Source: an uncultured Erythrobacter sp.
GTDB lineage: Bacteria; Pseudomonadota; Alphaproteobacteria; Sphingomonadales; Sphingomonadaceae
NCBI RefSeq assembly: GCF_958304185.1
Contig: NZ_OY284435.1
Coordinates: forward strand, 62,001 to 126,000
Direction of reading: 5' to 3'
DNA length: 64,000 bases
Made by a program: the position numbers and the translations under genes. The first letter of the stretch is position 1. Every line of letters begins with the position of its first letter. Positions 1-64,000 of this stretch are shown piece after piece. The notes below the pieces were generated by a model that was not told where the DNA came from, ran no database searches, and was given only the letters and a program-made list of their open reading frames with translations.

Positions 1-558
1 GGCGCGGACCTTGATGTTCCGCTCTGGCTCGCTGCGGATCGGCAGCACGGTCTGGACGAAAATTCGCGTTCGAGGACTTCCGCATATCACAGTGGCAATA
101 ATTTTCTCGATATTGCCCACGGCCCTCTTCGCCGAGTTGGCAGACCATAGGTCATTGGTACCGATCATGACAAATACGGCGCGCGGCTGTGCCGCGATGA
201 CTTCGTCCAGTCGTACAAGCACGCCATCGGTCGTGTCGCCGGCGATCCCGCGATTGTGGACGATCGCCTTTGCCTTAAGCGAGCCATTCCAGTCGTGGCG
301 TTCAGTAAGGCTATCGCCCAGCATCACTATATCGCCGCAACCGAGAGGGGTTCGAGTGAATTCCTCAATTCTGTGTGGATAATGTTCACGAGCGAAAGCG
401 GTATGCGTGCCAATACGCAGCTTGCTCGCGGGATAATCCATCGGGCCGATTGATCTACACATTCCGGTGGCCTGCGCATCTCGGCCCGAGGCCGGATTGG
501 CTGGGTTGGCGTAGAATGCAGCCAACACCATCATCTCAGTTGCCATGCGCACGAACAT
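1..558 (-). CDS. SGNH/GDSL-type hydrolase, 3' part outside the window
   Basis: Translating the minus strand from an ATG at 558 gives an open frame that runs off the left edge. It has the block I motif MLGDSLTER (around 326-300) and the block III motif MIGTNDLW (around 170-147), the hallmarks of SGNH/GDSL esterases; the C-terminal Asp-x-x-His block would lie outside the window. The start is supported by GAAGGG upstream, although later ATGs (for example at 441) are possible. These enzymes hydrolyse acyl or acetyl esters of lipids, polysaccharides or peptidoglycan; the substrate cannot be told from the fragment. An IS6 element begins about 80 bp upstream of the gene start. Confidence 0.8.
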   Translation of the reverse strand, partial: MFVRMATEMMVLAAFYANPANPASGRDAQATGMCRSIGPMDYPASKLRIGTHTAFAREHYPHRIEEFTRTPLGCGDIVMLGDSLTERHDWNGSLKAKAIVHNRGIAGDTTDGVLVRLDEVIAAQPRAVFVMIGTNDLWSANSAKRAVGNIEKIIATVICGSPRTRIFVQTVLPIRSEPERNIKVRA

Positions 559-640
559 AGGATGCCCTTCGCCAATTCGTCAAAATCCGATATATCATAT
601 ATAAGATAGCCGCTAGGGAGATTGGATCAAGGCCTTTGGT

Positions 641-1482
641 GGCTCTGTCAGAGCAAATGCACCGTGATGGCGGAACGCGGCTGATAGGCTAGGGCAGGGC
701 GATGCCCAGACCCAAGATGCCAGCCAGTCCGTTCCGGTACTTCAACTCTTCGCCCGAGATCATCCGGCTGGTGGTCATGATGTATGTCCGGTTCCCGCTG
801 AGTCTGCGAAACGTGGAGGACCTGCTGGCTGAGCGCGGCATCGATATCTGCCACGAGACAGTGCGGCACTGGTGGAACAGGTTCGGGCCGCTGTTCGCGG
901 ACGATGTCCGCCGGCAGCGTGTGAGCCGGATGAAGGGCTTCCGCCAGTGGAAATGGCACCTCGATGAGGTGTATGTGAAGATCAATGGCGAGGTGCATTA
1001 CCTTTGGCGTGCCGTCGACCAGGAGGGCGAGGTGCTGGAAAGCTACGTCACCAAGACGAGAGACAGACCGGCAGCTCTCACCTTCATGAAGAAAGCGCTT
1101 AAGCGCCACGGCTCTCCCGAGACGATCACCACCGACGGGCTGCGATCTTACAAAGCGGCAATGACCACCCTCGGCAACACCGAGAAACAGGAGGTGGGAC
1201 GCTGGGCCAACAACCGGGTGGAGAACAGCCACCTGCCATTCCGGCGAAGGGAACGGGCCATGCTCCGGTTCCGACAGATGAAGTCGTTACAGAAATTCGC
1301 TTCGGTCCACGCCAACGTCCACAACCACTTCAACCTCGATCGCCATCTCACCGACCGCCAGACCTACAAGACCGCCCGCTCAGCCGCACTGGCTGAGTGG
1401 CAGAACCTGATGGCCTGATCTCACACCCGGTAAGGGCGAACTCCGCAAATCGGAGACGAGTTGCGATTAGACTGACAGCACC
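641..1482 (+). mobile_element. IS6-family insertion sequence, copy 1 (intact)
   Basis: An 842 bp element with imperfect terminal inverted repeats: left end GGCTCTGTCAGAG, right end (reversed) GGTGCTGTCAGTC, similar to the GGCTCTGTT-type ends of the IS6/IS26 family. It carries one transposase gene. The flanking octamers (cctttggt and agccgctg) do not match, so there is no target duplication; this fits IS6 elements that end up in cointegrates or adjacent deletions. Two decayed relatives in the same orientation lie at 23981-24818 and 28845-29485. Confidence 0.85.
702..1418 (+). CDS. IS6-family transposase
   Basis: A 238-residue DDE transposase of normal IS6 length. Visible landmarks are the N-terminal helix-turn-helix segment (LSLRNVEDLLAERGIDICHE), the first catalytic Asp in HLDEVYVK, the second in TTDGLRSY and the Glu in RVENSHLPFR. 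It catalyses replicative transposition of the element at 641-1482. It is the only intact one of three copies here, so it is the one that could mobilise sequences lying between the copies in this window. Confidence 0.95.
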   Translation: MPRPKMPASPFRYFNSSPEIIRLVVMMYVRFPLSLRNVEDLLAERGIDICHETVRHWWNRFGPLFADDVRRQRVSRMKGFRQWKWHLDEVYVKINGEVHYLWRAVDQEGEVLESYVTKTRDRPAALTFMKKALKRHGSPETITTDGLRSYKAAMTTLGNTEKQEVGRWANNRVENSHLPFRRRERAMLRFRQMKSLQKFASVHANVHNHFNLDRHLTDRQTYKTARSAALAEWQNLMA

Positions 1483-1783
1483 AGCCGCTGATGTCCATGC
1501 TCCAAGCAACGTTGTCATGCTGCACTGCTCTACCCAATTTTGGACAGCTAGGGTTTGGAGTTTTCCGCGTTGCTCAGTTCCGTTGGGCTGCTTGCGCCGT
1601 CTCGCTCCGTAACAGCCGCAACGCATCCGTACATAAATTTAAAGCTCATTTGCGATAATCCAAACGTAAGCAAGCTACCGGCCTTTGTGAAAAGGCGCCG
1701 GTGTTGCGGAATGGCCCCCGGCCGCCAGTCGCAAGTGCACCTCCGACTGGCGGCCACCCTTACCTCCACGGAGAGGAAACAGT
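1483..1783. other. Intergenic region with two hairpins upstream of the GTG-started small gene
   Basis: No convincing gene. Two inverted repeats sit close together: 1677-1702 (ACCGGCCTTT, loop gtga, AAAGG, cg bulge, CCGGT) and a perfect 12-bp stem at 1720-1731 / 1744-1755 (GGCCGCCAGTCG / CGACTGGCGGCC). Neither is followed by a T run, so they do not look like simple terminators. They fall in the probable 5' leader of the gene at 1784 and might act in mRNA stability or as a small RNA. Function is unknown. Confidence 0.4.
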
Positions 1784-2044
1784 GTGACGCGCGCGAATTT
1801 AGCCAGCGAGGATCGGGTCGATGCGAGCGATCTGGTGAATCAGGTTGTCAGAAGCCAGGCCTATGGTGAGCTTCCTCCCAAGATAAATGAGATCATCGAC
1901 CGTCATCGCCAAACGCTGCTCAATCTGGCCACTGCGCTGATACAAGCGGGCCGGGGCGAGGATGAGGTTGTGACTATTCTTGAGAAGGCCTCAGAGAGCT
2001 TCGCCATCGAATTGAAAACAAAAGCGGAAGGGCTGCAATCGTGA
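1784..2044 (+). CDS. Small hypothetical protein coupled to a diguanylate cyclase
   Basis: An 86-residue, mostly helical, charged protein with no signal peptide or membrane segment. I do not recognise a family. The GTG start is preceded by GGAGAGGAAA at good spacing. Its stop overlaps the GTG start of the GAF-GGDEF gene (GTGA at 2041-2044), implying translational coupling and probably a shared function, for example as a partner or regulator of the cyclase. That role is inference from position only. Confidence 0.6.
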   Translation: MTRANLASEDRVDASDLVNQVVRSQAYGELPPKINEIIDRHRQTLLNLATALIQAGRGEDEVVTILEKASESFAIELKTKAEGLQS

Positions 2045-3060
2045 ATTATGCTTGCGAATTGGATCACTTCGGTAAGGCAAAATTCGATGAGTACGGCCGT
2101 CAGCAGGCACTCGACAGGCTTCACGTCGTGGGTACAGCCAAAGAGAAGCCGTTTGAGCGCATCGTCGATTTGGTCAAAACGACCCTCAATGTGCCGATAT
2201 GCGCAGTCTCGCTGATCGATAATGATCGTCAATGGTTCAGGGCTTCTCGCGGTTTGGGCGTCGAACAAACACCTCGCGATATTGCCTTTTGCGATCACGC
2301 AATTCGGGCCGATGAACCCTTCATCATTGAAGATGCTACCTGTGATCACCGGTTCGCCAACAACCCGTTGGTATTGGGCGAGCCCTTTATTCGCAGCTAC
2401 CTTGGCATCCCTCTCAGGATGCCGGACGGTTATATGGTTGGCAGCCTTTGCGTGATCGACCAAAGCCCTCGGGCTTTTTCATCGGGCGAACTCGAAATTC
2501 TGAAGAGCTTTGCCAACCTTGTTACCGGCGAGTTGGAGCTTCGCACCATTGCCTCAATCGACGGGCTGACGAATGTTTTGTCACGCACGGCCTGGACCAG
2601 CAAAGTCGATAGCGAGATCGATCGGACAAAGCGGTACGCCGCGCCACTTTCCATTGTCATGCTTGATCTTGATCACTTCAAGCAGATCAATGACAGTTTT
2701 GGGCATGGACTGGGCGACCTGGTGCTTAAGCAAACGGCCGCAGAGTTCGGCAAAGTTCTTCGCAAGCACGATGTTGCCGGGCGTTTGGGCGGTGAAGAGT
2801 TTGCCATTTGTCTCATCAATGCCTCCGCGGAAGTGGGATTGGAGATTGCCGAGCGCATCAGACTCCGGATCTCGCAGCTTCGATTTTCGGAGCACGAAAT
2901 GCTTCGGTGCAGTGCCAGTTTTGGCGTTGCGGCTTTGGCGCCGGGCGAAACTCTGGCCCAGCTTCTCAAGCGAGCAGATGAAGCCCTTTACGAAGCAAAA
3001 CGACGAGGCCGAAATCGGGTTCAGGTTGCCGATTATCTATGCCTAGTTGCAACAGCATGA
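2041..3060 (+). CDS. GAF-GGDEF diguanylate cyclase
   Basis: A 339-residue soluble protein. An N-terminal GAF domain (about 20-165) precedes a GGDEF domain (about 170-330) with the active-site variant GGEEF near residue 250. An I-site RKHD (RxxD) lies five residues before it, so product inhibition by c-di-GMP is expected. It should make c-di-GMP from two GTP in response to a ligand or redox cue sensed by the GAF domain. It starts with GTG inside the stop of the small upstream gene. A REC-EAL phosphodiesterase follows 137 bp downstream on the same strand, giving a make-and-break pair. Confidence 0.92.
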   Translation: MNYACELDHFGKAKFDEYGRQQALDRLHVVGTAKEKPFERIVDLVKTTLNVPICAVSLIDNDRQWFRASRGLGVEQTPRDIAFCDHAIRADEPFIIEDATCDHRFANNPLVLGEPFIRSYLGIPLRMPDGYMVGSLCVIDQSPRAFSSGELEILKSFANLVTGELELRTIASIDGLTNVLSRTAWTSKVDSEIDRTKRYAAPLSIVMLDLDHFKQINDSFGHGLGDLVLKQTAAEFGKVLRKHDVAGRLGGEEFAICLINASAEVGLEIAERIRLRISQLRFSEHEMLRCSASFGVAALAPGETLAQLLKRADEALYEAKRRGRNRVQVADYLCLVATA

Positions 3061-3197
3061 CCAAGACTCCACCAATCATGGTAGCCCTGTCAGCTCATTC
3101 TTCGTCTGCTGGTGCTGGGGCGAGCCTTAACGAAACCACAAGTTCCCTGATTTAGACCAATGGCGCGGGCGATTAGCATCGCATCAGGGAGAGGCCC

Positions 3198-4433
3198 TTG
3201 CCACATCTGAAAACCTCGGCAACGGAGACCGCAAATGGTATCGCGGAGCGACGGTTGCTGGTCCTGGATGACGACCCGGCTGTCTTGCGGACAGTGGAGC
3301 TGATGGCGCGTCGGATCGGGGTGGTTGCGAGGACCTGTTCGACACTAGCCGATTTTGAGGCTGCGCTAGCGTCCTTCGACCCTGATGTGCTGCTGATCGA
3401 CCTCATGATGCCTGATCTCGATGGCATTGACGTTGTGTCCCAGGTCGGTCCGAACTCTCGTGCCGCGATCATTGTGATGAGCGGAGCGGACAAACGGACG
3501 TATGAGGCCTCACGTGACGTGCTCGCGTCCAGCAACGCGAAGATTGCAGGCTTCCTGCACAAGCCGTTTGGTACGACTGATCTGTCTGAAGTTCTTTCTG
3601 GATCACCGGCAAAAGTGCAGCTGCATTCTGCGGAAAGCCGATCAAAAGCGATGTGTGAAGTCCTTTCGCCAAAGAATTTTGAAGAGGCGGTCCGTGCCGG
3701 CCGGATTGAGCCATTTTACCAACCCATTTTTCACGCTGACGGACGCGGGCTCAAAGGGTTTGAGGCTCTTGCACGGGTGGAGGGATCACGAGCGTCCTTC
3801 TTTGCGCCTGAATATCTTGATCAACTCGTCGCAGACGATCGATTGTCGGCAGAACTCACAGAGCTTGTCATCGAACGCGCGCTTGAATTCATGGCGAGCC
3901 TTCGCGGTTACGACGATCTATCGATCTCGATTAACATTTTCGGCATCCACGCTATCGCTGACGGGTTCCGCGAACAACTGGTGCGGCGTTGCACAGACCT
4001 CGGCATTGCTCGGCACAGGGTGATCCTGGAACTGAGCGAAGCGACTATTTTTGATCTCAACGAACATCAGTTGCGAAAGGTGACGCAGCTGCGGCTTGCC
4101 GGCTTCGGCTTATCAATCGATGATTTCGGGATGGGCAATTCATCACTGGGTCGGCTTGCCCACCTGCCCTTTTCCGAACTGAAAATCGACAAAGCGTTTT
4201 GCCTTGCGATGCCTCAGTCCGAATCGGCTTCAGCCGTCATCGAAGCCTGCCTGGGACTTGCCGCTCGGCTCGATATGAAGGTGACGGCAGAGGGGGTGGA
4301 AACGGGCGAGGCGGCGGCATTGCTCGCCAGAATGGGCTGCGATGCGTTGCAAGGGCATCATTTCGGCCAAGCCATGTCAGCCGAGAAGGTTTTGTGCTGG
4401 CTAAAGGAGGTTTCGCCGAGGGTTGCCGCCTAG
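3198..4433 (+). CDS. REC-EAL response regulator, c-di-GMP phosphodiesterase
   Basis: A 411-residue two-domain protein. The receiver domain (about 18-135) has the acidic pair DDDP, a phospho-acceptor Asp in LLIDLMMPDLDG and Lys in LHKPFG. The EAL domain (about 155-405) keeps GFEALARVEG, an Asn in ISINIF, LELSEAT, DDFGMGNSSL, LKIDKAF and TAEGVET, so most metal and catalytic positions are present and hydrolysis of c-di-GMP to pGpG is likely. The start is TTG at 3198, supported by GGGAGAGG just upstream. The convergent hybrid kinase next door is a natural candidate for its phosphate donor; that is inference. Confidence 0.9.
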   Translation: MPHLKTSATETANGIAERRLLVLDDDPAVLRTVELMARRIGVVARTCSTLADFEAALASFDPDVLLIDLMMPDLDGIDVVSQVGPNSRAAIIVMSGADKRTYEASRDVLASSNAKIAGFLHKPFGTTDLSEVLSGSPAKVQLHSAESRSKAMCEVLSPKNFEEAVRAGRIEPFYQPIFHADGRGLKGFEALARVEGSRASFFAPEYLDQLVADDRLSAELTELVIERALEFMASLRGYDDLSISINIFGIHAIADGFREQLVRRCTDLGIARHRVILELSEATIFDLNEHQLRKVTQLRLAGFGLSIDDFGMGNSSLGRLAHLPFSELKIDKAFCLAMPQSESASAVIEACLGLAARLDMKVTAEGVETGEAAALLARMGCDALQGHHFGQAMSAEKVLCWLKEVSPRVAA

Positions 4434-4495
4434 GGCGAGGAATAGTCCTAGTCCCTGGCTCTGGATCGCGAAGCTAGAATAGAACGCTAACGGCT

Positions 4496-6817
4496 TCAGC
4501 TGTCGAGCACATCAGCAAGCGCCACTTTGAGGTCTATTGACCGGTAGGGTTTTCGGAGAAGCCTAAGATTGTCCATTTCGTCGAGGCCGAGGTGCTCGAA
4601 GGCAAAGGCGGGATAGCCGGATGTAAAGAGCACTTTCGTGGTCGCGTCGACCTTCCTGATCTCTTCGGCAAGCTGCTGCCCGTTCATCCCGCCGGGCAGG
4701 ATGACATCGGTAAAAAGAAGATCGAACTCTTGGCCACGGGCCATCAGTAAAAGCGCCTCTTTCCCGTCGGAGGCAGCGGTAACAACATAGCCCATCCTCG
4801 TCAGCAGCTTCTCGACATGAGCCCTGACCTCGGGCTGGTCTTCGACGAGCAAGATCCGCTGTCCGACCTTCAGTTCAGGCTCTTTCACGGAAAGTTCTGG
4901 CCCCTTTTCCGCTCCGGCTTCTGTGAAGCGCGGGAGGTACAGATTGACCGTAGTTCCCTCGGCCGGTTCGCTGTAAATTGTCACCTTTCCACCGGACTGC
5001 TGCGCGAAGCCGTAAACGGTACTTAGGCCCAGCCCTGTGCCCTTACCCACGTCCTTGGTCGTAAAGAAAGGTTCGAATACCTTTGACAGCACTTCTGGCG
5101 GCATGCCTTCGCCATTATCGGTCACTGAGACCAACACATAATGGCCCGGCTCAAGCTCAGACGAGAAGGGCTCCATTTCATGTGAGAAAATCCGGTTCTC
5201 ACAACTGATGACGATGTTACCGCCGTGAGGCATCGCATCACGCGCATTGACGGCGAGGTTTACGATCGCTTGTTCGAGGGCATTGGCATCCGACTTGGCC
5301 TGCCAAATGTCCGCCGGAACCTTGCATTGTATGCTGATGGACTCAGGTATCCCAGCTCTGAGAAGTGCGACGGTATTGGGTATCAGTTTGATTAGATCGA
5401 TGCGTCCGGTCTCCAGGTGCGATTGGCGGGAGAAGGAAAGTAGCCGCTGGGTCAAGTCTGCAGCACTACTGCAGGCCAGGTTGATCAGATCCACGGACTC
5501 CTTCTGACTCCCATCCAGTTGGCCCAGCTCCAAAAGCTCGGCGTTACCCTGGATTATCATGAGCTGATTATTGAAATCATGGGCCACGCCGCCGGTTAGT
5601 TGCCCCACTGCCTCAAGCGCGCGTGCGCGGGTCGAACCCTCCTGCCGTTGCCGCTCGGCGGTTACATTTCGTGCGTTACCGAGCATGCGCTGGACCCTGC
5701 CATTCGGATGCCGCAAGATAGCCGCCTTTACTGCCAGAATAATCGTGGCACCGTCATTTCCGATCAGTCCGTACTCGGCCTCCCACTCTGCAGCATCTGA
5801 CTTGAGAGTTTCGATAAAAGATCGCTGCAACCGCTCACGGTCGTCCGGGTGCACATAATTTAGAACAGCAAGGTCTGCTCGGACATCAGGTTCAAGTTTG
5901 ATGCCCAATCTTTCGGGCCAGCCAGGCGTTGCCCATATTGTGCCCGCTTCAAAATCACGGTCCCATAAAATGTCACTGACCGTGTCTGCAATTATCCGGA
6001 AGCGTTCTTCAGAGGCCTCTAGCGCGTTCATGGCGTCGGTCAGCGGACTGACATCGGTACACGTCCCGATTATGCGAAGTGCTTTGCCTGCGTCGTCGCG
6101 CACGATAAACGCGCGGACCACAGTGTGGCCGGACGATCCATCTGGTCTTATGAATCGGTGATCAAGAAGATAGCGATCCCGTCCTGAATTGATCGCTTCC
6201 TGCGTTACCCGCTGCGCATACTGGCGATCTGCTTCAAGATCCGAAATCTCATCCAGCCTGTCCAAGTGAACGTGGCTAGGCGGCTTATAGCCGTAGATCG
6301 TCTCGTAAGCTTCATTGGCCCAGAACTCGTGTGTCTCAAGGTTCCACTCGAAGATTGCATCCTGGCTCGCGCGAGCGGCGAGTTCGAATCTTTCTTTGAG
6401 AAGATTGACCTCTTCAGTATGTGATTTTTTCTCTGTAATATCGCGTTCGATAGCAATGAAGTGAGTGATATTATTGAGATTATCTAGGATCGGATCTATC
6501 GAAAGTTCTATCCAATATTGTGATGCGTCTTTACGATAATTGATTAGTTCTTCACGAATCGAAATTTCGGAACGCAGGCCTGATCTTATTCGATCAAGGG
6601 TCTCACGATCTGTATTTGGGCCCTGGAAAATTTTTGGAGATTGGCCAACCAACTCGGAAGGATGATAACCAGTCAACGCGGTGACGGCGTCGTTTACGTA
6701 GATGATCTTCGGCCCGGTCGGAGACTGCAAATCTGCGTTCGTGATGATGACAAGGTCAGAGATGCGGCCAAGAGCGACTTCAAAAAAATGCTCTTTCTGA
6801 CTCTCGAAACTTGCCAT
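4496..6817 (-). CDS. PAS-rich hybrid histidine kinase
   Basis: About 773 residues from the ATG at 6817, chosen because AAGGGG precedes it; a TTG at 6871 would add 18 residues but has no ribosome site. Order: LOV-like PAS (about 10-130), two further PAS/PAC units (to about 390), HisKA-type dimerisation domain with His413 in GGVAHDFNN, HATPase domain (DNGEGMPPE, GKGTGLGLSTVYG) and a C-terminal receiver (RILLVEDQPE, acceptor Asp in LLFTDVILPGG, Lys in LLRKPY). No membrane segment is evident. The first PAS resembles LOV (GQSPKIFQGP) but has Pro at the flavin-adduct Cys position, so classical blue-light adduct formation is not expected. It is convergent with the REC-EAL gene, 62 bp away. Confidence 0.92.
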   Translation of the reverse strand: MASFESQKEHFFEVALGRISDLVIITNADLQSPTGPKIIYVNDAVTALTGYHPSELVGQSPKIFQGPNTDRETLDRIRSGLRSEISIREELINYRKDASQYWIELSIDPILDNLNNITHFIAIERDITEKKSHTEEVNLLKERFELAARASQDAIFEWNLETHEFWANEAYETIYGYKPPSHVHLDRLDEISDLEADRQYAQRVTQEAINSGRDRYLLDHRFIRPDGSSGHTVVRAFIVRDDAGKALRIIGTCTDVSPLTDAMNALEASEERFRIIADTVSDILWDRDFEAGTIWATPGWPERLGIKLEPDVRADLAVLNYVHPDDRERLQRSFIETLKSDAAEWEAEYGLIGNDGATIILAVKAAILRHPNGRVQRMLGNARNVTAERQRQEGSTRARALEAVGQLTGGVAHDFNNQLMIIQGNAELLELGQLDGSQKESVDLINLACSSAADLTQRLLSFSRQSHLETGRIDLIKLIPNTVALLRAGIPESISIQCKVPADIWQAKSDANALEQAIVNLAVNARDAMPHGGNIVISCENRIFSHEMEPFSSELEPGHYVLVSVTDNGEGMPPEVLSKVFEPFFTTKDVGKGTGLGLSTVYGFAQQSGGKVTIYSEPAEGTTVNLYLPRFTEAGAEKGPELSVKEPELKVGQRILLVEDQPEVRAHVEKLLTRMGYVVTAASDGKEALLLMARGQEFDLLFTDVILPGGMNGQQLAEEIRKVDATTKVLFTSGYPAFAFEHLGLDEMDNLRLLRKPYRSIDLKVALADVLDS

Positions 6818-6871
6818 CAGATATCGTGCCCCTTCAAAGTAGGCAGTGGATTGAATCCCATATAACTTCAA

Positions 6872-7516
6872 GCGGCTACACGGTGATGATTGTTGCCGTT
6901 TCCGGCAAGCAAATTTTGCGCCCGAAAATTATGCCTGTTTGAGCGTGCCACCCATCAGCGGTCATGAGCGGGATCGAAGCGCAACCCCGAAAACGGCGTG
7001 GCGGTTTTGGGCAGAACCAAACCTTCAACTTGGCGACCGGGAGTGACTGATTCTGGGTCGGCAGCAGCCACAGTTCAGTGGCAGACAAACCGGCAGCTTT
7101 TCAGCGCCCTGCGTCAGGAACCTGCTAGTCAGCAAGCGAGCCCCTTTCAATCGATATACATGAAATGATTCCGGATCTCAGAGCTTTTAATGGCAGCTGT
7201 CAATCATGATCGCTTGGACCTTTACGATGTCTGAAAAATAGAAATTCAAACGCTGAGATCTATAAATTTCTCCATAGTGATCGTTTCGCTTGCCTAGTGA
7301 AAAATTCTTCGACCATTTCTCTTTTTATAAATGATAGTCGCTGCAAAATATTCAATTTATCGAAATGCTCGAGAAATAATTTTCGAGAGTCTAATTGACG
7401 TCATATAAAATCAAAAAATAGCAGATGTGAAACTCACATTCTTTAGCGTGAGATATCAGTGTTCATGCAAAGTTCAGTCCGCAGGGCCGTACAAGGCTTT
7501 TTAGGGGACTCACATC
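6872..7516. other. Intergenic region: repeat copy plus AT-rich leader
   Basis: No gene supported. The left third (6947-7086) is a copy of the dispersed repeat described separately. From about 7190 to 7480 the sequence becomes strikingly AT-rich for this genome and contains small inverted repeats, such as a CTCGAG/CTCGAA pair near 7365-7390 and CTCAC/GTGAG near 7434-7452. This stretch probably contains the promoter of the gene at 7517, and may bind a nucleoid or xenogeneic silencing protein. The AT-richness is seen; the role is inferred. Confidence 0.45.
6947..7086 (+). repeat. Dispersed intergenic repeat, copy A (diverged)
   Basis: It aligns by eye with the copy at 12993-13210: a 'cacccat..cggtcat..gcggg' block, then 'ggcgtggc.g.tt.tgg.c.gaacca', then a 'ggtcggcag' block. 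It is the most diverged copy and lacks the right-hand CGACCCCA end. It is noncoding and lies between the hybrid kinase and the secreted repeat protein. Confidence 0.5.
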
Positions 7517-8491
7517 ATGGTAAATAAAAACCGCACGAAAACGCTCATTGCTGGATTTGTTATTTCGGCGCTATTTTCTTCGTCGCCCGGCTATGCGCAA
7601 GGCAAAGGAAGCGACGGCAGGAATGGCAAATCGAATTCGGTCGAAGTCGATCGGAACGAAGTCTCTACCAGCAACCGCGACAAAGCGGATCGCGGTGGAC
7701 AAGCTGATGCCGTGCGCGGTCGTAATGACCAAGAGGTTCGCCGCGGAAGTGGCCGTGAAGATGAAACACGAAGTGAACAGGGATCAGGTAATCCCACCAA
7801 AGGCAACCAGCGTTTCGGCGACAATATGCGAGACGTAACAGATCGCAAATCCGTGGGGTTTGATCGAAACGATGGAGCCAACGGCTTCGCATTCCGCGAG
7901 CTTCGCGAGACAATCGGTTCGCGCCCCCGCCTGATTGACGGCTGCCCTCCCGGTCTCGCCAAGAAGCGCAACGGCTGCCTTCCTCCCGGCCAAGCGAAGA
8001 ATCGTTACCGGAGCTTTGAACCGAGGTTCTTCGGTCTGAACGGCGCTGAGAACGGGCGATATTTTTATCAGGACGGCTATTTGCTACAATATCGGCCTGA
8101 TGGGCTCGCAGGGTTCCTGCCGCTGCTCGGTGGCGCGCTGGGCATCGGTAATATCTGGCCCGCTTCCTATGCGCCCGAGCCGCTACCGAACTACTATTCG
8201 GACTATTTCCAGCTTGGCGATCAGGACAGCTATAGGTTTGCCGACAACGTGATCTATCGCGTCAATCCCGACACCGCCGCGATCACGTCGGTCGCCGGAT
8301 TGCTGACGGGAAACACCTTCGACATCGGTAGCCCGATGCCGCGTGGTTATGATGTCTACAATGTGCCGTTCGACCAGCGCGAGCAATATTCCGACAGTCC
8401 GGATGCGCGCTATCGCTATGCCGATGGCTACGTTTACAAGATCGATCCGGTAACTTCGTTGGTGACCTCTGCCATTGCACTTGTGCTTTAG
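7517..8491 (+). CDS. Secreted repeat protein of unknown function
   Basis: 324 residues with a signal peptide (cut probably after SSSPGYAQ, about residue 28). A charged Arg/Asp/Gly-rich low-complexity region spans about 30-130. A short Cys-Pro motif pair (GCPPGLAKKRNGCLPPGQAKN broken by basic residues) follows near 142-162. The C-terminal half holds three related units: YFYQDGYLLQYRPDG, YRFADNVIYRVNPDTAAITS and YRYADGYVYKIDPVTSLVTS. Such proteins are periplasmic or surface-exposed in sphingomonads, but I cannot assign a function. Its stop overlaps the ribosome site of the fasciclin gene, so the two form an operon. Confidence 0.7.
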   Translation: MVNKNRTKTLIAGFVISALFSSSPGYAQGKGSDGRNGKSNSVEVDRNEVSTSNRDKADRGGQADAVRGRNDQEVRRGSGREDETRSEQGSGNPTKGNQRFGDNMRDVTDRKSVGFDRNDGANGFAFRELRETIGSRPRLIDGCPPGLAKKRNGCLPPGQAKNRYRSFEPRFFGLNGAENGRYFYQDGYLLQYRPDGLAGFLPLLGGALGIGNIWPASYAPEPLPNYYSDYFQLGDQDSYRFADNVIYRVNPDTAAITSVAGLLTGNTFDIGSPMPRGYDVYNVPFDQREQYSDSPDARYRYADGYVYKIDPVTSLVTSAIALVL

Positions 8492-8502
8492 GGAGAATGG
8501 GC

Positions 8503-9093
8503 ATGACAAACCGGATAATGGGCCTCGGCCTCGTGGCGGGACTTGCCTTGGCTCTGGCTGCTTGCAGCGGCGCTGATGGCGAGACTGCGGCCTCTGCAGA
8601 TGGTGTGACGGACAAGCGCAGCGAGACTTTTGCGCAAGTCTTGATGGCAGACCCGTCGCTCTCGATTGCGGCGGCCGCATTCGAGCGAACGGGCCTGATG
8701 GGCGCGCTTGACGGAAAGGCGAGCACCACAATCTTCATACCCTCCAACGCGGCGTTTGAAGCGCTGGACGAACAGAGCAGGAAGCTTCTCGAAGACCCGC
8801 AAAACAGCGCAATCACAGCCGCGGTTTTGCGCAATCACATGGTGCCAGGGGTCCTCGATATCGAGGCGATCAACAAAGCCATAACTGATGCCGGCGGCGA
8901 GGCAGCTATCGCCAATTTCGGCGGCGAGGTGTTGACGCTGACGAACGAAGCAGGCGGGCTGGTCGTCCGGAACGCGGCAGGCCAGAAAGCCACAATTCCT
9001 GGCCGGATTACCATCGTCGGCAATGGCGCGCTCATCGCGATCGACGCTGTATTGGTTGATCCTACGCTCCTGCCCACTCCACCAAAGTTGTGA
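8503..9093 (+). CDS. Fasciclin (FAS1) domain lipoprotein
   Basis: 196 residues. The start at 8503 is chosen over 8497 because GGGAG at 8491-8495 is correctly spaced only for 8503. A lipoprotein signal ends at LAAC (Cys near residue 20). The rest is one FAS1 domain with the typical H1 segment (TIFIPSNAAFEAL) and H2 region (NHMVPGVL and GNGALIAIDAVL). FAS1 proteins mediate adhesion or protein contacts at the cell surface. It follows the repeat protein at 7517 by 11 bp and precedes a small broken membrane-protein gene. Confidence 0.88.
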   Translation: MTNRIMGLGLVAGLALALAACSGADGETAASADGVTDKRSETFAQVLMADPSLSIAAAAFERTGLMGALDGKASTTIFIPSNAAFEALDEQSRKLLEDPQNSAITAAVLRNHMVPGVLDIEAINKAITDAGGEAAIANFGGEVLTLTNEAGGLVVRNAAGQKATIPGRITIVGNGALIAIDAVLVDPTLLPTPPKL

Positions 9094-9211
9094 GCACAAC
9101 GGTTGGCCGCTGTTTGGCCGAGGTTGGGCTCCGCATTCACAATCAATGATGATGCTGAAAATCCTATCGTCCGACGCCGGGTGATTTCATCGAAACGTTG
9201 GAGGACAAAAT

Positions 9212-9493
9212 ATGGCCGAATAACGCATCACTGAAACCAGTACGCCCGAAGGCAACTCCCACACACATACGACAGTTATCACAGACCAGCCTCGCTCTAG
9301 CGGGGGCTTCAAATGGATTATGCTAATAGCCTTGATCGTGGTCGGAATCGGGGCGTTTCTGGCATTTTCGCAACTGGGCGATGCCGAAGCCGCAAAAGAT
9401 AACGCCGTTGCCGATGCTGCCGAACAGGCAGGGGAGGCTGCGGGACAAGTCGGCGACGCTGCAGAGCAGGCGATCGACAAGGTTTCGAGGTGA
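9212..9493 (+). pseudogene. Small single-pass membrane protein gene interrupted by a stop at codon 4
   Basis: A textbook ribosome site (GGAGGA at 9200-9205) precedes ATG 9212, but the frame reads Met-Ala-Glu-stop (TAA at 9221-9223). The same frame is then open to 9493 and encodes about 90 residues: a polar N-terminus, one hydrophobic helix (IMLIALIVVGIGAFLAF) and an Ala/Asp/Glu-rich tail (AAEQAGEAAGQVGDAAEQA). The simplest reading is a recent nonsense mutation. Re-initiation at ATG 9320 would still make a protein starting with the membrane helix. Sequencing error or readthrough are alternatives. Confidence 0.6.
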
Positions 9494-9584
9494 TGAGTAT
9501 CGACTGGAAATCTTGTCCTTAGGCCCCTCCGATGAAATCTAAGTCATCCCGTTTCAACAAAGAAAACAAAAAGTAGGCCAAGTT

Positions 9585-10457
9585 ATGCGAATTTTGCTTC
9601 TTCTCACTACCGCTGCTGTCGCGCTGGCCGCGGTTCCGGTAGCGGCTCAGTCCTCTACCACGCCCACGCCTTCCACCCGCGACCGGATCGGCCAGATCCT
9701 CGGCAACCTTCTGGGCGTCGATAACTCTGCCGATTCCTCGCTCGACGGCCAGTGGCGCGCAGGGCGCTTGCCGCTCGGCAGCCAGCGGACCGAGTTCAAC
9801 GCGCGGGTCGATGCTGACTCGCGTTCAGGCGTTATCACCGAGGAGACCGGTGCGCGGCTCAAGGCCGATTACGCCGCTCTGGTTGATCTGGAGGCGCGCT
9901 ACGGTGCCGACCGGCTCTTCACCACAAACGAGCGCAGCGAGCTCAGTTCGGGTTACAATGTGCTGCTTCAGGTTCTTGCCGACCGACGCTACGCAGACAG
10001 CGTCACGCCGTCAGCAGATGTCCGCGATGGGCAGGCCGAGTTCAATCGCCGCGTTGACGCCAGGGTCTCCACGCGTAGGCTTACGCGAACTGTAGGCACG
10101 CGGCTCAAGAACGATTATGCCGCTGTAATCCAAGTCGAGGCCGGGTATCTGCGCGACGGCACCCTGTCCGACGGCGAGCGCGATGACCTCGATATGCGGC
10201 TAGACGCTCTTGACGCGCGGGTGGGCGATGTAGCTTACACCGCACCGGTTACCGCCAAGACCCGCCTTGATGCAATCGCTCGGGCGTTGCCCAACAGTGG
10301 TTTGACCGCCACTGCACGAACGCAGCTGCTTGTCGAACACGGCGACCTCATCCGGCTTGAGGCGGCTTACGCGCGGCTGACGCCCTCGACCGAGGAACGG
10401 ACCTATCTCGACCAGCGGCTAGCTAACCTCGAGACCCGTGCACGGGTCATTCGCTAG
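9585..10457 (+). CDS. Secreted protein with three internal repeats, unknown function
   Basis: 290 residues with a signal peptide (cut after VPVAAQ, about residue 21). The mature part holds repeats of roughly 65-75 residues at about 60-130, 135-210 and 215-285, each with a pattern like F..RVDA...G..T...G.RLK.DYA.L...E..Y....L...ER..L. The high charge and heptad-like spacing suggest a helical, periplasmic or surface scaffold. No enzyme motif is seen and I do not recognise a named family. It lies alone between the broken membrane gene and the GMC oxidoreductase. Confidence 0.65.
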   Translation: MRILLLLTTAAVALAAVPVAAQSSTTPTPSTRDRIGQILGNLLGVDNSADSSLDGQWRAGRLPLGSQRTEFNARVDADSRSGVITEETGARLKADYAALVDLEARYGADRLFTTNERSELSSGYNVLLQVLADRRYADSVTPSADVRDGQAEFNRRVDARVSTRRLTRTVGTRLKNDYAAVIQVEAGYLRDGTLSDGERDDLDMRLDALDARVGDVAYTAPVTAKTRLDAIARALPNSGLTATARTQLLVEHGDLIRLEAAYARLTPSTEERTYLDQRLANLETRARVIR

Positions 10458-10596
10458 GCATTACACGCCGGCGCGGGATTCGCCTTGCTTGTGTAAGCTC
10501 TACGCAGGCGGCGTTTCCCGCGTCCGGTTGCTCCATTTCGCTTGCCAATAGCCAGCTACTGGGAGAGCCTTGCCGCATAAGAGGTGAGAGGGCGAC

Positions 10597-12429
10597 ATGG
10601 CATTTGACTTCGTAATCATCGGCGGGGGTTCGGCGGGGGCAGCGTTGGCGGCAAGGTTGTCTGAAGACCCGGACGTGACTGTAGCCCTGATCGAAGCTGG
10701 CGAGCGGCCGCCAGAGCGCGAACAGATGCCGATCGCCTGTGCAAGCCTGCAGCTCGATCCTGAGACCGACTGGATGTTCACCGGTGATCCCGGCAAGGGC
10801 GGACTCGGTTTCAAGAACCGCCGGATGCCGGTGCCGCGCGGCAAGATGCTCGGCGGATCCTCCGGTATCAATTACATGGTCTTCGTGCGCGGCCACCCCG
10901 GAGATTTCGACAATTGGGAACGGTTGGGCGCAGAGGGTTGGAGCCATCAGGACATCTTGCCTTGCTTCAAGCGTATGGAACATGTGTTCGACACAAACGC
11001 GGCAATTATCAGTCGCGATCTGCGCGGTGATGCCGGACCAGTTGGCGTGAGTATCCGATCCCCCGTGATCCCCGCATCGCGCGATTTCGTCGCGGCCGCC
11101 GGTGCGGCTGGCATTGCCGAAGGAGATTACAACGGGTCGGGGCGCTTCAATCCCGGCGGGGTCGCCTCGCTGGTGCAGACCAACACCCGGCGCGGCAAGC
11201 GGGCAAGTACTTTTCACGCCTACCTTGAAGACAGCGCCGAATTGCGGCCCAACCTCACGATCGTCACCGGGGCGCAGGTGCAAAAGCTGATCCTTGAAAG
11301 TGAAGGCAATGACCTCACCGCAACCGGGGTCGAATACCGCGATGCCAGCGGTACCATTCAATCGGTCCATGTCGCCAAAGAGGTGATCCTCAGCGCCGGC
11401 GCCGTTGGCTCGCCGCATATCCTGCTGCTTTCGGGCATCGGACCGCGCCGCGAGCTGGAAGCGGCGGGGATCGCCTGCCGCCTTGACCTGCCCGGTGTCG
11501 GCAAACGTCTCAAGGACCACCTGTTCGCTTCGATGTATTTTCCTGCGCCCGGGATTGCGCTTACCGGAATGGAGATCGGACCGTCGCTTGGCCCCGATGC
11601 GTTGCGCGCGCCGGCTGGCCAGTTGCCTGCCGATCCGGCTGATGACATCCATCTGACCGGTGAACTCGCCGAATTGAAAGCCGAAGCCGAACGCAGGCTC
11701 GCCGAATGGGATGAGACCGGCAGCAGCCTGGTGTCATCCTCGCTCTACGATGGAGTCTGCTTCTTTTCGACCGGGCTAGGCGATGCGTTCACTCACGATG
11801 CCCAGATCGGCTTCATCCCCAATGCTTATAATGAAGACATCATCGGGACACGGTCCAATGTCGATCTCGCCATGATGATGGCTGACCCATCGAAGACCCT
11901 CGCGCCGGATTCCGAGCATGTCATTTTCTTGGCAAGCAACTGCGTGCCGCGCAGCGAAGGCGAATTGGTGATAGCCAGCCCGGATCCCACCGTCCCGCCG
12001 ACCATCAATTTCAACTATTTCAGCGACCCGCACGACCTCAAGGTCATGGTAGCGATCATGCGGCGGGTGATCGAGATCGCCGCGGCATGGCCGGGCGAGA
12101 AAAAGCTGGGGCAGTGGCTGGTGCCTCCGATGCTCGCCAAGCTTCATGGCCATGTCGAAGGCGAAGAGCCGAGCGACGCATTGTTGGAAAACCACGCTCT
12201 GCACTTTGCGCAGACGATCTATCACCTGTCGTGCACTTGCCGGATTGGGACGGTGGTCGATCCGCGCTTGCGGGTGTTTGGCGTGAATAATCTGCGCATC
12301 GCCGATGCTAGCGTAATGCCCGAGATCCCAAGCGGCAACATCAATGCGCCATCCATAATGATCGGCGAGCGCGCCGCAGAGCTTATTTCGGCGGATCATG
12401 CTGTCAGAGTGATGTCCCACACTGGTTGA
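10597..12429 (+). CDS. GMC-family FAD-dependent oxidoreductase (choline-dehydrogenase-like)
   Basis: 610 residues, slightly longer than the usual 530-560 because of an insert around 330-385. The N-terminal FAD-binding motif is FVIIGGGSAGAALAARLSE, followed by the GMC signature around GKMLGGSSGINYMVFVRG and the second signature GAVGSPHILLLSGIGP. The C-terminal catalytic region has TIYHLSCTCRIG (active-site His) and SGNINAPSIMIGERAA. It should oxidise a primary alcohol or aldehyde, passing electrons to FAD and a respiratory acceptor. No signal peptide is present. The AGAGG upstream supports the start. The true substrate is unknown and no pathway neighbour helps. Confidence 0.9.
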   Translation: MAFDFVIIGGGSAGAALAARLSEDPDVTVALIEAGERPPEREQMPIACASLQLDPETDWMFTGDPGKGGLGFKNRRMPVPRGKMLGGSSGINYMVFVRGHPGDFDNWERLGAEGWSHQDILPCFKRMEHVFDTNAAIISRDLRGDAGPVGVSIRSPVIPASRDFVAAAGAAGIAEGDYNGSGRFNPGGVASLVQTNTRRGKRASTFHAYLEDSAELRPNLTIVTGAQVQKLILESEGNDLTATGVEYRDASGTIQSVHVAKEVILSAGAVGSPHILLLSGIGPRRELEAAGIACRLDLPGVGKRLKDHLFASMYFPAPGIALTGMEIGPSLGPDALRAPAGQLPADPADDIHLTGELAELKAEAERRLAEWDETGSSLVSSSLYDGVCFFSTGLGDAFTHDAQIGFIPNAYNEDIIGTRSNVDLAMMMADPSKTLAPDSEHVIFLASNCVPRSEGELVIASPDPTVPPTINFNYFSDPHDLKVMVAIMRRVIEIAAAWPGEKKLGQWLVPPMLAKLHGHVEGEEPSDALLENHALHFAQTIYHLSCTCRIGTVVDPRLRVFGVNNLRIADASVMPEIPSGNINAPSIMIGERAAELISADHAVRVMSHTG

Positions 12430-12486
12430 GCAATTTCGGGTTGAGCCCATTCGCCGTGCGGCGGAGTATCGCGAGCCGTCCTGCGA

Positions 12487-12876
12487 TCAGGCGCCTGGCG
12501 GCTGGGACAGACCGATCCCATGTATCACGGCGGCTTGCCCAACCATGACAAAAAGCCAATGCAACGACGCTGACAACGTCCGGCTGGCGCCCATCCCGTA
12601 AGCGGAGAAAGTCACCCACAGCACCGGTACCACAAATCCGATCCAGATCACCAAGGCGCTGCCCAATGCCATCACCCAGGCACCCGCCTGAGAAGGTGCG
12701 AGGATCAGCGCTCCGGCAAGTATCGAGGCTAGCCAGAACTCGGCGAGCAGTGCGCCTGCAAACACCCTCCTGCCGGGCAGCGGAGAGCCAGACAAACGCA
12801 GCCAAACAAACCCGATGGTGAGCCCTAAAAAGGTCGCAGCCGCAATCGGCCAGATGTTGATGAAGATGTAAATCAA
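12487..12876 (-). CDS. Small four-helix membrane protein (DUF1761-like)
   Basis: 129 residues with four hydrophobic stretches (about 3-25, 45-65, 68-90, 102-122) and few polar residues. Size and pattern resemble DUF1761 membrane proteins, but the match is by eye. The start is a TTG at 12876 with a weak ribosome site, so the N-terminus is uncertain. It is convergent with the GMC oxidoreductase gene, with 57 bp between the ends. No function is known. Confidence 0.55.
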   Translation of the reverse strand: MIYIFINIWPIAAATFLGLTIGFVWLRLSGSPLPGRRVFAGALLAEFWLASILAGALILAPSQAGAWVMALGSALVIWIGFVVPVLWVTFSAYGMGASRTLSASLHWLFVMVGQAAVIHGIGLSQPPGA

Positions 12877-12992
12877 GTCTGGCGCTTTGGTCGTCTAGCT
12901 GACTCGGAAGGTCACAATCGAATCTGCAGGGCCCCATTGCAAGTCCCGACGTTCAACCGCTACCCAATCGGAGGGCAATCTTGCTTGCACTT

Positions 12993-13210
12993 AGACCAAC
13001 ATCCGCAATCCACCCATGATCGGTCATCAGCGGGCTTAAGGCGCGATCTTGAAAGCGGCATGGCAGCTTCTGGCGGAACCAGAGGTCTATTTTTACGGCC
13101 GTGAACGACCGACCCGGGGTCGGCAGCCGACACTGCTCAGAACGGGCCGCGAATGGCGGCTATTGCAGGTTCGTCTCCCAAGAGCCGCCACTTTGGAATG
13201 GACCCCAACG
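12993..13210 (+). repeat. Dispersed intergenic repeat, copy B (best preserved)
   Basis: The most complete copy: 'gcaatccacccatgatcggt' near 13005, 'gaaagcggcatggcagctt' near 13051, a 'gacccggggtcggcag' block near 13111, an inverted pair 'aatggcggct' / 'agccgcca' near 13152 and 13182, and an end 'ggaccccaac' near 13200. It occupies most of the gene-free stretch 12877-13373; nothing else is recognisable there. Confidence 0.6.
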
Positions 13211-13373
13211 GTGATTTGCGGCGGTTCGGCGGGCAGCGGGGCGACAGGCAGTGCCGCTGCTTGCGCGCGCGCCATCAGGCACAAGAGAATCACTTTTACC
13301 CCCGACCGGTAGCGATACTTGGTAAACGCCGCCTAAACCATTCGGCGAGGCTTTCTTAAGAGGTGCGCCCTTA

Positions 13374-14036
13374 ATGAAGCCGCCTGTCATGCGTTATCCT
13401 GTCTCCTCCCGCTCCGCCCTTATGGCCCTTGTCGCCAGTCTTGTCTCCGCAGTCAGCCTCGCAGGCGGCGCGGTTCTGGTGCAGGCTGCTACGCCTGCAA
13501 GCTTGCGGGTTCAGGTGGTCGACGAGGCGGGCCTGCCGGTGCGCGATGCGGTGGTCGAACTGCACGGCGCCAAGGCTGCCGCCGGGCCGATTCGCTTCGC
13601 GTGGAAAATGGGCATGGCGCAGAAGAACCAGCAATTCACCCCCGGGACGCTGGTGGTAGCCAAAGGCAGCACTGTTGCCTTCCCCAATCTCGATAATGTC
13701 CGCCATTCGGTCTACAGCTTCTCCAAGCCCGCGCGCTTCGAGATTGATCTTTATGGCCGCGACCAGACTCGCAGCCAGAGCTTCCCGATCACCGGCAGCG
13801 TCAAACTGGGCTGCAACATCCACGATCAGATGCGCGGCTATATCCGCGTGACCGACACGCCCTATGCGGGGAAGACCGATCACAATGGCTATGTCACGCT
13901 GTCCGGCATGGCGAGCGGCGCGGCGAAGCTGACTGTGTGGCATCCGCAACTGCGCACGCCCACGGGGGAGAGCAAGTCGGCGATTGCCATCACTGGCGGC
14001 GCGCAGAGCCACAAGTTCAAGGTGGCCGTGCGATGA
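13374..14036 (+). CDS. Periplasmic cupredoxin-like copper protein
   Basis: 220 residues with a signal peptide (cut after VLVQAA, about residue 38). A Carboxypeptidase-regulatory-like beta domain (about 42-110) leads into a plastocyanin-like part with candidate type-1 copper ligands: His in NVRHSVYSF, then Cys, His and Met in LGCNIHDQM. It resembles proteins annotated as methylamine utilisation or plastocyanin-like. It could carry electrons or sense copper or redox state in the periplasm. Its stop overlaps the start of the GGDEF-EAL gene (ATGA), so the two are translationally coupled. Confidence 0.82.
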   Translation: MKPPVMRYPVSSRSALMALVASLVSAVSLAGGAVLVQAATPASLRVQVVDEAGLPVRDAVVELHGAKAAAGPIRFAWKMGMAQKNQQFTPGTLVVAKGSTVAFPNLDNVRHSVYSFSKPARFEIDLYGRDQTRSQSFPITGSVKLGCNIHDQMRGYIRVTDTPYAGKTDHNGYVTLSGMASGAAKLTVWHPQLRTPTGESKSAIAITGGAQSHKFKVAVR

Positions 14037-16351
14037 GCGCGGTCGAGGATATGCTCGCCCGGCTGACAGCCTTGTGCTTCGGGACGCTGAGCACGCGCAT
14101 CGCGCTGCTTTATGCCGCGCTGTTCGCGGTGGTGCTGGGGTTGGTGGTCTCGCTGGCCGCCGGCGCCTTAGCGCGCTTCGGTGAGGCGAGCGCGACGCGT
14201 GACCTTGCCGCCAATGCCCGCGTTTTCGACGAAATCCTCACCTCGCGTGCGCGCCAGATGGGCGATCAGGCCAATGTCCTCGCGCATGATTTCGGCTTCC
14301 GCGAGGCGGTGGCGACCGGTGATGCGCCTACCATCACCAGCGCGCTAAACAGTCTTGAGAGCCGGGTTCGCAGCGACATGGCATTCGTGCTGACAGTCGA
14401 AGGTGAAGTGCTCGCCGCCGATGCGACCGGCGTGCCTGCGCCCGAGACGCTGTGGGCGCAGCTCGACAAGGGTGGCAAGCGCGGGATCATCCGGTCAGAG
14501 AAAGGCTTTGCGCTCGCCGCCGCCGCGCGGGTCGAAGCTCCCGATCTGATCGGCTGGCTGGTGATCGCCCAACCGCTCGACCGTGCCGAGCTTGACCGGC
14601 TGGTAGAACTGGCGCCTATTTCGCTCGAAGCCTCGGTGGTCGATGCCGCACGCCAGCCGGTCTGGCTGCGCGAAGCCACCGCCGATGCAGTGATCGAGCG
14701 CGAAGAACAGAACCGTTTCCTCTACCACGTGTCTGATCTTGCCGTGCTGCAAGATGGCATCGCCCCGCGGCTGGTGCTGCGCCACTCACTGGCGGCATCG
14801 CTGGCGGCCTACGCCAGCCTCAAGTCGTGGCTGATCATTCTGGCGAGCGGCGGGATCGTGTTGGTGCTGGGCCTAAGCTGGAAGGTTGCGCGCAGCGTGA
14901 CCGAGCCGCTCCAGCAGTTGGACGAAGCGACCCGCCTGATCGGCGAGGGCCGCGAGGTCAGCCTCCAGGTCAAGACCGATGACGAAATCGGGCGGTTGGC
15001 AGGCAGCTTCAACAAGATGGTCGCTGCAATCGAGGAGCGGGAACGCCAGATCATTCATGTTGGTCTGCATGACGGCCTGACCGGCCTGCCCAACCGTAAA
15101 CTGTTCACGGAGCAGCTCGCTAACACCCTGTCGCGCCGCAAGGCGGGCGAGCAGGTGATGGTTGCCTATGTCGACCTTGATGACTTCAAGATGGTCAACG
15201 ACACGCTTGGACATCCGGCGGGCGATGCATTGTTGCGAATCATCGCCGATCACCTGCGCGAAGACCTGCCTGACGCGCTGCTCGCGCGGCTGGGCGGCGA
15301 TGAGTTTGCAATCCTGATCGACGGGATTGATGACAAGGCGAGCCTCGGCAATATCGCCGATGCTTTGCAACGCTGCTTTAACCGGCCGCTGTCGATCAAC
15401 GACCAGAACGTCTCTTGCGGAGCCAGCATTGGGATCGCGATGGCACCCGGCGATGGCGACGACGGCAACACGCTGATGAAGAACGCTGACCTCGCGCTCT
15501 ACCGTGCCAAGCACGAGGGCAAGTCGACCTACCATTTCTTCGAGCCTGCCTTGGACGAAGCCGCCCGCCAGCGCCGCCAGCTGGAACTCGACCTGCGCGC
15601 CGCGATCAAGGAGGGTGGGTTCGAGCTCAATTTCCAGCCGCTCTACAGCCTCGCCGAACGCCGCCTGACCGGGTTCGAAGCGCTGATCCGCTGGAACCAT
15701 CCCTCGCGCGGGCGGGTCAACCCGGTCGAGTTCATTCCTCTGGCCGAAGAGACCGGCCTGATCATCCCGATCGGCGAATGGGTGCTGCGCGAGGCTTGCC
15801 ATCAGGCGAGCAGTTGGCCCGCCGATGTCTCGGTCGCGGTCAATGTCTCGCCCAAGCAGTTCGCCGCAACCGGCATCGCCAGTATGGTGCTGTCGGCCCT
15901 GTCGGCCAGCGGGTTGGCGCCGCAGCGGCTGGAGCTGGAGATCACCGAGAGCATCTTCATCGCCGATGTCGATGCAACGCTGGCGACGCTCCATTCGCTA
16001 CGCAATCTCGGCGTGAAGATCGCGCTCGACGATTTCGGGACGGGCTATTCCTCGTTGAGCTATCTGCGCTCGTTCCCGTTCGACAAGGTCAAAATCGACA
16101 AAAGCTTCGTCGAAGACCTCGGCACCAGCAGTAGTGGCCACGCGATGATCCGGGCGATCACCACGCTGGCGAATGCGCTGGGGATGGAGACGCTGGCAGA
16201 AGGCGTGGAAGATATTGCGCAGTTCGAAGTGCTTGAACGCGAAGGGTGCCAGAACATTCAGGGCTACCTGTTCTCCCGGCCAGTGGCGGCTAATGCGGTC
16301 GCCGGATTGCTACGTGACGGGGCGGGGTATCAGCGCCAGTTGCGGGCATAA
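14033..16351 (+). CDS. Membrane GGDEF-EAL protein with periplasmic sensor and HAMP
   Basis: 772 residues from the ATG at 14033, which overlaps the cupredoxin stop. Order: membrane helix (about 20-45), periplasmic sensor region (about 50-250), second helix (about 265-290), HAMP linker (about 290-345), GGDEF domain (intact LGGDEFAIL near 423; no RxxD I-site) and EAL domain (GFEALIRWNHPSRG, AVNVSPKQF, LEITESIF, DDFGTGYSSL, FDKVKIDKSF, ETLAEGVED). Both catalytic motifs look intact, so it could make and degrade c-di-GMP, switched by the periplasmic input. The coupled copper protein is a natural candidate for that input; this is inference. Confidence 0.92.
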   Translation: MSAVEDMLARLTALCFGTLSTRIALLYAALFAVVLGLVVSLAAGALARFGEASATRDLAANARVFDEILTSRARQMGDQANVLAHDFGFREAVATGDAPTITSALNSLESRVRSDMAFVLTVEGEVLAADATGVPAPETLWAQLDKGGKRGIIRSEKGFALAAAARVEAPDLIGWLVIAQPLDRAELDRLVELAPISLEASVVDAARQPVWLREATADAVIEREEQNRFLYHVSDLAVLQDGIAPRLVLRHSLAASLAAYASLKSWLIILASGGIVLVLGLSWKVARSVTEPLQQLDEATRLIGEGREVSLQVKTDDEIGRLAGSFNKMVAAIEERERQIIHVGLHDGLTGLPNRKLFTEQLANTLSRRKAGEQVMVAYVDLDDFKMVNDTLGHPAGDALLRIIADHLREDLPDALLARLGGDEFAILIDGIDDKASLGNIADALQRCFNRPLSINDQNVSCGASIGIAMAPGDGDDGNTLMKNADLALYRAKHEGKSTYHFFEPALDEAARQRRQLELDLRAAIKEGGFELNFQPLYSLAERRLTGFEALIRWNHPSRGRVNPVEFIPLAEETGLIIPIGEWVLREACHQASSWPADVSVAVNVSPKQFAATGIASMVLSALSASGLAPQRLELEITESIFIADVDATLATLHSLRNLGVKIALDDFGTGYSSLSYLRSFPFDKVKIDKSFVEDLGTSSSGHAMIRAITTLANALGMETLAEGVEDIAQFEVLEREGCQNIQGYLFSRPVAANAVAGLLRDGAGYQRQLRA

Positions 16352-16389
16352 GAACGTAGGATGATCGCTCGAAAAGCCAATCGAAGCCG

Positions 16390-16598
16390 ACAATCTGCAA
16401 TCCACCCGACATCAGTCCTGGGTTGAGCCGATGCGTGACACTGAAAGCACAGCTGCTTCTGACAGAAACAGTCTTTCAACCTCGCCGCCATGAACGACTG
16501 GATCTGGGTCGAGAGCGGCCGCTGTTCCACGCGGGCTACGAATGGCGGCTAGTGTGGGTTCGTTTTCCAAAAGCCGCCGTTCAGGAAGCGACCCCAAA
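16390..16598 (+). repeat. Dispersed intergenic repeat, copy C
   Basis: Shares with copy B the 'gcaatccaccc' start, a 'gaaagc..agc.gctt' block, 'ctgggtcg', 'cgaatggcggct' with the inverted partner 'aagccgcc', and the 'gcgaccccaaac' end. It is noncoding and lies just downstream of the GGDEF-EAL gene. Confidence 0.6.
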
Positions 16599-16609
16599 CC
16601 AGCCCCTGT

Positions 16610-16691
16610 CGTCACCCCGGCGAAGGCCGGGGCCTAGGGCCTCACAGTGCAGTGCTCGCCGCTCTGGGTCCCGGCTTTCGCCGGGATGACG
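16610..16691. repeat. REP-like palindromic repeat
   Basis: The outer arms are CGTCACCCCGGCGAAGGCCGG and the reverse-complementary CCGGCTTTCGCCGGGATGACG, with a loop of about 40 bp. 'Tcaccccggcgaaggccggg' elements are a familiar extragenic palindromic repeat in sphingomonads and other alphaproteobacteria. It would form a long RNA hairpin and may stabilise or terminate transcripts after the GGDEF-EAL gene. Confidence 0.75.
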
Positions 16692-16704
16692 GGGTAGGGC
16701 AAAA

Positions 16705-16820
16705 ACCCACCCAGTAGCAGTCGTTCGTTGTGATCAGACGCGAGCCCGGTAGCCGTCAGGCAGCTATCGCCTCACTTGAGCCGAAAGCAGACCTTCTGCA
16801 AACGACCCCATAGTCGTCAG
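16705..16820 (+). repeat. Dispersed intergenic repeat, copy E (short form)
   Basis: A short version: 'gatcagacgcgagcccggtagccgt' split over 16733-16757, 'gccgaaagcagacc.tctgc' and the end 'aacgaccccatag'. It is closest to copy F at 19330-19440, which shares 'ggtagccgtca', 'gatcag.cgcga.cc' and 'acgaccccatag'. It lies just downstream of the MOSC gene. Confidence 0.5.
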
Positions 16821-16834
16821 AAGCACGTGCCGGA

Positions 16835-17377
16835 TCAGACGCGCTCCAGCCGAAAAAATGGTGGCTCGGGCATCTCGACAGCGATGCAATCACCAGCACG
16901 CACCCGCCCACCCTTCAACACTACGGACATAAATCCGGATTTGCGGATCAACTCACCGCTCGGCCCTCGATCAAGCACAGCCGCAAGCAATCCTTTCTGC
17001 CAGCTATCGATTTGAGCACAGGGGTTGCGGAGGCCCGTGACCTCAAGAACGACTTCCTCGCCGACCTTAAGGCGCGCTCCCCGCGGGAGACCGAGCAGGT
17101 CTATTCCCTTCGTCGTGATGTTTTCGCCCAAGTCAGCCGGTCCGACCCGAAATCCTTGCGTTGCGACTTCGTCGAACAGTTCGGAGTGGATGAGGTGCAC
17201 CTGACGAAGATTGGGCTGCGTCGGATCGACCGTGACCCGTGAACGATGTTTCACCATCACGCCTTGGTGTGCGTCTCCTTCCACTCCGAGGCCTGCAACA
17301 AGCGTGATGTCGGGCACGAGGAGCTTCGAGAAGCGGTGATCGCTATCCTTGGCGACCGCAATAACATGACCGGTCAT
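16835..17377 (-). CDS. MOSC-domain protein
   Basis: 180 residues from ATG 17377, chosen because GGAGG lies at ideal spacing; a longer in-frame extension has no ribosome site. It contains a MOSC (molybdenum cofactor sulfurase C-terminal) beta domain: GVEGDAHQG and HRSRV near the N-terminus, RQVHLIHSEL, GPADLGENITTKGIDLL and the conserved Cys context GLRNPCAQI. MOSC proteins bind molybdenum cofactor or carry persulfide sulfur, often in detoxification of N-hydroxylated compounds (YiiM type). A molybdenum hydroxylase is encoded at 41613-44465, but no direct link is visible. Repeats flank it on both sides. Confidence 0.88.
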   Translation of the reverse strand: MTGHVIAVAKDSDHRFSKLLVPDITLVAGLGVEGDAHQGVMVKHRSRVTVDPTQPNLRQVHLIHSELFDEVATQGFRVGPADLGENITTKGIDLLGLPRGARLKVGEEVVLEVTGLRNPCAQIDSWQKGLLAAVLDRGPSGELIRKSGFMSVVLKGGRVRAGDCIAVEMPEPPFFRLERV

Positions 17378-17439
17378 GTTGCAACCTCCGATCTTCGCCC
17401 GCCTCACTACAGGTGGCACGAGACTACAAGCAGACACGC

Positions 17440-17552
17440 AGGAATCCACCCACTAGCGGCCCTCCGCCGTCGCCGAGCGCGATCCTGAAAGCGGCATGGC
17501 TGCTTTGGCCGTGCTTTCGCCAGGAGCGGAAAATTTCAAATCGACCCCAATT
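17440..17552 (+). repeat. Dispersed intergenic repeat, copy D
   Basis: Contains 'ggaatccaccca', 'gcgatcctgaaagcggcatgg', 'ctgctt', and ends 'aaatcgaccccaattc', matching copy B with the middle deleted. It sits upstream of the MOSC gene. Confidence 0.55.
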
Positions 17553-17917
17553 CAGACGTTCGGTTACGACCTGCGACTTGCTGAAAGTGGTCACGGATCT
17601 GAGAGCGCGGAACGGCAGAAATTGGCACATTCCTGCTGTTCCCAATCGATTTGTCAAACGGCTGGCCTTGTCAGAAGCCGACATCCAGAGTTTGCCCGAC
17701 CGGCATCGCAGAACGGTAGAAGGTGGGGCGTTTCCTGCATGTCAGCCCTCGGGAAGCTTAGTAGGGAAAGCCGAACAAGTGAGATGGCTTTCTCATCTGA
17801 CAGCAGTTCTCTGTCACGAAAGTGTCGCCCCAGTTTACGAACGGGATGAAATTGCAGCAGCCCGGGCCACCGACTAAAGGCGCGGCACTTCCAACCCAAT
17901 CCTGATTGGACCTGTTA
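17553..17917. other. Intergenic stretch without a recognised gene
   Basis: About 365 bp with open frames on both strands but no recognisable product. It contains two similar noncoding segments ('gcggaacggcagaaa...ttcctgctgt' near 17607-17640 and 'gcagaacggtagaagg...tttcctgcatgt' near 17709-17743), which look like another diverged repeat unit. No promoter could be set with confidence for the gene starting near 17918. Confidence 0.35.
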
Positions 17918-19228
17918 ATGACGTCGCGAGACACCACGCGCCTGTTAGCGTTGCCAGATGATGTCAGCGCGGCATCGACTGAGTCTTTCTCCGATCTTGC
18001 GTATCGCGTCACTTTTGGAGCGATCGGTTGGCCGTGGTTGCTTTACAGCCTGTGGGGGGGCACCAAGCGCAGCAAGTTGCGACTGTTAGAACGTGTGGGG
18101 CTGAGCGAGAATTCTCTGCCCAACCTCGGCAGTTGGAAAGCCGACACAGGCTTTCTGCATCGAATCGTCGACGCTGTGGAAGAACTTCGTCCCAAAGTGG
18201 TTGTGGAACTTGGCGCCGGTGCTTCCACACTGGTGGCCGCCAAAGCGCTGGAACGCCACGGCGGTGGGCAGCTGATCAGCTTTGATCAACATCGAGATTT
18301 CGTCGAAGCGACTGCACGCTGGATTGCCGACGAGGGAGGGATGGCTGACTTGCGCTGGGCGCCCCTGGTTGCCAATTCCAGTAATTGGCCCGGCCGCTGG
18401 TATCAACTCAGTGACTTGCCTGAACAGATCGACGTGTTGATCATTGACGGTCCACCGTGGGCCATCCATCCGTTTGTGCGTGGCGCGGCCGAGTGTCTGT
18501 TCGACAGACTGTCGCCTGGCGGCATAGTTCTGCTCGACGATGCTGCGCGTCCGGGTGAGCGAGTTGTCGCCCGACGCTGGCGCAAGAACTGGCCAAGCAT
18601 GCGCTTTGATCGCATCAATGGCAGCAATAAGGGCACATTGGTTGGACGCAAGCTGGCCACCAGTCCGTCACCGCAAGTTCGGCCGACACCTGCGAACGAC
18701 AATTCTGCATTGCGGCGTTGGCGCAAGACCGCCGCAATTTTGGCTTTGTTCGGTGCCGGTTGGCTGGCCAACGAGGTGGCAGGCGATTTCTCACCTCAGG
18801 CACAGGCCGCGGTGATCGTTGAAGAGGCCCATGCATCCTATGCGGCAAGCCTAACGCGAGAGGCGATGCGTCTTCCATCGACGGTCAGCCGCCTAAAGCA
18901 GACTGAACTTGCCTCGGCAACTGGGCTGGATCTGCCCACACTCCCGCCAAACTGGCAAATCAGCGACGTGCAACTTGACCCGTCGGACTTAGGCAATGCG
19001 TTGACCGTTTCAATCATGACGGATCGAGGCGAACGTCTCTCGCTTTTCGCGGCACGAGCGGAGACCCCGGCTGAACGCCTTCCTGTGCTTGAGCGTCGGG
19101 ACGGTGCTGCCATCGCTTATTGGGAGGAAGGGCCGTTTGCCTATGCACTAATCGGCGGGATCAAGGCTGAATCACTGCAGCAATATGCCGCATCAATTTC
19201 ACAGGCAGGCAGCGAGCAAAGTAAGTAG
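17918..19228 (+). CDS. SAM methyltransferase fused to a membrane-anchored anti-sigma-factor-like domain
   Basis: 436 residues from ATG 17918 (a TTG at 17906 is possible). Residues about 70-245 form a class I SAM-dependent methyltransferase: VVVELGAGASTLVAAKAL (SAM-binding loop), ISFDQH, DVLIIDGPP and GGIVLLDDA. After a Pro-rich linker, a single membrane helix lies near 272-290 (TAAILALFGAGWLANEVAG). The C-terminal 145 residues, predicted periplasmic, resemble the outer domain of RsiW-type anti-sigma factors: LDLPTLPPNWQ, LTVSIMTDRGERLSLF and AYWEEGPFAYALIGG. The usual N-terminal zinc-binding sigma-inhibiting domain is absent and no sigma factor gene is adjacent. It is a real fusion or the product of a deletion; see findings. 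Confidence 0.72.
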   Translation: MTSRDTTRLLALPDDVSAASTESFSDLAYRVTFGAIGWPWLLYSLWGGTKRSKLRLLERVGLSENSLPNLGSWKADTGFLHRIVDAVEELRPKVVVELGAGASTLVAAKALERHGGGQLISFDQHRDFVEATARWIADEGGMADLRWAPLVANSSNWPGRWYQLSDLPEQIDVLIIDGPPWAIHPFVRGAAECLFDRLSPGGIVLLDDAARPGERVVARRWRKNWPSMRFDRINGSNKGTLVGRKLATSPSPQVRPTPANDNSALRRWRKTAAILALFGAGWLANEVAGDFSPQAQAAVIVEEAHASYAASLTREAMRLPSTVSRLKQTELASATGLDLPTLPPNWQISDVQLDPSDLGNALTVSIMTDRGERLSLFAARAETPAERLPVLERRDGAAIAYWEEGPFAYALIGGIKAESLQQYAASISQAGSEQSK

Positions 19229-19679
19229 AGCGGCTTCCGGCGCTTTGATCTGATAGCCACTGCGAACGCGGGGGCATTTTCTGATACCACTGGCTTAAGA
19301 TATATCAGGCAAAGATGACCTTCGGCTTTCCACTCGGTAGCCGTCATTCGCTGCGATCAGCCGCGACCCTGAAAGCATTCAGACAGCGATAGCATTTCAT
19401 AAGCCAAAAGGTGCCATTCAGCAGACGACCCCATAGTTGCCGTAGCGGATAGCAATTCTGCTTCACAAGCGTGCCGGGGCTTTGGCTGGTCAGTTCAACA
19501 GCTTTCAAACTGTCGTCAATGGATCGGATTTGCGGGGCCGTGTGGTCTAATGTGTTGAAATTGCAACGACCGCAATCCGTCTTTTTTCCTTCCAACTTCT
19601 GAAACCAAACCTTTCGCGAAATGCAACATCAAGCGCCTAGGCGCGCCTCTGCAACTACAAAACAAACAGGGGCACCGAC
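19229..19679. other. Intergenic region upstream of a TonB receptor
   Basis: No gene supported. It holds repeat copy F (19330-19440). The last 60 bp form the leader of the TonB receptor, with AGGGG shortly before ATG 19680. I looked for a Pho box because a PhoD phosphatase follows the receptor, and found only one weak half-site (CTGTCGT near 19511). Confidence 0.4.
19330..19440 (+). repeat. Dispersed intergenic repeat, copy F (short form)
   Basis: Shares with copy E 'ggtagccgtca', 'gcgatcagccgcgaccc', and the end 'gacgaccccatag'; it also has 'cctgaaagc', as in copy D. It is noncoding. Confidence 0.5.
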
Positions 19680-22016
19680 ATGAAATCAACGTCTTTACGC
19701 ATCACTTTCCTTTCCAGTGCGGCACTGATTGGCATCGCAATCCCGACTTCGGCTATCGCTGCCGAGGCTGAAGCGCAGGCCATCGCCGAGGCTACAGACT
19801 CTGCCGCCGAGGACAGCGCCGAAGCCAACGAAATTTTGGTCTACGGCAAAGGCGAAGTTCGGCAGGTCACCGAGATCAGCGCCAAGGACATCCAGCTGAC
19901 CACCGCCGGGTCCAGCCCCTTCATCGCCTTGCGCAAGCTGCCGGGCGTCAACTTCCAATCAGCCGACCCATTCGGCACCTACGAATGGTCGACCCGCATC
20001 ACCTTGCGCGGATTCAACCAGAACCAACTTGGCTTCACGCTGGACGGCGTGCCGCTGGGCGACATGAGCTATGGCAACACCAACGGCCTGCATATCAGCC
20101 GCGCGATCATTGCCGACAATATCGGCACCACTCGGGTGAGCCAGGGCGCAGGCGCGCTCGGCACGGCATCGACCTCGAACCTTGGTGGCACGATCGAATT
20201 CTTCAGCCGCGCGCCGCAGGATGAACTGGGGATCGCAGGCAACATCACCTATGGCGACAGCAACACTATCCGCGCTTACGGCACCCTAGACACCGGTGAT
20301 CTGGGCGGATTTAAGGCCTATATCAGCGCCGCGCACATCGACGCGGACAAGTGGAAGGGCTTCGGCACCCAGCAGTCGACGCAGGTCAATGCCAAGCTGG
20401 TCGCAGATTTCTCGCCCAGCACCACCTTCACCGCCTTCGTCAATTTCTCCGACCGCAAGGAGAGTGACTATCAGGATCTCAGCCAGGAAATGATCGGCCG
20501 GCTGGGACTGGACTGGGACAACATCTCGAACGATTGGCCGCTCGCCGTGCAGCTCGCCTTCATCGGCGCGAACCGCGGTGATACCGGCGTGACGGTCGGC
20601 GCCAACAGCTTCGGCACCGCCTACCCGGCCCCGATCCTGACCGTGGACGATGCCTATTACGACGCGGCCGGCCTGCGCCGCGACTGGCTCGCCAGCGCGC
20701 GCATCGACCAGCAATTCGGCGATGCCGTGACGGTCGGCGTGCAGGCCTATCTGCACACAAACAAAGGTCAGGGTTCGTGGATCACGCCCTACCGCGCCAG
20801 CCCCGGCGGCCTGCCGATCAGCTTCCGCACCACCGAATACGAGATCGAACGCATCGGCGTGCTCGGTGACCTCGAAGCCGAACTCGGAACCCAGACCCTC
20901 CGCCTCAACGTATGGTACGAGAACAACGATTTCGAACAGGCTCGCCGCTTCTACGACATGGGCAACAGCCAGACCGTGCCGCTGACCAGCGCGCTGACCT
21001 ATCAGACCAACCCGTTCTTCACGCAGTGGAACAACGCCTACAACACCAAAACCTTCCAGTTTGCGGTGCAGGACCAGTGGGACGTGAGCGACGCCTTCAC
21101 GATCACCGCCGGGTTCAAGGGCCAGTCGGTCAAGCTGGAAGCCACCGCGATCAACCCGGTCCCGGGTCCGCTCGCGCTGGGCGAGATCAAGTCGGAGGAC
21201 TTCTTCCTTCCGCAGGTCGGCGTGCTCTACAAGCTGGGCGGCGGCACCGAGCTGTTCGCCAGCTTCACCCAAAACCAGCGCGCCTTCACCGCCGCGGCGA
21301 CCACCGGGCCCTTCGCGACGTCGGCAGCCGGCTTTGCCGCGCTGCGTGAACGGATTGAACCGGAAAAGACCGACACCTACGAAGTCGGTTTCCGCTTTGG
21401 CGAAGGCGAGCTGACCGGAGTGATCGCAGGCTATCTGGTGAACTTCACCAACCGCCTGCTGGCAGTGCCGCAAGGACCGAGCATTGTCGGCAACGCGCCG
21501 CTGCTGTCGAACGTGGGCGATGTCCGCTCGGTGGGTGCGGAAATCGGCCTGCAATGGCAGCCCGTCCCCGATCTCACCATCACCGGCAGCTATGCCTATA
21601 ACGAGAACACCTATCAGGATAACGTCGTCAATCAGACGGGCACCGTTGTGCAGGCGATTGAAGGCCGCACTGTGGTGGACAGCCCTGAAAGCATCGCAAA
21701 CCTCGAATTCGCCTATGACAACGGCCAATTTTATGCCCGCGCTAACGCCAACTACACCTCGGAACGGTTCTTCACCTTCTCAAACGACCGTTCGGTGGAC
21801 GGGCGGCTCCTGGTCGATGCGCTGGTCGGCTACCGTCTGCAAAGCGACAACCGCTTCCTTGATGGCCTCGCCCTCGAAGTCACGGCGACCAACCTTTTCG
21901 ACGAAGATTTTGTCGGTACCATCGGTTCGAACGGCTTCGGCTTCTCGGGCGACAACCAGACCTTGCTGGCTGGGGCACCACAGCAGTTCTTTGTGACCCT
22001 GCGCAAGGATTTCTGA
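19680..22016 (+). CDS. TonB-dependent outer-membrane receptor
   Basis: 778 residues with a signal peptide (cut after SAIAA, about residue 28), a plug domain (about 50-165; RKLPGVNF, ITLRGFNQNQLGFTLDGVPLGD, GAGALGTAST) and a 22-strand beta barrel ending in the typical terminal Phe (TLRKDF). Such receptors import siderophores, vitamins, sugars or organophosphates using TonB energy. The PhoD phosphatase encoded directly downstream suggests a phosphorylated ligand, but a strong terminator separates the genes and the assignment is inference. Confidence 0.9.
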   Translation: MKSTSLRITFLSSAALIGIAIPTSAIAAEAEAQAIAEATDSAAEDSAEANEILVYGKGEVRQVTEISAKDIQLTTAGSSPFIALRKLPGVNFQSADPFGTYEWSTRITLRGFNQNQLGFTLDGVPLGDMSYGNTNGLHISRAIIADNIGTTRVSQGAGALGTASTSNLGGTIEFFSRAPQDELGIAGNITYGDSNTIRAYGTLDTGDLGGFKAYISAAHIDADKWKGFGTQQSTQVNAKLVADFSPSTTFTAFVNFSDRKESDYQDLSQEMIGRLGLDWDNISNDWPLAVQLAFIGANRGDTGVTVGANSFGTAYPAPILTVDDAYYDAAGLRRDWLASARIDQQFGDAVTVGVQAYLHTNKGQGSWITPYRASPGGLPISFRTTEYEIERIGVLGDLEAELGTQTLRLNVWYENNDFEQARRFYDMGNSQTVPLTSALTYQTNPFFTQWNNAYNTKTFQFAVQDQWDVSDAFTITAGFKGQSVKLEATAINPVPGPLALGEIKSEDFFLPQVGVLYKLGGGTELFASFTQNQRAFTAAATTGPFATSAAGFAALRERIEPEKTDTYEVGFRFGEGELTGVIAGYLVNFTNRLLAVPQGPSIVGNAPLLSNVGDVRSVGAEIGLQWQPVPDLTITGSYAYNENTYQDNVVNQTGTVVQAIEGRTVVDSPESIANLEFAYDNGQFYARANANYTSERFFTFSNDRSVDGRLLVDALVGYRLQSDNRFLDGLALEVTATNLFDEDFVGTIGSNGFGFSGDNQTLLAGAPQQFFVTLRKDF

Positions 22017-22035
22017 GCGCGGGATATCTGACAAC

Positions 22036-22069
22036 AAGGGCCGGCCAGCGAAAGCTGGTCGGCCCTTTT
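22036..22069 (+). terminator. Rho-independent terminator after the TonB receptor
   Basis: A 14-bp stem (AAGGGCCGGCCAGC / GCTGGTCGGCCCTT, one G-T pair) with a GAAA tetraloop, followed by TTTTC. It begins 20 bp after the receptor stop and should largely separate the receptor from the PhoD gene. Confidence 0.9.
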
Positions 22070-22133
22070 CGTGACGATACCTGATACCATTCGCCTGAGA
22101 CTATTCGATATTGACCTTGCGAGGAGCCAGCCT

Positions 22134-23837
22134 GTGATCCGCACTCCGTTTCCGATGCCCATCACGCGCCGAACCACGCTGGGAAGCCTGGCGGCAGGAA
22201 CAGCGGCGCTCACGCTTCCCCGTCGGGCCAAGGCAGCCAGCGACGGCCCGTTCCGCCACGGGATTGCCAGCGGCGATCCGGATGCGACGAGCCTTGTCCT
22301 GTGGACCCGAGTAACGACCAGCGGCGAGGTCACTCTGACTGGCGAAGTCGCAGAAGATATTGGCTTCACCCGCATCGCCGCACGCACCGAACTCACCGCC
22401 GGGCCGGACCGGGACCACACTGCCAAATGGCTGGCGCGCGGGTTGCAGCCGGGGCAGACCTATTACTACCGCTTCCGGTTGGACAGCGCGATATCCGCGG
22501 TTGGCCGTGCGCGCACGCTCCCGGTCGGCAGGCTTGACCGGCTGGGCATCGCGCTGGCGTCCTGCTCCAACTATGCCTTTGGCCACTTCAACGCCTATGA
22601 GGCCATCGCCCACGATCCTGCGGTCGATTTCGTGCTGCACACTGGCGACTACATCTACGAATATGGTCAGGATGGCTGGGGCGACGAGGTTGCCCGTGAT
22701 CTGGGCCGTCGGCACGATCCCGCGCACGAGATCGTCAGCCTGTCCGACTATCGCCGCCGCCACGCGCAATACAAGACCGACCCCGGATCGCAGGCGATGC
22801 ATGCCGCGCACACGTTCATGGCCTGCTGGGACGACCACGAAAGCGCCAACAACCCCTGGATCGGCGGAGCGCAAAACCACCAGCCGGACCGTGAGGGCGA
22901 TTGGCAGGCCCGCCGGGACGCGTCGATCCAGGCCTATTTCGAATGGATGCCGGTGCGCGAGCCTGAATGGCTGGACCGCCCGAGCATGACCCGCAGCCAA
23001 TTCTGGCGCAGTTACAGCTTCGGCGATCTGGCGACGCTGGTGACGCTGGAAACCCGCCACACCGCGCGGGCCGAGCAGATCGATTACGAACAGCTTGGTG
23101 AAGGGATCTCGGACACTGACGCCGTGGCGCGGTTCCGCCGCGAGGTACTCGGGGCACCCGGTCGGCACATGATTTCGCCGGAGTGCGAGGCGGATCTGGC
23201 GCGCGCGCTCGAACAATCCGTGGCGGGCAAACAGCCGTGGCGACTGATCGGCAATGCTATCCCGATCGCGCGCACCGATGTTCCCGATCTGGTGGGGCTC
23301 GGCATCCTGCCCGATCCCGATGCACCCGGCGCGCCCTATACCGCCAATGCGCGCGACAATGCCAAGACCTTGGCGGCCAAGGGGCGGGCCGGCCTGCCGT
23401 TCTATCCCGATACCTGGGACGGCTATGCTTGGGCGCGAGAGCGCCTGTATGAGCTGTCGCACAAGGCCGGCGCGGGCGACCTTATCTTCCTGACCGGCGA
23501 CAGTCACAGCTTTTGGGCCAACAGTCTCAAGGATGCGCAAGGCCGCCCGGCGGGCCTTGAACTGGGCACGGCCGGCATCACCTCGCCCGGAGATTTCCTT
23601 GAAAGCGGGTTCGGCGAGGACCTGTCACGGGCGCTCGACAAGGCCTTCGTCGATCACGTCCCCGAAGTGATGTGGACCGACAATATGCACCAGGGTTACG
23701 TCCGGCTCGATCTTGGGCGCAGCGCCGCCGAGGCGACCTTCATCGCGGTCGACACCATCCGCAGCCGCGCCTACCGTCCCTTTATAGTCAACCGGTTCAC
23801 GATTGAGCGAGAAGGCGATGGATTGCGCTTTGTATGA
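22134..23837 (+). CDS. phoD: PhoD-family alkaline phosphatase / phosphodiesterase, Tat-exported
   Basis: About 567 residues from GTG 22134, chosen because GAGGAG precedes it; ATG 22155 is the alternative. The N-terminus has a twin-arginine signal (ITRRTTLGSLAAGTAAL). A beta-sandwich N-domain (HGIASGDPDATSLVLWTRV) precedes the metallophosphatase core: LASCSNY, LHTGDYIYEYG, CWDDHESANNPW and LTGDSHSFW, matching PhoD metal ligands. It hydrolyses phosphomono- or phosphodiesters in the periplasm, with Fe and Ca in known members. The TonB receptor upstream may supply its substrate. Confidence 0.93.
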   Translation: MIRTPFPMPITRRTTLGSLAAGTAALTLPRRAKAASDGPFRHGIASGDPDATSLVLWTRVTTSGEVTLTGEVAEDIGFTRIAARTELTAGPDRDHTAKWLARGLQPGQTYYYRFRLDSAISAVGRARTLPVGRLDRLGIALASCSNYAFGHFNAYEAIAHDPAVDFVLHTGDYIYEYGQDGWGDEVARDLGRRHDPAHEIVSLSDYRRRHAQYKTDPGSQAMHAAHTFMACWDDHESANNPWIGGAQNHQPDREGDWQARRDASIQAYFEWMPVREPEWLDRPSMTRSQFWRSYSFGDLATLVTLETRHTARAEQIDYEQLGEGISDTDAVARFRREVLGAPGRHMISPECEADLARALEQSVAGKQPWRLIGNAIPIARTDVPDLVGLGILPDPDAPGAPYTANARDNAKTLAAKGRAGLPFYPDTWDGYAWARERLYELSHKAGAGDLIFLTGDSHSFWANSLKDAQGRPAGLELGTAGITSPGDFLESGFGEDLSRALDKAFVDHVPEVMWTDNMHQGYVRLDLGRSAAEATFIAVDTIRSRAYRPFIVNRFTIEREGDGLRFV

Positions 23838-23980
23838 GTTTGGTTGCACGCGACGGCATCGGCAATCAGTTACTTGATCGCGATGTTCTGACCTGTTTGG
23901 CAGATAGCGATGCAGCCAGTTGCGCATTGTGCCAGCGAAATCGCTTGCTCATGCCAGCTTGCTTGCGCAGCAATCATGAA

Positions 23981-24818
23981 GGCTCTGCCCGAGCAAACGC
24001 ACCGGCCGGTAATGAATTGAGGGCAGGGCAGTGCGATGCCACGGCCTAAGAAGCCAGCCAGCCCGTTCCGGTATTTCAACTCATCTTCGGAGATCATCCG
24101 GCTGGTGGTGATGATGTAAGTGCGGTTCCCGCTGAGCCTGCGGAACGTGGAGGACCTGCTGGCAGAACGCGGGATCGACATCTGCCACGAGACAGTGCTG
24201 CACTGGTGGAACAGGTTTGGCCCGATGTTCGCTGCCGACGTGCGGCGCCAGCGGGTCAGCCGGATGGAGGGCTTCCGGCAGTGGAAGTGGCGCCTCGATG
24301 AGGTCTATGTGAAGATCAAAGGAGAGATGCATTACCTGTGGCGCGCGGTCGACCAAGAGGGCGAGGTTCTTGAAAGCTACCTCACCAAGACCCGCGATAA
24401 GCACGCAGCGCTCACCTTCATGAAGAAGGCGCTGAACCGCCACGGTTCGCCTGAAACGATCACCACCGACGGGCCTACGCTCGTACAAGGCAGCAATGAC
24501 CACCTTGGGCAACACCGGCAAGCAGGAGGTGGGACGCGCTGGGCCAACAACCGGGTGGAGAACAGCCACCTGCCCTTTCGATGGCGAGAGAGGGCGACGC
24601 TGCGGTTCCTACAGATGAAGAGCTTACAAAAGTTCGCCGCGGCTCACGCCATCGTCCACAACCACTTCAACCTCGACCGCCATTTCACATACCGCCAGAC
24701 CTACAAGTCCGCCCGCTCAGCAAACTGGCTGAGTGGCAAAACCTCATGGCCTGAGCTGACAGCGGATAAGGGCGAACTCCGCCAATCGGAGACGAGTTGC
24801 AATTAGGCTGACAGCACC
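23981..24818 (+). mobile_element. IS6-family insertion sequence, copy 2 (decayed)
   Basis: Left end GGCTCTGCCCGAGC and right end reading CTGACAGCACC, the same family and orientation as copy 1. The transposase gene inside is broken. The flanks (atcatgaa, gaatgagg) show no target duplication. Together with copy 3 it brackets the crotonase operon and AraC gene (24819-28844). Confidence 0.85.
24036..24754 (+). pseudogene. IS6 transposase pseudogene (copy 2)
   Basis: Compared with the intact transposase at 702-1418, there is a TAA in place of a Tyr codon at 24117-24119 (after LVVMM). An extra base follows TTDG near 24474, and two extra bases in 'gggacgcgctgg' near 24535 restore the frame. One base is missing near 24722, so the 3' end is out of frame. 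Several independent lesions show it has been inactive for some time. Confidence 0.88.
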
Positions 24819-24958
24819 GAATGAGGGGTTTCCGCCACTCCTCACCCGGAACTCGATATCCAGCAACCGGATACTTTGCCGAATGCCAGGATTTGCATCC
24901 TCGCCACCTGCCTTTAGAATGCAGACCGCCCTTTAGTCGCGTTCCATTTCCGACGGTC

Positions 24959-26512
24959 TCAGGCCACTGCGTTTTCGAGCGCGGCGAGACTGATGAATGC
25001 ATAACCTTGAGGGGCCTCACTCAGCATCCTCCGCTTGATCCGCTGGGTCAGCGCCGCTCTGGTGTAACGCAAGACCAGCTCAGGGAGTTCTGCCAGACGC
25101 TCGGCATGTTCCCATGCACGAACGAGGACTGCTTCCGGTGCCAGCACCTCAGCTATCACGCCGTGATGCAGGGCTGTCATTGCGTCCATCACTTGACCAG
25201 TCAGGAGGAAGTAATTGCCTGCAACCGTTCCCAGAATGTCTTGCCAGAGCACCTGGGCAACGCCGCCCGTCGCAATGTAGGGTAGATGGAAATCCTTGAA
25301 GGTCGTGGTTTCGCTCGCCAGTACGATGTCAGCTGCGATGGCCAGATCGGCATGAACATGCGCTGGTCCGTTGACCGCTGCAATAACGGGAATGGGCAGA
25401 TTGATCAGTGCCATGTCGCGATCAACTGCCTCTGTGAAAAGCCGGTCTAGTCCTCTGACTGAGGTAAAAGTTGTCAGATCGTCAGATTGTGCCGCCGTGC
25501 AGAACACATCCCCGGTCCCGGTGAGGATCAGAACCTTGTTTGCGCGATCAGACGAGATGGCGGCAAAGGCTGGACCGAGATCGCGGTGCGCGGCATCGGT
25601 TATGACAAAGGGCCCGCCGTCGCTGTGGAAGGTGACCTGCAACACACCGCCCCGGCGCTCCATCTTCATGCTGGGGAAGCGGTCCTTGTAAGTGTCAAAC
25701 AGCGCGTCATCGCCCGGCTCTTCGCGCGCGGGCCTTGGCGTGGCGAGCTTGCCGTAGTTGTCGAGCAGGGTCACGCCGAGATACCCCATTCCGGGGCCTG
25801 CCTCGGCCAGCACAAGTCGCCGCAATCTGGCATTGAGCGCCAACCTTGCCGCGCGCAGCGTATCGATGGGGAGCGCAGCAAGCCGTTCGGCATGGGCCTG
25901 CGCGATTGGCATCAATTCTTCGGGTTCGACCACCATGCTGACAGCGCCGGCTGCCAGCGCCTCTCGGGCGGTCAACAGCTGGCCTGCAAACTGGAAGTAA
26001 CGGTGCCGGTTGAGGCGCAGCAGCTCTTCCCAGATGACCTGGGTATCGCCGCCTGGGACATTGCCGGTCGGGATATGCGTCGCATCCTGGAACGTGGCAT
26101 TCGTAGACGCAATGACGAGTTCCGCTCCCATGAAAATTTCGCCGTGAATGAGCGCAGGTCCGTTTACGGCAAAGATCACCGGTACTTCGATATCGAGCAT
26201 TTTGGTGAGGAACCGTTTGCCATCCCAATACCAATCATCGACCTGCTTCGGGTTCATCGAACCGAAGATGAGACCGACCTCTTCCATGATGGCGCTGTTG
26301 CAGAACGCATCACCAGCTCCGGTAAAAAGCACAACCTTGGTGTCCGGATCGGCCGCGATGTCTTCGAACATGAAGCCTAGCCGGGCATGGGCATCGTTGG
26401 AGAACACCCATGATCCGCCGTTGGTGTTCATGGCGACGGTCAGCACCCCTGAACCGCTGCGTTCGATTGCCGCGAAGGCATATTTGCTCTGGTAGTCGGC
26501 AAGTTGGGTCAT
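24959..26512 (-). CDS. Tandem crotonase-fold protein (two enoyl-CoA hydratase/isomerase domains)
   Basis: 517 residues made of two crotonase domains (about 10-240 and 265-500) that resemble each other and the single-domain neighbour at 26889. Both keep the fold landmarks: VLFTGAGDAFCNS with VIFAVNGPALIHGEIFMGAELVIAS in the first, LILTGTGDVFCTA with VIAAVNGPAHVHADLAIAADIVLAS in the second. The usual catalytic Glu pair of enoyl-CoA hydratase is not obvious, so reaction type is open. It is the last gene of a three-gene operon, overlapping the NTF2-like gene by 4 bp, and a divergent AraC regulator lies upstream of the operon. Confidence 0.85.
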   Translation of the reverse strand: MTQLADYQSKYAFAAIERSGSGVLTVAMNTNGGSWVFSNDAHARLGFMFEDIAADPDTKVVLFTGAGDAFCNSAIMEEVGLIFGSMNPKQVDDWYWDGKRFLTKMLDIEVPVIFAVNGPALIHGEIFMGAELVIASTNATFQDATHIPTGNVPGGDTQVIWEELLRLNRHRYFQFAGQLLTAREALAAGAVSMVVEPEELMPIAQAHAERLAALPIDTLRAARLALNARLRRLVLAEAGPGMGYLGVTLLDNYGKLATPRPAREEPGDDALFDTYKDRFPSMKMERRGGVLQVTFHSDGGPFVITDAAHRDLGPAFAAISSDRANKVLILTGTGDVFCTAAQSDDLTTFTSVRGLDRLFTEAVDRDMALINLPIPVIAAVNGPAHVHADLAIAADIVLASETTTFKDFHLPYIATGGVAQVLWQDILGTVAGNYFLLTGQVMDAMTALHHGVIAEVLAPEAVLVRAWEHAERLAELPELVLRYTRAALTQRIKRRMLSEAPQGYAFISLAALENAVA

Positions 26513-26892
26513 GAGCGATACTCCTTGGCTGATTGCACCGCTGCGGCGGTGTCAAAATAGAAGGGCTGGCAGCGGGTGATGCGATTTGCGACGACGGTCC
26601 AAAGCTCCATCATGTCCATGTCGATCCCGTCACCGATGAGCTTCGTCAGCGCTGCGACTTGCGTATCGCCGTTGGAGAAAAATGCGCGCGGGGCTGCGGC
26701 AAATCCCGGCCATGCGGAATTGATGCGTGCCGCCATTTCGGCGAAGCCGGACGTGCCACGCCATTCACCGCCAAACGGCAACGAGTCTGCCTGAAGAAAA
26801 ACAACATCCTCGTCGAGGAGCTGCGTAACGCTGTCGAAGTCGCCCGCTGCCACATGATCGTAAAGCGCCCGTACGGCCAGCTCTGCGCTCAC
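26509..26892 (-). CDS. NTF2/SnoaL-like protein
   Basis: 127 residues, the normal size for the cone-shaped NTF2-like fold; the opening helix (ELAVRALYDHVAAGDFDSVTQ), LLDEDVVFLQ and EWRGTSGFAEM fit the family. Members act as isomerases, dehydratases or ligand binders. It overlaps both crotonase genes by 4 bp (ATGA type), so it is made in step with them, probably as part of one acyl-CoA or polyketide/terpenoid catabolic pathway. The substrate is unknown. Confidence 0.75.
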   Translation of the reverse strand: MSAELAVRALYDHVAAGDFDSVTQLLDEDVVFLQADSLPFGGEWRGTSGFAEMAARINSAWPGFAAAPRAFFSNGDTQVAALTKLIGDGIDMDMMELWTVVANRITRCQPFYFDTAAAVQSAKEYRS

Positions 26893-27689
26893 CGCTCCGC
26901 ACCGATGGCCAGCGCCGCGACGGATTCAAGCGCGAAGCCCCAGCCCAAATCCTCTTGCAGGCGTGCCTTCAGTCGCTGCGTCAGCAGGACCCTCGAATAG
27001 CGACGCGTCAGTTCAGGCAAGGCCGCAAGCTGGTCGGCCAATTCAATGGCACGCGGCAGTACCGCATCGGACGCAAGGACTTCGTTGACGCCGCCGAGCC
27101 GAATGGCTTCGGATGCAGCAAGCGGCTCGGCAGTCACCAGATAGCGCTTGCCTGCAAGATGACCGAGCGCTTCGAGCCAGATGACATGGGCCCCGTCGCT
27201 CGGAGGTAGGCCGCCGGCAATATGTGCTACGTCCTGAAACACGGCATTGTGCGACGCGATCACGATGTCTGATGCGAACGCAAGATCAGCGTGGACATTT
27301 GCGACACCGATGACCGCTGCAATCACGGGCACTTCGATATCAAGGAAATTGCGGATGAGCCTTGTTCCCTCTTGCGCAAGGCGGCGAACGCCGCCCGGCG
27401 TGGTCAGCGCAGCAGGATCAGAAAATGCCGCGCCATCGATGAAGGCATTTGCCGCGCCGGTAAGAATGACGACTTTATTGGCACGGTCGGCTCCGATCGC
27501 TGCAAAGGCTTCACCAAGCTCGCGATGGCTGACATCGGTGATCTTGAAGGGGCCGCCATCTCCATCGTGCAGCGTCACAAGCAGCACCCCATTTGCGTGG
27601 CGATCCAAGCGGATTGTCTGAAAATCTGGAGAAGTTGAGGTTGCCTCAACATCGCTGCTGGCAACGTCTTCGATAAGTTGATTGCTCAT
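26889..27689 (-). CDS. Enoyl-CoA hydratase/isomerase family protein
   Basis: 266 residues from ATG 27689, preferred over 27719 because GGAG sits 7 bases upstream. A single crotonase domain with VVILTGAANAFIDGAAF and VIAAVIGVANVHADLAFASDIVIAS (oxyanion-hole region). It is first of the three-gene operon. Sequence similarity to both halves of the tandem protein at 24959 suggests all three domains arose by duplication within the locus. Confidence 0.85.
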   Translation of the reverse strand: MSNQLIEDVASSDVEATSTSPDFQTIRLDRHANGVLLVTLHDGDGGPFKITDVSHRELGEAFAAIGADRANKVVILTGAANAFIDGAAFSDPAALTTPGGVRRLAQEGTRLIRNFLDIEVPVIAAVIGVANVHADLAFASDIVIASHNAVFQDVAHIAGGLPPSDGAHVIWLEALGHLAGKRYLVTAEPLAASEAIRLGGVNEVLASDAVLPRAIELADQLAALPELTRRYSRVLLTQRLKARLQEDLGWGFALESVAALAIGAER

Positions 27690-27975
27690 TCGAGGCTCCA
27701 CTGCTTTGCGGCCGAACAATCACCTGATTGCTGCCGCTGAGCGCCGCGTCGCTACCAATCACGGCAAAAATCGATCCGCTTGCATTCGAAGGCAAAAAAT
27801 CAAGGTAGCGCCATGCACTTTCTCATCATCGTCACAAACGAGCCATATCATTCCTCATTGATCCAATCTTTCATATTTCGGCCAATTTTGGAGGATTACG
27901 AGTGTCTACATATGATGCGAATTTCCAGAATAGCACGTTGGCTGCGCAGTCACATAGGAGGCTCGGTGGGGCACA

Positions 27976-28788
27976 ATGCACACCCGAATGACGCGTCCCG
28001 ACAGCGCCTCACATGAAGTTATCGATCCGCCAACCTCGGATCTTGTGATTGGGTTGGTATCGAGGTCGAAAGGCTCCGCATTGTGGGGGTGGGATGGTAC
28101 GAAGAGGAATATGGCCGCCACCCGTCACACTGGCACTTTGGGAGTCACAACGCTCAATTTGACGGGCCGGTTTGAAGTTTATGGCCCAAGTTCTCTTCTA
28201 ATCGTCGCGTTGCCATTCGACGATTTGGCCACACGGCTTGAGCCTGATCTGTTGCTGCGCCGAGAGCTTGGGCGTTTGCATGACGCCTACACCGAACGGC
28301 CGATCGCTCGAGCCCTTTGTCAGCGGATGTGGTCCCTCCCAGAGCCTCCAGGCGCCATCACAGACGTCAGGATGGATCTGATAGCCGAACAGTTGGTTGC
28401 ATATTTGGCAGGACCTCCAGAGTTTGGGAAACACGGTAAAAGACGTGGCGGTCTCGGCCCTCTGGAATTGGCGCGGGTTCGCGCTGCGGCAGAGCAGGAG
28501 AACGCCGACGTGAGCGATCTGGCGCAAGCAGCCTCAATGCCGGTCCGCACCTTTCGCAGGCGCTTTCAGATGTCATTCGGCTTGCCGCCCCATAAGTGGC
28601 TCATTAAGCTCCGCATTGAACGCGCCAAAGCCATGCTTACGGGGAGCGATGTGAAGCTTTGCCACATCGCTGTCGATCTTGGATTTGCTAACCAAGCCCA
28701 TTTTACCGATACGTTCCGGTGGGCGACGGGGGTCACGCCCGGCCGATTTCGGCGTGAGCTGTTTGAGCAAGCAGCATCCGCAGAGTAG
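27976..28788 (+). CDS. AraC-family transcriptional regulator
   Basis: 270 residues. A variable N-terminal ligand or dimerisation region precedes a C-terminal double helix-turn-helix (about 170-262): DVSDLAQAASMPVRTFRRRF and LCHIAVDLGFANQAHFTDTF, ending GVTPGRFRRE. GGTGGGG lies close upstream of ATG 27976. It is divergent from the crotonase operon across about 285 bp, so it very likely controls that operon. Confidence 0.9.
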   Translation: MHTRMTRPDSASHEVIDPPTSDLVIGLVSRSKGSALWGWDGTKRNMAATRHTGTLGVTTLNLTGRFEVYGPSSLLIVALPFDDLATRLEPDLLLRRELGRLHDAYTERPIARALCQRMWSLPEPPGAITDVRMDLIAEQLVAYLAGPPEFGKHGKRRGGLGPLELARVRAAAEQENADVSDLAQAASMPVRTFRRRFQMSFGLPPHKWLIKLRIERAKAMLTGSDVKLCHIAVDLGFANQAHFTDTFRWATGVTPGRFRRELFEQAASAE

Positions 28789-28844
28789 CCCGACGCTCAA
28801 TCGTCGAGGTTCGCACATCTTTGAAACGCAGCTTTAAAAGATCC

Positions 28845-29485
28845 GGCTCTGTCAGAGCCAATGCACCATGATGGCGGAATGGATGCGATAAGCTAGGATA
28901 GGGCGATGCCCAGACCAACGTAAGCCTGCCAGCCCGTTCCGTTACTTCAACTCGTCGCCCGAGATCACCCCCCTAGTCGTAATGATGGATGTCCGCTTCC
29001 CGTTGAGTCTGCAAAACGTCGAGGACCTGCTGGCAGAACGGGGGATCGACATCTGTCACGAGACAGTGCGGCACTGGTGGAACAGGTTTGGGCCGCTGTT
29101 TGCTGCCGATGTATGGCGCCAGCGGGTCAGCCGGATTGAGGGCTTCCGGCAGTGGAAGTGGCACCTTGACGAAGTGTGTGTGAAGATCAACGGCGAGATG
29201 CGTTACCTATGGCGAGCCGTCGACCAAGAGGGCGAGGTGCTGGTAAGCTACGTCACCAAGACAAGAGATAAGCAGGCTGCTCTCACCTTCATGAAGAAGA
29301 CGCTGAAGCGGCACGGTTCACCAGAGACGATCACTTCAACCTCTATCGCCACCTCACAGACCGCCAGACCTACAAGGCCGCCCGCTCAGCCGCACTGGCT
29401 GAATGGCAGAACCTCATGGCCTGAGACATCGGGAAAGGGCGGACTCCGCCGATCGGAGATGAGTTGCGATTAGACTGACAGCACC
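28845..29485 (+). mobile_element. IS6-family insertion sequence, copy 3 (internally deleted)
   Basis: Left end GGCTCTGTCAGAG and right end ACTGACAGCACC are intact, but about 200 bp of the interior are missing, leaving 641 bp. Flanks (aaagatcc, tgcggaat) show no duplication. It has the same orientation as copies 1 and 2. The 295 bp from here to the MMPL gene hold no recognisable gene. Confidence 0.85.
28906..29424 (+). pseudogene. IS6 transposase pseudogene (copy 3)
   Basis: Relative to the intact copy, the start is frameshifted (ATGCCCAGACCAACGTAA, a stop at codon 6). A deletion joins 'gagacgatca' to 'cttcaacctc' near 29330, removing the second catalytic Asp and the Glu, and the frame after the deletion is shifted. 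It cannot make a working transposase. Confidence 0.88.
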
Positions 29486-29780
29486 TGCGGAATGCCATTG
29501 ACGTCATCCGAGACATCTAAGGCCGCCCCTAGCCCCCCTTACATCCGCACCAGATCACATGGGCCGTGACGCCGGGGTTGGTGGCGACAGAGATGCAGAA
29601 ATTCCGTGCCTTAACCCTCGGTCGCCGCAATTTTAATGGCTGTTAACATCGCCGAATGGGACGCTTGCCCTGCCCCATAGAGTAGCGGACACCGCAGCGC
29701 CAATCGACTTGTCGGGTCGAAATTGAGCGCAAGCGTTACGCGCAGACAAGATTTCGTGAGCGCAGCCAAGCGGGGGCCAT

Positions 29781-32700
29781 GTGAAAAAATTCGGACAGTT
29801 TGTCGTCAATCATCGCCGGATCGTATTGCTGTTTTCGCTTTTGTTGACGGTGTTCTTTGCTGCACAGCTGCGCAACCTGACAGTGATCGTCGACGCTGAC
29901 GAATTGCTTCCGCGCGATCACCCGTTTGTCGAAGTGACCGAGCGCGTTCAGGAGGTGTTCGGCAATCGCTACACCGTTGTCATTGGGGTGACACCCAAGA
30001 CCGGCGATGTTTGGAAGCCCGAGGTGCTCGAAAAGGTGCTCGCCATCACCGACCGTTTGGCTGAGACGCCTGGGGTCACGCGCGCCAACCTGCAAAGCCT
30101 CGCTGCGCCCCGCGCAAAGGACATTGCCGGAGACGCTGACGGATTGCTGGTTTCTCGTCTGCTCGACCATGTTCCCGCCGATGTCGGGGAAGCGCAAGCC
30201 ATCCGTGCGCGGCTGGCCGCCAACCCCGCCTACAAGGATGTATTGGTCGGCAGTGACGAGCGCACGGCGGCGATTTTTGTCGAGTTCGAAAAGGACCCGC
30301 GCGGCTTTGGCCACGTCATGGAGCAGGTGGATGCGGCGATCGATCCGTCGCGCGGCGCGGATGTAACGATTGCGGTTGCGGGTCAGCCTGTGTTCCTCGC
30401 CAATCTCGAAACCTTCTCCAAACGCATGGCGTGGCTGCTGCCAATTGCCGTGCTGCTGATCGGGCTGGTGCACCTTGAAGCGTTCCGGACGGTTCAAGGC
30501 CTTGTGCTCCCGCTTGTCACAGCAGTTCTGGCTTTGGTCTGGTCGCTTGGGATCATGACCCTTGCGGGCGTCCATCTCGATCCCTTCAACAACGTAACCC
30601 CGATCCTGATCTTGGCTGTTGCAGCGGGCCATTCGGTCCAGATGCTCAAGCGCTACTACGAGGAATTTGACCGGCTGAGCGCACTGACGCCGCGCGAGGC
30701 GAGCCGGGCGGCGGTCGTCGCATCGGTGGTCCGCGTGGGGCCGGTGCTGATGGCAGCTTGCGTGATCGCAGCACTGTCGTTTCTCTCGCTGGTGGTGTTC
30801 GATATTCAGGCGATCCGCACCTTCGGCGTATTCTGCTGTCTCGGCATCCTGTCGATCATCGTGGTCGAGATGACCTTCACCCCGGCACTGCGGGCGATGC
30901 TGCCACCTCCAGCGGCGCGCGAGGCCAAGGCTGAGAAAGCTCTCACGATGTGGGATCGCTTTGCCAGCCTGCTGGCGGAGCAGGTCATTGATCGCAAGCA
31001 CCGCCAACGCGTGTTTATGGGCGCGGCGCTGTTTGCGGTGACTATGGTCGTGGGCGCAAGCCAGGTGCGCATCGACAACTCCCTCCGCAGCTTTTTCTCC
31101 GAAGATCTTCCTGCGCGCGCGGATGACCGCTTGCTCAATGATCGCCTCGCCGGGACGAATACGTTCTACGTCCTCGTGGAGGGGGCAAACGACGATGCGA
31201 TCAAGGATCCGGCGGTGCTGGCGGGCATTGCCAAGACGCAGGAGTGGTTGGCGGCCCAACCGGGCGTCGGCCACACTCTGAGCCTTGTCGATATGCTCAA
31301 ACAGATCAACCGGGGGATGACCGGCGGAACTGGCCCCGCGACCCTGCCGCAGGACGGTGACCTTATATCGCAGTACCTGCTGCTTTACTCGATGTCGGGT
31401 GAGCCGGGCGACTTCGACGGGCTGGTGGATTACGGCTATCGCAACGCCATCATCCAGGCCTTTGTGAAGACCGACAGCTCGGCCTTTGTCGCCGATCTCG
31501 ACGAACGCATCCGGCCGGTAATCGCCGCCAACTTCCCTAACACCGTGAACGTGCGGCTTGGCGGTTCGATAACCACCCCGACCGCGATGAACGACGTGAT
31601 GGTGAACGGCAAGATCAAGAACGTCCTGCAAATCTACGTCATGGTGTTTGTGGTTTCTGCCCTGTTGTTCCGTTCTTTGAGCCTTCCGGGGCTGATCCTG
31701 CTGCCTCTCATCTTCACGACGCTGGCCGTGTTCGGCGTCATGGGCTTTGCCGGCGTGCCGTTGCAGATCGCGACGGCTACTGTCTCGGCGCTCGCGATCG
31801 GGATCGGGGCGGACTACGCCATCTACATGACATGGAGGCTGCGTGAGGAACTGCGCAGCGGCGCGGGGGAGGCCGACGCCATCCGCGCTACCTTTGCCAG
31901 TGCGGGCAAGGCCGTGATGTTCGTCGCTAGCGCCGTCGGTGTGGGGTACGCTGTGCTGATGGCCTCGGCGGGCTTCAACATTCATATCTGGCTGGGGCTG
32001 CTGACCGTGGTGTCGATGGTGGTGGCGGCGCTCTCGACGCTGACTTTGTTCATGGCGGCCTTGCTTACGGTTCGGCCCAAGGTGATCTTCGGCGGCGAAA
32101 AATCGCTCGAACTGCGCCACGCTGTAGCCGCGACTGCCGCTGCGCTTGCGCTTACTCTAGGCGTTGCATGGGCGCCCGGCTCGGCGGTCGCGCAGGACGC
32201 CGACGCGGCCAAACTGATGGCTGCGAGCCTCAAGGCCACCAAGCCGGTACGTTCAGTCGCAGAGGGCCGCTTCGTGCTGACCAATAAGGCTGGACAGAGC
32301 CGTGTGCGTGAAACCCGTTCTATCGGCGCGCTTAAGGCCGACGGGGAGAATAACCGCCGCGTTGTCCGCTTCAACAGCCCGGCCGATGTTGCGGGCACGG
32401 CGGTGCTGACGATCGAAAATGCCGGAGCCGATGATATCTGGGTTTATCTGCCGGCCTTGAAGAAGGTCCGGCGGCTCCCGCCTTCAAGCCTCAAGGATGC
32501 TTTTGTCGGGACCGATTTCAGCTATGGCGACGTGCTTGGTCACGCAGTCGCTGACTGGAACCACAAGCTTGTGCGAACGGAAACCGTCGGCGGCGTGGCA
32601 ACGCGGGTAATCGAGTCGACCCCCAAAAGCGCCGCGATCACCGCCGCAACAGGTTACGGCAAAAGAGTGAGCTGGCTGCGCGCCTCCGACAACGTGATGG

Positions 32701-32924
32701 TCAAGGCCCATTACCATGACGCCAAAGGGACGCTGATCAAGACCTACACTGCCGAGAGTATTCGCCTCGTCGACAAGGCCAATGGCCGCTATCAGGCAAT
32801 GCAGCAGACGATGCGCAACGTCAGGACCGGTCATTCCACCCGGATCGAATATTCCAGCTTTCGGACGGATCAGCCAGTCGCCGCCAGCGAATTCGAGCCC
32901 CGCAGCCTCGAACGCGCGCGCTGA
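29781..32924 (+). CDS. MMPL/RND transporter fused to a LolA-like (outer-membrane lipoprotein-sorting) domain
   Basis: 1047 residues from GTG 29781. Residues 1-770 form an MMPL-type RND permease with a first helix near 12-30, two large periplasmic loops and two sets of helices (about 215-385 and 610-765). The part after about 775 begins with a signal-peptide-like stretch (AATAAALALTLGVAWAPGSA, then VAQDA) and continues as a LolA-like domain (DIWVYLPALKKVRRLPPSS, FSYGDVLGH). In related loci these are two genes, transporter and sorting protein. Here the internal signal can act as a thirteenth helix, placing the LolA-like domain in the periplasm. It probably exports a lipid. The outer-membrane barrel gene overlaps its stop (TGATG). 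Confidence 0.85.
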   Translation: MKKFGQFVVNHRRIVLLFSLLLTVFFAAQLRNLTVIVDADELLPRDHPFVEVTERVQEVFGNRYTVVIGVTPKTGDVWKPEVLEKVLAITDRLAETPGVTRANLQSLAAPRAKDIAGDADGLLVSRLLDHVPADVGEAQAIRARLAANPAYKDVLVGSDERTAAIFVEFEKDPRGFGHVMEQVDAAIDPSRGADVTIAVAGQPVFLANLETFSKRMAWLLPIAVLLIGLVHLEAFRTVQGLVLPLVTAVLALVWSLGIMTLAGVHLDPFNNVTPILILAVAAGHSVQMLKRYYEEFDRLSALTPREASRAAVVASVVRVGPVLMAACVIAALSFLSLVVFDIQAIRTFGVFCCLGILSIIVVEMTFTPALRAMLPPPAAREAKAEKALTMWDRFASLLAEQVIDRKHRQRVFMGAALFAVTMVVGASQVRIDNSLRSFFSEDLPARADDRLLNDRLAGTNTFYVLVEGANDDAIKDPAVLAGIAKTQEWLAAQPGVGHTLSLVDMLKQINRGMTGGTGPATLPQDGDLISQYLLLYSMSGEPGDFDGLVDYGYRNAIIQAFVKTDSSAFVADLDERIRPVIAANFPNTVNVRLGGSITTPTAMNDVMVNGKIKNVLQIYVMVFVVSALLFRSLSLPGLILLPLIFTTLAVFGVMGFAGVPLQIATATVSALAIGIGADYAIYMTWRLREELRSGAGEADAIRATFASAGKAVMFVASAVGVGYAVLMASAGFNIHIWLGLLTVVSMVVAALSTLTLFMAALLTVRPKVIFGGEKSLELRHAVAATAAALALTLGVAWAPGSAVAQDADAAKLMAASLKATKPVRSVAEGRFVLTNKAGQSRVRETRSIGALKADGENNRRVVRFNSPADVAGTAVLTIENAGADDIWVYLPALKKVRRLPPSSLKDAFVGTDFSYGDVLGHAVADWNHKLVRTETVGGVATRVIESTPKSAAITAATGYGKRVSWLRASDNVMVKAHYHDAKGTLIKTYTAESIRLVDKANGRYQAMQQTMRNVRTGHSTRIEYSSFRTDQPVAASEFEPRSLERAR

Positions 32925-34309
32925 TGGGATTAGCTCTGATGGTGGCAGCCGCGGGAATGATTGCATCGGCTCCGCCTTCGACCGGAAGCGATGAAGAGTT
33001 CTCGACAGATGCTTTGGCGCCAGCAAGCGAGGACCAGGTTGATCCCGAGGTTCAGGATGGGATCTTCGGTGAAGACGAGCTCGAATTGAACGCTGACGCC
33101 GAGGACGCGCTGGGAATTCCACCCGAAACCGCGCCAAATTTCGCTGAAAGACTTGCCTTCGAGGTGTCTGCCCGCGTGGGCGGCTGGACTCGGGACCGTG
33201 ATCTCAGCGGTCAGACATGGGTCCCGGTCGCCGGAATTCGCGCCCGCGCCGCGCCGCGCGCAGGCGCGTTTGATGCCTTTGCGGAAGGGTATGTGCAAGC
33301 CGACGGTACCGGGAAGGTCGAAGCCGATCTTGTTGACGCTTGGGCTCGCCTGTCCCTGGGCGCGTTCGAATTGCGCGCGGGTCGCCAGATCGTGGTCTGG
33401 GGCCGTGCCGACCGGCTCAATCCGACCGACAACATTTCCGGGCGCGACTATACACTGCTGGTCGCCAGCGACGATGATCAGCGCAAAGGGCCAGCGATGG
33501 TGCAGCTGCGCGGGGGGAAGGGCAACGTCACGCTGGACGCGCTGTGGCTGCCCGAATTCCGGCCGATTGTCTTTCCTCTGGAACGCGAACGACCGGGTAT
33601 TGCGATCCTGCCAGACGAGCGCCGCGAAGCATCGGACCAGTTTGCCTTCAAGCTCGATTCAAGCGGGGGTGCCTTCGATTGGTCGCTGTCCTGGTTTCGC
33701 GGGATTGATCGCAACCGCGATTTTACCTTGCGATCCGCTGTGCCGGGCAATCTGGCTTCGATCCAGCAGACCTATCCCGACATCAACGTGTTCGGGGCTG
33801 ATGCCGCGGGGATCGCTGGACGTGTCGGTTGGCGGATCGAAGCGGCCTATACCGATGTGCGCGGCGTCGCCTCACCGTTCGCCAAAAACGACAACCTGTG
33901 GGTCGTCGGCGGCGGCGACGTGAGCTTTGGCGGCGGCTGGAACGTCAACCTTCAGTATAGCCTGCGGGTCATCTTCGATCATGATGACCCGCGCGCTATC
34001 GCAAACCCGATCGAGCGCGGCGTCGCCAGCTTATCTGCCGCGGTGAATAACCAGCTCGATCCGGTCCAGAACGGCATCACTGCCAGACTGGCGCGGCGGT
34101 TTGCACGGGACACCGCCGAGGCCGAAGTCGCAATCATACACTACGTCGAATCCGGTGACACGGCGATCCGCCCACGCGTCAATTTCAGCATTCGCGATGG
34201 ACTACGGCTGACGGTCGGCGCTGATCTTTTTGCTGGCCCCGATCTGAGTGCGTTTGGGCGCGTTCGCTCGCTTTCGGCCGGTTGGCTGCAACTCACAGCG
34301 GGGTTCTAG
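32924..34309 (+). CDS. Outer-membrane beta-barrel protein (DUF1302-like)
   Basis: 461 residues, with a short N-terminal signal-like segment, an acidic region (about 25-65) and many alternating beta strands ending in Phe. The pattern (VSARVGGWTRDRD, ELRAGRQIVVWGRADRLNPTDN) matches DUF1302-type barrels found beside MMPL and sorting proteins. It starts inside the stop of the MMPL-LolA fusion gene (TGATG), and the thioesterase follows after 2 bp, so the three are co-translated. It is likely the outer-membrane partner of the transporter. Confidence 0.78.
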   Translation: MGLALMVAAAGMIASAPPSTGSDEEFSTDALAPASEDQVDPEVQDGIFGEDELELNADAEDALGIPPETAPNFAERLAFEVSARVGGWTRDRDLSGQTWVPVAGIRARAAPRAGAFDAFAEGYVQADGTGKVEADLVDAWARLSLGAFELRAGRQIVVWGRADRLNPTDNISGRDYTLLVASDDDQRKGPAMVQLRGGKGNVTLDALWLPEFRPIVFPLERERPGIAILPDERREASDQFAFKLDSSGGAFDWSLSWFRGIDRNRDFTLRSAVPGNLASIQQTYPDINVFGADAAGIAGRVGWRIEAAYTDVRGVASPFAKNDNLWVVGGGDVSFGGGWNVNLQYSLRVIFDHDDPRAIANPIERGVASLSAAVNNQLDPVQNGITARLARRFARDTAEAEVAIIHYVESGDTAIRPRVNFSIRDGLRLTVGADLFAGPDLSAFGRVRSLSAGWLQLTAGF

Positions 34310-34311
34310 CC

Positions 34312-34878
34312 ATGATCAAACTTTACGGCCGCATGGTGCCGATGCTGGTGCGGGCAACCGGGCAGCCGGTCATCTGTGCCACCGAGCCGGTCGCCAGCCA
34401 GTTCCGGGTGCTCCCCCACGACATCGACATCAACCGGCACCTCAACAATGGGCGCTACCTTCAGTGGATGGACGTAAACCGTGCCGAATGGCTGATCCGC
34501 ACCGGCATTTTGAGTGTGGTCCGGCGCAACAGGTGGAAGCCGATCCTGGGCTCGGTCGCAATGAACTACCGGCGCGAATTGTGTCTGTGGGAGCGAGCCA
34601 TCGTCGAAACGCGGTTACTGGGGTGGGACAACCGCTGGACCTATCTTGAACACCGCGTCACCAATGAAGGCGGCCGCGCTGTCGCAATCGGGATCGCCAA
34701 GGCCGGCTTCCGCACGCAAGGGCGCTGGGTCGATCCCGAGATCTTACGGCTCCAATTGCCCTATGCTCTTCACGCTATGGTGTTGCCGCAACACGCGCTC
34801 GCATTGCTTGCATTCGATAAGCACGCAGATGCCTGCCATCACGAAGACAAGGTGAAAAAAAGACTGGCGCTGTCCTGA
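34312..34878 (+). CDS. Hot-dog fold acyl-CoA thioesterase (THEM6-like)
   Basis: 188 residues from ATG 34312. The motif VLPHDIDINRHLNNGRYLQW contains the D-x-N-x-H-x-N signature of 4-hydroxybenzoyl-CoA thioesterase-like hot-dog enzymes, followed by the central helix and MNYRRELCLWERAIVETRLL. It should hydrolyse acyl-CoA or acyl-ACP thioesters in the cytoplasm. Its place directly behind the transporter and barrel genes suggests it releases or trims the exported lipid; that is inference. Confidence 0.82.
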   Translation: MIKLYGRMVPMLVRATGQPVICATEPVASQFRVLPHDIDINRHLNNGRYLQWMDVNRAEWLIRTGILSVVRRNRWKPILGSVAMNYRRELCLWERAIVETRLLGWDNRWTYLEHRVTNEGGRAVAIGIAKAGFRTQGRWVDPEILRLQLPYALHAMVLPQHALALLAFDKHADACHHEDKVKKRLALS

Positions 34879-34932
34879 TTTATCAATGAAAACAAAGTCG
34901 TCTACCTCTCTCCCTCCGACAGGTAACCAACA

Positions 34933-35640
34933 ATGCAACACACACGCGGCCAGTTTGGCGCGCCCTCCATTCTGATCGTGGAGGACGACCCGATCGTTAG
35001 CGCTATCCTGACGGCATCGCTCACCCAATCAGGCTTTTCTGTCCGGCAGGTCGAGACCGGCGATGCTGCGCGCGAGAGTTTTGCCTCGCAATCGGCCGAT
35101 CTTGTGCTCATCGATATTCGCCTGCCCGACGGGCTTGGTCATATGGTAGCGCGAGACTTGCAAAAGCTGGGTGATCCTGCGGTCATCTTTCTCACCAGCT
35201 TGGGAGGCCTGGAGGATCGTATCCGCGGCCTCAACATGGCCGACGACTATCTGGTCAAGCCGGTGGACCTTGGCGAACTGCTTGCACGTGTCGGTGCGGT
35301 TTTGCGGCGGTTCCGGCGGGCGATGCCGCACAATACGACACGCGATATCAGTGGCTGGACGCTCGATCTGGTCAGGCGAGAACTGGCCGATCCAGCGGGC
35401 AGACTGGTGCGGTTGACCCGGGCCGAATTCGATATCGTTGCGGCGCTTGTGCAAGCCGAAGGTGCGGCGCTGTCGCGCGATTACCTTCTCGAAGTCAGCG
35501 GGTCTGCCGACAGGACAGCCAGCGAACGCAGCGTGGATGTGCTGGTCAGCAGGATCCGCAACAAACTCAGGCAGACGAGCCTTGGAGACAGCATCCTCAC
35601 AGTGCCGGGGCAGGGCTACCGCTGGCGGGACGCCTCATGA
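34933..35640 (+). CDS. OmpR/PhoB-type response regulator
   Basis: 235 residues. Receiver domain (about 10-125) with VEDDP, acceptor Asp in LVLIDIRLPDG, Thr in FLTS and Lys in YLVKPVD. A winged-helix DNA-binding domain (about 140-232) carries LTRAEFDIVAALVQ, RSVDVLVSRIRNKL and VPGQGYRW. The 3' end overlaps the antisense Hpt gene by 25 bp. With the Hpt protein and the MASE1 hybrid kinase it forms a probable His-Asp-His-Asp phosphorelay. Confidence 0.93.
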   Translation: MQHTRGQFGAPSILIVEDDPIVSAILTASLTQSGFSVRQVETGDAARESFASQSADLVLIDIRLPDGLGHMVARDLQKLGDPAVIFLTSLGGLEDRIRGLNMADDYLVKPVDLGELLARVGAVLRRFRRAMPHNTTRDISGWTLDLVRRELADPAGRLVRLTRAEFDIVAALVQAEGAALSRDYLLEVSGSADRTASERSVDVLVSRIRNKLRQTSLGDSILTVPGQGYRWRDAS

Positions 35641-35921
35641 ATGGCGGCCAGAAGGCAGGGAGCGATACCATCGGCGTGCCCGGCCAATTGCGGCAATTGG
35701 TAATCGCCGATTTCAGCAGCAGCCAGGTGCCCAGCAATGCCAGGAAATCCGAGGCTCGCGGCACTCCCCTTCAACCGATGCAGGATTTCGCCGATGTGGG
35801 CAGGCGGCTGCGTGGGCAGATCGCGAAGGGCAGCGGCGAACTGTTCACCAAGCGCCAACAAGCGCTCCTCACCCAGCAAGGTGAGCAATTGGGCAATCCG
35901 TTGTTGATCGACGTCCTGCAT
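35616..35921 (-). CDS. Hpt-domain phosphotransfer protein
   Basis: About 101 residues from ATG 35921 (a longer form from 35963 would overlap the kinase start). The phospho-accepting His is in EILHRLKGSAASLGF, the standard Hpt motif, and the rest is helical. It lies on the opposite strand between its likely partners, overlapping the regulator's 3' end and diverging from the hybrid kinase with only about 14 bp between starts. It should carry phosphate from the kinase receiver domain to the OmpR-type regulator. Confidence 0.85.
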   Translation of the reverse strand: MQDVDQQRIAQLLTLLGEERLLALGEQFAAALRDLPTQPPAHIGEILHRLKGSAASLGFPGIAGHLAAAEIGDYQLPQLAGHADGIAPCLLAAIHEASRQR

Positions 35922-35935
35922 GGCGCATCGCCTAG

Positions 35936-38032
35936 ATGATGCGGACGGCCTCACCAAAGCCATTTCTTTGGGTCGAGTTGGAATCCGAGCGCAGCGCGCG
36001 AACCTCCGAAACCCTAACGCTTAACTGCGTGGTGGCGCTCGCCTATTTCCTCACGGGGAAGGCGGGCCTGCAACTGGCATTCGTCGGCGATGTCGTCACC
36101 CTGTTCTGGCCCCCATCCGGCATCGCCTTTGCGGCCTTGTGGCTGGGCGGCCACCGGATGATTTGGGGTGTGATTGCTGGGGCCTTCGCGGTCAACGCCC
36201 TGCTGATGGACCAATTGCAATTTGCGGCTCTGGTGGCGCTTGGCAACAGCCTGCCTGCGCTGGTTGCGACGATGGTTCTGCGCGAACAGATCCGCAAGCG
36301 AGGCGAGACGCTCGGAGAGCTTTGGCGCGTCCTGATGTTCATTCTTGTGGCTGCCCTGGGCACGACCACCATTTCAGCGACGATCGGCACGCTCGCTGTT
36401 GCTGCAAGTCAGACAGATCCCAACACGACGACATCCGCATGGCTGGTGTGGTGGATGGGCGATGCGATGGGCGTGCTGATTATCGGCACGCCCATCCTGC
36501 TATGGGATCGCTACCTGCGTAAAGCGCCTGTGCTGAAGGATGTCTTCGATGGGGCAGCTTTTGGCATGGCGGGGCTCGGGATCATTGCCGGACTGCTGCT
36601 GATCGATAATCCGATCTGGGCTGTTGAGCTGTGCAAGCTGTTCACCTTGCTCCTGAGCCTGTGGGCTGGGGCGCGCTTTGGTTTGGCTGGGCCGGCGGCG
36701 ATTACGCTGCTGATGGCGATTGGCGGCGTTACCGTTACCCTGCTCGATGCGGGGCCGTTCAAGCGTGATAATTTCTATGACAGCTTTGCCCTGCTCCATT
36801 CCTATCTCTTCGCTGAGGCCATCGCAGGAATGCTGTTGGCCGCCGCGCTAGCAGATCTGCGCCGCACGGTGCGCGCGGAGCGTGTGGCGCGCAGCGCGGC
36901 CGAAAATGCGGCAGCCGAGCGCGTTCGTCTCCTGACTATGATCAGTCATGACGTTCGCACGCCGCTCGCGGGCATGATGGGGGTGCTGCAACAGTTTCGC
37001 CGTGAGGCCGCTTCTCCGGAGCAGGGCAATCTCGCCGCACTTGGTTTACGCGCCGGGCAGGTTCTCAACACACTCGTCACCGATATTCTTGACGTTGCCC
37101 GGATCGACTCCGGCCGGATCGTGCTTGTTGCAGAACCGTTCAATCCAGCGCAGTCGATTGCCGATATCATCAGTTTCGCGAGCGAAGACGCACGCGGCAA
37201 AGGACTTGCTCTCGAGGTGATTGGGCTTGAAGCTCTGCCCGATCTGATCGTCGGTGATCGTGCGCGGTTCGAGCAAGTTGTCGGCAATCTGGTGACCAAT
37301 GCGGTCAATTATACACCAGCAGGCTCGGTCAAAGTGACAGCTGGATGGCATACGAATGCCGCGTGTCCGTTAGTTATCGAAGTGCAGGACACCGGGCCCG
37401 GCATCGCGCCTGAGCGAATACCGCAACTGTTTGAAGCCTTTGTTCTCGGCCCCGATCCAGGAAGAAGCTCTGCTGGCCTTGGGCTGGGGCTGCACATTTG
37501 TCGGCAGCTCACAGCTTTGATGGGAGGCAGCATTGGCTATCAATCCCCGGCATCAGGAGGTAGCCTTTTTCGGGTCGAGCTTGCGCTTGCGGTTTGCGAC
37601 GTTCCGCTCACCAAGCCCGCCGCAGCCTTTGATCCGCCGCGCCAAATACTTCTGGTTGAAGACGACGCGATCGCGTCATCGGTTACGCAGAGCCTGCTGG
37701 CGAGCTTTGGCCACGATGTGACGGCTGTCAGCAATACGGCAATCGCGCTTCAGGCCCTTGCCGCTGGTTCCTATGATCTGGTGTTGCTCGATATAGGGAT
37801 TGATGGAGACCGTGAAGGCGGGCTTCTAACTGTCCGCCGGATCTGCAAGTTGGCAAACGACAGGAGTAAGCTGACCATCGTTGCGCTGACCGCAAACGCT
37901 TTGATTGAGGACCATCTGCGGTTCTTCGCCGCTGGCTTTGATGCGGTTTTGGTTAAGCCATTGTCACTTGAACAAGGCCTCGCAGCGCAAATCGAGGAAG
38001 CCCAGAGGGCAGCAAAGCGCCATGTCGGATGA
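35936..38032 (+). CDS. MASE1 hybrid histidine kinase
   Basis: 698 residues. An N-terminal MASE1 membrane sensor of about eight helices (30-315; LFWPPSGIAFAALWLGG, WWMGDAMGVLIIGTPIL) is followed by a HisKA domain (LLTMISHDVRTPLAGMMG), an HATPase domain (NLVTNAVNYTP, VQDTGPGIAPER, SSAGLGLGLHICRQL) and a C-terminal receiver (ILLVEDDAIA, acceptor Asp in LVLLDIGIDGD, Lys in VLVKPL). No good ribosome site precedes ATG 35936 or 35939, so the exact start is uncertain. The receiver requires an Hpt partner, provided by the neighbouring antisense gene. Confidence 0.92.
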   Translation: MMRTASPKPFLWVELESERSARTSETLTLNCVVALAYFLTGKAGLQLAFVGDVVTLFWPPSGIAFAALWLGGHRMIWGVIAGAFAVNALLMDQLQFAALVALGNSLPALVATMVLREQIRKRGETLGELWRVLMFILVAALGTTTISATIGTLAVAASQTDPNTTTSAWLVWWMGDAMGVLIIGTPILLWDRYLRKAPVLKDVFDGAAFGMAGLGIIAGLLLIDNPIWAVELCKLFTLLLSLWAGARFGLAGPAAITLLMAIGGVTVTLLDAGPFKRDNFYDSFALLHSYLFAEAIAGMLLAAALADLRRTVRAERVARSAAENAAAERVRLLTMISHDVRTPLAGMMGVLQQFRREAASPEQGNLAALGLRAGQVLNTLVTDILDVARIDSGRIVLVAEPFNPAQSIADIISFASEDARGKGLALEVIGLEALPDLIVGDRARFEQVVGNLVTNAVNYTPAGSVKVTAGWHTNAACPLVIEVQDTGPGIAPERIPQLFEAFVLGPDPGRSSAGLGLGLHICRQLTALMGGSIGYQSPASGGSLFRVELALAVCDVPLTKPAAAFDPPRQILLVEDDAIASSVTQSLLASFGHDVTAVSNTAIALQALAAGSYDLVLLDIGIDGDREGGLLTVRRICKLANDRSKLTIVALTANALIEDHLRFFAAGFDAVLVKPLSLEQGLAAQIEEAQRAAKRHVG

Positions 38033-38135
38033 TGGCGACGTGCGCTTCTGCGCTGTCATTGCGACATTTCAGGTTCTGCCGCTGACGCCTGCGTAACAAT
38101 CGGTGCCGATTTTGTCGATGAAACGATTGGTGCGA

Positions 38136-38825
38136 TCACGACCCGATCTGGTGCCAAACCAGCGCCGAGAAGCCGAGCCAGGTCGTAAACATGATCAGGT
38201 AAGGCCAGCGCTTTGGCCACAAGTGGGCGACCAGCAACGTCGCTGCTCCCGTCCCGCCGAGGGCGAACAGGGCCGCGATTGCTGCCGGTGTGCCGGGGCC
38301 GGTGAGCGCTGATTGGATTGCCATGCTGGCCCATTGTGCGGGCAGCAAGGCGAGCAGCCAACCGGGCAGGGCGTCCGGCATCGCTGCGGCGGTTGCGACG
38401 ACCGCGGCCTCGCCCGCAACCACGGCAACGGCGATCCACCAGCCCTTGTTGGCTGCGCTGCGGGCAAACAGGGTGCCGCGGGCGGCGAAGCTGGTGCTGG
38501 CGATGATGACGGCCAGTCCGGTTGCCACGGGGTGCGCCAAGGGTGGCATTCCCAGCGCGAAGGCGAGCAAGACGAGGCCAGCCTCCGTCAGCAGAGCCAG
38601 CGCGATACCGATCCAGAGCCTCCCGGCGATGGCGGCTGAGATCATGCCGGCTCCCATCAGGCCGACCGCGAGGATCGGTCCGGCGACCTGAGCGATCGGC
38701 GCAGTGGCGGGCGTATTGCGCAACAGTAGCATGGCGAGCGCAGGTGCGGCGACCCCCGCTAAGCCCGCTGTAAGCCATGCCAGAAGCGGCCATGTTGGAG
38801 GCTGATGCGTGAGCGAAGACGTCAT
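38136..38825 (-). CDS. Multi-pass membrane protein, unknown function
   Basis: 229 residues from ATG 38825, which overlaps the stop of the upstream CobW remnant frame (ATGA). An upstream in-frame ATG at 38855 with GGAG before it is a possible start now that the upstream gene is broken. About seven hydrophobic segments fill the protein, with no recognised motif. The former coupling to a CobW-type gene and the zinc-type palindrome upstream suggest a role in metal homeostasis, but this is inference from position. Confidence 0.6.
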   Translation of the reverse strand: MTSSLTHQPPTWPLLAWLTAGLAGVAAPALAMLLLRNTPATAPIAQVAGPILAVGLMGAGMISAAIAGRLWIGIALALLTEAGLVLLAFALGMPPLAHPVATGLAVIIASTSFAARGTLFARSAANKGWWIAVAVVAGEAAVVATAAAMPDALPGWLLALLPAQWASMAIQSALTGPGTPAAIAALFALGGTGAATLLVAHLWPKRWPYLIMFTTWLGFSALVWHQIGS

Positions 38826-39106
38826 GCGGCGGACATTGTGTGATGTGCCCGCCATTGTCGAGCTTGCTCCATCAGGCGCAGGATGTCCTGATGGCCGGGA
38901 ACGAAGCACTCAGGCGCATCCCCATAGCGGGCAGCGAAGCTAGGGTCGGCGAAGGCGTCTTGCCCTGCCTTCTTTCCGCCAGTTCAAGCGTGATTGGCCA
39001 AGATGTGATTGAGCAACGTCGTCTTGCCTGCGCCGAGGAAGTCGGAGAGCACTGTGACGGGCAGGCGGGGGTCAGTGTTGAACTGAGCGGATGCGGAAGC
39101 GGTCAT
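38822..39106 (-). pseudogene. Remnant of a CobW/G3E-family metal GTPase gene
   Basis: From ATG 39106 (AGGA at good spacing) the frame encodes a typical CobW N-terminus, [20 protein letters not shown], with the Walker A GxxGxGKT loop, then stops at TGA after ANHA (38986-38984). The same frame reopens and encodes a different C-terminal-looking stretch (GGKKAGQDAF, CFVPGHQDILRLMEQARQW), ending with a stop that overlaps the next gene's start. The middle of the GTPase, including its Cys-rich metal site, is gone, so an internal deletion joined two gene ends. CobW proteins of this type deliver zinc; the palindrome upstream fits Zur control. Confidence 0.75.
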
Positions 39107-39137
39107 GCGGAAATCCTGTGGGCTGCGGCTTGTAATG

Positions 39138-39189
39138 GCCTTATCCCATATTAAGTGATGTTGTAACATAACTTAATATGGGATAAGGC
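39138..39189. promoter_or_regulatory. 52-bp palindrome with a Zur-type operator core
   Basis: Perfect 19-nt arms, GCCTTATCCCATATTAAGT and its reverse complement, surround the core GATGTTGTAACATA. The core resembles zinc-uptake-regulator boxes (ATGTTATAACAT-like). It lies between the divergent CobW remnant (starts 39106) and MerC-type gene (ATG 39190). It touches the MerC start codon and covers its ribosome site, so binding or the RNA hairpin could block both transcription and translation. Confidence 0.65.
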
Positions 39190-39582
39190 ATGGAAAGTTC
39201 ACCACCACAGATGCGCAGTGAGGCACCGTGGCACCGCTTTGGCATGGGCTTGTCGGTGTTATGCCTCGTGCATTGCATCGCGCTGCCGTGGGTGCTGGCG
39301 AGCGTGCCGGTGGTGATGCTCGCCGCCTTGCCCGAGGGGCTGCGCGAGAACGAGTGGCTCCATGCCGCGCTGATTCTGCCGGTGCTGCTGGTGAGCGGCC
39401 CGGTTTTGCTGCGTGGAAACCCGGGGCACTGGCAGATTGGACTGGCGCTGGCGGCCTTCGCCGCGCTGATCGGAGGGCTGTTCATCGGCAGCGAGGTGGG
39501 TGAGCAGGCGCTGACGGTCACCGGAGCGGCGCTGCTGTTGGCGGCGCATGGGGCGCGGCTGCGGCGTCTGCATCGGCATTGA
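39190..39582 (+). CDS. MerC-domain membrane protein
   Basis: 130 residues with four membrane helices and the MerC family opening MGLSVLCLVHCIALPWVLA, which carries Cys and His-Cys near the start of the first helix. MerC proteins move mercury in resistance operons; chromosomal relatives sit in zinc-regulated loci. No other mer gene is nearby, and the Zur-like palindrome directly upstream favours a zinc-linked role. DUF2946 and copper genes follow. Confidence 0.82.
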   Translation: MESSPPQMRSEAPWHRFGMGLSVLCLVHCIALPWVLASVPVVMLAALPEGLRENEWLHAALILPVLLVSGPVLLRGNPGHWQIGLALAAFAALIGGLFIGSEVGEQALTVTGAALLLAAHGARLRRLHRH

Positions 39583-39660
39583 CGCAGCGGCGGCCGTCGC
39601 CACCATTGCGGGCCAAGACATAATGACATTGCGCGCCTCGGCCGTTACGGGCGTTCGGGC

Positions 39661-40074
39661 ATGAACCGCCTGCGCACCCTTTTCCATGACCATGCCCGGC
39701 TGACGCTGGTGCTGCTGGCATTGGCGTTGGCGGTAAAGGCCGTGGTGCCTTCGGGTTTCATGCTGGCGGCCAACGGCGACCGGTTCCTGACGGTGACGAT
39801 CTGCTCGGATGCCAGCGGCACGCCCAAGCAGATTCAGATTGCCATTCCGGGCAAGCAAGCAGCAGGCGGTGATCATTCGGACATGGCGGACGCGGGGCAG
39901 GTTTGCGCCTTCTCCGGCCTCGGCCATTTCGCGCTTGGCGGGGCAGACCCGGTTCTGCTGGCTACCGCGTTGGCCTTTATCCTGCTGATCGGGATTGCTC
40001 CGCTACCCGCGCTCCCGCTGCGCGACATTCCCTTCCTGCGCCCGCAACTGCGCGGCCCTCCGGCGACCACCTGA
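39661..40074 (+). CDS. DUF2946-type membrane protein
   Basis: 137 residues with an N-terminal helix (LTLVLLALALAVKAVVPSGFML), the small Cys motif TVTICSD, a His/Asp-rich periplasmic middle and a C-terminal helix, as in DUF2946 proteins, which cluster with copper and heavy-metal genes. It lies 78 bp after the MerC gene and precedes PCuAC and SCO genes, so a role in copper or metal handling is likely. The 190 bp to the next gene show nothing recognisable. Confidence 0.75.
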   Translation: MNRLRTLFHDHARLTLVLLALALAVKAVVPSGFMLAANGDRFLTVTICSDASGTPKQIQIAIPGKQAAGGDHSDMADAGQVCAFSGLGHFALGGADPVLLATALAFILLIGIAPLPALPLRDIPFLRPQLRGPPATT

Positions 40075-40265
40075 CACTGTAACCCTGTGTATCGGTAGGC
40101 CCGCCGCGCTTCGCCCAGAGACGCGCCGGGCTGTCGGAGTATCATTCCCATGCTTGCAATAATGGACTGCCCCAAATGGCAGCCACCGGCGGTTCAACCC
40201 GCTGCTTTTGCCGCGCCGCGCCAGAATAGCGCACGTCATCACTCAACATCCGAGGAGATTTCAGC

Positions 40266-40787
40266 ATGACCCGCCCCTTCTTTGCCGCCGCCCTGTTGGC
40301 GAGCACGATTGTCCTTACCGCCTGCAACCCCGCTGCCGAAGCCCCCGCCGCCACTGAGACCGCCGCCAGCATCATCGCGGTATCCGAGCCGTGGTCGCGT
40401 GAGACCGCTGTGGGCCAGAACGCAGGCGGCGCCTTTATGACCATCGCCAACGCCGGCACCGCGGCCGACCGCATCACTGGCGGCAGCACGCCGGTCGCCG
40501 GTCGGGTTGAGATCCACACCATGAGCATGGACGGCGGGGTGATGCGGATGCGCCCTCTGGAAGACGGGCTGGACGTGCCCGCCGGCGGCGAAGTGACGCT
40601 CAAACCGGGCAGTTTCCACATCATGCTCATGGATCTGAAGCAGCCGCTCAAGGCAGGCGAGACTGTGCCGCTGACGCTGACCTTCGAAGGCGCGGGCGCG
40701 GTCGTGACCGAACTTGACGTCAAGCCCGCCGGGGCGATGGCTCCCGGCATGGAGCATGGCGAAGGGGAGCACGGCACACATGGCTGA
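40266..40787 (+). CDS. PCuAC periplasmic copper chaperone
   Basis: 173 residues. A lipoprotein-like signal ends at VLTAC. The PCuAC domain has the copper-binding pattern H(M)x10Mx21HxM: VEIHTMSMDGGVMRMR and GSFHIMLMDL. A His-rich tail (MEHGEGEHGTHG) adds possible copper ligands. PCuAC proteins deliver Cu(I) to the CuA centre of cytochrome c oxidase together with Sco. The SCO gene overlaps its 3' end by 8 bp, supporting this. Confidence 0.92.
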   Translation: MTRPFFAAALLASTIVLTACNPAAEAPAATETAASIIAVSEPWSRETAVGQNAGGAFMTIANAGTAADRITGGSTPVAGRVEIHTMSMDGGVMRMRPLEDGLDVPAGGEVTLKPGSFHIMLMDLKQPLKAGETVPLTLTFEGAGAVVTELDVKPAGAMAPGMEHGEGEHGTHG

Positions 40788-41436
40788 TCCCTTCCCCGAA
40801 CGCGAGGATGAACCCTTGCCCCCGGCCCGCAGTGATAGTCTCAAGACATTGCGGTGGATGCTGTGGCTGCTGGTGGCGCTGGTGATCGGGGTCGGGCTGG
40901 TGGCGATGTTCGCCCCCAATCGTGCGACTCCGCCAGAGAGTGAAAGTGTCTATTCGGCGAGCGTCGGCGGGCCGTTTGCGCTGACCGCACCGGACAGGTC
41001 GCGCGTCACCGACCAGACACTGAAGGGCAAGCCGTTTGCGATCTTCTTCGGCTTCACCCGCTGCCCCGACGTGTGCCCAACCACGCTATCGCGCATGGCG
41101 CAGCTGAGGAAGCAATTGGGGCCGGACGGCGACAAGTTCCGGATCGTTTTCGTTTCGGTCGACCCCGGCTATGACAGCCCGGAGGATATCGGTCGCTATG
41201 TGGCGCTGTTCGGCACCCCGATCCTCGGGCTGACCGGCACCGATGCAGAGGTCGACAGCGCCGTGAAGGCCTACCGCGCCTTTTACCAGAAGGTGCCCAC
41301 CAAGGGCGGCGACTACACCATCGACCACACCGCCAGCGTGTACCTGATGGACGCATCGGGCAAGCTCCAGTCGATCATCGCTTATGACGAAACGGGCCCC
41401 AGTGCGCTCGCCAAACTGAAGCGACTGGTGGGTTGA
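40780..41436 (+). CDS. SCO1/SenC copper-delivery thioredoxin-fold protein
   Basis: 218 residues from ATG 40780. One membrane anchor (about 25-45, WMLWLLVALVIGVGLVAMF) precedes a periplasmic thioredoxin-like domain with the copper-binding CPDVCPTTL and the distal His in DHTASVYLMD. It assembles the CuA site of cytochrome oxidase and is translationally coupled to PCuAC. A cytoplasmic Glu/Asp-rich start precedes the anchor. Confidence 0.93.
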   Translation: MADPFPEREDEPLPPARSDSLKTLRWMLWLLVALVIGVGLVAMFAPNRATPPESESVYSASVGGPFALTAPDRSRVTDQTLKGKPFAIFFGFTRCPDVCPTTLSRMAQLRKQLGPDGDKFRIVFVSVDPGYDSPEDIGRYVALFGTPILGLTGTDAEVDSAVKAYRAFYQKVPTKGGDYTIDHTASVYLMDASGKLQSIIAYDETGPSALAKLKRLVG

Positions 41437-41458
41437 GCACGCTCGTTCCAAGGACAGA

Positions 41459-41599
41459 ATGGCAATGAACCGCGTCTCCTTCGCCGCGCTGCCTGTGGCA
41501 ACTACGCTTGCTACGCCTCCCATAGCGCAAGGCGGCTTGCCACATCGCTCGACCTCGCCCAAGATTGCGCTGCCGGACACGAGCCGGCGATCCGGCTGA
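41459..41599 (+). CDS. Possible small secreted peptide (46 aa) or gene remnant
   Basis: ATG 41459 is preceded by AAGGA. The product begins with a signal-peptide-like stretch (MNRVSFAALPVATTLATPPI, then AQ) and has only about 22 residues after it, ending 14 bp before the molybdenum hydroxylase start. It could be a leader peptide or the N-terminus of a lost exported protein. Coding status is uncertain. Confidence 0.3.
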   Translation: MAMNRVSFAALPVATTLATPPIAQGGLPHRSTSPKIALPDTSRRSG

Positions 41600-41612
41600 A
41601 GGGGAAAAGCCG

Positions 41613-43994
41613 ATGCTGATGCGCGATCTCGGGATCATTCCTGCACCTAAGGCGGACGGGACGGGCGATGGTCCAAGCCCCTATGTCAATCTCAGCCGCC
41701 GAGGGTTTGTGGGCGGGGCGGGGCTGTTCGTCCTAGGCGTGACGCTGGCGGGCTGTTCCAGCTATGTCGAGCCGGTCATTGATGCTGATGCGTTCAAGCT
41801 GCCGGACCCCGGCGCCAGCCCGCTTACCGGGGTGAAGGGCGGGGATGCCACCCCTTCGCTGTGGATCGCGATTGACAAAGACGGGGCGGTCAAGATCACC
41901 TGCCACCGTTCGGAGATGGGGCAGCAGACCTGGACGGCGATGGCCCAGATCGTCGCCGATGAACTTGAGGCAGACTGGGACACGGTCGCCATCGTTCAGG
42001 CCGAAGGGCATGAGCGTTACGGCGACCAGAACACCGATGGTTCGCGCTCGGTCCGGTTCAATTTCCACCGGCTGCGCGTTGCTGGCGCGGCGATGCGGCA
42101 TATGCTGGTCGCCGCCGCCGCGCTGTACTGGAAGCTGCCGCAGGACCAGTGCTCGGCCAAGGGCGGGCTGGTCAGCAATACCAAGAACGACGAGACACTG
42201 TCCTATGGCAATCTGGCCGAACTGGCCGGACGGCTCGCCATTCCGGCCGAAGCCGATATCAAGCTCAAGACCCCCAAGGAGTGGCGCTACATCCGCGAGG
42301 AAATCCCTTCGCTGACCGTGCCGCGCATCGTCAAGGGCGACAGCACGTTCGGGATCGACGTCAAGCGGCCGGGGATGGTCTATGCCGTGGTCGCCCGCCC
42401 GCCGCAGCTGTTCGGCCGGATCGGCAGCGTTGACGATACCAAGGCGCTGGCGATCCCCGGTGTGCTCAGCACCATGCGTCTGCCCGATGCCAAGCCGCCC
42501 GCGCTGTTCCAGCCATTGGGGGGAGTCGCCGTGGTCGCCCGCGACACATGGGCCGCGATCGAGGGGCGGCGCGCGCTGGAAATCGTGTGGCAGGACGGCC
42601 CTAATGCCGGTTACGATTCCGAAGCCTATGCCAAGCAGTTGCAGGCGACGGCGCGCCGCAGCGGCAAGGTGCGCCGGTCGCGCGGCGATGTCGGCGCGGC
42701 GCTGGCTACGGCAGCGAAGCGGGTGACGGCGGAATACTATGCCCCGCACCTCAATCAATCACCGATGGAGCCGCCGAGCGCGACGGCGGAGTGGGATGGC
42801 GACCGACTCGAATGCTGGGCCTGCGTGCAAGACCCGCAGAACACGCGCGACACGCTCGCCGAGGCGCTGGGGATTCCCAAGGAGAACATCAAGGTCACGC
42901 CGACCTGGTTGGGCGGTGCTTTCGGGCGCAAGTCCAAGCCCGATTTCGTAATCGAGGCTGCATTGATCGCCCGCGAAGTCGGCAAGCCGGTCAAGGTCAC
43001 CTGGACGCGCGAGGACGACATCCGCCACGGCTACTATCACTCGGTCAGTGCGCAGTATTGCGAAGCCGGGCTCGATCAGGACGGCAAATGCACCGCGTGG
43101 CTGCATCGCACGGTGTTTCCGCCGATCAGCTCGACCTTCGATAACACGGTGGCCGAGCCGAGCGATGGCGAGATGAGCATGGGCGCGACCGATGTGCCCT
43201 TTGCCGCGCCCAATCTGCGGGTCGAATCCGGCGATGCCAAAGGTCACATGCGGATCGGCTGGCTGCGCTCGGTTGCGAATATCTACCACGCCTTTGCGGT
43301 GCAGAGCTTTGCCGCTGAACTCGCCCAGGCGGCGGGGCGTGACCAGAAGGACTATCTGCTCGAGCTGATCGGTCCGCCGCGCACCATCGACCCGGAAGCG
43401 GAGGGCGCGACTTACGGCAATTACGGTGCCGAACTGGCGGAATATCCGATCGACACCGGGCGGCTGCGCAACGTGGTGGAAAAGGCGGCCGCCATGGCTG
43501 ACTGGGGCCGCAAGCTGCCCGCCGGACGCGGCTTGGGGATCGCGGTGCACCGCTCGTTCCTTTCCTACATCGCCACCGTGATCGAAGTGGCGGTTGGCAA
43601 GGATGGCACGCTCCGCATTCCGGGCGTGTGGCTGGCGGTCGATGCGGGGACCGTGATCAACCCGCGCCATGTGCGCGCGCAGATGGAAGGCGGGACGATC
43701 TACGGGTTGTCGAACGCCCTCTACGGCGCGATTACGGCCAAGGACGGTGCGGTCGTGCAGGACAACTTCCCGAGCTGGCGATTGATGCGGATGGGTGAGG
43801 CTCCGCGCGACTTCAAGGTGGAGATCATCGCTTCTGACGCGCCGCCGGGCGGGGTGGGGGAACCGGCAACACCGCCCGCCGCCCCCGCGCTCGCCAATGC
43901 GATCTTCGCTGCGACCGGCCACCGGCTGCGCACGTTACCGTTGATCGGGGCTGAGGGCGACAAGCTCAAGCTGCCCGCGACAAAGACCGTCTAG
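41613..43994 (+). CDS. Molybdenum hydroxylase large subunit (IorB-like), Tat-exported
   Basis: 793 residues from ATG 41613 (GGGGAA upstream). The N-terminus has a twin-arginine signal with a possible lipobox (LSRRGFVGGAGLFVLGVTL, then AGC). The body matches aldehyde oxidase/xanthine dehydrogenase molybdopterin-binding subunits of the isoquinoline 1-oxidoreductase type: SEMGQQTWTAMAQIVADEL, QSPMEPPSATAEW, LGGAFGRKSKPDF and the catalytic Glu in GVGEPATPP. It hydroxylates an N-heterocycle or oxidises an aldehyde. The 2Fe-2S subunit follows after 15 bp and presumably travels with it through the Tat system. Confidence 0.92.
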   Translation: MLMRDLGIIPAPKADGTGDGPSPYVNLSRRGFVGGAGLFVLGVTLAGCSSYVEPVIDADAFKLPDPGASPLTGVKGGDATPSLWIAIDKDGAVKITCHRSEMGQQTWTAMAQIVADELEADWDTVAIVQAEGHERYGDQNTDGSRSVRFNFHRLRVAGAAMRHMLVAAAALYWKLPQDQCSAKGGLVSNTKNDETLSYGNLAELAGRLAIPAEADIKLKTPKEWRYIREEIPSLTVPRIVKGDSTFGIDVKRPGMVYAVVARPPQLFGRIGSVDDTKALAIPGVLSTMRLPDAKPPALFQPLGGVAVVARDTWAAIEGRRALEIVWQDGPNAGYDSEAYAKQLQATARRSGKVRRSRGDVGAALATAAKRVTAEYYAPHLNQSPMEPPSATAEWDGDRLECWACVQDPQNTRDTLAEALGIPKENIKVTPTWLGGAFGRKSKPDFVIEAALIAREVGKPVKVTWTREDDIRHGYYHSVSAQYCEAGLDQDGKCTAWLHRTVFPPISSTFDNTVAEPSDGEMSMGATDVPFAAPNLRVESGDAKGHMRIGWLRSVANIYHAFAVQSFAAELAQAAGRDQKDYLLELIGPPRTIDPEAEGATYGNYGAELAEYPIDTGRLRNVVEKAAAMADWGRKLPAGRGLGIAVHRSFLSYIATVIEVAVGKDGTLRIPGVWLAVDAGTVINPRHVRAQMEGGTIYGLSNALYGAITAKDGAVVQDNFPSWRLMRMGEAPRDFKVEIIASDAPPGGVGEPATPPAAPALANAIFAATGHRLRTLPLIGAEGDKLKLPATKTV

Positions 43995-44009
43995 GATCAG
44001 GAGCCGACC

Positions 44010-44465
44010 ATGGCCATTACCCTCAAAATCAATGGGAAATCCGCAAGCGTTGATGCGGCTCCGGGCACGCCTTTGCTGTGGGTGTTGCGCGATCATCTTG
44101 GCATGACGGGCACGAAATTCGGCTGCGGGGTCGCCCAGTGCGGCGCTTGCACCGTCCATGTTGATGGCGCGCCGACTCGCTCCTGCGTGACACCGCATGA
44201 TTCGCTCGAAGGGGCGGAGATTACCACGATCGAAGGTGTCGAAGGCGCTGCCGCCGATGCCATTCGTCAGGTGTGGGTGGCTAATGACGTGCCCCAGTGC
44301 GGCTATTGCCAGTCCGGGCAGATCATGGCCGCGACTGCGCTGCTCCGGGACAATCCCGCACCCGATGACGCGGCCATCGACGAAGCGATGAGCGGCAACC
44401 TGTGTCGCTGCGCCACCTACATGAGCATTCGCCGCGCCATCAAGGAAGCCGCCACGCTGGCCTGA
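44010..44465 (+). CDS. Molybdenum hydroxylase small 2Fe-2S subunit (IorA-like)
   Basis: 151 residues with an N-terminal plant-type ferredoxin cluster (GCGVAQCGACTVHVDG plus a later Cys) and a C-terminal helical cluster domain (CGYCQSGQIM and LCRCATY), the full cysteine set for two 2Fe-2S centres. It passes electrons from the molybdopterin site in the preceding subunit to an acceptor not encoded here. CAGGAG precedes the start. It is convergent with the amidohydrolase pair. Confidence 0.93.
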   Translation: MAITLKINGKSASVDAAPGTPLLWVLRDHLGMTGTKFGCGVAQCGACTVHVDGAPTRSCVTPHDSLEGAEITTIEGVEGAAADAIRQVWVANDVPQCGYCQSGQIMAATALLRDNPAPDDAAIDEAMSGNLCRCATYMSIRRAIKEAATLA

Positions 44466-44483
44466 TCGCGGCGCGTCAGCCCG

Positions 44484-45716
44484 TCACTGCGTGGCGGTGC
44501 TGACCACCTTGCCGTCGATAACCACGCCCACCGTGTGCGAGGCGTATTCGAAGGGATCGCCGTCGAACAGCGCGACATCGCCGTCCTTGCCGACTTCGAG
44601 CGAGCCGACCCGGCTTTCCAGCCCGATAACCCGCGCCGCATCGATGGTGATGCTCGCCAGCGCGTCATTCCACGCCAGCCCGTTGGCCGCCGCGACACCG
44701 GCTTCGAACAGGATCACGCGGGTCTTGGGAACATAGCCTTCGTAACCCGATTGATAGGCGAACGGGATGCCCGCCGCGCGCAGCACTGCACCGGTGGTGA
44801 AGCTGGCGTTTTCGAACTCGCCATATTGCCGCGCCATCGGCGGATGGAGGATGACCTTGACACCGGCAGCCTTGATCTCGGACGTCAGCAGATAGGCCTC
44901 AGCCGCCCCGTCGAGCACGATATCGATGCCGAATTCCTCGCGCAGACGCAGCGCGCTCATGATGTCCTGTGCGCGGTGAGCGGTGATCAGCAGCGGCAGC
45001 TTGCGGGCGAGCACATCGCGCATCACCTGCACTTCAAGGCTGGGCGGTTTGTCGGGGCCGGACTTTTCGTCGCCCTTCTTCGCAGGCTTGGGCGCTTCGC
45101 CTTCCTTGGCGGCGAGCAGCGCCTGACGCAGCATTGCGATCTGTTTGGCACGGGTGCCCGGGGCCTTGCCGCCCTCGGCCAGCGCGCCCGGCCCGAGATT
45201 GGCGGCGACCATCGCGCGGGGCACGATCACGGCAGCATCGGCCGTGTTGCCGACCGTCTTGGCGATCATCGTCTGGCCCGAAACCAGTGCGCCGGGGCCG
45301 TGGCCGGTATGGATCGTGGTGACCCCGAAGCCGCGCAGCCATGCCACCAGCGCCTCGCCGGGATTATAGGCGTCAATCGCCCGCAGCTGCGGTTGCACAG
45401 GGGCGCTTTCGTCCAGCTGGTCCTGATCATGCTCCTGATTGAGATAGCCCGCCAGCCCGACCACGGTGCGCGCATCGACCAGACCGGGCGTGACGACCTT
45501 GGCCTCGATCACAACGAAGCCGTCAGGGATCGGCGTGCTGGCGGCGGGGCCGACGGCGACGATCTTGCCGTCGTCAATCACCACCACCCCGTCCGTGATG
45601 GCGGGGCCGGCCATCGTGTGGACCTCGCCGCCCTTGATGGCGATGTCCTGCGCGTGCGCCGCTGCGCCAAGCGCGAGTGCGCTGGCGGCGGCAAGGCAAT
45701 ATCCGGCGATACGCAT
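44484..45716 (-). CDS. Amidohydrolase-family protein lacking the HxH metal motif
   Basis: 410 residues from ATG 45716, overlapping the stop of the paired gene (TGATG). It has a signal peptide (LALGAAAHAQ) and the imidazolonepropionase-like amidohydrolase fold. The usual DxHxH after strand 1 reads PGLVDARTVVGLAG, so both metal-binding His are missing; later His (LITAHRAQD, VILHPPM) remain. It is probably a non-catalytic or altered partner of the intact enzyme encoded just upstream, in the periplasm. Confidence 0.85.
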   Translation of the reverse strand: MRIAGYCLAAASALALGAAAHAQDIAIKGGEVHTMAGPAITDGVVVIDDGKIVAVGPAASTPIPDGFVVIEAKVVTPGLVDARTVVGLAGYLNQEHDQDQLDESAPVQPQLRAIDAYNPGEALVAWLRGFGVTTIHTGHGPGALVSGQTMIAKTVGNTADAAVIVPRAMVAANLGPGALAEGGKAPGTRAKQIAMLRQALLAAKEGEAPKPAKKGDEKSGPDKPPSLEVQVMRDVLARKLPLLITAHRAQDIMSALRLREEFGIDIVLDGAAEAYLLTSEIKAAGVKVILHPPMARQYGEFENASFTTGAVLRAAGIPFAYQSGYEGYVPKTRVILFEAGVAAANGLAWNDALASITIDAARVIGLESRVGSLEVGKDGDVALFDGDPFEYASHTVGVVIDGKVVSTATQ

Positions 45717-47032
45717 CAATTGTGCCCTTCCGCTTCGGCGATTTCCCAGTGGTGGTGCGAGGCTTCCATCGGGCTGCCCGCGCCAAAGCCTCCCGTTGCC
45801 ATCAACAAATCTTCAGGCAGGCTGCGATCAAACAGCTTGTCGCCCTCCACCCAGGTTTCGAGGACGTGGGTATAGGTCGAGAGCGGATCGCCATCGAGTA
45901 CGAGGAAATCAGCATCCTTGCCCACTTCGAGCGAACCGACGCGGGCATCAAGCCGCATCTGCTTGGCCCCGTTGATGGTCAGCGCCCGCAAGGCACCATC
46001 ACGGCTCATCCCCCCGCGCACCGCCAGCGCCGCCTCGCGCAGCATCATGCGCGAATCCACGATCGCGTCGTCCGAATGGATCGACACCAGCACGCCTGCG
46101 CGTTCGAGGATGGCGGCATTGTCCATCCTGAGATCGACCGTCTCCAGCTTACCGCCCGGCGCATCAAGGGTGATGTTCGAGACCGGCACCCCGGCCTTGG
46201 CCAGCTCCTCGGCGACTTTCCACGTTTCCGTCCCGTGCTGGATCAGCACTTTGAAGCCGAATTCGTTTTGCAGCCGCAGCACGGTCATGATGTCGTCGGC
46301 GCGGTGGGTGTGGAAATGCACCAACCGCTCGCCCGAGAGCACCTCGCACAGCGCTTCCTTGCCCAGATCGCGCTTCTTGCGGTCGCCGTCGCAATAGGCC
46401 TTGGCCTCGGTCAGCTGCTCGCGCACCAGCGAAGCGGACTTGGCGCGGGTGCCGGGGAAGCCGCTGCCGCCCATCGGGTTCGTCCCGTTCGCCATCTTCA
46501 TGCCGCCGAGCGCGGCTGCGCCCTTCATCTGGAACGCGATGTCCTCAACGGTACGGCCCTTGCGGAGCTTCATGTAGAAGGTCTGCCCGCTCATCAGGTG
46601 GCCCGATCCGGGCATGATGTTGGCGGTGGTGACCCCTCCCGCGCGCGCCTTGTCGATGGAAGTTGAGAACGGGTTGATCGAATCCATCGCGCGGACTTCG
46701 GGCTGGATCGGCCCGCTGCCGTCCGCGCCTGCGACCTGACCGATATGCGAATGGGTGTCGACGATGCCGGGCATGATCACGCGGCCATCAACCGCCCGGC
46801 GCTCCGCATCAGCGGGAATGGCAACATTGGCACCGACCGCGACGATCTTGCCATCCTTGACCACGATCGTGCCGTTCTCAATCGGATCGCCCGCCATGGT
46901 GAGGATGCGCGCGCCGGTGAAGGCGACCGGGCGTTCCTGTGCTGCCACAGGGCTTGCTGTCAGAGCGATGCCGGTAAGGGCGGTTCCCGTCAGACCGGCG
47001 ATTGCCCATCGCCTCGACTTTGCTAATGCCAC
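45716..47032 (-). CDS. Periplasmic metal-dependent amidohydrolase (intact)
   Basis: 438 residues from GTG 47032 (GGGAGAAG upstream); the longer open frame upstream lacks a ribosome site. A signal peptide (ALTGIALTASPVAAQ) precedes a complete amidohydrolase site: PGIVDTHSHIGQV (HxH), LVHFHTHRADD, LIQHGTETW and SIHSDDAIVDS. Relatives open imidazolone or other cyclic amide rings or cleave N-acyl bonds. It overlaps the HxH-less paralogue, suggesting a heteromer, and ends the large catabolic operon. Confidence 0.88.
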   Translation of the reverse strand: MALAKSRRWAIAGLTGTALTGIALTASPVAAQERPVAFTGARILTMAGDPIENGTIVVKDGKIVAVGANVAIPADAERRAVDGRVIMPGIVDTHSHIGQVAGADGSGPIQPEVRAMDSINPFSTSIDKARAGGVTTANIMPGSGHLMSGQTFYMKLRKGRTVEDIAFQMKGAAALGGMKMANGTNPMGGSGFPGTRAKSASLVREQLTEAKAYCDGDRKKRDLGKEALCEVLSGERLVHFHTHRADDIMTVLRLQNEFGFKVLIQHGTETWKVAEELAKAGVPVSNITLDAPGGKLETVDLRMDNAAILERAGVLVSIHSDDAIVDSRMMLREAALAVRGGMSRDGALRALTINGAKQMRLDARVGSLEVGKDADFLVLDGDPLSTYTHVLETWVEGDKLFDRSLPEDLLMATGGFGAGSPMEASHHHWEIAEAEGHN

Positions 47033-47133
47033 GAGGCGCTTCTCCCTGTTGATGCCCGCTGGCGTGTTACTTGAAGGCGCAGCCCGCCGCGCACAAGCCC
47101 AAAAGAGCGGGTGGCCGGTGTCGCTGGCTGCGA

Positions 47134-47769
47134 TCAAGCAGGGTGCGCCGCAATCACCGCCAACGCTTCGGCCTCGGAGATGACCTCGGCATATTTGGCC
47201 TGAAGGTCGAACAGGTTGGCTTCGTGCGGGGCGGGATGGCGGTCGGCGCAAGCCTCGCGCACCACCAGCGGGACAAAGCCATATTGCATCGCGTCTAGCG
47301 CGCTTGCCCGGACGCAGCCGGAGGTGGAGTAGCCGGTGATGAGCAACGTATCGATCCCGTCGGCATGGAGCACGTCAGCGAGGCCGGTGCCGAAAAAGGC
47401 GCTCGGATATTGCTTGGTGAATACCCGCTCGCTGGGGGCCGGCGTCAAGTCATCGGGAAAGGCCCCGAGCGCCGATCCTTCGACGAATGCTTTCAACACC
47501 GGGGCCTTGCGATAGAACACCCCGCCATCGGAGCCGTCAGGCTTATATTGAACGTTGGTGAACACCACCGGCACCCCCGCCGCGCGCGCCGCTTGGGCCA
47601 AACGCCGGTTCGCATCCTTCGCGGCAGCGGCGGTTTCCATAAACAGCGCCGAACCCTCGGTGAGGTAAGCGACCACCACATCGACGATCAGCAGCGCCGG
47701 GCGCGACCCCGGCTGGAGCCGCCCCTCGTACACCCCGGCGTAATTGTCGGATGCCGAGGGGCCGCCCAT
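47134..47769 (-). CDS. Isochorismatase-family amidase (N-carbamoylsarcosine amidase-like)
   Basis: 211 residues with the cysteine-hydrolase triad: Asp in ALLIVDVVVAYL, Lys in VFTKQYPSAFFGT and nucleophilic Cys in GYSTSGCVRASALDAM. Family members hydrolyse N-carbamoylsarcosine, maleamate, ureidoacrylate or nicotinamide, releasing ammonia. Its start overlaps the CoA-transferase stop (TGATG). Next to HyuA/HyuB, hydrolysis of the carbamoyl- or half-amide formed by ring opening is the natural reading. Confidence 0.88.
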   Translation of the reverse strand: MGGPSASDNYAGVYEGRLQPGSRPALLIVDVVVAYLTEGSALFMETAAAAKDANRRLAQAARAAGVPVVFTNVQYKPDGSDGGVFYRKAPVLKAFVEGSALGAFPDDLTPAPSERVFTKQYPSAFFGTGLADVLHADGIDTLLITGYSTSGCVRASALDAMQYGFVPLVVREACADRHPAPHEANLFDLQAKYAEVISEAEALAVIAAHPA

Positions 47770-48950
47770 CAGATGATCCCCGCTTCCGCCAGCCGCGTGA
47801 GTTCCGCAGCATCCATACCCAAACGCTCGGCGAAGACCTCGGCATTGTCCTGACCCGGCGCGGCGGGCGCAGGGCGGCGGATGGTCGAAGGGGTCTTGGA
47901 GAGTTTGGGGAAGGCGTTCTGCATCTTGATCCGCCCGCGGTTCTGCGTCTCGACCTCAATGATCGCCTCGCGCGCCTGGAAATGCGGATCGGCGAGCATA
48001 TCGGGCGCGCGGTAGACCCGGCCTGCGGGAATCGAATATTCGATCATCAGCGCATCGACTTCGTCGACCGTCAGCGTGCCCGTCCAGTCGTTGATCAGGG
48101 CGTCGAGTTCATCCTGATGAATCCCGCGCGGGATGTGGGTGGCATAGCGCGGGTCGCTCGACAGCTCCGGACGACCCATCGCCTGACAAAGCCGCGCGAA
48201 GATCGCATCGCCATTGGCGCCGATCATGTAGCTGCCGTCCTTGCAGGAATAGACATTGGAAGGGGCAATGCCTTTCAGCACCGAGCCGGAGCGTTCGCGG
48301 ACCACGCCGTTGCGGTCGTACTCCGGGACGAGTCCTTCCATCACCTGCAACACCGCTTCGTATAGCGCGGAGTCGACCACCTGACCCTCGCCGGTCTTCT
48401 CGCGGTGGTGGAGCGCGGCGAGCACGCCCATCGCGCCATAGGTGGCGCACAGGGTATCGCCGATGGAAATGCCCATGCGGCTGGGCGGACGGTCAGGTTC
48501 GCCGACGATGTAGCGCCATCCGCCCATCGCCTCGCCGATCCCGCCGAACCCGGCGCGGTCGCTATACGGCCCGTCCTGACCGTAGCCAGACATGCGGGCG
48601 ATGATCAGGCCGGGGTTCACCGCATGGAGTTCAGCCGGGCTCAGGCCCCACCGTTCCAGCGTGCCGGGCTTGAAGTTTTCGATCAACACATCGGCCTCGG
48701 CAATCAGCCGCTTCGCCAGCGCCTGACCCTCGGGCACGCGCAGGTTGCAGGTGACCGAGCGCTTGTTGCGCGCGATCACTTCCCACTGCACCTTCTCGTC
48801 ACCTTGGCCCCAGTTGCGCATCGGATCGCCCGCCCCCGGCGGCTCAATCTTGACCACATCCGCGCCCATATCGCCGAGCAATTGCCCGCAGAACGGACCG
48901 GCGAGGAGCTGGCCCATCTCGACAACCTTGATCCCCTGAAGCGCGCTCAT
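47769..48950 (-). CDS. CaiB/BaiF (class III) CoA-transferase
   Basis: 393 residues with the family opening LQGIKVVEMGQLLAGPFCGQ, GADVVKIEPP, SVTCNLRVPEG and the catalytic Asp in ISIGDTLCATYGAM. It moves CoA from a donor such as succinyl-CoA to a carboxylic acid. It overlaps HyuB upstream (ATGA) and the amidase downstream. With the HMG-CoA-lyase-like protein it could activate and split a hydroxy-dicarboxylic acid. Confidence 0.93.
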   Translation of the reverse strand: MSALQGIKVVEMGQLLAGPFCGQLLGDMGADVVKIEPPGAGDPMRNWGQGDEKVQWEVIARNKRSVTCNLRVPEGQALAKRLIAEADVLIENFKPGTLERWGLSPAELHAVNPGLIIARMSGYGQDGPYSDRAGFGGIGEAMGGWRYIVGEPDRPPSRMGISIGDTLCATYGAMGVLAALHHREKTGEGQVVDSALYEAVLQVMEGLVPEYDRNGVVRERSGSVLKGIAPSNVYSCKDGSYMIGANGDAIFARLCQAMGRPELSSDPRYATHIPRGIHQDELDALINDWTGTLTVDEVDALMIEYSIPAGRVYRAPDMLADPHFQAREAIIEVETQNRGRIKMQNAFPKLSKTPSTIRRPAPAAPGQDNAEVFAERLGMDAAELTRLAEAGII

Positions 48951-50845
48951 TCTGCGGCCTCACGCATACCGGGGAAGGTGTTCCAGACCGGCTGGATCGG
49001 GGCGGGGAGACCCGTTTCGGCCTCGCAATTGGCGCGCAGGGCGTCGATGCCGGGGCCGTAATCGAACAGCGGAAGTTCCCCGCGCGAGGTGGTCATTTCG
49101 GCACGAAGCGCTGCGGTGGCGGCGGTGTCCACCACGCCCTCGGCATCGGCCACCACGCCATAGGCGCGCGCGCCTTCCGCCGTGACGAGGCCCTGCCGGA
49201 TTTCGAGGCCGACCAGCTCGGGATCGCGCGCCAGCGGGTCACCCCAGCCGCCGCCGCCCCAGGTGATGAAGTGGAGGAGATCGCCCGCTTTCACGGCGAC
49301 GCTTTCAACCTTGTTGCCGACGATCTCGGTCGAGCCATCCGCGCGTTCCAGCACCTTCTTCGCCCGCGCACCGGGAAGCCCGCCGTTGACGCCCCACGGC
49401 GGCACGAACCAGCGGTCGTCATGGATCGCGATCTCGCCGTCGGCGAGGAAGCGATAGGTCATGTGGATGCCATTGCCCCCGCGATGGAGGCCCGCCCCGC
49501 CGCTGTCGGGCGCGGTCGCGTAACGCTCGATCCGCAGCGGGAAGTAGCGTTCGAGAAACTCGTTGGGCACATTGGTGAAGCCCGGCCACAGCGAATGCCC
49601 GTCCGGCCCGTCACCCAGCGGACGGCCCGGAATACCGCCAAAGCCGATCTGGAACAGCTGGAACCAGTCGCGCGTCCCGTCCTCGCGGCTGTCCCAGCCC
49701 GAATAGAACAGGTGCGGCGACGAGGAGAAACCGGCAGCGTTGAGGAATTCCGGCGTCTTCTGCCCGAGCAGCCCGCCCAGAATGTCGAAGATGCGGCCCA
49801 AGGCGTGGGTGCGGCCCGAGAGCGCCGCGGGGAAGTGCGGCTTCAGCAGCGAGCCTTCCGGGATGCGCACCTCGATCAGATCGTAGAACCCGTCATTGAA
49901 CAGGATCTGCGGATCGAAGACCATGATCATATAGATGCCGAAGAACATCTTGAACATGTTTTCATTGAGGAAAAAGTTGATCGAGGCGGCCGACTGCGGG
50001 TCGGTGCCCTCGAAATCGAGGATCACGCGGTCCCCATCGCGCCGCATCGTGCAGCGGATCTTGTAGGGGCCGTAGCCCTTGCCGTCGTCGCAGATGTAAT
50101 CCTCGAAGCTGACCGGCTCCTCGGCCACCGCCATCGCCAGCAACGCCTTCATCGCGCGGTGGTTGCGGGCCAAGAGCTCCTGCGTGGCGGACACGTAGAC
50201 ATCGTCGCCAAACCTGTCTGCCATCTCGACCACGCGGCGCGCGGCGACGCGGCAGCTGGCGATCAGCGCGTTGAGGTCGGCTTGGCACCAATCGGGCTTG
50301 CGGGTCTGGTGCATCACCAGCTTCATCAGGTCTTCGTTGTATTCGCCCTTCTTCCAGATCTTCACCGGCGGGATGCGCACGCCTTCTTCGAAGATCGAGG
50401 ACGCGCCGATCGGCATGGACCCCGGCACGGAGCCGCCGATGTCGCTCTGGTGGCCGAACATCGCAGTGTAGGCGAGCAGGCGGCCGTCCTTGAACACGGG
50501 GAGCAACACCAGCCAGTCGTTGGAGTGGCTGACCGCCCCGCCGCAGGAATAGGGATCGGACAGGAAAATCATGTCCCCGTCCTCGATGGTGCCATCAAAT
50601 TGCTTGAGGAAGCCATCGATGAAGCTGCCGAACTGGCCGACGATCATCTTGCCCGCGGGATCGGAAATCAGCGGGAAGGCGTCGCCCTGTTCGCGGATGC
50701 CGGGCGACATGGCGGTGCGCACGAGGGTCGCGTCCATCTCGATGCGCGCGTTACGCAGCGCGTTCTCGATGATGTCGAGCGTCACCGGGTCGATGGCGAT
50801 TTTCTGGAACGGGGTGGTGTTGGGTTCGATGATGCGAGCCGGCAT
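48947..50845 (-). CDS. hyuB: Hydantoinase B / oxoprolinase subunit
   Basis: 632 residues, slightly longer than the usual 520-600. Family landmarks: PVTLDIIENALRNARIEMDATLVRTAMSPGIREQGD (interrupted), IGQFGSFI-type segment, FLSDPYSCGGAVSHSNDW, PGARAKK and GGGGWGDPLARDP. With HyuA it forms an ATP-dependent cyclic amide hydrolase of the N-methylhydantoinase/5-oxoprolinase type. Four bp separate it from HyuA and it overlaps the CoA-transferase. Confidence 0.93.
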   Translation of the reverse strand: MPARIIEPNTTPFQKIAIDPVTLDIIENALRNARIEMDATLVRTAMSPGIREQGDAFPLISDPAGKMIVGQFGSFIDGFLKQFDGTIEDGDMIFLSDPYSCGGAVSHSNDWLVLLPVFKDGRLLAYTAMFGHQSDIGGSVPGSMPIGASSIFEEGVRIPPVKIWKKGEYNEDLMKLVMHQTRKPDWCQADLNALIASCRVAARRVVEMADRFGDDVYVSATQELLARNHRAMKALLAMAVAEEPVSFEDYICDDGKGYGPYKIRCTMRRDGDRVILDFEGTDPQSAASINFFLNENMFKMFFGIYMIMVFDPQILFNDGFYDLIEVRIPEGSLLKPHFPAALSGRTHALGRIFDILGGLLGQKTPEFLNAAGFSSSPHLFYSGWDSREDGTRDWFQLFQIGFGGIPGRPLGDGPDGHSLWPGFTNVPNEFLERYFPLRIERYATAPDSGGAGLHRGGNGIHMTYRFLADGEIAIHDDRWFVPPWGVNGGLPGARAKKVLERADGSTEIVGNKVESVAVKAGDLLHFITWGGGGWGDPLARDPELVGLEIRQGLVTAEGARAYGVVADAEGVVDTAATAALRAEMTTSRGELPLFDYGPGIDALRANCEAETGLPAPIQPVWNTFPGMREAAE

Positions 50846-50849
50846 GGTC

Positions 50850-52907
50850 TTAGCCTTCCGTCTTCAGAGTGATCAGAATATTGCCCACAGCGTCCACACG
50901 CGCGGTGCAATCATGTTCGACCAGCGTGGTCGAATCCATTTCGGTGATGATCGCCGGGCCGGAGATGACATCGCCCTGCCGCAGCTTCGCGCGGTCGTAG
51001 ATCACCGCCGCGCGTTCCGCCCCGCCGATCCATACCGTGTGGTCGCGGATCTTGGCGGCGGCGGGGTTACCGTCACCCGTGGGCAGCTCGGTGGCGGGGA
51101 GGGCGGGGGCCTGCCCCTGCGCCACCGCGCGCAGGTTCACGATCTCGTGCGGGGTGTCCATGTTGAAGGTGAACAGCCGGAGGTGCTCCTCGTCAAAGCG
51201 GGCGAGGATGCCTGCGATACCGTCCTTCTCCAGCACGGCCTGCGTGATGGTTAGCGGCACTTCGAAGGCCTGCCCCGCGTAGCGCACGTCAATTTCGAAC
51301 AACGAGGCGATCTGATCTTCGGGGATGCCATCGGCCAGCAATTCGCTGCGGGTCTGCGCGGCCATTTCATCCAGCACCGCGACGAGATCGGCGATGCTGG
51401 TATCCTTGGCCAACCGCGAGAAACTGCGCGCGGTTTCAGTGCGCATCCGTGTGGTCGCATCGCCCAGCGCACACAGCACGCCGGGGGAGACGGGCGAGAT
51501 CGCGGGCCAGCTGCCCATCAGGCGGGCGACCGCGTTGACGTGAAGTGGACCCGCCCCGCCGAAGCCCATCAGCGCAAATTCGCGCGGATCGTAACCCTGC
51601 TGGACCGAGATCATCCGCAGTGCGCCGAACATATTCTCGTTGACGATATCGATGATCCCGCGCGCGGCCTCCATTAGCGTCACACCCAGCGCATCGGCGA
51701 TAGTCTGCACCGCCGCCTTCGCGCCGTCGCGGTCGAGCTTGAAACTGCCGCCGAGGAGGTCTTCGGGAAGGTAGCCGAGCACTACGTTGGCGTCGGTCAC
51801 CGTGGGCAGCGTGCCGCCCTTGTTATAGGCCACCGGCCCCGGCACCGCGCCCGCGCTCTCCGGCCCAACCCGCAGCGCTCCGGTCAATTGCGGCACGTGG
51901 GCGATCGAGCCGCCGCCTGCGCCGACGGTTTTCACATCAAGCGCCGAAGCGCGGACCGAAAGGTGGCCTACCTCGGTGGTGCGCTGGCGGCGTGGTTCAA
52001 GGCCTTGAATCAGCGCCACGTCGGTCGAGGTGCCGCCAACGTCAAGGGTGAGGATGTTCTCGAAGCCCGCATTCTTCGCCACCCACAATGCGCCAGTTAC
52101 GCCGCCCGCGGGGCCCGACATGAGGATGTTGACCGGATGCTCCTCGGCCTTCTGGCTCGACATCAACCCGCCGTCCGAGCGCAGCAGCGACAACCGGCCC
52201 TTGAAGCCCTCGGTCGCCAAGCGGTCGCGAAGGTTGGAGACGTATTTGCTCACCACCGGACGCACCGCCGCGTTGGCGACGGTGGACAGCGTGCGTTCGT
52301 ATTCCTGCATCTCGGGCAGGACTTCGTGACTCAGCGAGACGGGGATGCCGGGCAGTTCTTCCGCCGCGATCTGGCCGATCCGGGCCTCATGCGCGCCGTT
52401 GAGATAGGCGTTCATCAGCGAGACGGTCAGCGCCTCGATCCCATCACCCTTCAGCTTACGCAAGGCAGCCCGGACCGCGTCTTCATCCAGTGGGGCGACC
52501 TCGCGACCCTGTGCGTCCATCCGGCCCGGCACTTCGACCGTGTGCTCCAATCGCGCGAGCGGCTGCGGCTTGGGCCAGACGATCCACGCGGCGAGCCCTC
52601 CGGGCACGAAGCTGCGCGCGATCTGCATGATGTCGCGGTAGCCCTGCGTGGTGACGAGGCCGACGCGCGCGCCCTTGCCCTCCAGCACGGCATTGGTGGC
52701 GACAGTAGTGCCGTGAAGGAAATAGGTGATGTCCTCGGCGGTAATGCCCGCCTGCGCAAAGATCGCTTTTACGCCCGTCAGGATGCCTTCGGAGGAATCA
52801 TGCGGGGTCGACGGCGTCTTGTGCCGCCAGAACGCGCCGCTCGCCTCGTCGAACAGCAGGAGGTCGGTGAAAGTCCCGCCCACATCAACGCCCAACCTGT
52901 AAGTCAT
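50850..52907 (-). CDS. hyuA: Hydantoinase A / oxoprolinase subunit
   Basis: 685 residues of the ASKHA ATPase fold: RLGVDVGGTFTDLLLFD (phosphate loop 1), FLHGTTVATNAVLEGKGARV, ILTLDVGGTSTDVALI and FGGAGPLHVNAVA. It couples ATP cleavage to ring opening of a cyclic amide or imide with HyuB. The substrate could be a hydantoin, N-methylhydantoin, oxoproline-like lactam or imide; sequence alone does not decide. Confidence 0.94.
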   Translation of the reverse strand: MTYRLGVDVGGTFTDLLLFDEASGAFWRHKTPSTPHDSSEGILTGVKAIFAQAGITAEDITYFLHGTTVATNAVLEGKGARVGLVTTQGYRDIMQIARSFVPGGLAAWIVWPKPQPLARLEHTVEVPGRMDAQGREVAPLDEDAVRAALRKLKGDGIEALTVSLMNAYLNGAHEARIGQIAAEELPGIPVSLSHEVLPEMQEYERTLSTVANAAVRPVVSKYVSNLRDRLATEGFKGRLSLLRSDGGLMSSQKAEEHPVNILMSGPAGGVTGALWVAKNAGFENILTLDVGGTSTDVALIQGLEPRRQRTTEVGHLSVRASALDVKTVGAGGGSIAHVPQLTGALRVGPESAGAVPGPVAYNKGGTLPTVTDANVVLGYLPEDLLGGSFKLDRDGAKAAVQTIADALGVTLMEAARGIIDIVNENMFGALRMISVQQGYDPREFALMGFGGAGPLHVNAVARLMGSWPAISPVSPGVLCALGDATTRMRTETARSFSRLAKDTSIADLVAVLDEMAAQTRSELLADGIPEDQIASLFEIDVRYAGQAFEVPLTITQAVLEKDGIAGILARFDEEHLRLFTFNMDTPHEIVNLRAVAQGQAPALPATELPTGDGNPAAAKIRDHTVWIGGAERAAVIYDRAKLRQGDVISGPAIITEMDSTTLVEHDCTARVDAVGNILITLKTEG

Positions 52908-52923
52908 GCTGTGTCCTTATGCT

Positions 52924-53835
52924 CTATGCTGCGCGCGCAACGGCCGAGGGCAATTCGCGCCCCAGCACTTCCGCAAACCACTTGTTCACCGCAATCGCGG
53001 CTGCGAGATCGATGCCCGTGTCCACCCCGGAACGCGCCATCATGTAAATGAGGTCCTCCGTCGCGATGTTCCCGGTCGCGCGCGGGGCAAAGGGGCAGCC
53101 ACCAAGGCCGCCGAGCGAGGCGTCGAACACGCGCACGCCCGCCTTGTAAGCCTCCCACGCATTGGCGATGCCGGTGCCGCGCGTGTTATGGAAATGCGCG
53201 CGCATCGGGATTTTGCCGCCGAGCATCTCGCCCAGCTTGCCGAACAATTCGCCTGCCTCCCACGGCGTGCCGACCCCGATGGTGTCAGCCAGCGCGATTT
53301 CTTCGGGGTTCTCAATCGCCAGTTCCTCGGCAATGGCGAGCACCGTGTCGTGCTTCACTTCGCCCTCGAACGGGCAGCCAAAGGCGGCGCTGATGGTGAC
53401 CTGCGCGCGCATTCCTTCCGCGCGGGCGAAGCGGAGCATATCGCGGGTTTCGGCGATGCCTTCCGCAATTGTCTGGCCTTGGTTCTTCTGGCCGAAGGTG
53501 TCGCTGGCGACGATCACGCAGCCAACCTGATCGACGCCGCGCGCGCCATTCTCGCGGGTGGCCAGTGCGCGCATCACGCCGCGCTTGTTGAGGACGAGGC
53601 CGATATAGGTGCAGTCGTTGCGGTCGGGCAGGCCGGCGATCACCGCCTCTGCATCGGCCATCTGGGGCACGCGGGCAGGGTGGACGAAGCTCGCGACCTC
53701 CAGCCGCCGTGCGCCATAGCCGATCATGCGGCTGATGAGGTCGAGCTTCACTTCGGTCGAAATGATGTCGGGTTCGTTCTGAAGCCCGTCACGCGGGCCG
53801 ACCTCGACCAGTTCGATTGTGCCGAATGACATCAT
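52924..53835 (-). CDS. HMG-CoA lyase-like TIM-barrel enzyme
   Basis: 303 residues from ATG 53835 (or 53832). An upstream frame start at 53901 is rejected because it would place the GntR operator inside the gene. Features: VEVGPRDGLQNE (metal and catalytic Asp/Arg), HFHNTRGTG and the lyase signature GGLGGCPFAPRATGN with the catalytic Cys. It cleaves a 3-hydroxyacyl-CoA to acetyl-CoA plus a keto acid. It is the first gene of the leftward operon, before HyuA. Confidence 0.92.
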   Translation of the reverse strand: MMSFGTIELVEVGPRDGLQNEPDIISTEVKLDLISRMIGYGARRLEVASFVHPARVPQMADAEAVIAGLPDRNDCTYIGLVLNKRGVMRALATRENGARGVDQVGCVIVASDTFGQKNQGQTIAEGIAETRDMLRFARAEGMRAQVTISAAFGCPFEGEVKHDTVLAIAEELAIENPEEIALADTIGVGTPWEAGELFGKLGEMLGGKIPMRAHFHNTRGTGIANAWEAYKAGVRVFDASLGGLGGCPFAPRATGNIATEDLIYMMARSGVDTGIDLAAAIAVNKWFAEVLGRELPSAVARAA

Positions 53836-53884
53836 GAATCGCCTGTTGCTGCTGCGAAGGACCGGAGGGAGGTGAATTACCCTG

Positions 53885-53896
53885 TTTGTATACAAT
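53885..53896. promoter_or_regulatory. Putative GntR operator, leftward operon
   Basis: TTTGTATACAAT, containing the perfect 10-bp palindrome TTGTATACAA, about 50 bp upstream of the HMG-CoA-lyase-like start. A possible promoter (TTGCAA, 16 bp, TAATTC on the minus strand) would place the site in its spacer. The identical 12-mer recurs at 54791-54802. Confidence 0.75.
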
Positions 53897-53953
53897 TGCA
53901 ATCATGCTTGGCGTGGCAAATGATGCAGGAACCGCAACCACACGGCAGCGTTG

Positions 53954-54739
53954 TTATGTTTCGCCGCTGTCCTGATCATTGGCCGCGTCATCGGCTCTCG
54001 GGCCGACCGTCTTCGTAAAGGTGTGGAACGCGCGGCGTAGGTGACTGCCCATCACCGCGCGCGCCCAGTCGCCATCGCGCGCGGCGAAGGCGGCGACCAG
54101 CTCGTCATGATCGCGCGCGGATTGGCGCAGGTCGCTTTGCGAATAGGTGCGCGCGGTGCGCAGTACCACCGGTGCCTCGACCAGCTTTGCCAGCATCTGC
54201 CCCAGCCGCGGCGAATGGGCGGCGTCAATGATCGCTTCGTGAAACGCGCGGTTCGCCTCGAGAAAGCGGGCCACATCGGGAGGGCTCTGTTCGACGGCCG
54301 CAGTCAGTTCGCTGTTGAGTGCCTTGAGCGCGGCGATCTGCTCGCGGGACAGGCGCTTTGCCGCGCGTTTGGCGGCGTGGCATTCGAGCATCTGGCGCAG
54401 CACGAACATCTCCTCGATGTCGTCGCGGCTCCAGTCGGCGACGAACAATCGCTTGGTGTCAGAGCGGACCAGCAGCAGTTCGTCCTCAAGCCGCCGCACT
54501 GCCTCGCGCACCGGCGTGCGGCTGACGCCGGTGATCTGCGCGAGCTGGTCTTCGGTGAGCTGTTCGCCAGCCGCCACCGACCCGCTGAGAAGATGCGCGC
54601 GGATCGCCGAATAAGCGCGTTCGGAGGCGCGGCTCACGAGTGTGTGCTCCGCAGGGCGGGAAAGAAGAGGGCTGCGTCCATGCGCGTCCTTGTGCGGCCA
54701 AGCGCCCATGCCTGCAAGCCTGTGAGGTGACAAAAACAC
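53954..54739 (-). CDS. GntR-family (FadR/FCD-type) regulator
   Basis: Up to 261 residues from GTG 54739; ATG 54709 is an alternative start. The winged helix lies at about 35-105 (RAYSAIRAHLLSG, LTEDQLAQITGVSRTPVREA) and a C-terminal FCD ligand domain follows with Asp/His metal-type positions (ANRAFHEAI, ARDHDELVAAF, GSHLRRAF). FCD regulators bind organic acids. Standing between two divergent operons that share an identical operator, it probably represses both until the pathway substrate appears. Confidence 0.92.
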   Translation of the reverse strand: MFLSPHRLAGMGAWPHKDAHGRSPLLSRPAEHTLVSRASERAYSAIRAHLLSGSVAAGEQLTEDQLAQITGVSRTPVREAVRRLEDELLLVRSDTKRLFVADWSRDDIEEMFVLRQMLECHAAKRAAKRLSREQIAALKALNSELTAAVEQSPPDVARFLEANRAFHEAIIDAAHSPRLGQMLAKLVEAPVVLRTARTYSQSDLRQSARDHDELVAAFAARDGDWARAVMGSHLRRAFHTFTKTVGPRADDAANDQDSGET

Positions 54740-54790
54740 ACCTGGCAGCCGCTCTGCGTAACATTTGTGTAAAATGCTTGACGGAGGCGT

Positions 54791-54802
54791 TTTGTATACA
54801 AT
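54791..54802. promoter_or_regulatory. Putative GntR operator, rightward operon and gntR itself
   Basis: TTTGTATACAAT, identical to 53885-53896. It lies between the divergent gntR start (54739) and the racemase-fold gene start (54835), with TTGACG at 54778-54783 as a possible -35 box. Binding here could control the rightward operon and autoregulate gntR. Confidence 0.75.
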
Positions 54803-54834
54803 AACCAGCGCGCTTCAGGCAATCGGGGAATGCC

Positions 54835-55578
54835 GTGCAGCGTATTAAGGTCATCGTACCGATCGCAATGGACGAAGCAGGCGTCGCGAATCGCGCGCAG
54901 CAGCTTCCGGCTGATTTCGTGCGCCCGGGCTTCGCGCCCACATTTGAAGCGGTGCGCTGGGGCGCGGCGCTGGGCGATTCCTATCATGATACGCTGCTGA
55001 TGGACTGGACGGTGTTTCAGGCCGGTGTGACGGCCGAGGACGAAGGCTATGCCGGGGTGCTGATCGACACGGTCAGCGATAGCGGGCTGTGGCCTTTGCG
55101 GTCGGCGCTCAACATTCCCGTGGTCGGCCCCGGCGAGGCGAGCTTTGCCGCCGCCATGATGCTGGGCAAGAAGTTCTCTGTTCTCACCATGTGGCCGCAG
55201 TGGTTCCCGCTCTATGAGAAGGTGCTGAACCAGCACGGCTGGGAGCATCGCTGCGCCTCGGTCCGCTCGATCGACACGCGGCCTGACGTCACCGAACTGC
55301 TCGAAGGCAAGGAGGAGGTCGTCTTCGCCAAGCTGAAGGCTGAGGCGATGCGCGCAATCCAAGAAGATGGCGCTGACGTGATCGTGCTGGGCTCCACCAC
55401 CATGCACCAGTCGGCCACCTATCTCCAAAACGAACTGCCGGTGCCGGTGATCAACCCCGGACAGGTCGCTTACAAGCAATTGGAAACGCTGATCGAACTG
55501 GGCCTGACCCATTCGAAGAAGGCCTTTCCCGCACCCGAAGTGCCCAAGCACGCCGATATCCGAAAGGGCTGGTACTGA
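54835..55578 (+). CDS. Asp/Glu/hydantoin racemase-fold protein lacking both catalytic Cys
   Basis: 247 residues from GTG 54835 (GGGGA upstream). The fold matches the Asp/Glu/hydantoin racemase and maleate isomerase superfamily (PVVGPGEASFAAAMML, GADVIVLGS, PVPVINPGQVAYK). The two catalytic cysteines are replaced: the first position reads IDTVSDSGL (usually a Cys-Phe/Gly-Asp-Pro-Gly context) and the second VLGSTTM (usually LGC). It is therefore unlikely to be a standard two-base racemase. First gene of the rightward operon; its stop overlaps the next start (TGATG). Confidence 0.82.
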   Translation: MQRIKVIVPIAMDEAGVANRAQQLPADFVRPGFAPTFEAVRWGAALGDSYHDTLLMDWTVFQAGVTAEDEGYAGVLIDTVSDSGLWPLRSALNIPVVGPGEASFAAAMMLGKKFSVLTMWPQWFPLYEKVLNQHGWEHRCASVRSIDTRPDVTELLEGKEEVVFAKLKAEAMRAIQEDGADVIVLGSTTMHQSATYLQNELPVPVINPGQVAYKQLETLIELGLTHSKKAFPAPEVPKHADIRKGWY

Positions 55579-56009
55579 TGAGTGAATGGCAAGAGGGTGG
55601 GTCGGGCCAGACCGCGCTGCCCTATCCGGTCTATGTCGATATCGTCACCAAGCGGTATTTCGACGGAGTCGATAACAAGCACATGGACAAGGTGCTCGAT
55701 TGTTTCACGCCGGACGCGGTGCTGACCGAGGTGACCAGCAATACGGTGCACCAGGGCCGCGAGGCGATCCGGGCGATGTTCGTGAAGCTGTTCGCCGATT
55801 TCGAGAGCATCTGGCACGGCAATTTCGTCCATATCGCTGACCCTGAGACGAACGCGATCTGCTCGCAGTTCACGGTGCTGATCACCCCCAACGGGGGCGA
55901 GGAATTGCGGTATGAAAACTGCAACCGCTTCTACTTGAAGGACCGGCTGTTCCACCGCGTCTATGTCTACATGTCGGGTGACAACCTGCTGAAGGAAGGG
56001 GACGTCTGA
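55578..56009 (+). CDS. NTF2-like protein 1
   Basis: 143 residues of the SnoaL/NTF2-like fold (YFDGVDNKHMDKVLDCFTPD, HQGREAIRAMF, ending VYVYMSGDNLL). It is paralogous to the next gene, sharing the VYVYMSGxNxL end and overall layout. It overlaps both neighbours by stop-start fusion. Possible roles are dehydratase, isomerase or ring-modifying enzyme in the pathway; none can be proven from sequence. Confidence 0.78.
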   Translation: MSEWQEGGSGQTALPYPVYVDIVTKRYFDGVDNKHMDKVLDCFTPDAVLTEVTSNTVHQGREAIRAMFVKLFADFESIWHGNFVHIADPETNAICSQFTVLITPNGGEELRYENCNRFYLKDRLFHRVYVYMSGDNLLKEGDV

Positions 56010-56419
56010 TGCAGTACGAGCCCAATCTGTCGCGCGCCGAGCTGATCGACTTTGCGCTGAACAAATACTTCGCCCGCGTCGATGCCAAGGACATGGAGGG
56101 CGCGCTGGCCTGTTTCCATGACACTGCGCTGTTCTGCGTCCAGACCGCCTTTACGCGGCACGCCGGCAAGGCCGAAATCCGGCGGATGTTCGAAGATTTC
56201 TTCGGCGCTTACGAAACCATCATCCACCGCGATTTCACCTGCACTGTGGACGAGGCCAATGGCCGGATAACGGCGAGCTTCACTGCCGAGCTGCATGATG
56301 CAGCCGGGCAAGTGACGCTGCTCGAAAACACCAATTTCTGGCGGCTTCGTCCCGGCCCGGAAGGCCCGAAGTTTCAGGAAGTCTATGTCTACATGAGCGG
56401 GGCCAACGTCCTCGTTTGA
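56009..56419 (+). CDS. NTF2-like protein 2
   Basis: 136 residues, second member of the tandem pair (YFARVDAKDMEGALACFHDT, GKAEIRRMFEDFF, VYVYMSGANVLV). Its start overlaps the stop of the first (TGATG), so the two may form a heteromer. A TonB receptor follows 38 bp downstream in the same operon. Confidence 0.78.
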   Translation: MQYEPNLSRAELIDFALNKYFARVDAKDMEGALACFHDTALFCVQTAFTRHAGKAEIRRMFEDFFGAYETIIHRDFTCTVDEANGRITASFTAELHDAAGQVTLLENTNFWRLRPGPEGPKFQEVYVYMSGANVLV

Positions 56420-56457
56420 TCGCCTAACCTCTCAATCCTCTTCAGGAGAGCCGTCCC

Positions 56458-58992
56458 ATGAATGTCCGTTTGGTTCTTGCTTCTGGCGCGGCGCTCGGCG
56501 CCATTGCCCTGTCCTCGCCCGCTCTGGCGCAGGACGCCCCCGCCTCTGAACCTGCTGCCGAGGAGGAGGGCGGGATCGTCGTCACCGCTCGCCGCCAGTC
56601 GGAATCGCTTCAGGACGTCCCCGCCGCCGTCACCGTGTTCGGCGCGGAAACGCTCGCCAAGACCGGGGTGCAGCGCGCGGATGACTTCATCCAGCTGACG
56701 CCGGGCGTCACCATCGTCACCGGCACCGCCGAGGCGGGCGACACCCAGATCAACATTCGCGGCATCAACGGCGCGCGCGACGCGGAAAGCTCGGTCGCGC
56801 TGGTGGTCGATGGAATCCTAAAGACCAACACCGCGCAATTGAACCAGAACCAGGGCACCTTGCGCCAGGTCGAAATCCTGAAGGGCCCGCAAGGCGCGCT
56901 CTATGGCCGCAACGCGGCGGCGGGCGCGATTGTGCTGCAAACGCTGAAGCCCGGCGACGCGTTGGAAGGCGGGATGCTGGTGCGCGCAGCGCAGGACAAC
57001 ACCTACCTTGCCAATGGCTACATCTCGACCCCGATTGGCGACACGGCCGGGCTGGTGCTCTCGGCCAATTATTCGACCACCGATGGCTTCTTCCGCAACA
57101 GCTTCCTCGGCAATTCCAAGACGATCGACGATCAGGAAGTGTTCGGCATCGACGGGCGCTTCGTCGCGGAGCTTGGGCCGAACACCGAACTCGACGTGAA
57201 GGCGCGCTATGCCGACCTGCGCGGCGCTTCGATCAACTTCAACGCCAGCTTCCACCTGCCCAACTTCGCGGCGGTGAACCCGGCGTTCTTCGAAGATGTG
57301 AACGAACATCCCTTCGGCTTCTATTCGAACATCCGCCCGACCAATGATCAGGTGACCTTCGAAACCTCGGCCAAGGTCGAGCATGAGTTTGAAAGCACCA
57401 CGCTGACCGCATGGGTGCTTTACAGCGATGTCGACCAGTCGTTGACGGCGGACAGCACCTCGGCTGACTTTGCCCGCTTCACTTTTCCCGGCGCGACCCC
57501 GGCATCGGTGGCCGCTTCGAACGCCTGCTTTGCCAGCACGGCGGCGCTGACCGGCTTCCCGCTGAACCAGCCGACCTTTATCGGCAACAACCCGGTGCCG
57601 TTCATCTTCGACCCAGCCAATGGATCGACCTTCGGCCCTTACAGCCCGACCACCTGCGACGGCACCCAGTTCCAAGTGCGCAAGCAGGAAGACATCAGCG
57701 GCGAAATCCGGCTCGCCTCGAACGGCGACGGGGCGATCAACTGGCAGGTCGGCGCCTATTACCTCCACATCGACCGCGAGGTCGGGGTGAGCCTTGGGGC
57801 GGACCTTGGCCGCGGCATCATCCGCGAGCTGTATAACGCGCCGGGATCGGACAACCCGACCACCCAGCTTTACCACGATGCGTTCAAGACCGATGTCTAT
57901 GCGGCCTTCGCGTCGATCGATGCCGATGTGTCCGATCGCTTCAACGTTAGCTTTGCGGGCCGTTACGATATCGAGGACCGTCAGGTGTCGAGCCTCGTTC
58001 CGGCCGTGTTCGATCCGATCACGGGCGGGCCGATCAACCCCGGCCAGACCGTCGTTGGCGGCGCGGTTCAGCCGATTGCGCCGAAATCGGCGACCTTCAA
58101 GCAGTTCCAGCCGAAGATCTCGCTGCGGTATGAGCTGACTGACGACATCAACCTCTACGGCAACTGGGGGGTCGGCTTCAAATCAGGCGGGTTCAACAAT
58201 CAAGGCTCGGCCGCGATCGTCGATTCTGCGTTCAACGATTTCATCGGCACCAACGTTCTGATCGACGACCAGTATCGCAAGGAAGTCTCCAGCGCGTTTG
58301 AAGCGGGGATGAAGGGCACGCTGCTGGACGGCGCGGTGACCTTCGATCTGGCGGGCTACTACACCAAGGTCGAAGACATGCAGTTCTTCGAATTCTTCGT
58401 CGGCGGCTTCGGCCTGCTGCGCGTCGTATCGAACATCGACGAGGTCGAATTGTACGGCGCCGAGCTCAACCTGTCGGCGGAAATCCTTGATGGCTGGACA
58501 GTGTTCGGTTCGGCCAACGTGACCGAAAGCGAAATCCTCGAAAACGCCTCGCGTCCGGTGACGGTGGGCAACAAGTCGCCCTATACCGCCGATTACACCC
58601 TGAACTTCGGCACCCAGCTTGATCTGCCGGTTACCGACAGCGTCAACTTTGTTACCCGCGCGGATTACCGCATCACTGGGCCGACGTGGTTCCACACGTT
58701 GCAAGATGATCCCAACCCGACATTGTTCAGCGGCCTGCTGCCGGGTTCGGCGCTGGCGCTGCCGGCCTTCGTGGGTGATGCCGATTATTCGATCTCGCAG
58801 CGCGATACCTTCGGGGTGATGGACCTGCGCGTTGGGGTAGAAGGCGATAGCTGGTCGTTGACCGCCTATGCCGAAAACCTGTTCAACGAGAAGTATCTGA
58901 ACGAGGTCATCACCGCGGTCGAATTCGGCGGATCGTTCATCTCGCCGGGTGCGCGTCAGCGCTTCGGGGTGGAGTTCGGCTACAAGTTCTAG
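56458..58992 (+). CDS. TonB-dependent receptor of the catabolic island
   Basis: 844 residues: signal peptide (LSSPALAQ, about 25), short TonB-box region (GGIVVTARRQ), plug (about 50-165; DFIQLTPGVTI, QVEILKGPQGALYGRNAAAG) and barrel ending FGVEFGYKF. The barrel ending in Phe is typical. Its place behind the racemase-fold and NTF2-like genes under the GntR operator suggests it imports the pathway substrate or a precursor too large for porins. Confidence 0.92.
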   Translation: MNVRLVLASGAALGAIALSSPALAQDAPASEPAAEEEGGIVVTARRQSESLQDVPAAVTVFGAETLAKTGVQRADDFIQLTPGVTIVTGTAEAGDTQINIRGINGARDAESSVALVVDGILKTNTAQLNQNQGTLRQVEILKGPQGALYGRNAAAGAIVLQTLKPGDALEGGMLVRAAQDNTYLANGYISTPIGDTAGLVLSANYSTTDGFFRNSFLGNSKTIDDQEVFGIDGRFVAELGPNTELDVKARYADLRGASINFNASFHLPNFAAVNPAFFEDVNEHPFGFYSNIRPTNDQVTFETSAKVEHEFESTTLTAWVLYSDVDQSLTADSTSADFARFTFPGATPASVAASNACFASTAALTGFPLNQPTFIGNNPVPFIFDPANGSTFGPYSPTTCDGTQFQVRKQEDISGEIRLASNGDGAINWQVGAYYLHIDREVGVSLGADLGRGIIRELYNAPGSDNPTTQLYHDAFKTDVYAAFASIDADVSDRFNVSFAGRYDIEDRQVSSLVPAVFDPITGGPINPGQTVVGGAVQPIAPKSATFKQFQPKISLRYELTDDINLYGNWGVGFKSGGFNNQGSAAIVDSAFNDFIGTNVLIDDQYRKEVSSAFEAGMKGTLLDGAVTFDLAGYYTKVEDMQFFEFFVGGFGLLRVVSNIDEVELYGAELNLSAEILDGWTVFGSANVTESEILENASRPVTVGNKSPYTADYTLNFGTQLDLPVTDSVNFVTRADYRITGPTWFHTLQDDPNPTLFSGLLPGSALALPAFVGDADYSISQRDTFGVMDLRVGVEGDSWSLTAYAENLFNEKYLNEVITAVEFGGSFISPGARQRFGVEFGYKF

Positions 58993-59029
58993 AATAATAA
59001 GAGCCCTTGCGGGCGTCGCAAAACCAATT

Positions 59030-59069
59030 GAAGCGCGCAGAGACGACCCGCTCTGCGCGCTTCTTTTTT
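59030..59069 (+). terminator. Rho-independent terminator after the TonB receptor
   Basis: A 13-bp perfect stem (GAAGCGCGCAGAG / CTCTGCGCGCTTC), 8-nt loop, then TTTTTT. It ends the rightward operon just before the convergent beta-propeller gene. Confidence 0.92.
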
Positions 59070-59076
59070 GCGCCGA

Positions 59077-60084
59077 TCAGGGCGCGGGCGTTGCCGTTGC
59101 CGTTGCAGGGGCCGCAGGCGCGCTCCACCACGACAGGGTCTGGTTGTCATGGGCTGATGTCCACACGCCCTTGGGTGTCCAGCGCAGTGCGCCGCTGCCC
59201 ACCGCATCGCCCATCCGCGCGCGGATCTTGAGCGTGACCGGATCGATCACCACCATCGTCTGTTCGTCCGTGGTGCGCAGCCACACCGCGCCGCCATTGG
59301 CGTCGATATCACCCCACTTCAGGTTATCGCCCACCTTGGTGCGGCCCGCAATTTTGAGGCTGGTCGGATCGACCTTGGCGACCGTGCCATCGCCCTGTTC
59401 CTGCACCCACACCGCGCCTTCGCCCGCTGCGAGGAAGCCCGGTGTGTCGCCCAGCGCGGCTGATCCGGTGACGGCATTGGTAGCCGGATCAACCCGTTCC
59501 AGCACCTTGCCTTCGTTCGACACCGCCCAGACCGCATCGAAGCCATAAGCCAGATACCAGGTTTCAGGCGTGACGGTGACGGTGGCGACAATCGCGTTGG
59601 TGGCCGGGTCGATCCGCGCCAGCTTGCCGTCCGGATCGCTCGGCACCCAGACAGAGCCTGCGCCCGCGATCACATTGGTTTCGCCCTTGGGATTGGCGAG
59701 GCCGGTGGCGATCTTGGCTTCGACTGCGGCGGTCTTCAGGTTGATGCGCCACAGCTCACCGTCCTCGCAATTAGCGACCCACAGCGATCCCGCCGCAATT
59801 GCCATCGTGCCGCAGGGGCGGGGGACAGGCGTGCTGGCGAGCTTGCCCGCAGGCGACCATTGTTCGACCCGTCCGTCATTTGTGACCCACACCGTATCGC
59901 CATCCACCGCGAGGAAATCGGCAAAGCCCGGCACTTTCAGCGCGGTTTCGGTGAGGTCGGGCGCGGGGCCGACCATTTCCGTGGGAGGTTCGCTTTCCTC
60001 AGCCGCACACGCCGCGACAGCAAGGCTGGCGGCAAGGGCGAGAGCAAGCGGGCGGGCAGCGGAATTGCGCATCATGGGTGTCAT
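59077..60084 (-). CDS. Beta-propeller lipoprotein (YncE/Vgb-like)
   Basis: 335 residues from ATG 60084 (GGAGG upstream). A lipoprotein signal ends LAVAAC. The rest consists of about six blades with repeats like VWVTNDGRVEQWSP, LWVANCEDGELWRI, VWVPSDPDGKLARIDPATN and VWVQEQGDGTVAKVDP, the YVTN/Vgb-type beta-propeller. It could bind a ligand or act as a lyase or quinoprotein-like enzyme; no catalytic site is obvious. It is divergent from the ABC operon, with one TATTAC/GTAATA operator in between. Confidence 0.8.
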   Translation of the reverse strand: MTPMMRNSAARPLALALAASLAVAACAAEESEPPTEMVGPAPDLTETALKVPGFADFLAVDGDTVWVTNDGRVEQWSPAGKLASTPVPRPCGTMAIAAGSLWVANCEDGELWRINLKTAAVEAKIATGLANPKGETNVIAGAGSVWVPSDPDGKLARIDPATNAIVATVTVTPETWYLAYGFDAVWAVSNEGKVLERVDPATNAVTGSAALGDTPGFLAAGEGAVWVQEQGDGTVAKVDPTSLKIAGRTKVGDNLKWGDIDANGGAVWLRTTDEQTMVVIDPVTLKIRARMGDAVGSGALRWTPKGVWTSAHDNQTLSWWSAPAAPATATATPAP

Positions 60085-60170
60085 GGGTCTCTGAGCCTCC
60101 ACGCATGGCAGGGGAAGGAGAGGAGCGCCGCAAGGGCACAATACCTGCCAGACTGACGCAACCTTGCGCA

Positions 60171-60196
60171 TATTACTTTTGCAATCAATCGTAATA
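60171..60196. promoter_or_regulatory. TATTAC-N14-GTAATA palindrome, putative operator 1
   Basis: Six-bp arms TATTAC and GTAATA separated by 14 bp, between the divergent beta-propeller gene (start 60084) and the ABC transporter operon (start 60260). The same arms and spacing occur before the NikR-like gene at 62929-62954. NikR operators have the same style (two 6-bp arms about 16 bp apart). Confidence 0.72.
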
Positions 60197-60259
60197 ATTC
60201 CCCATAGACAAATGCAGCAAACGAGGGGATGTTCGCACCCGCAACATAGGGGACGAATC

Positions 60260-61345
60260 ATGCGCCACTTGGCCCGCCGCGCGGCCCGCTTCCTGCTTAT
60301 CGCACTCGCCCTTGCGGTGGCCGCCTGTTCGGGCAGCGAGGAGGACGCATCCGCACCCCGCACCGACTTCAACATCGGCTGGTCGATCTATGCCGGGTGG
60401 ATGCCCTGGCCCTATGCCCAGCAGGCCGGGATCGTGAAGAAGTGGGAAGACAAGTACGGGGTCAAAATCACCTTCGTGCAGGTCAACGACTACATCGAGA
60501 GCGTGAACCAATACACCGCTGGCAAGCTGGACGGCGTGACTGTCGCCAACATGGACGCTTTGACCATCCCGGCGGCGGGCGGCAAGGACACCTCGGCGAT
60601 TATCCTTGGCGATTATTCCAATGGCAATGATGCGGTTCTGCTGAAAGGCGCGGACGGCGTGGCGGGGATCAAGGGGCGGCAGGTGTATCTGGCCGAACTG
60701 TCCGTCTCGCACTACCTGCTCGCCCGCGCGCTGGAGACGTCAGGCATGAAGCTCGCCGACGTGAAGACGGTCAACACCTCCGACGCCGATATCGCCGCCG
60801 CCTTTGCCTCGCCCGATGTGACGGCTGCCGTGGCGTGGAACCCGCAGGTGACCACCATGAAGGGTGTCGCAGGCACGAAGGCCGTGTTCACTTCGGCCGA
60901 TATTCCGGGCGAGATTCTCGATCTGATGGTGGTCGATACGGCGGTGCTGAAGGCCAACCCCAATCTCGGCAAGGCGTTGGCGGGGATCTGGTACGAAACA
61001 ATGTCGCTGATGGCCCGGCAGGATGCTGAAGGCGCCGCCGCGCGCGCGGCGATGGCGAAGCTGGCGGGGACCACGCCGGAGGAGTTCGAAGGCCAGCTCG
61101 CCACCACCTTCCTCTACGCCGATCCCAAGGCCGCGCTGATGGCAATGGCCTCGCCCGATCTGGTCACCACCATGACCCGCGTGCGCGACTTCAGCTTTGC
61201 CCAAGGCTTGTTCGGACAGGGCGCCCGTTCGGCTGACGCGGTCGGGATGGAGTTCCCGGGCGGCACAACCTTGGGTGACAAGGCCGCGATCACCTTGCGC
61301 TTCGATCCGACCTACATGCAGCTCGCCGCCGACGGGAAGCTCTAA
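60260..61345 (+). CDS. ABC transporter substrate-binding lipoprotein (urea-carboxylase-region type)
   Basis: 361 residues from ATG 60260 (AGGGGA upstream). The lipoprotein signal ends AVAAC. The body matches NitT/TauT-like binding proteins of the kind found with urea/guanidine carboxylase genes: FNIGWSIYAGWMPWPYAQQ, YGVKITFVQVNDYIESVNQY, GVTVANMDALTIPAAGGKD. It captures the substrate in the periplasm for the permease and ATPase encoded next. The DUF1989 gene in the same operon points to guanidine or urea. Confidence 0.85.
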   Translation: MRHLARRAARFLLIALALAVAACSGSEEDASAPRTDFNIGWSIYAGWMPWPYAQQAGIVKKWEDKYGVKITFVQVNDYIESVNQYTAGKLDGVTVANMDALTIPAAGGKDTSAIILGDYSNGNDAVLLKGADGVAGIKGRQVYLAELSVSHYLLARALETSGMKLADVKTVNTSDADIAAAFASPDVTAAVAWNPQVTTMKGVAGTKAVFTSADIPGEILDLMVVDTAVLKANPNLGKALAGIWYETMSLMARQDAEGAAARAAMAKLAGTTPEEFEGQLATTFLYADPKAALMAMASPDLVTTMTRVRDFSFAQGLFGQGARSADAVGMEFPGGTTLGDKAAITLRFDPTYMQLAADGKL

Positions 61346-61349
61346 GCCG

Positions 61350-62165
61350 ATGCGCTGGGTGACAGCCCAGCCGGGGCGAGGCCGAGCGATCCTGCTGGGC
61401 GCGCTGCCGCTGGTGGTGCTGGCCTTCGCCTACATCATCGCCGCCGCCGCGCGTCATTCCGATAACGCAGCGGACAAGATCCTGCCGCTGCCCGGAGCGA
61501 TGGCTACGGCAATGGCGGCGCTGATCTTCGAAGCCGATCCGCTGTCTGGCCAATATCTGTTCTGGGCCGATACGCTTGCCAGTCTGACGCGGTTGGGGTT
61601 GGGGCTGGGTATAGCGACGTTGTCGGCGCTTTGTGTCGGCCTTGTCGTCGGGTCATTGCCCCCGGTTAGAGCCACGTTAGGCCCGCTTGTCACCGCGATT
61701 GCCGTTATCCCGCCCATCGCGTTGCTGCCGATACTGTTCATTGTGTTCGGATTGGGCGAGACGGCCAAAGTGGCGCTGATCGTCATCGGGGTCGCCCCGT
61801 TCATGATCCGCGATGTGGCCGGACACATCGCCGCTCTACCGCGCGAGCAGGTGATCAAGGCATTGACTTTGGGAGCGAATTCGTGGGGGGTGATGCTGCG
61901 GGTGGCTTTGCCGCAAGCGATGCCGCGGCTGATCGAGGCGCTCCGCCTGTCGCTCGGCCCGGCTTGGGTGTTCCTGATCTCCGCCGAGGCGATCGCCGCC
62001 GATATCGGGCTGGGCTACCGCATCTTCCTCGTCCGCCGCTACCTCGCGATGGACGTGATCCTGCCCTACGTCGCATGGATCGCGATCCTTGCCGTGGTGA
62101 TGGATTTCGCCCTGTCGCGCGGCAGCCGCCGCCTGTTTGGCTGGGCGCATGGGGCCGCGCATTGA
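61350..62165 (+). CDS. ABC transporter permease (NitT/TauT type)
   Basis: 271 residues from ATG 61350, 4 bp after the binding-protein stop. About six membrane helices, with the EAA-loop contact site for the ATPase near KALTLGANSWGVMLRVALPQ. It forms the membrane channel with the neighbouring ATPase, whose start overlaps its stop (TGATG). Confidence 0.9.
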   Translation: MRWVTAQPGRGRAILLGALPLVVLAFAYIIAAAARHSDNAADKILPLPGAMATAMAALIFEADPLSGQYLFWADTLASLTRLGLGLGIATLSALCVGLVVGSLPPVRATLGPLVTAIAVIPPIALLPILFIVFGLGETAKVALIVIGVAPFMIRDVAGHIAALPREQVIKALTLGANSWGVMLRVALPQAMPRLIEALRLSLGPAWVFLISAEAIAADIGLGYRIFLVRRYLAMDVILPYVAWIAILAVVMDFALSRGSRRLFGWAHGAAH

Positions 62166-62959
62166 TGGCGTTGCTGAGCCTCAAGAACCTGTGGGTCGAG
62201 TATGGCGAAAAGGTCGTACTCGAACGGATTTCGCTCGATATTGCCGAGGGATCCTTCGTCTCGATCATCGGGCCATCAGGCGCGGGCAAGAGCAGCCTGC
62301 TGCGGGTGGTGCTGGGGCAGGAGAAGCCGACGCGAGGGACGATCACCTTGGACGGCGCACCGCTGCCGCCAGAATGCGGGCCGGATCGCGGGGTGGTGTT
62401 TCAGCGTTACTCGGTGTTCCCGCATTTAACTGTGCTGGGTAACACTCTGCTGGGGCTAGAATTTTCCGCCTCACCGTTAACCGCCCGTCTGTTCGGTAGC
62501 GCCCGGCGGGCTGCGGTGGCGGAGGCTGAGGGGATGCTGGAATCGGTCGGGCTGGCCGATAGCCGCCACCTCTACCCAGCGCAGATGTCGGGCGGGATGC
62601 AGCAGCGCCTCGCCATCGCCCAAGCCCTGATCAAGCGGCCCCGCATCCTGTTGCTGGACGAGCCTTTCGGCGCGCTCGATCCCGGCATTCGCAAGGATAT
62701 GCACGCGCTCATCACCCGGCTGTGGCGTGAGCATGGGCTGACGATCATCATGGTAACGCACGACATCAAAGAGGCTTTTTCGCTCGGCACACGCGTGCTG
62801 ACGCTCGACAAGCGCCGCCACGATCCGCACGCCCCGCAGCGCTATGGTGCGGCGGTCATCTATGACCTCGAACTGACCCGCAAGCACGCCGTCCAAGCCG
62901 CGGTGGAAGTGGCGGCCTTGGCTGACGGTATTACGATTGACACAGTTGGTAATAATTGA
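62165..62959 (+). CDS. ABC transporter ATPase (NitT/TauT type)
   Basis: 264 residues with Walker A (GPSGAGKSSLLRV), Q-loop (VFQRYSVFPHL), ABC signature (SGGMQQRLAIAQAL), Walker B (ILLLDEPFGALD) and the switch His (MVTHD). It powers uptake by the preceding components. The last codons overlap operator 2 of the NikR-like regulator. Confidence 0.94.
   Translation: MALLSLKNLWVEYGEKVVLERISLDIAEGSFVSIIGPSGAGKSSLLRVVLGQEKPTRGTITLDGAPLPPECGPDRGVVFQRYSVFPHLTVLGNTLLGLEFSASPLTARLFGSARRAAVAEAEGMLESVGLADSRHLYPAQMSGGMQQRLAIAQALIKRPRILLLDEPFGALDPGIRKDMHALITRLWREHGLTIIMVTHDIKEAFSLGTRVLTLDKRRHDPHAPQRYGAAVIYDLELTRKHAVQAAVEVAALADGITIDTVGNN
62929..62954. promoter_or_regulatory. TATTAC-N14-GTAATA palindrome, putative operator 2
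   Basis: Arms and 14-bp spacing identical to 60171-60196, and both sites continue with ATT after GTAATA. It overlaps the end of the ATPase gene and lies 17 bp before the start of the NikR-like gene, suggesting an internal autoregulated promoter. Confidence 0.72.
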
Positions 62960-62971
62960 AATGATCGCTGC

Positions 62972-63451
62972 ATGAGCTCCCCCGAACCCTCCCGCCTCGC
63001 GCGCCTCAGCATGAGCCTGCCGGCGGAACTGTTCCGTCAGCTCGACATGATGGTCGAGGAACGCGGACTGCCCTCGCGCTCGCAGCTGATCGCCGAATTG
63101 ATCCGCCACGCGCTGGCCGAGCATGAGGCGCTGACCCGACCGGACGAGACGCTCGCGGGGACTGTCACCATTGTCTATGCTGGAGGCGGTGGCAGGGTTC
63201 GTCAGCAACTGGCTGAAACGCAAGTGGATTACCTCAAGGAGGTGATTTCCTCGCAGCACGTGTTCCTTGAAGAGGACCAGTCGCTCGAAGTGCTGCTGGT
63301 GCAGGGGCCTGCGGTGCGGCTGAAGCAGCTGTGCGATGCCTTGCGCGCGATCCGGGGCGTGCAGCAATTGCAGCTCGTCACCACCACCGCGCTGCTGCCG
63401 CCGCTGCATGAACAGGACTTTCCGCCTGCGCGGCAGGAGGCTGCCGAATGA
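62972..63451 (+). CDS. NikR-like ribbon-helix-helix regulator, nickel site mostly missing
   Basis: 159 residues. The N-terminal ribbon-helix-helix (LARLSMSLPAELFRQLDMMV, RGLPSRSQLIAELIRHAL) and the C-terminal ACT-like domain (GTVTIVY, ISSQHVFLEEDQSLEVLLVQG) match the NikR layout. Of the E. coli NikR nickel ligands (His76, His87, His89, Cys95), only the His in SSQH is evident; the others appear lost and the loop is shorter. It may sense another ligand such as guanidine or a nitrogen signal. Its stop overlaps the DUF1989 start (ATGA). Confidence 0.82.
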   Translation: MSSPEPSRLARLSMSLPAELFRQLDMMVEERGLPSRSQLIAELIRHALAEHEALTRPDETLAGTVTIVYAGGGGRVRQQLAETQVDYLKEVISSQHVFLEEDQSLEVLLVQGPAVRLKQLCDALRAIRGVQQLQLVTTTALLPPLHEQDFPPARQEAAE

Positions 63452-64000
63452 GCGGGACTGCCGATCCCAAGGCCGCGCGCGATCATGCCCGCGCGCAAGG
63501 CGGCACGCGGGTCGAAGCGATGCCGACCTTGCCGCCTGTCGCGGGCGACCTGCCCGAAGGCGTGGCCGCCGACGACTTGCTGTGGGAAGAAACCATAGCG
63601 CCGGGCGGATATGCCTCCCGCCGGATCGCGCGCGGCACCCGGTTGCGGCTGATCGACAAGGCGGGCGATGCCTGCGCGAGCGTCAATATCTTCAACGCCG
63701 AAATGCCGACCGAGCGGCTGAACGTCGCCGATACCGTCAAGGTGCAGTGGAGCGCCTATCTCGGCGCGGGCAAGCTGTTGCTCAGCGACATGGGCCGGGT
63801 GCTAATGAGCATCCTCGAAGACGACGCTGGCACGCACGACACTTTCTGCGGCGTCTCAACTGCCGCCAGCAACCTGCGGAAATATGGTGAGGGCCGTAAC
63901 TCCGGCGCTTACCCTAATGGGCGCGACCGGCTGATCCTCGGCGCGGCCAAGCACGGTCTGACCCGGCGCGACGTCCACCCTTGCGTGAACCTGTTCAAGG
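63448..64000 (+). CDS. DUF1989 / urea-amidolyase-associated protein (carboxyguanidine deiminase-like subunit), 3' part missing
   Basis: The visible 184 residues start at ATG 63448 (GGAGG upstream, ATGA overlap) and run off the window. The family pattern is clear: ETIAPGGYASRRIARGTRLRL, GDACASVNIFNAEM, KLLLSDMGRVLMSI, DTFCGVST and HPCVNLFK, with the conserved Cys residues. DUF1989 pairs (UAAP1/UAAP2, CgdA/CgdB) deiminate carboxyguanidine in guanidine breakdown beside a biotin carboxylase and allophanate hydrolase, which are expected just to the right of this window. Confidence 0.88.
   Translation, partial: MSGTADPKAARDHARAQGGTRVEAMPTLPPVAGDLPEGVAADDLLWEETIAPGGYASRRIARGTRLRLIDKAGDACASVNIFNAEMPTERLNVADTVKVQWSAYLGAGKLLLSDMGRVLMSILEDDAGTHDTFCGVSTAASNLRKYGEGRNSGAYPNGRDRLILGAAKHGLTRRDVHPCVNLFK

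Follow-up and report, generated by a model that had tools for sequence, protein, structure and literature searches.

A NikR-family regulator without the nickel-ligand set and conserved two-arm palindromes at a guanidine-type operon of Sphingomonadales

Two identical palindromes, TATTAC-N14-GTAATA, stand before a guanidine-type ABC-transporter operon and before the NikR-like regulator gene within it. Comparison with related genomes established that the sites are conserved and mark the genes of one regulon, that the regulator's whole group lacks most of the NikR nickel ligands, and that the regulator's distribution is opposite to that of the guanidine-I riboswitch. From these comparisons we infer, with fair confidence, that a metal-free derivative of NikR binds at the palindromes, represses guanidine use in answer to a ligand, and stands in for a riboswitch.

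The window (the whole stretch of DNA analysed, 64,000 nucleotides) belongs to a genome of 3,288,895 bases (3.29 Mb) whose nearest named relatives are Erythrobacter and Porphyrobacter. The operon on this contig reads, all on the + strand, substrate-binding protein (SBP), permease, ATPase, NikR-like regulator (REG), two DUF1989 proteins (UAAP1 and UAAP2), a 1194-residue biotin carboxylase and allophanate hydrolase; UAAP2 and the hydrolase were named from sequence and position in the operon. The features are as follows.

59077..60084, − strand: beta-propeller protein by family matches, divergent from the ABC operon; a possible regulon member by its arrangement in relatives
60171..60196, no strand: putative operator 1, TATTAC-N14-GTAATA, in the gap that separates the divergent beta-propeller gene from the ABC operon
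60260..61345, + strand: SBP of the ABC importer (NCBIfam TIGR03427, ABC_peri_uca, 1e-156, over cut-off)
61350..62165, + strand: ABC permease (Pfam BPD_transp_1, 3.3e-19)
62165..62959, + strand: ABC ATPase (Pfam ABC_tran, 2e-33)
62929..62954, no strand: putative operator 2, TATTAC-N14-GTAATA, at the 3' end of the ATPase gene and upstream of the regulator gene
62937..62942, + strand: TTGACA between the arms of operator 2, a putative −35 element; the regulator promoter has no evident −10
62972..63451, + strand: NikR-like ribbon-helix-helix regulator without the nickel-ligand set (V76, H87, F89 and S95 in E. coli NikR numbering)
63448..64000 (continuing to 64269 outside the window), + strand: DUF1989 protein UAAP1, by family matches
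Outside the window, after UAAP1 on locus L035: UAAP2, guanidine-type carboxylase and allophanate hydrolase

Conserved operators and the genes they precede

Both palindromes have perfect 6-bp arms and a 14-bp spacer, just as the sequence-only reading had described them. They are the only two exact copies in the whole genome, which holds no copy with one mismatch, and base composition predicts 0.011 exact copies per genome. At up to two mismatches the window contained 3 matches, against a mean of 0.12 and a largest value of 1 in 100 dinucleotide shuffles. The two-mismatch background of the genome was ordinary (12 matches per strand in all vs 33 for the reversed control pattern), and the third window match, at 43419-43444 with two mismatches, was taken as probably due to chance rather than as a further operator.

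A profile search found the regulator in 34 of 150 relatives, which yielded a first set of 35 neighbourhoods, one genome contributing two copies. All 31 loci that contain the SBP gene have a site upstream of it with no more than one mismatch, and a site with at most two mismatches lay upstream of the regulator in 32 of the 34 loci with upstream sequence; L056 and L061 had no such site before the regulator, and the sequence of L069 begins within the gene. A second set consisted of the best 80 of 249 relatives (named genome collection), whose species overlap with the first set; it leans to close relatives because only the best 80 of the 249 were kept, and, judged by title, all but one of its genomes are Sphingomonadales. 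Across the 1.42 Mb of these best 80 of 249 relatives, the arms occurred in 147 exact copies at spacer 14 and in none at the other 20 spacers from 4 to 24, and six control arm pairs gave no exact copy. With one mismatch allowed there were 226 copies at spacer 14, compared to 0 to 7 at the other spacers. The spacer and control-arm counts rule out a chance origin of the palindromes, and the conservation of TATTAC/GTAATA arms in related intergenic regions, on which the sequence-only reading had staked its proposal, is strong.

Placement of the sites follows the transcription units. Among the best 80 of 249, the exact operator was present in every scorable SBP upstream region (78 of 78, from 80 loci), and in 72 of 80 loci the regulator copy inside the operon, or the sole copy, was preceded by a site with at most one mismatch, none being found in the other 8. 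A second regulator copy heads the operon in 19 of these 80 loci, with an upstream site in 14 of the 19 and none in 5; the 14 suggest that sites stay with transcription units when gene order changes. Sites were assigned to a gene when within 400 bases of a + strand gene start or 600 bases of a − strand one. By this rule, 224 of the 226 sites (at most one mismatch, best 80 of 249) precede REG, SBP, FAH (a fatty-acid-hydroxylase-family protein), TBDR (a TonB receptor), PROP (the propeller) or MBL2 (a metallo-beta-lactamase-fold protein) genes, as expected for one regulon with conserved sites. We thus regard the operators and regulon membership, judged by sequence comparison, as well supported. 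The regulon first suggested, comprising the ABC transporter, the regulator and the DUF1989 genes, stands; that reading had no view of the carboxylase and allophanate hydrolase beyond the window or of the extra targets in relatives. Its tentative addition of the beta-propeller is plausible: the propeller is divergent at 24 SBP sites (best 80 of 249), and in L130 and L134, where it is located elsewhere, two sites precede it in each case.

Operator 2 coincides with the last codons of the ATPase gene (stop codon 62957-62959). Since the site lies inside this gene, its conservation might be protein-coding. Over the 72 of 81 loci with a site near the ATPase gene end, third-position GC was 0.28 for the 514 codons inside operator 2 and 0.82 for the 17,418 codons elsewhere in the gene, which rules out coding conservation as the explanation.

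The sites are also tied to promoter-like elements. TTGAC has the same phase relative to the arms, TATTAC-N2-TTGAC-N7-GTAATA, in 130 of the 226 sites (best 80 of 249), and it is oriented toward an assigned gene in 129 of them, consistent with a repressor covering the −35 element. Sixteen bases after the −35 hexamer, the hexamers of form TAnnnT among the 130 included TACCGT (27), TAGCGT (10), TAGCCT (7) and TACCTT (6); other frequent hexamers at the same place, AGAGGA (8) and AGATGG (6), do not fit this form, and the regulator promoters showed no clear −10. The remaining 96 of the 226 sites (best 80 of 249), mostly SBP promoters, have no TTGAC in this phase, and an AATAAT overlapping the right arm may be the −10 of the SBP sites. 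Repression is less well argued at these 96 sites and at the regulator promoters.

The NikR-family regulator and its nickel ligands

The regulator proved NikR-like, as the sequence-only reading had proposed: it matched Pfam NikR_C (5.5e-20) and RHH_1 (3.9e-06), both over their cut-offs and in the domain order of NikR, and it is the sole NikR_C match in the genome. Its best solved relative was 2bj1 (4.8e-25), the archaeal NikR from P. horikoshii, with similarity over nearly the whole length. Scores for NCBIfam NikR-type models fell under cut-off (98.7 vs 105, 63.6 vs 83 and 59.4 vs 175.45 bits), as did those for two subfamily models, making five NikR-type models matched in all.

According to PMC7055735, NikR holds nickel through His87, His89 and Cys95 together with His76 of the neighbour. 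We compared these positions across 130 distinct sequences (174 before duplicates were removed). The window regulator falls in a group of 108 with x-His-Phe/Val-Ser at 76/87/89/95, where x is A, V, S, T, G, Q, L or I and never His; H76, H89 and C95 were found in none of the 108 distinct members. The complete His-His-His-Cys set was present in 19 of the 130 and an intermediate Arg/Tyr-His-His-Thr set in 3, while His87 was kept in all 130. A quick tree of 61 sequences, built with the ligand columns left out, placed its 42 x-H-F/V-S rows on one side of a branch with support 100 and its 16 His-His-His-Cys rows on one side of another with support 95. The ancestor of the regulator was probably a nickel-sensing NikR; this descent is an inference, since the tree is unrooted and has several long branches.

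Nickel had been among the compounds first suggested for a binding test with this regulator. Because H76, H89 and C95, three of the four ligands, are absent from every one of the 108 distinct group sequences, nickel sensing is unlikely and was dropped as a likely signal. With NikR domains and operator style but an incomplete nickel-ligand set, we file the protein as a NikR-family derivative and not as NikR. Urease was also considered as a link to nickel; the Urease_alpha match (8.3e-7, 30.7 bits, cut-off 23), which spans model positions 47-103 of 121 in a 618-residue frame, was read as another amidohydrolase. Compared with NikR of E. coli, H. pylori and P. horikoshii, the regulator shares the domain order, the NikR_C match and long two-arm operators; it differs in the three absent nickel ligands, in its target, a nitrogen-compound operon instead of nickel uptake, and probably in inverted logic, with an inducer in place of a co-repressor.

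Guanidine genes and the distribution of riboswitches

The guanidine-type assignment of the operon, made initially from the window, was borne out by its composition: an ABC importer, two DUF1989 proteins, an Asp-type carboxylase and allophanate hydrolase. The carboxylase reads AVDFTGD where K. lactis urea carboxylase reads AINFTGD, that is, Asp for Asn at residue 1330 of 5i8i, which we take to be the substrate-specificity position. A review associates Asp with guanidine carboxylases and Asn with urea carboxylases (PMC12186494). Of 115 loci, 112 yielded the motif, and every one of these 112 has Asp. Among ten further operons, 8 belong to genomes in which guanidine-I was matched close to the operon; all 8 have Asp, as does the operon of G577, and the G431 operon gave no motif match. 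On this sequence evidence, the operon genes probably break down guanidine.

Comparable operons elsewhere are controlled by RNA. In riboswitch-controlled guanidine carboxylase operons, such as that of Vreelandella boliviensis described in PMC12508155, control is by RNA, whereas a protein with operators appears here. Guanidine-I genomes share with the present locus UAAP1 and the Asp-type carboxylase (8 of 8 operons), and an SBP of the same kind was identified in 10 of their loci, at 51-58% identity.

The sequence-only reading had seen no riboswitch, and family searches agreed. At gathering scores the window matched no Rfam model, a tRNA was the sole match in eight related loci (L035 among them), and a permissive scan of L035 6000-11200 returned three matches, all far under gathering scores; a hidden riboswitch at the locus was discarded on these results. 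With 63 bases between operator 1 and the start codon of the SBP gene, the leader falls short of the 107 positions of the guanidine-I model. Guanidine-I scans of more than 40 genomes used stricter filters and scored candidates in part; in this genome, two such scans found no guanidine-I among the 23 of 58 and 9 of 58 candidates scored. Guanidine-II and -III were searched in five genomes, with G619, G392, G799 and G803 left out of the guanidine-II scan, and this genome gave no match to guanidine-II (150 of 575 candidates scored) or guanidine-III (150 of 727).

Distribution separated the two kinds of control. No guanidine-I match over cut-off occurred in the 150 relatives (two of another family match under cut-off), and the regulator and UAAP1 over cut-off were found in the same 34 of these 150. 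In a phylum sample of 398 genomes, UAAP1, our operon marker, was over cut-off in 42, and 34 of these 42 had guanidine-I over cut-off. Of the other eight marker genomes, six have the x-H-F-S regulator (G000, G619, G392, G799, G803 and G768), G431 has an Arg-His-His-Thr regulator and a guanidine-II riboswitch just before UAAP1, and G577 has neither this regulator nor a guanidine-I, -II or -III match. Conversely, the x-H-F-S regulator was found in none of the 34 guanidine-I marker genomes. Only 6 of these 34 match the regulator profile at all: G191, G525, G533 and G571 are His-His-His-Cys, G817 has an Arg-His-His-Thr regulator on a different contig from the riboswitch operon, and G833 is a weak match (1.2e-8, where x-H-F-S members of the sample score 7e-74 or better). 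The suggestion that a protein repressor takes the place of a riboswitch fits this distribution, which supports replacement of the riboswitch by the regulator as read from genome comparison.

A proposed mechanism and its rivals

We propose that the two palindromes are operators of the NikR-family regulator at 62972-63451. In a bound tetramer, each of the two ribbon-helix-helix dimers would sit on one 6-bp arm, with about two turns of the helix from one arm to the other, and the complex would block RNA polymerase, the arms at the regulator promoter flanking the TTGACA −35-like element. In this way the regulator would repress both its own gene and the operon that takes up and degrades guanidine. 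The ancestral nickel pocket would have been lost, and it may since have been turned to the recognition of an organic signal; guanidine itself, or a closely related derivative or intermediate, is the most likely candidate, and this signal would relieve repression. In this lineage a protein would then exert the control that guanidine-I riboswitches exert over operons of this kind elsewhere. In the most specific form of this proposal, the regulator would be a guanidine-binding transcription factor: its nickel pocket would have become an organic-cation pocket, its logic would be inverted, and in Sphingomonadales it would have taken the place of the guanidine-I riboswitch. This form strikes us as nearly an even call, shading to the doubtful side. 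Candidate pocket features are Phe at 89 and Tyr at 78 in most members, with conserved acidic residues nearby.

A 2025 review states that no guanidine-responsive transcription factor is known, and our literature search (titles and abstract openings, few subscription papers) found no report of a protein regulator of guanidine genes or of a metal-free NikR of this kind. If the proposal is true, no protein sensor of guanidine would precede this one among regulators, and the locus would be one of the rare cases in which a transcription factor takes over from a riboswitch on operons of one kind. The locus offers a concrete, directly testable candidate with defined operators and a natural comparison of RNA and protein control of one operon kind, and it illustrates that a relative of a metal sensor can be without the metal site yet stay in use.

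The main rival retains the operators, the regulator and the logic of NikR, in which the ligand-bound form binds DNA: an amino acid such as glutamine would bind the ACT-like C-terminal domain as co-repressor and keep the operon silent under nitrogen-replete conditions. Two properties of NikR suit this scheme: it is the nickel-loaded protein that binds DNA, and the C-terminal domain is similar to ACT domains. So do the Arg/Tyr-His-His-Thr regulators (L186, L191 and L192), the nearest outside the group in our sample, which miss two of the four nickel ligands and keep His89, unlike the group here. They adjoin creatininase-like and glutamine-synthetase-like genes (labels that are readings of sequences), with an ABC importer in two of the three loci (L186 and L191), and their place beside a different cluster means that the ligand could be a broader nitrogen signal. 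Against this, the opposite distribution to guanidine-I riboswitches, which are guanidine sensors, suggests the same signal, and among the 150 relatives the regulator is confined to genomes with the operon marker. We judge a nitrogen-status co-repressor unlikely.

We find it highly improbable that the protein is a genuine NikR, sensing nickel or another metal with a changed ligand set and thereby coupling guanidine use to metal availability: the universal His87 and the clear NikR_C match speak for it, but positions 76, 89 and 95 are never His, His and Cys in the 108 group members, all five NCBIfam NikR-type scores are under cut-off, and we know of no nickel-dependent step in the guanidine pathway. 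That the palindromes belong to another regulator, with the NikR-like protein a mere passenger of the operon, is scarcely credible given the single NikR_C match in the genome, the likeness of the arms to known NikR boxes (exact in G133) and the tendency of arms and recognition strand to co-vary.

For the NikR-family regulator as reader of the arms, the details are as follows. The recognition-strand residues R-x-[ST]-x-[ST] touch DNA bases, and we compared this strand with the dyads of 28 regulators. PMC545781 gives NikR boxes of GTGTTAC-[N13/14]-GTAACAC for delta-proteobacteria and GTATGAT-[N13/14]-ATCATAC for enterobacteria. The present operator, a two-arm site of about 26-28 bp that the regulator would bind, resembles them, and the arm-spacer-arm design had rightly been called NikR style from the start. 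Genome G133, of another family, has GTGTTAC-N14-GTAACAC, the exact delta-proteobacterial box, by both regulator genes, and both copies (strand R-L-G-V-S) thus have a GTRTTAC dyad. With Ser at the third strand place (n = 8), a GTRTTAC dyad was found in L159, L165, L166 and L168 and not in L160, L167, L169 and L171; with Thr there (n = 18), a GTATGA-type dyad (at most two mismatches) was found in 8 (L162, L164, L170, L173, L175, L178, L182 and L183), the other 10 being without it. L167 has no good dyad in its 3.4 kb, and likewise none was found in the outgroup L169/L191. Because the two patterns differ by two bases, L170 and L036, whose sites are perfect, also satisfy the opposite pattern at two mismatches, and L037 has a further two-mismatch match at a distance of 4.2 kb; these are the only loci to cross over. 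Arm sequence and recognition strand thus tend to vary together in these sequences, which fits a NikR-family reader of the arms. L186 has GTATTAC-N14-GTACTAC between its regulator and SBP genes.

Additional sites and genes in relatives

Among relatives, predicted operator sites also lie upstream of a gene for a fatty-acid-hydroxylase-family protein and of a TonB receptor gene, as at these four loci:

L130, 17524 and 17607
L129, 14322
L108, 2806
L133, 5825

The divergent unit in relatives further takes in two metallo-beta-lactamase-fold genes. Together with the extra genes preceded by sites, they may indicate that the true substrate is a guanidino compound of larger size.

Regulator copies and operon occurrence

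At L106 and 18 other loci, a single operon contains two regulator paralogues, located in L106 as follows:

9001-9441, regulator paralogue
12359-12808, regulator paralogue

In several two-copy loci, Val replaces Phe at position 89 (E. coli NikR numbering) of the internal copy. The operon is also borne by a contig labelled Candidatus Poribacteria (L143), whose regulator is 85% identical to that of the window; this label is probably misassigned. Genome G577 (locus L226) contains both UAAP1, the DUF1989 marker, and an Asp-type carboxylase; in searches of this genome, neither the guanidine-I, -II and -III riboswitch families nor this NikR-like regulator gave a match.

NikR-like regulators retaining some of the nickel ligands

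The NikR-like regulators of L186, L191 and L192 keep part of the nickel ligands and adjoin genes that read, by sequence, as creatininase-like and glutamine-synthetase-like, with an ABC importer also adjacent in L186 and L191. Upstream in L192 lies a dyad, GTATGA-N16-TCATAC, resembling the enterobacterial NikR box.

The adjoining region

Adjoining the guanidine-type locus, 50850-58992 of the window holds the genes below, which may make up a further cluster dealing with small nitrogen compounds:

gene resembling caprolactamase/acetophenone carboxylase subunits (match under the cut-off)
Asp/Glu racemase-family gene
GntR regulator gene
TonB receptor gene
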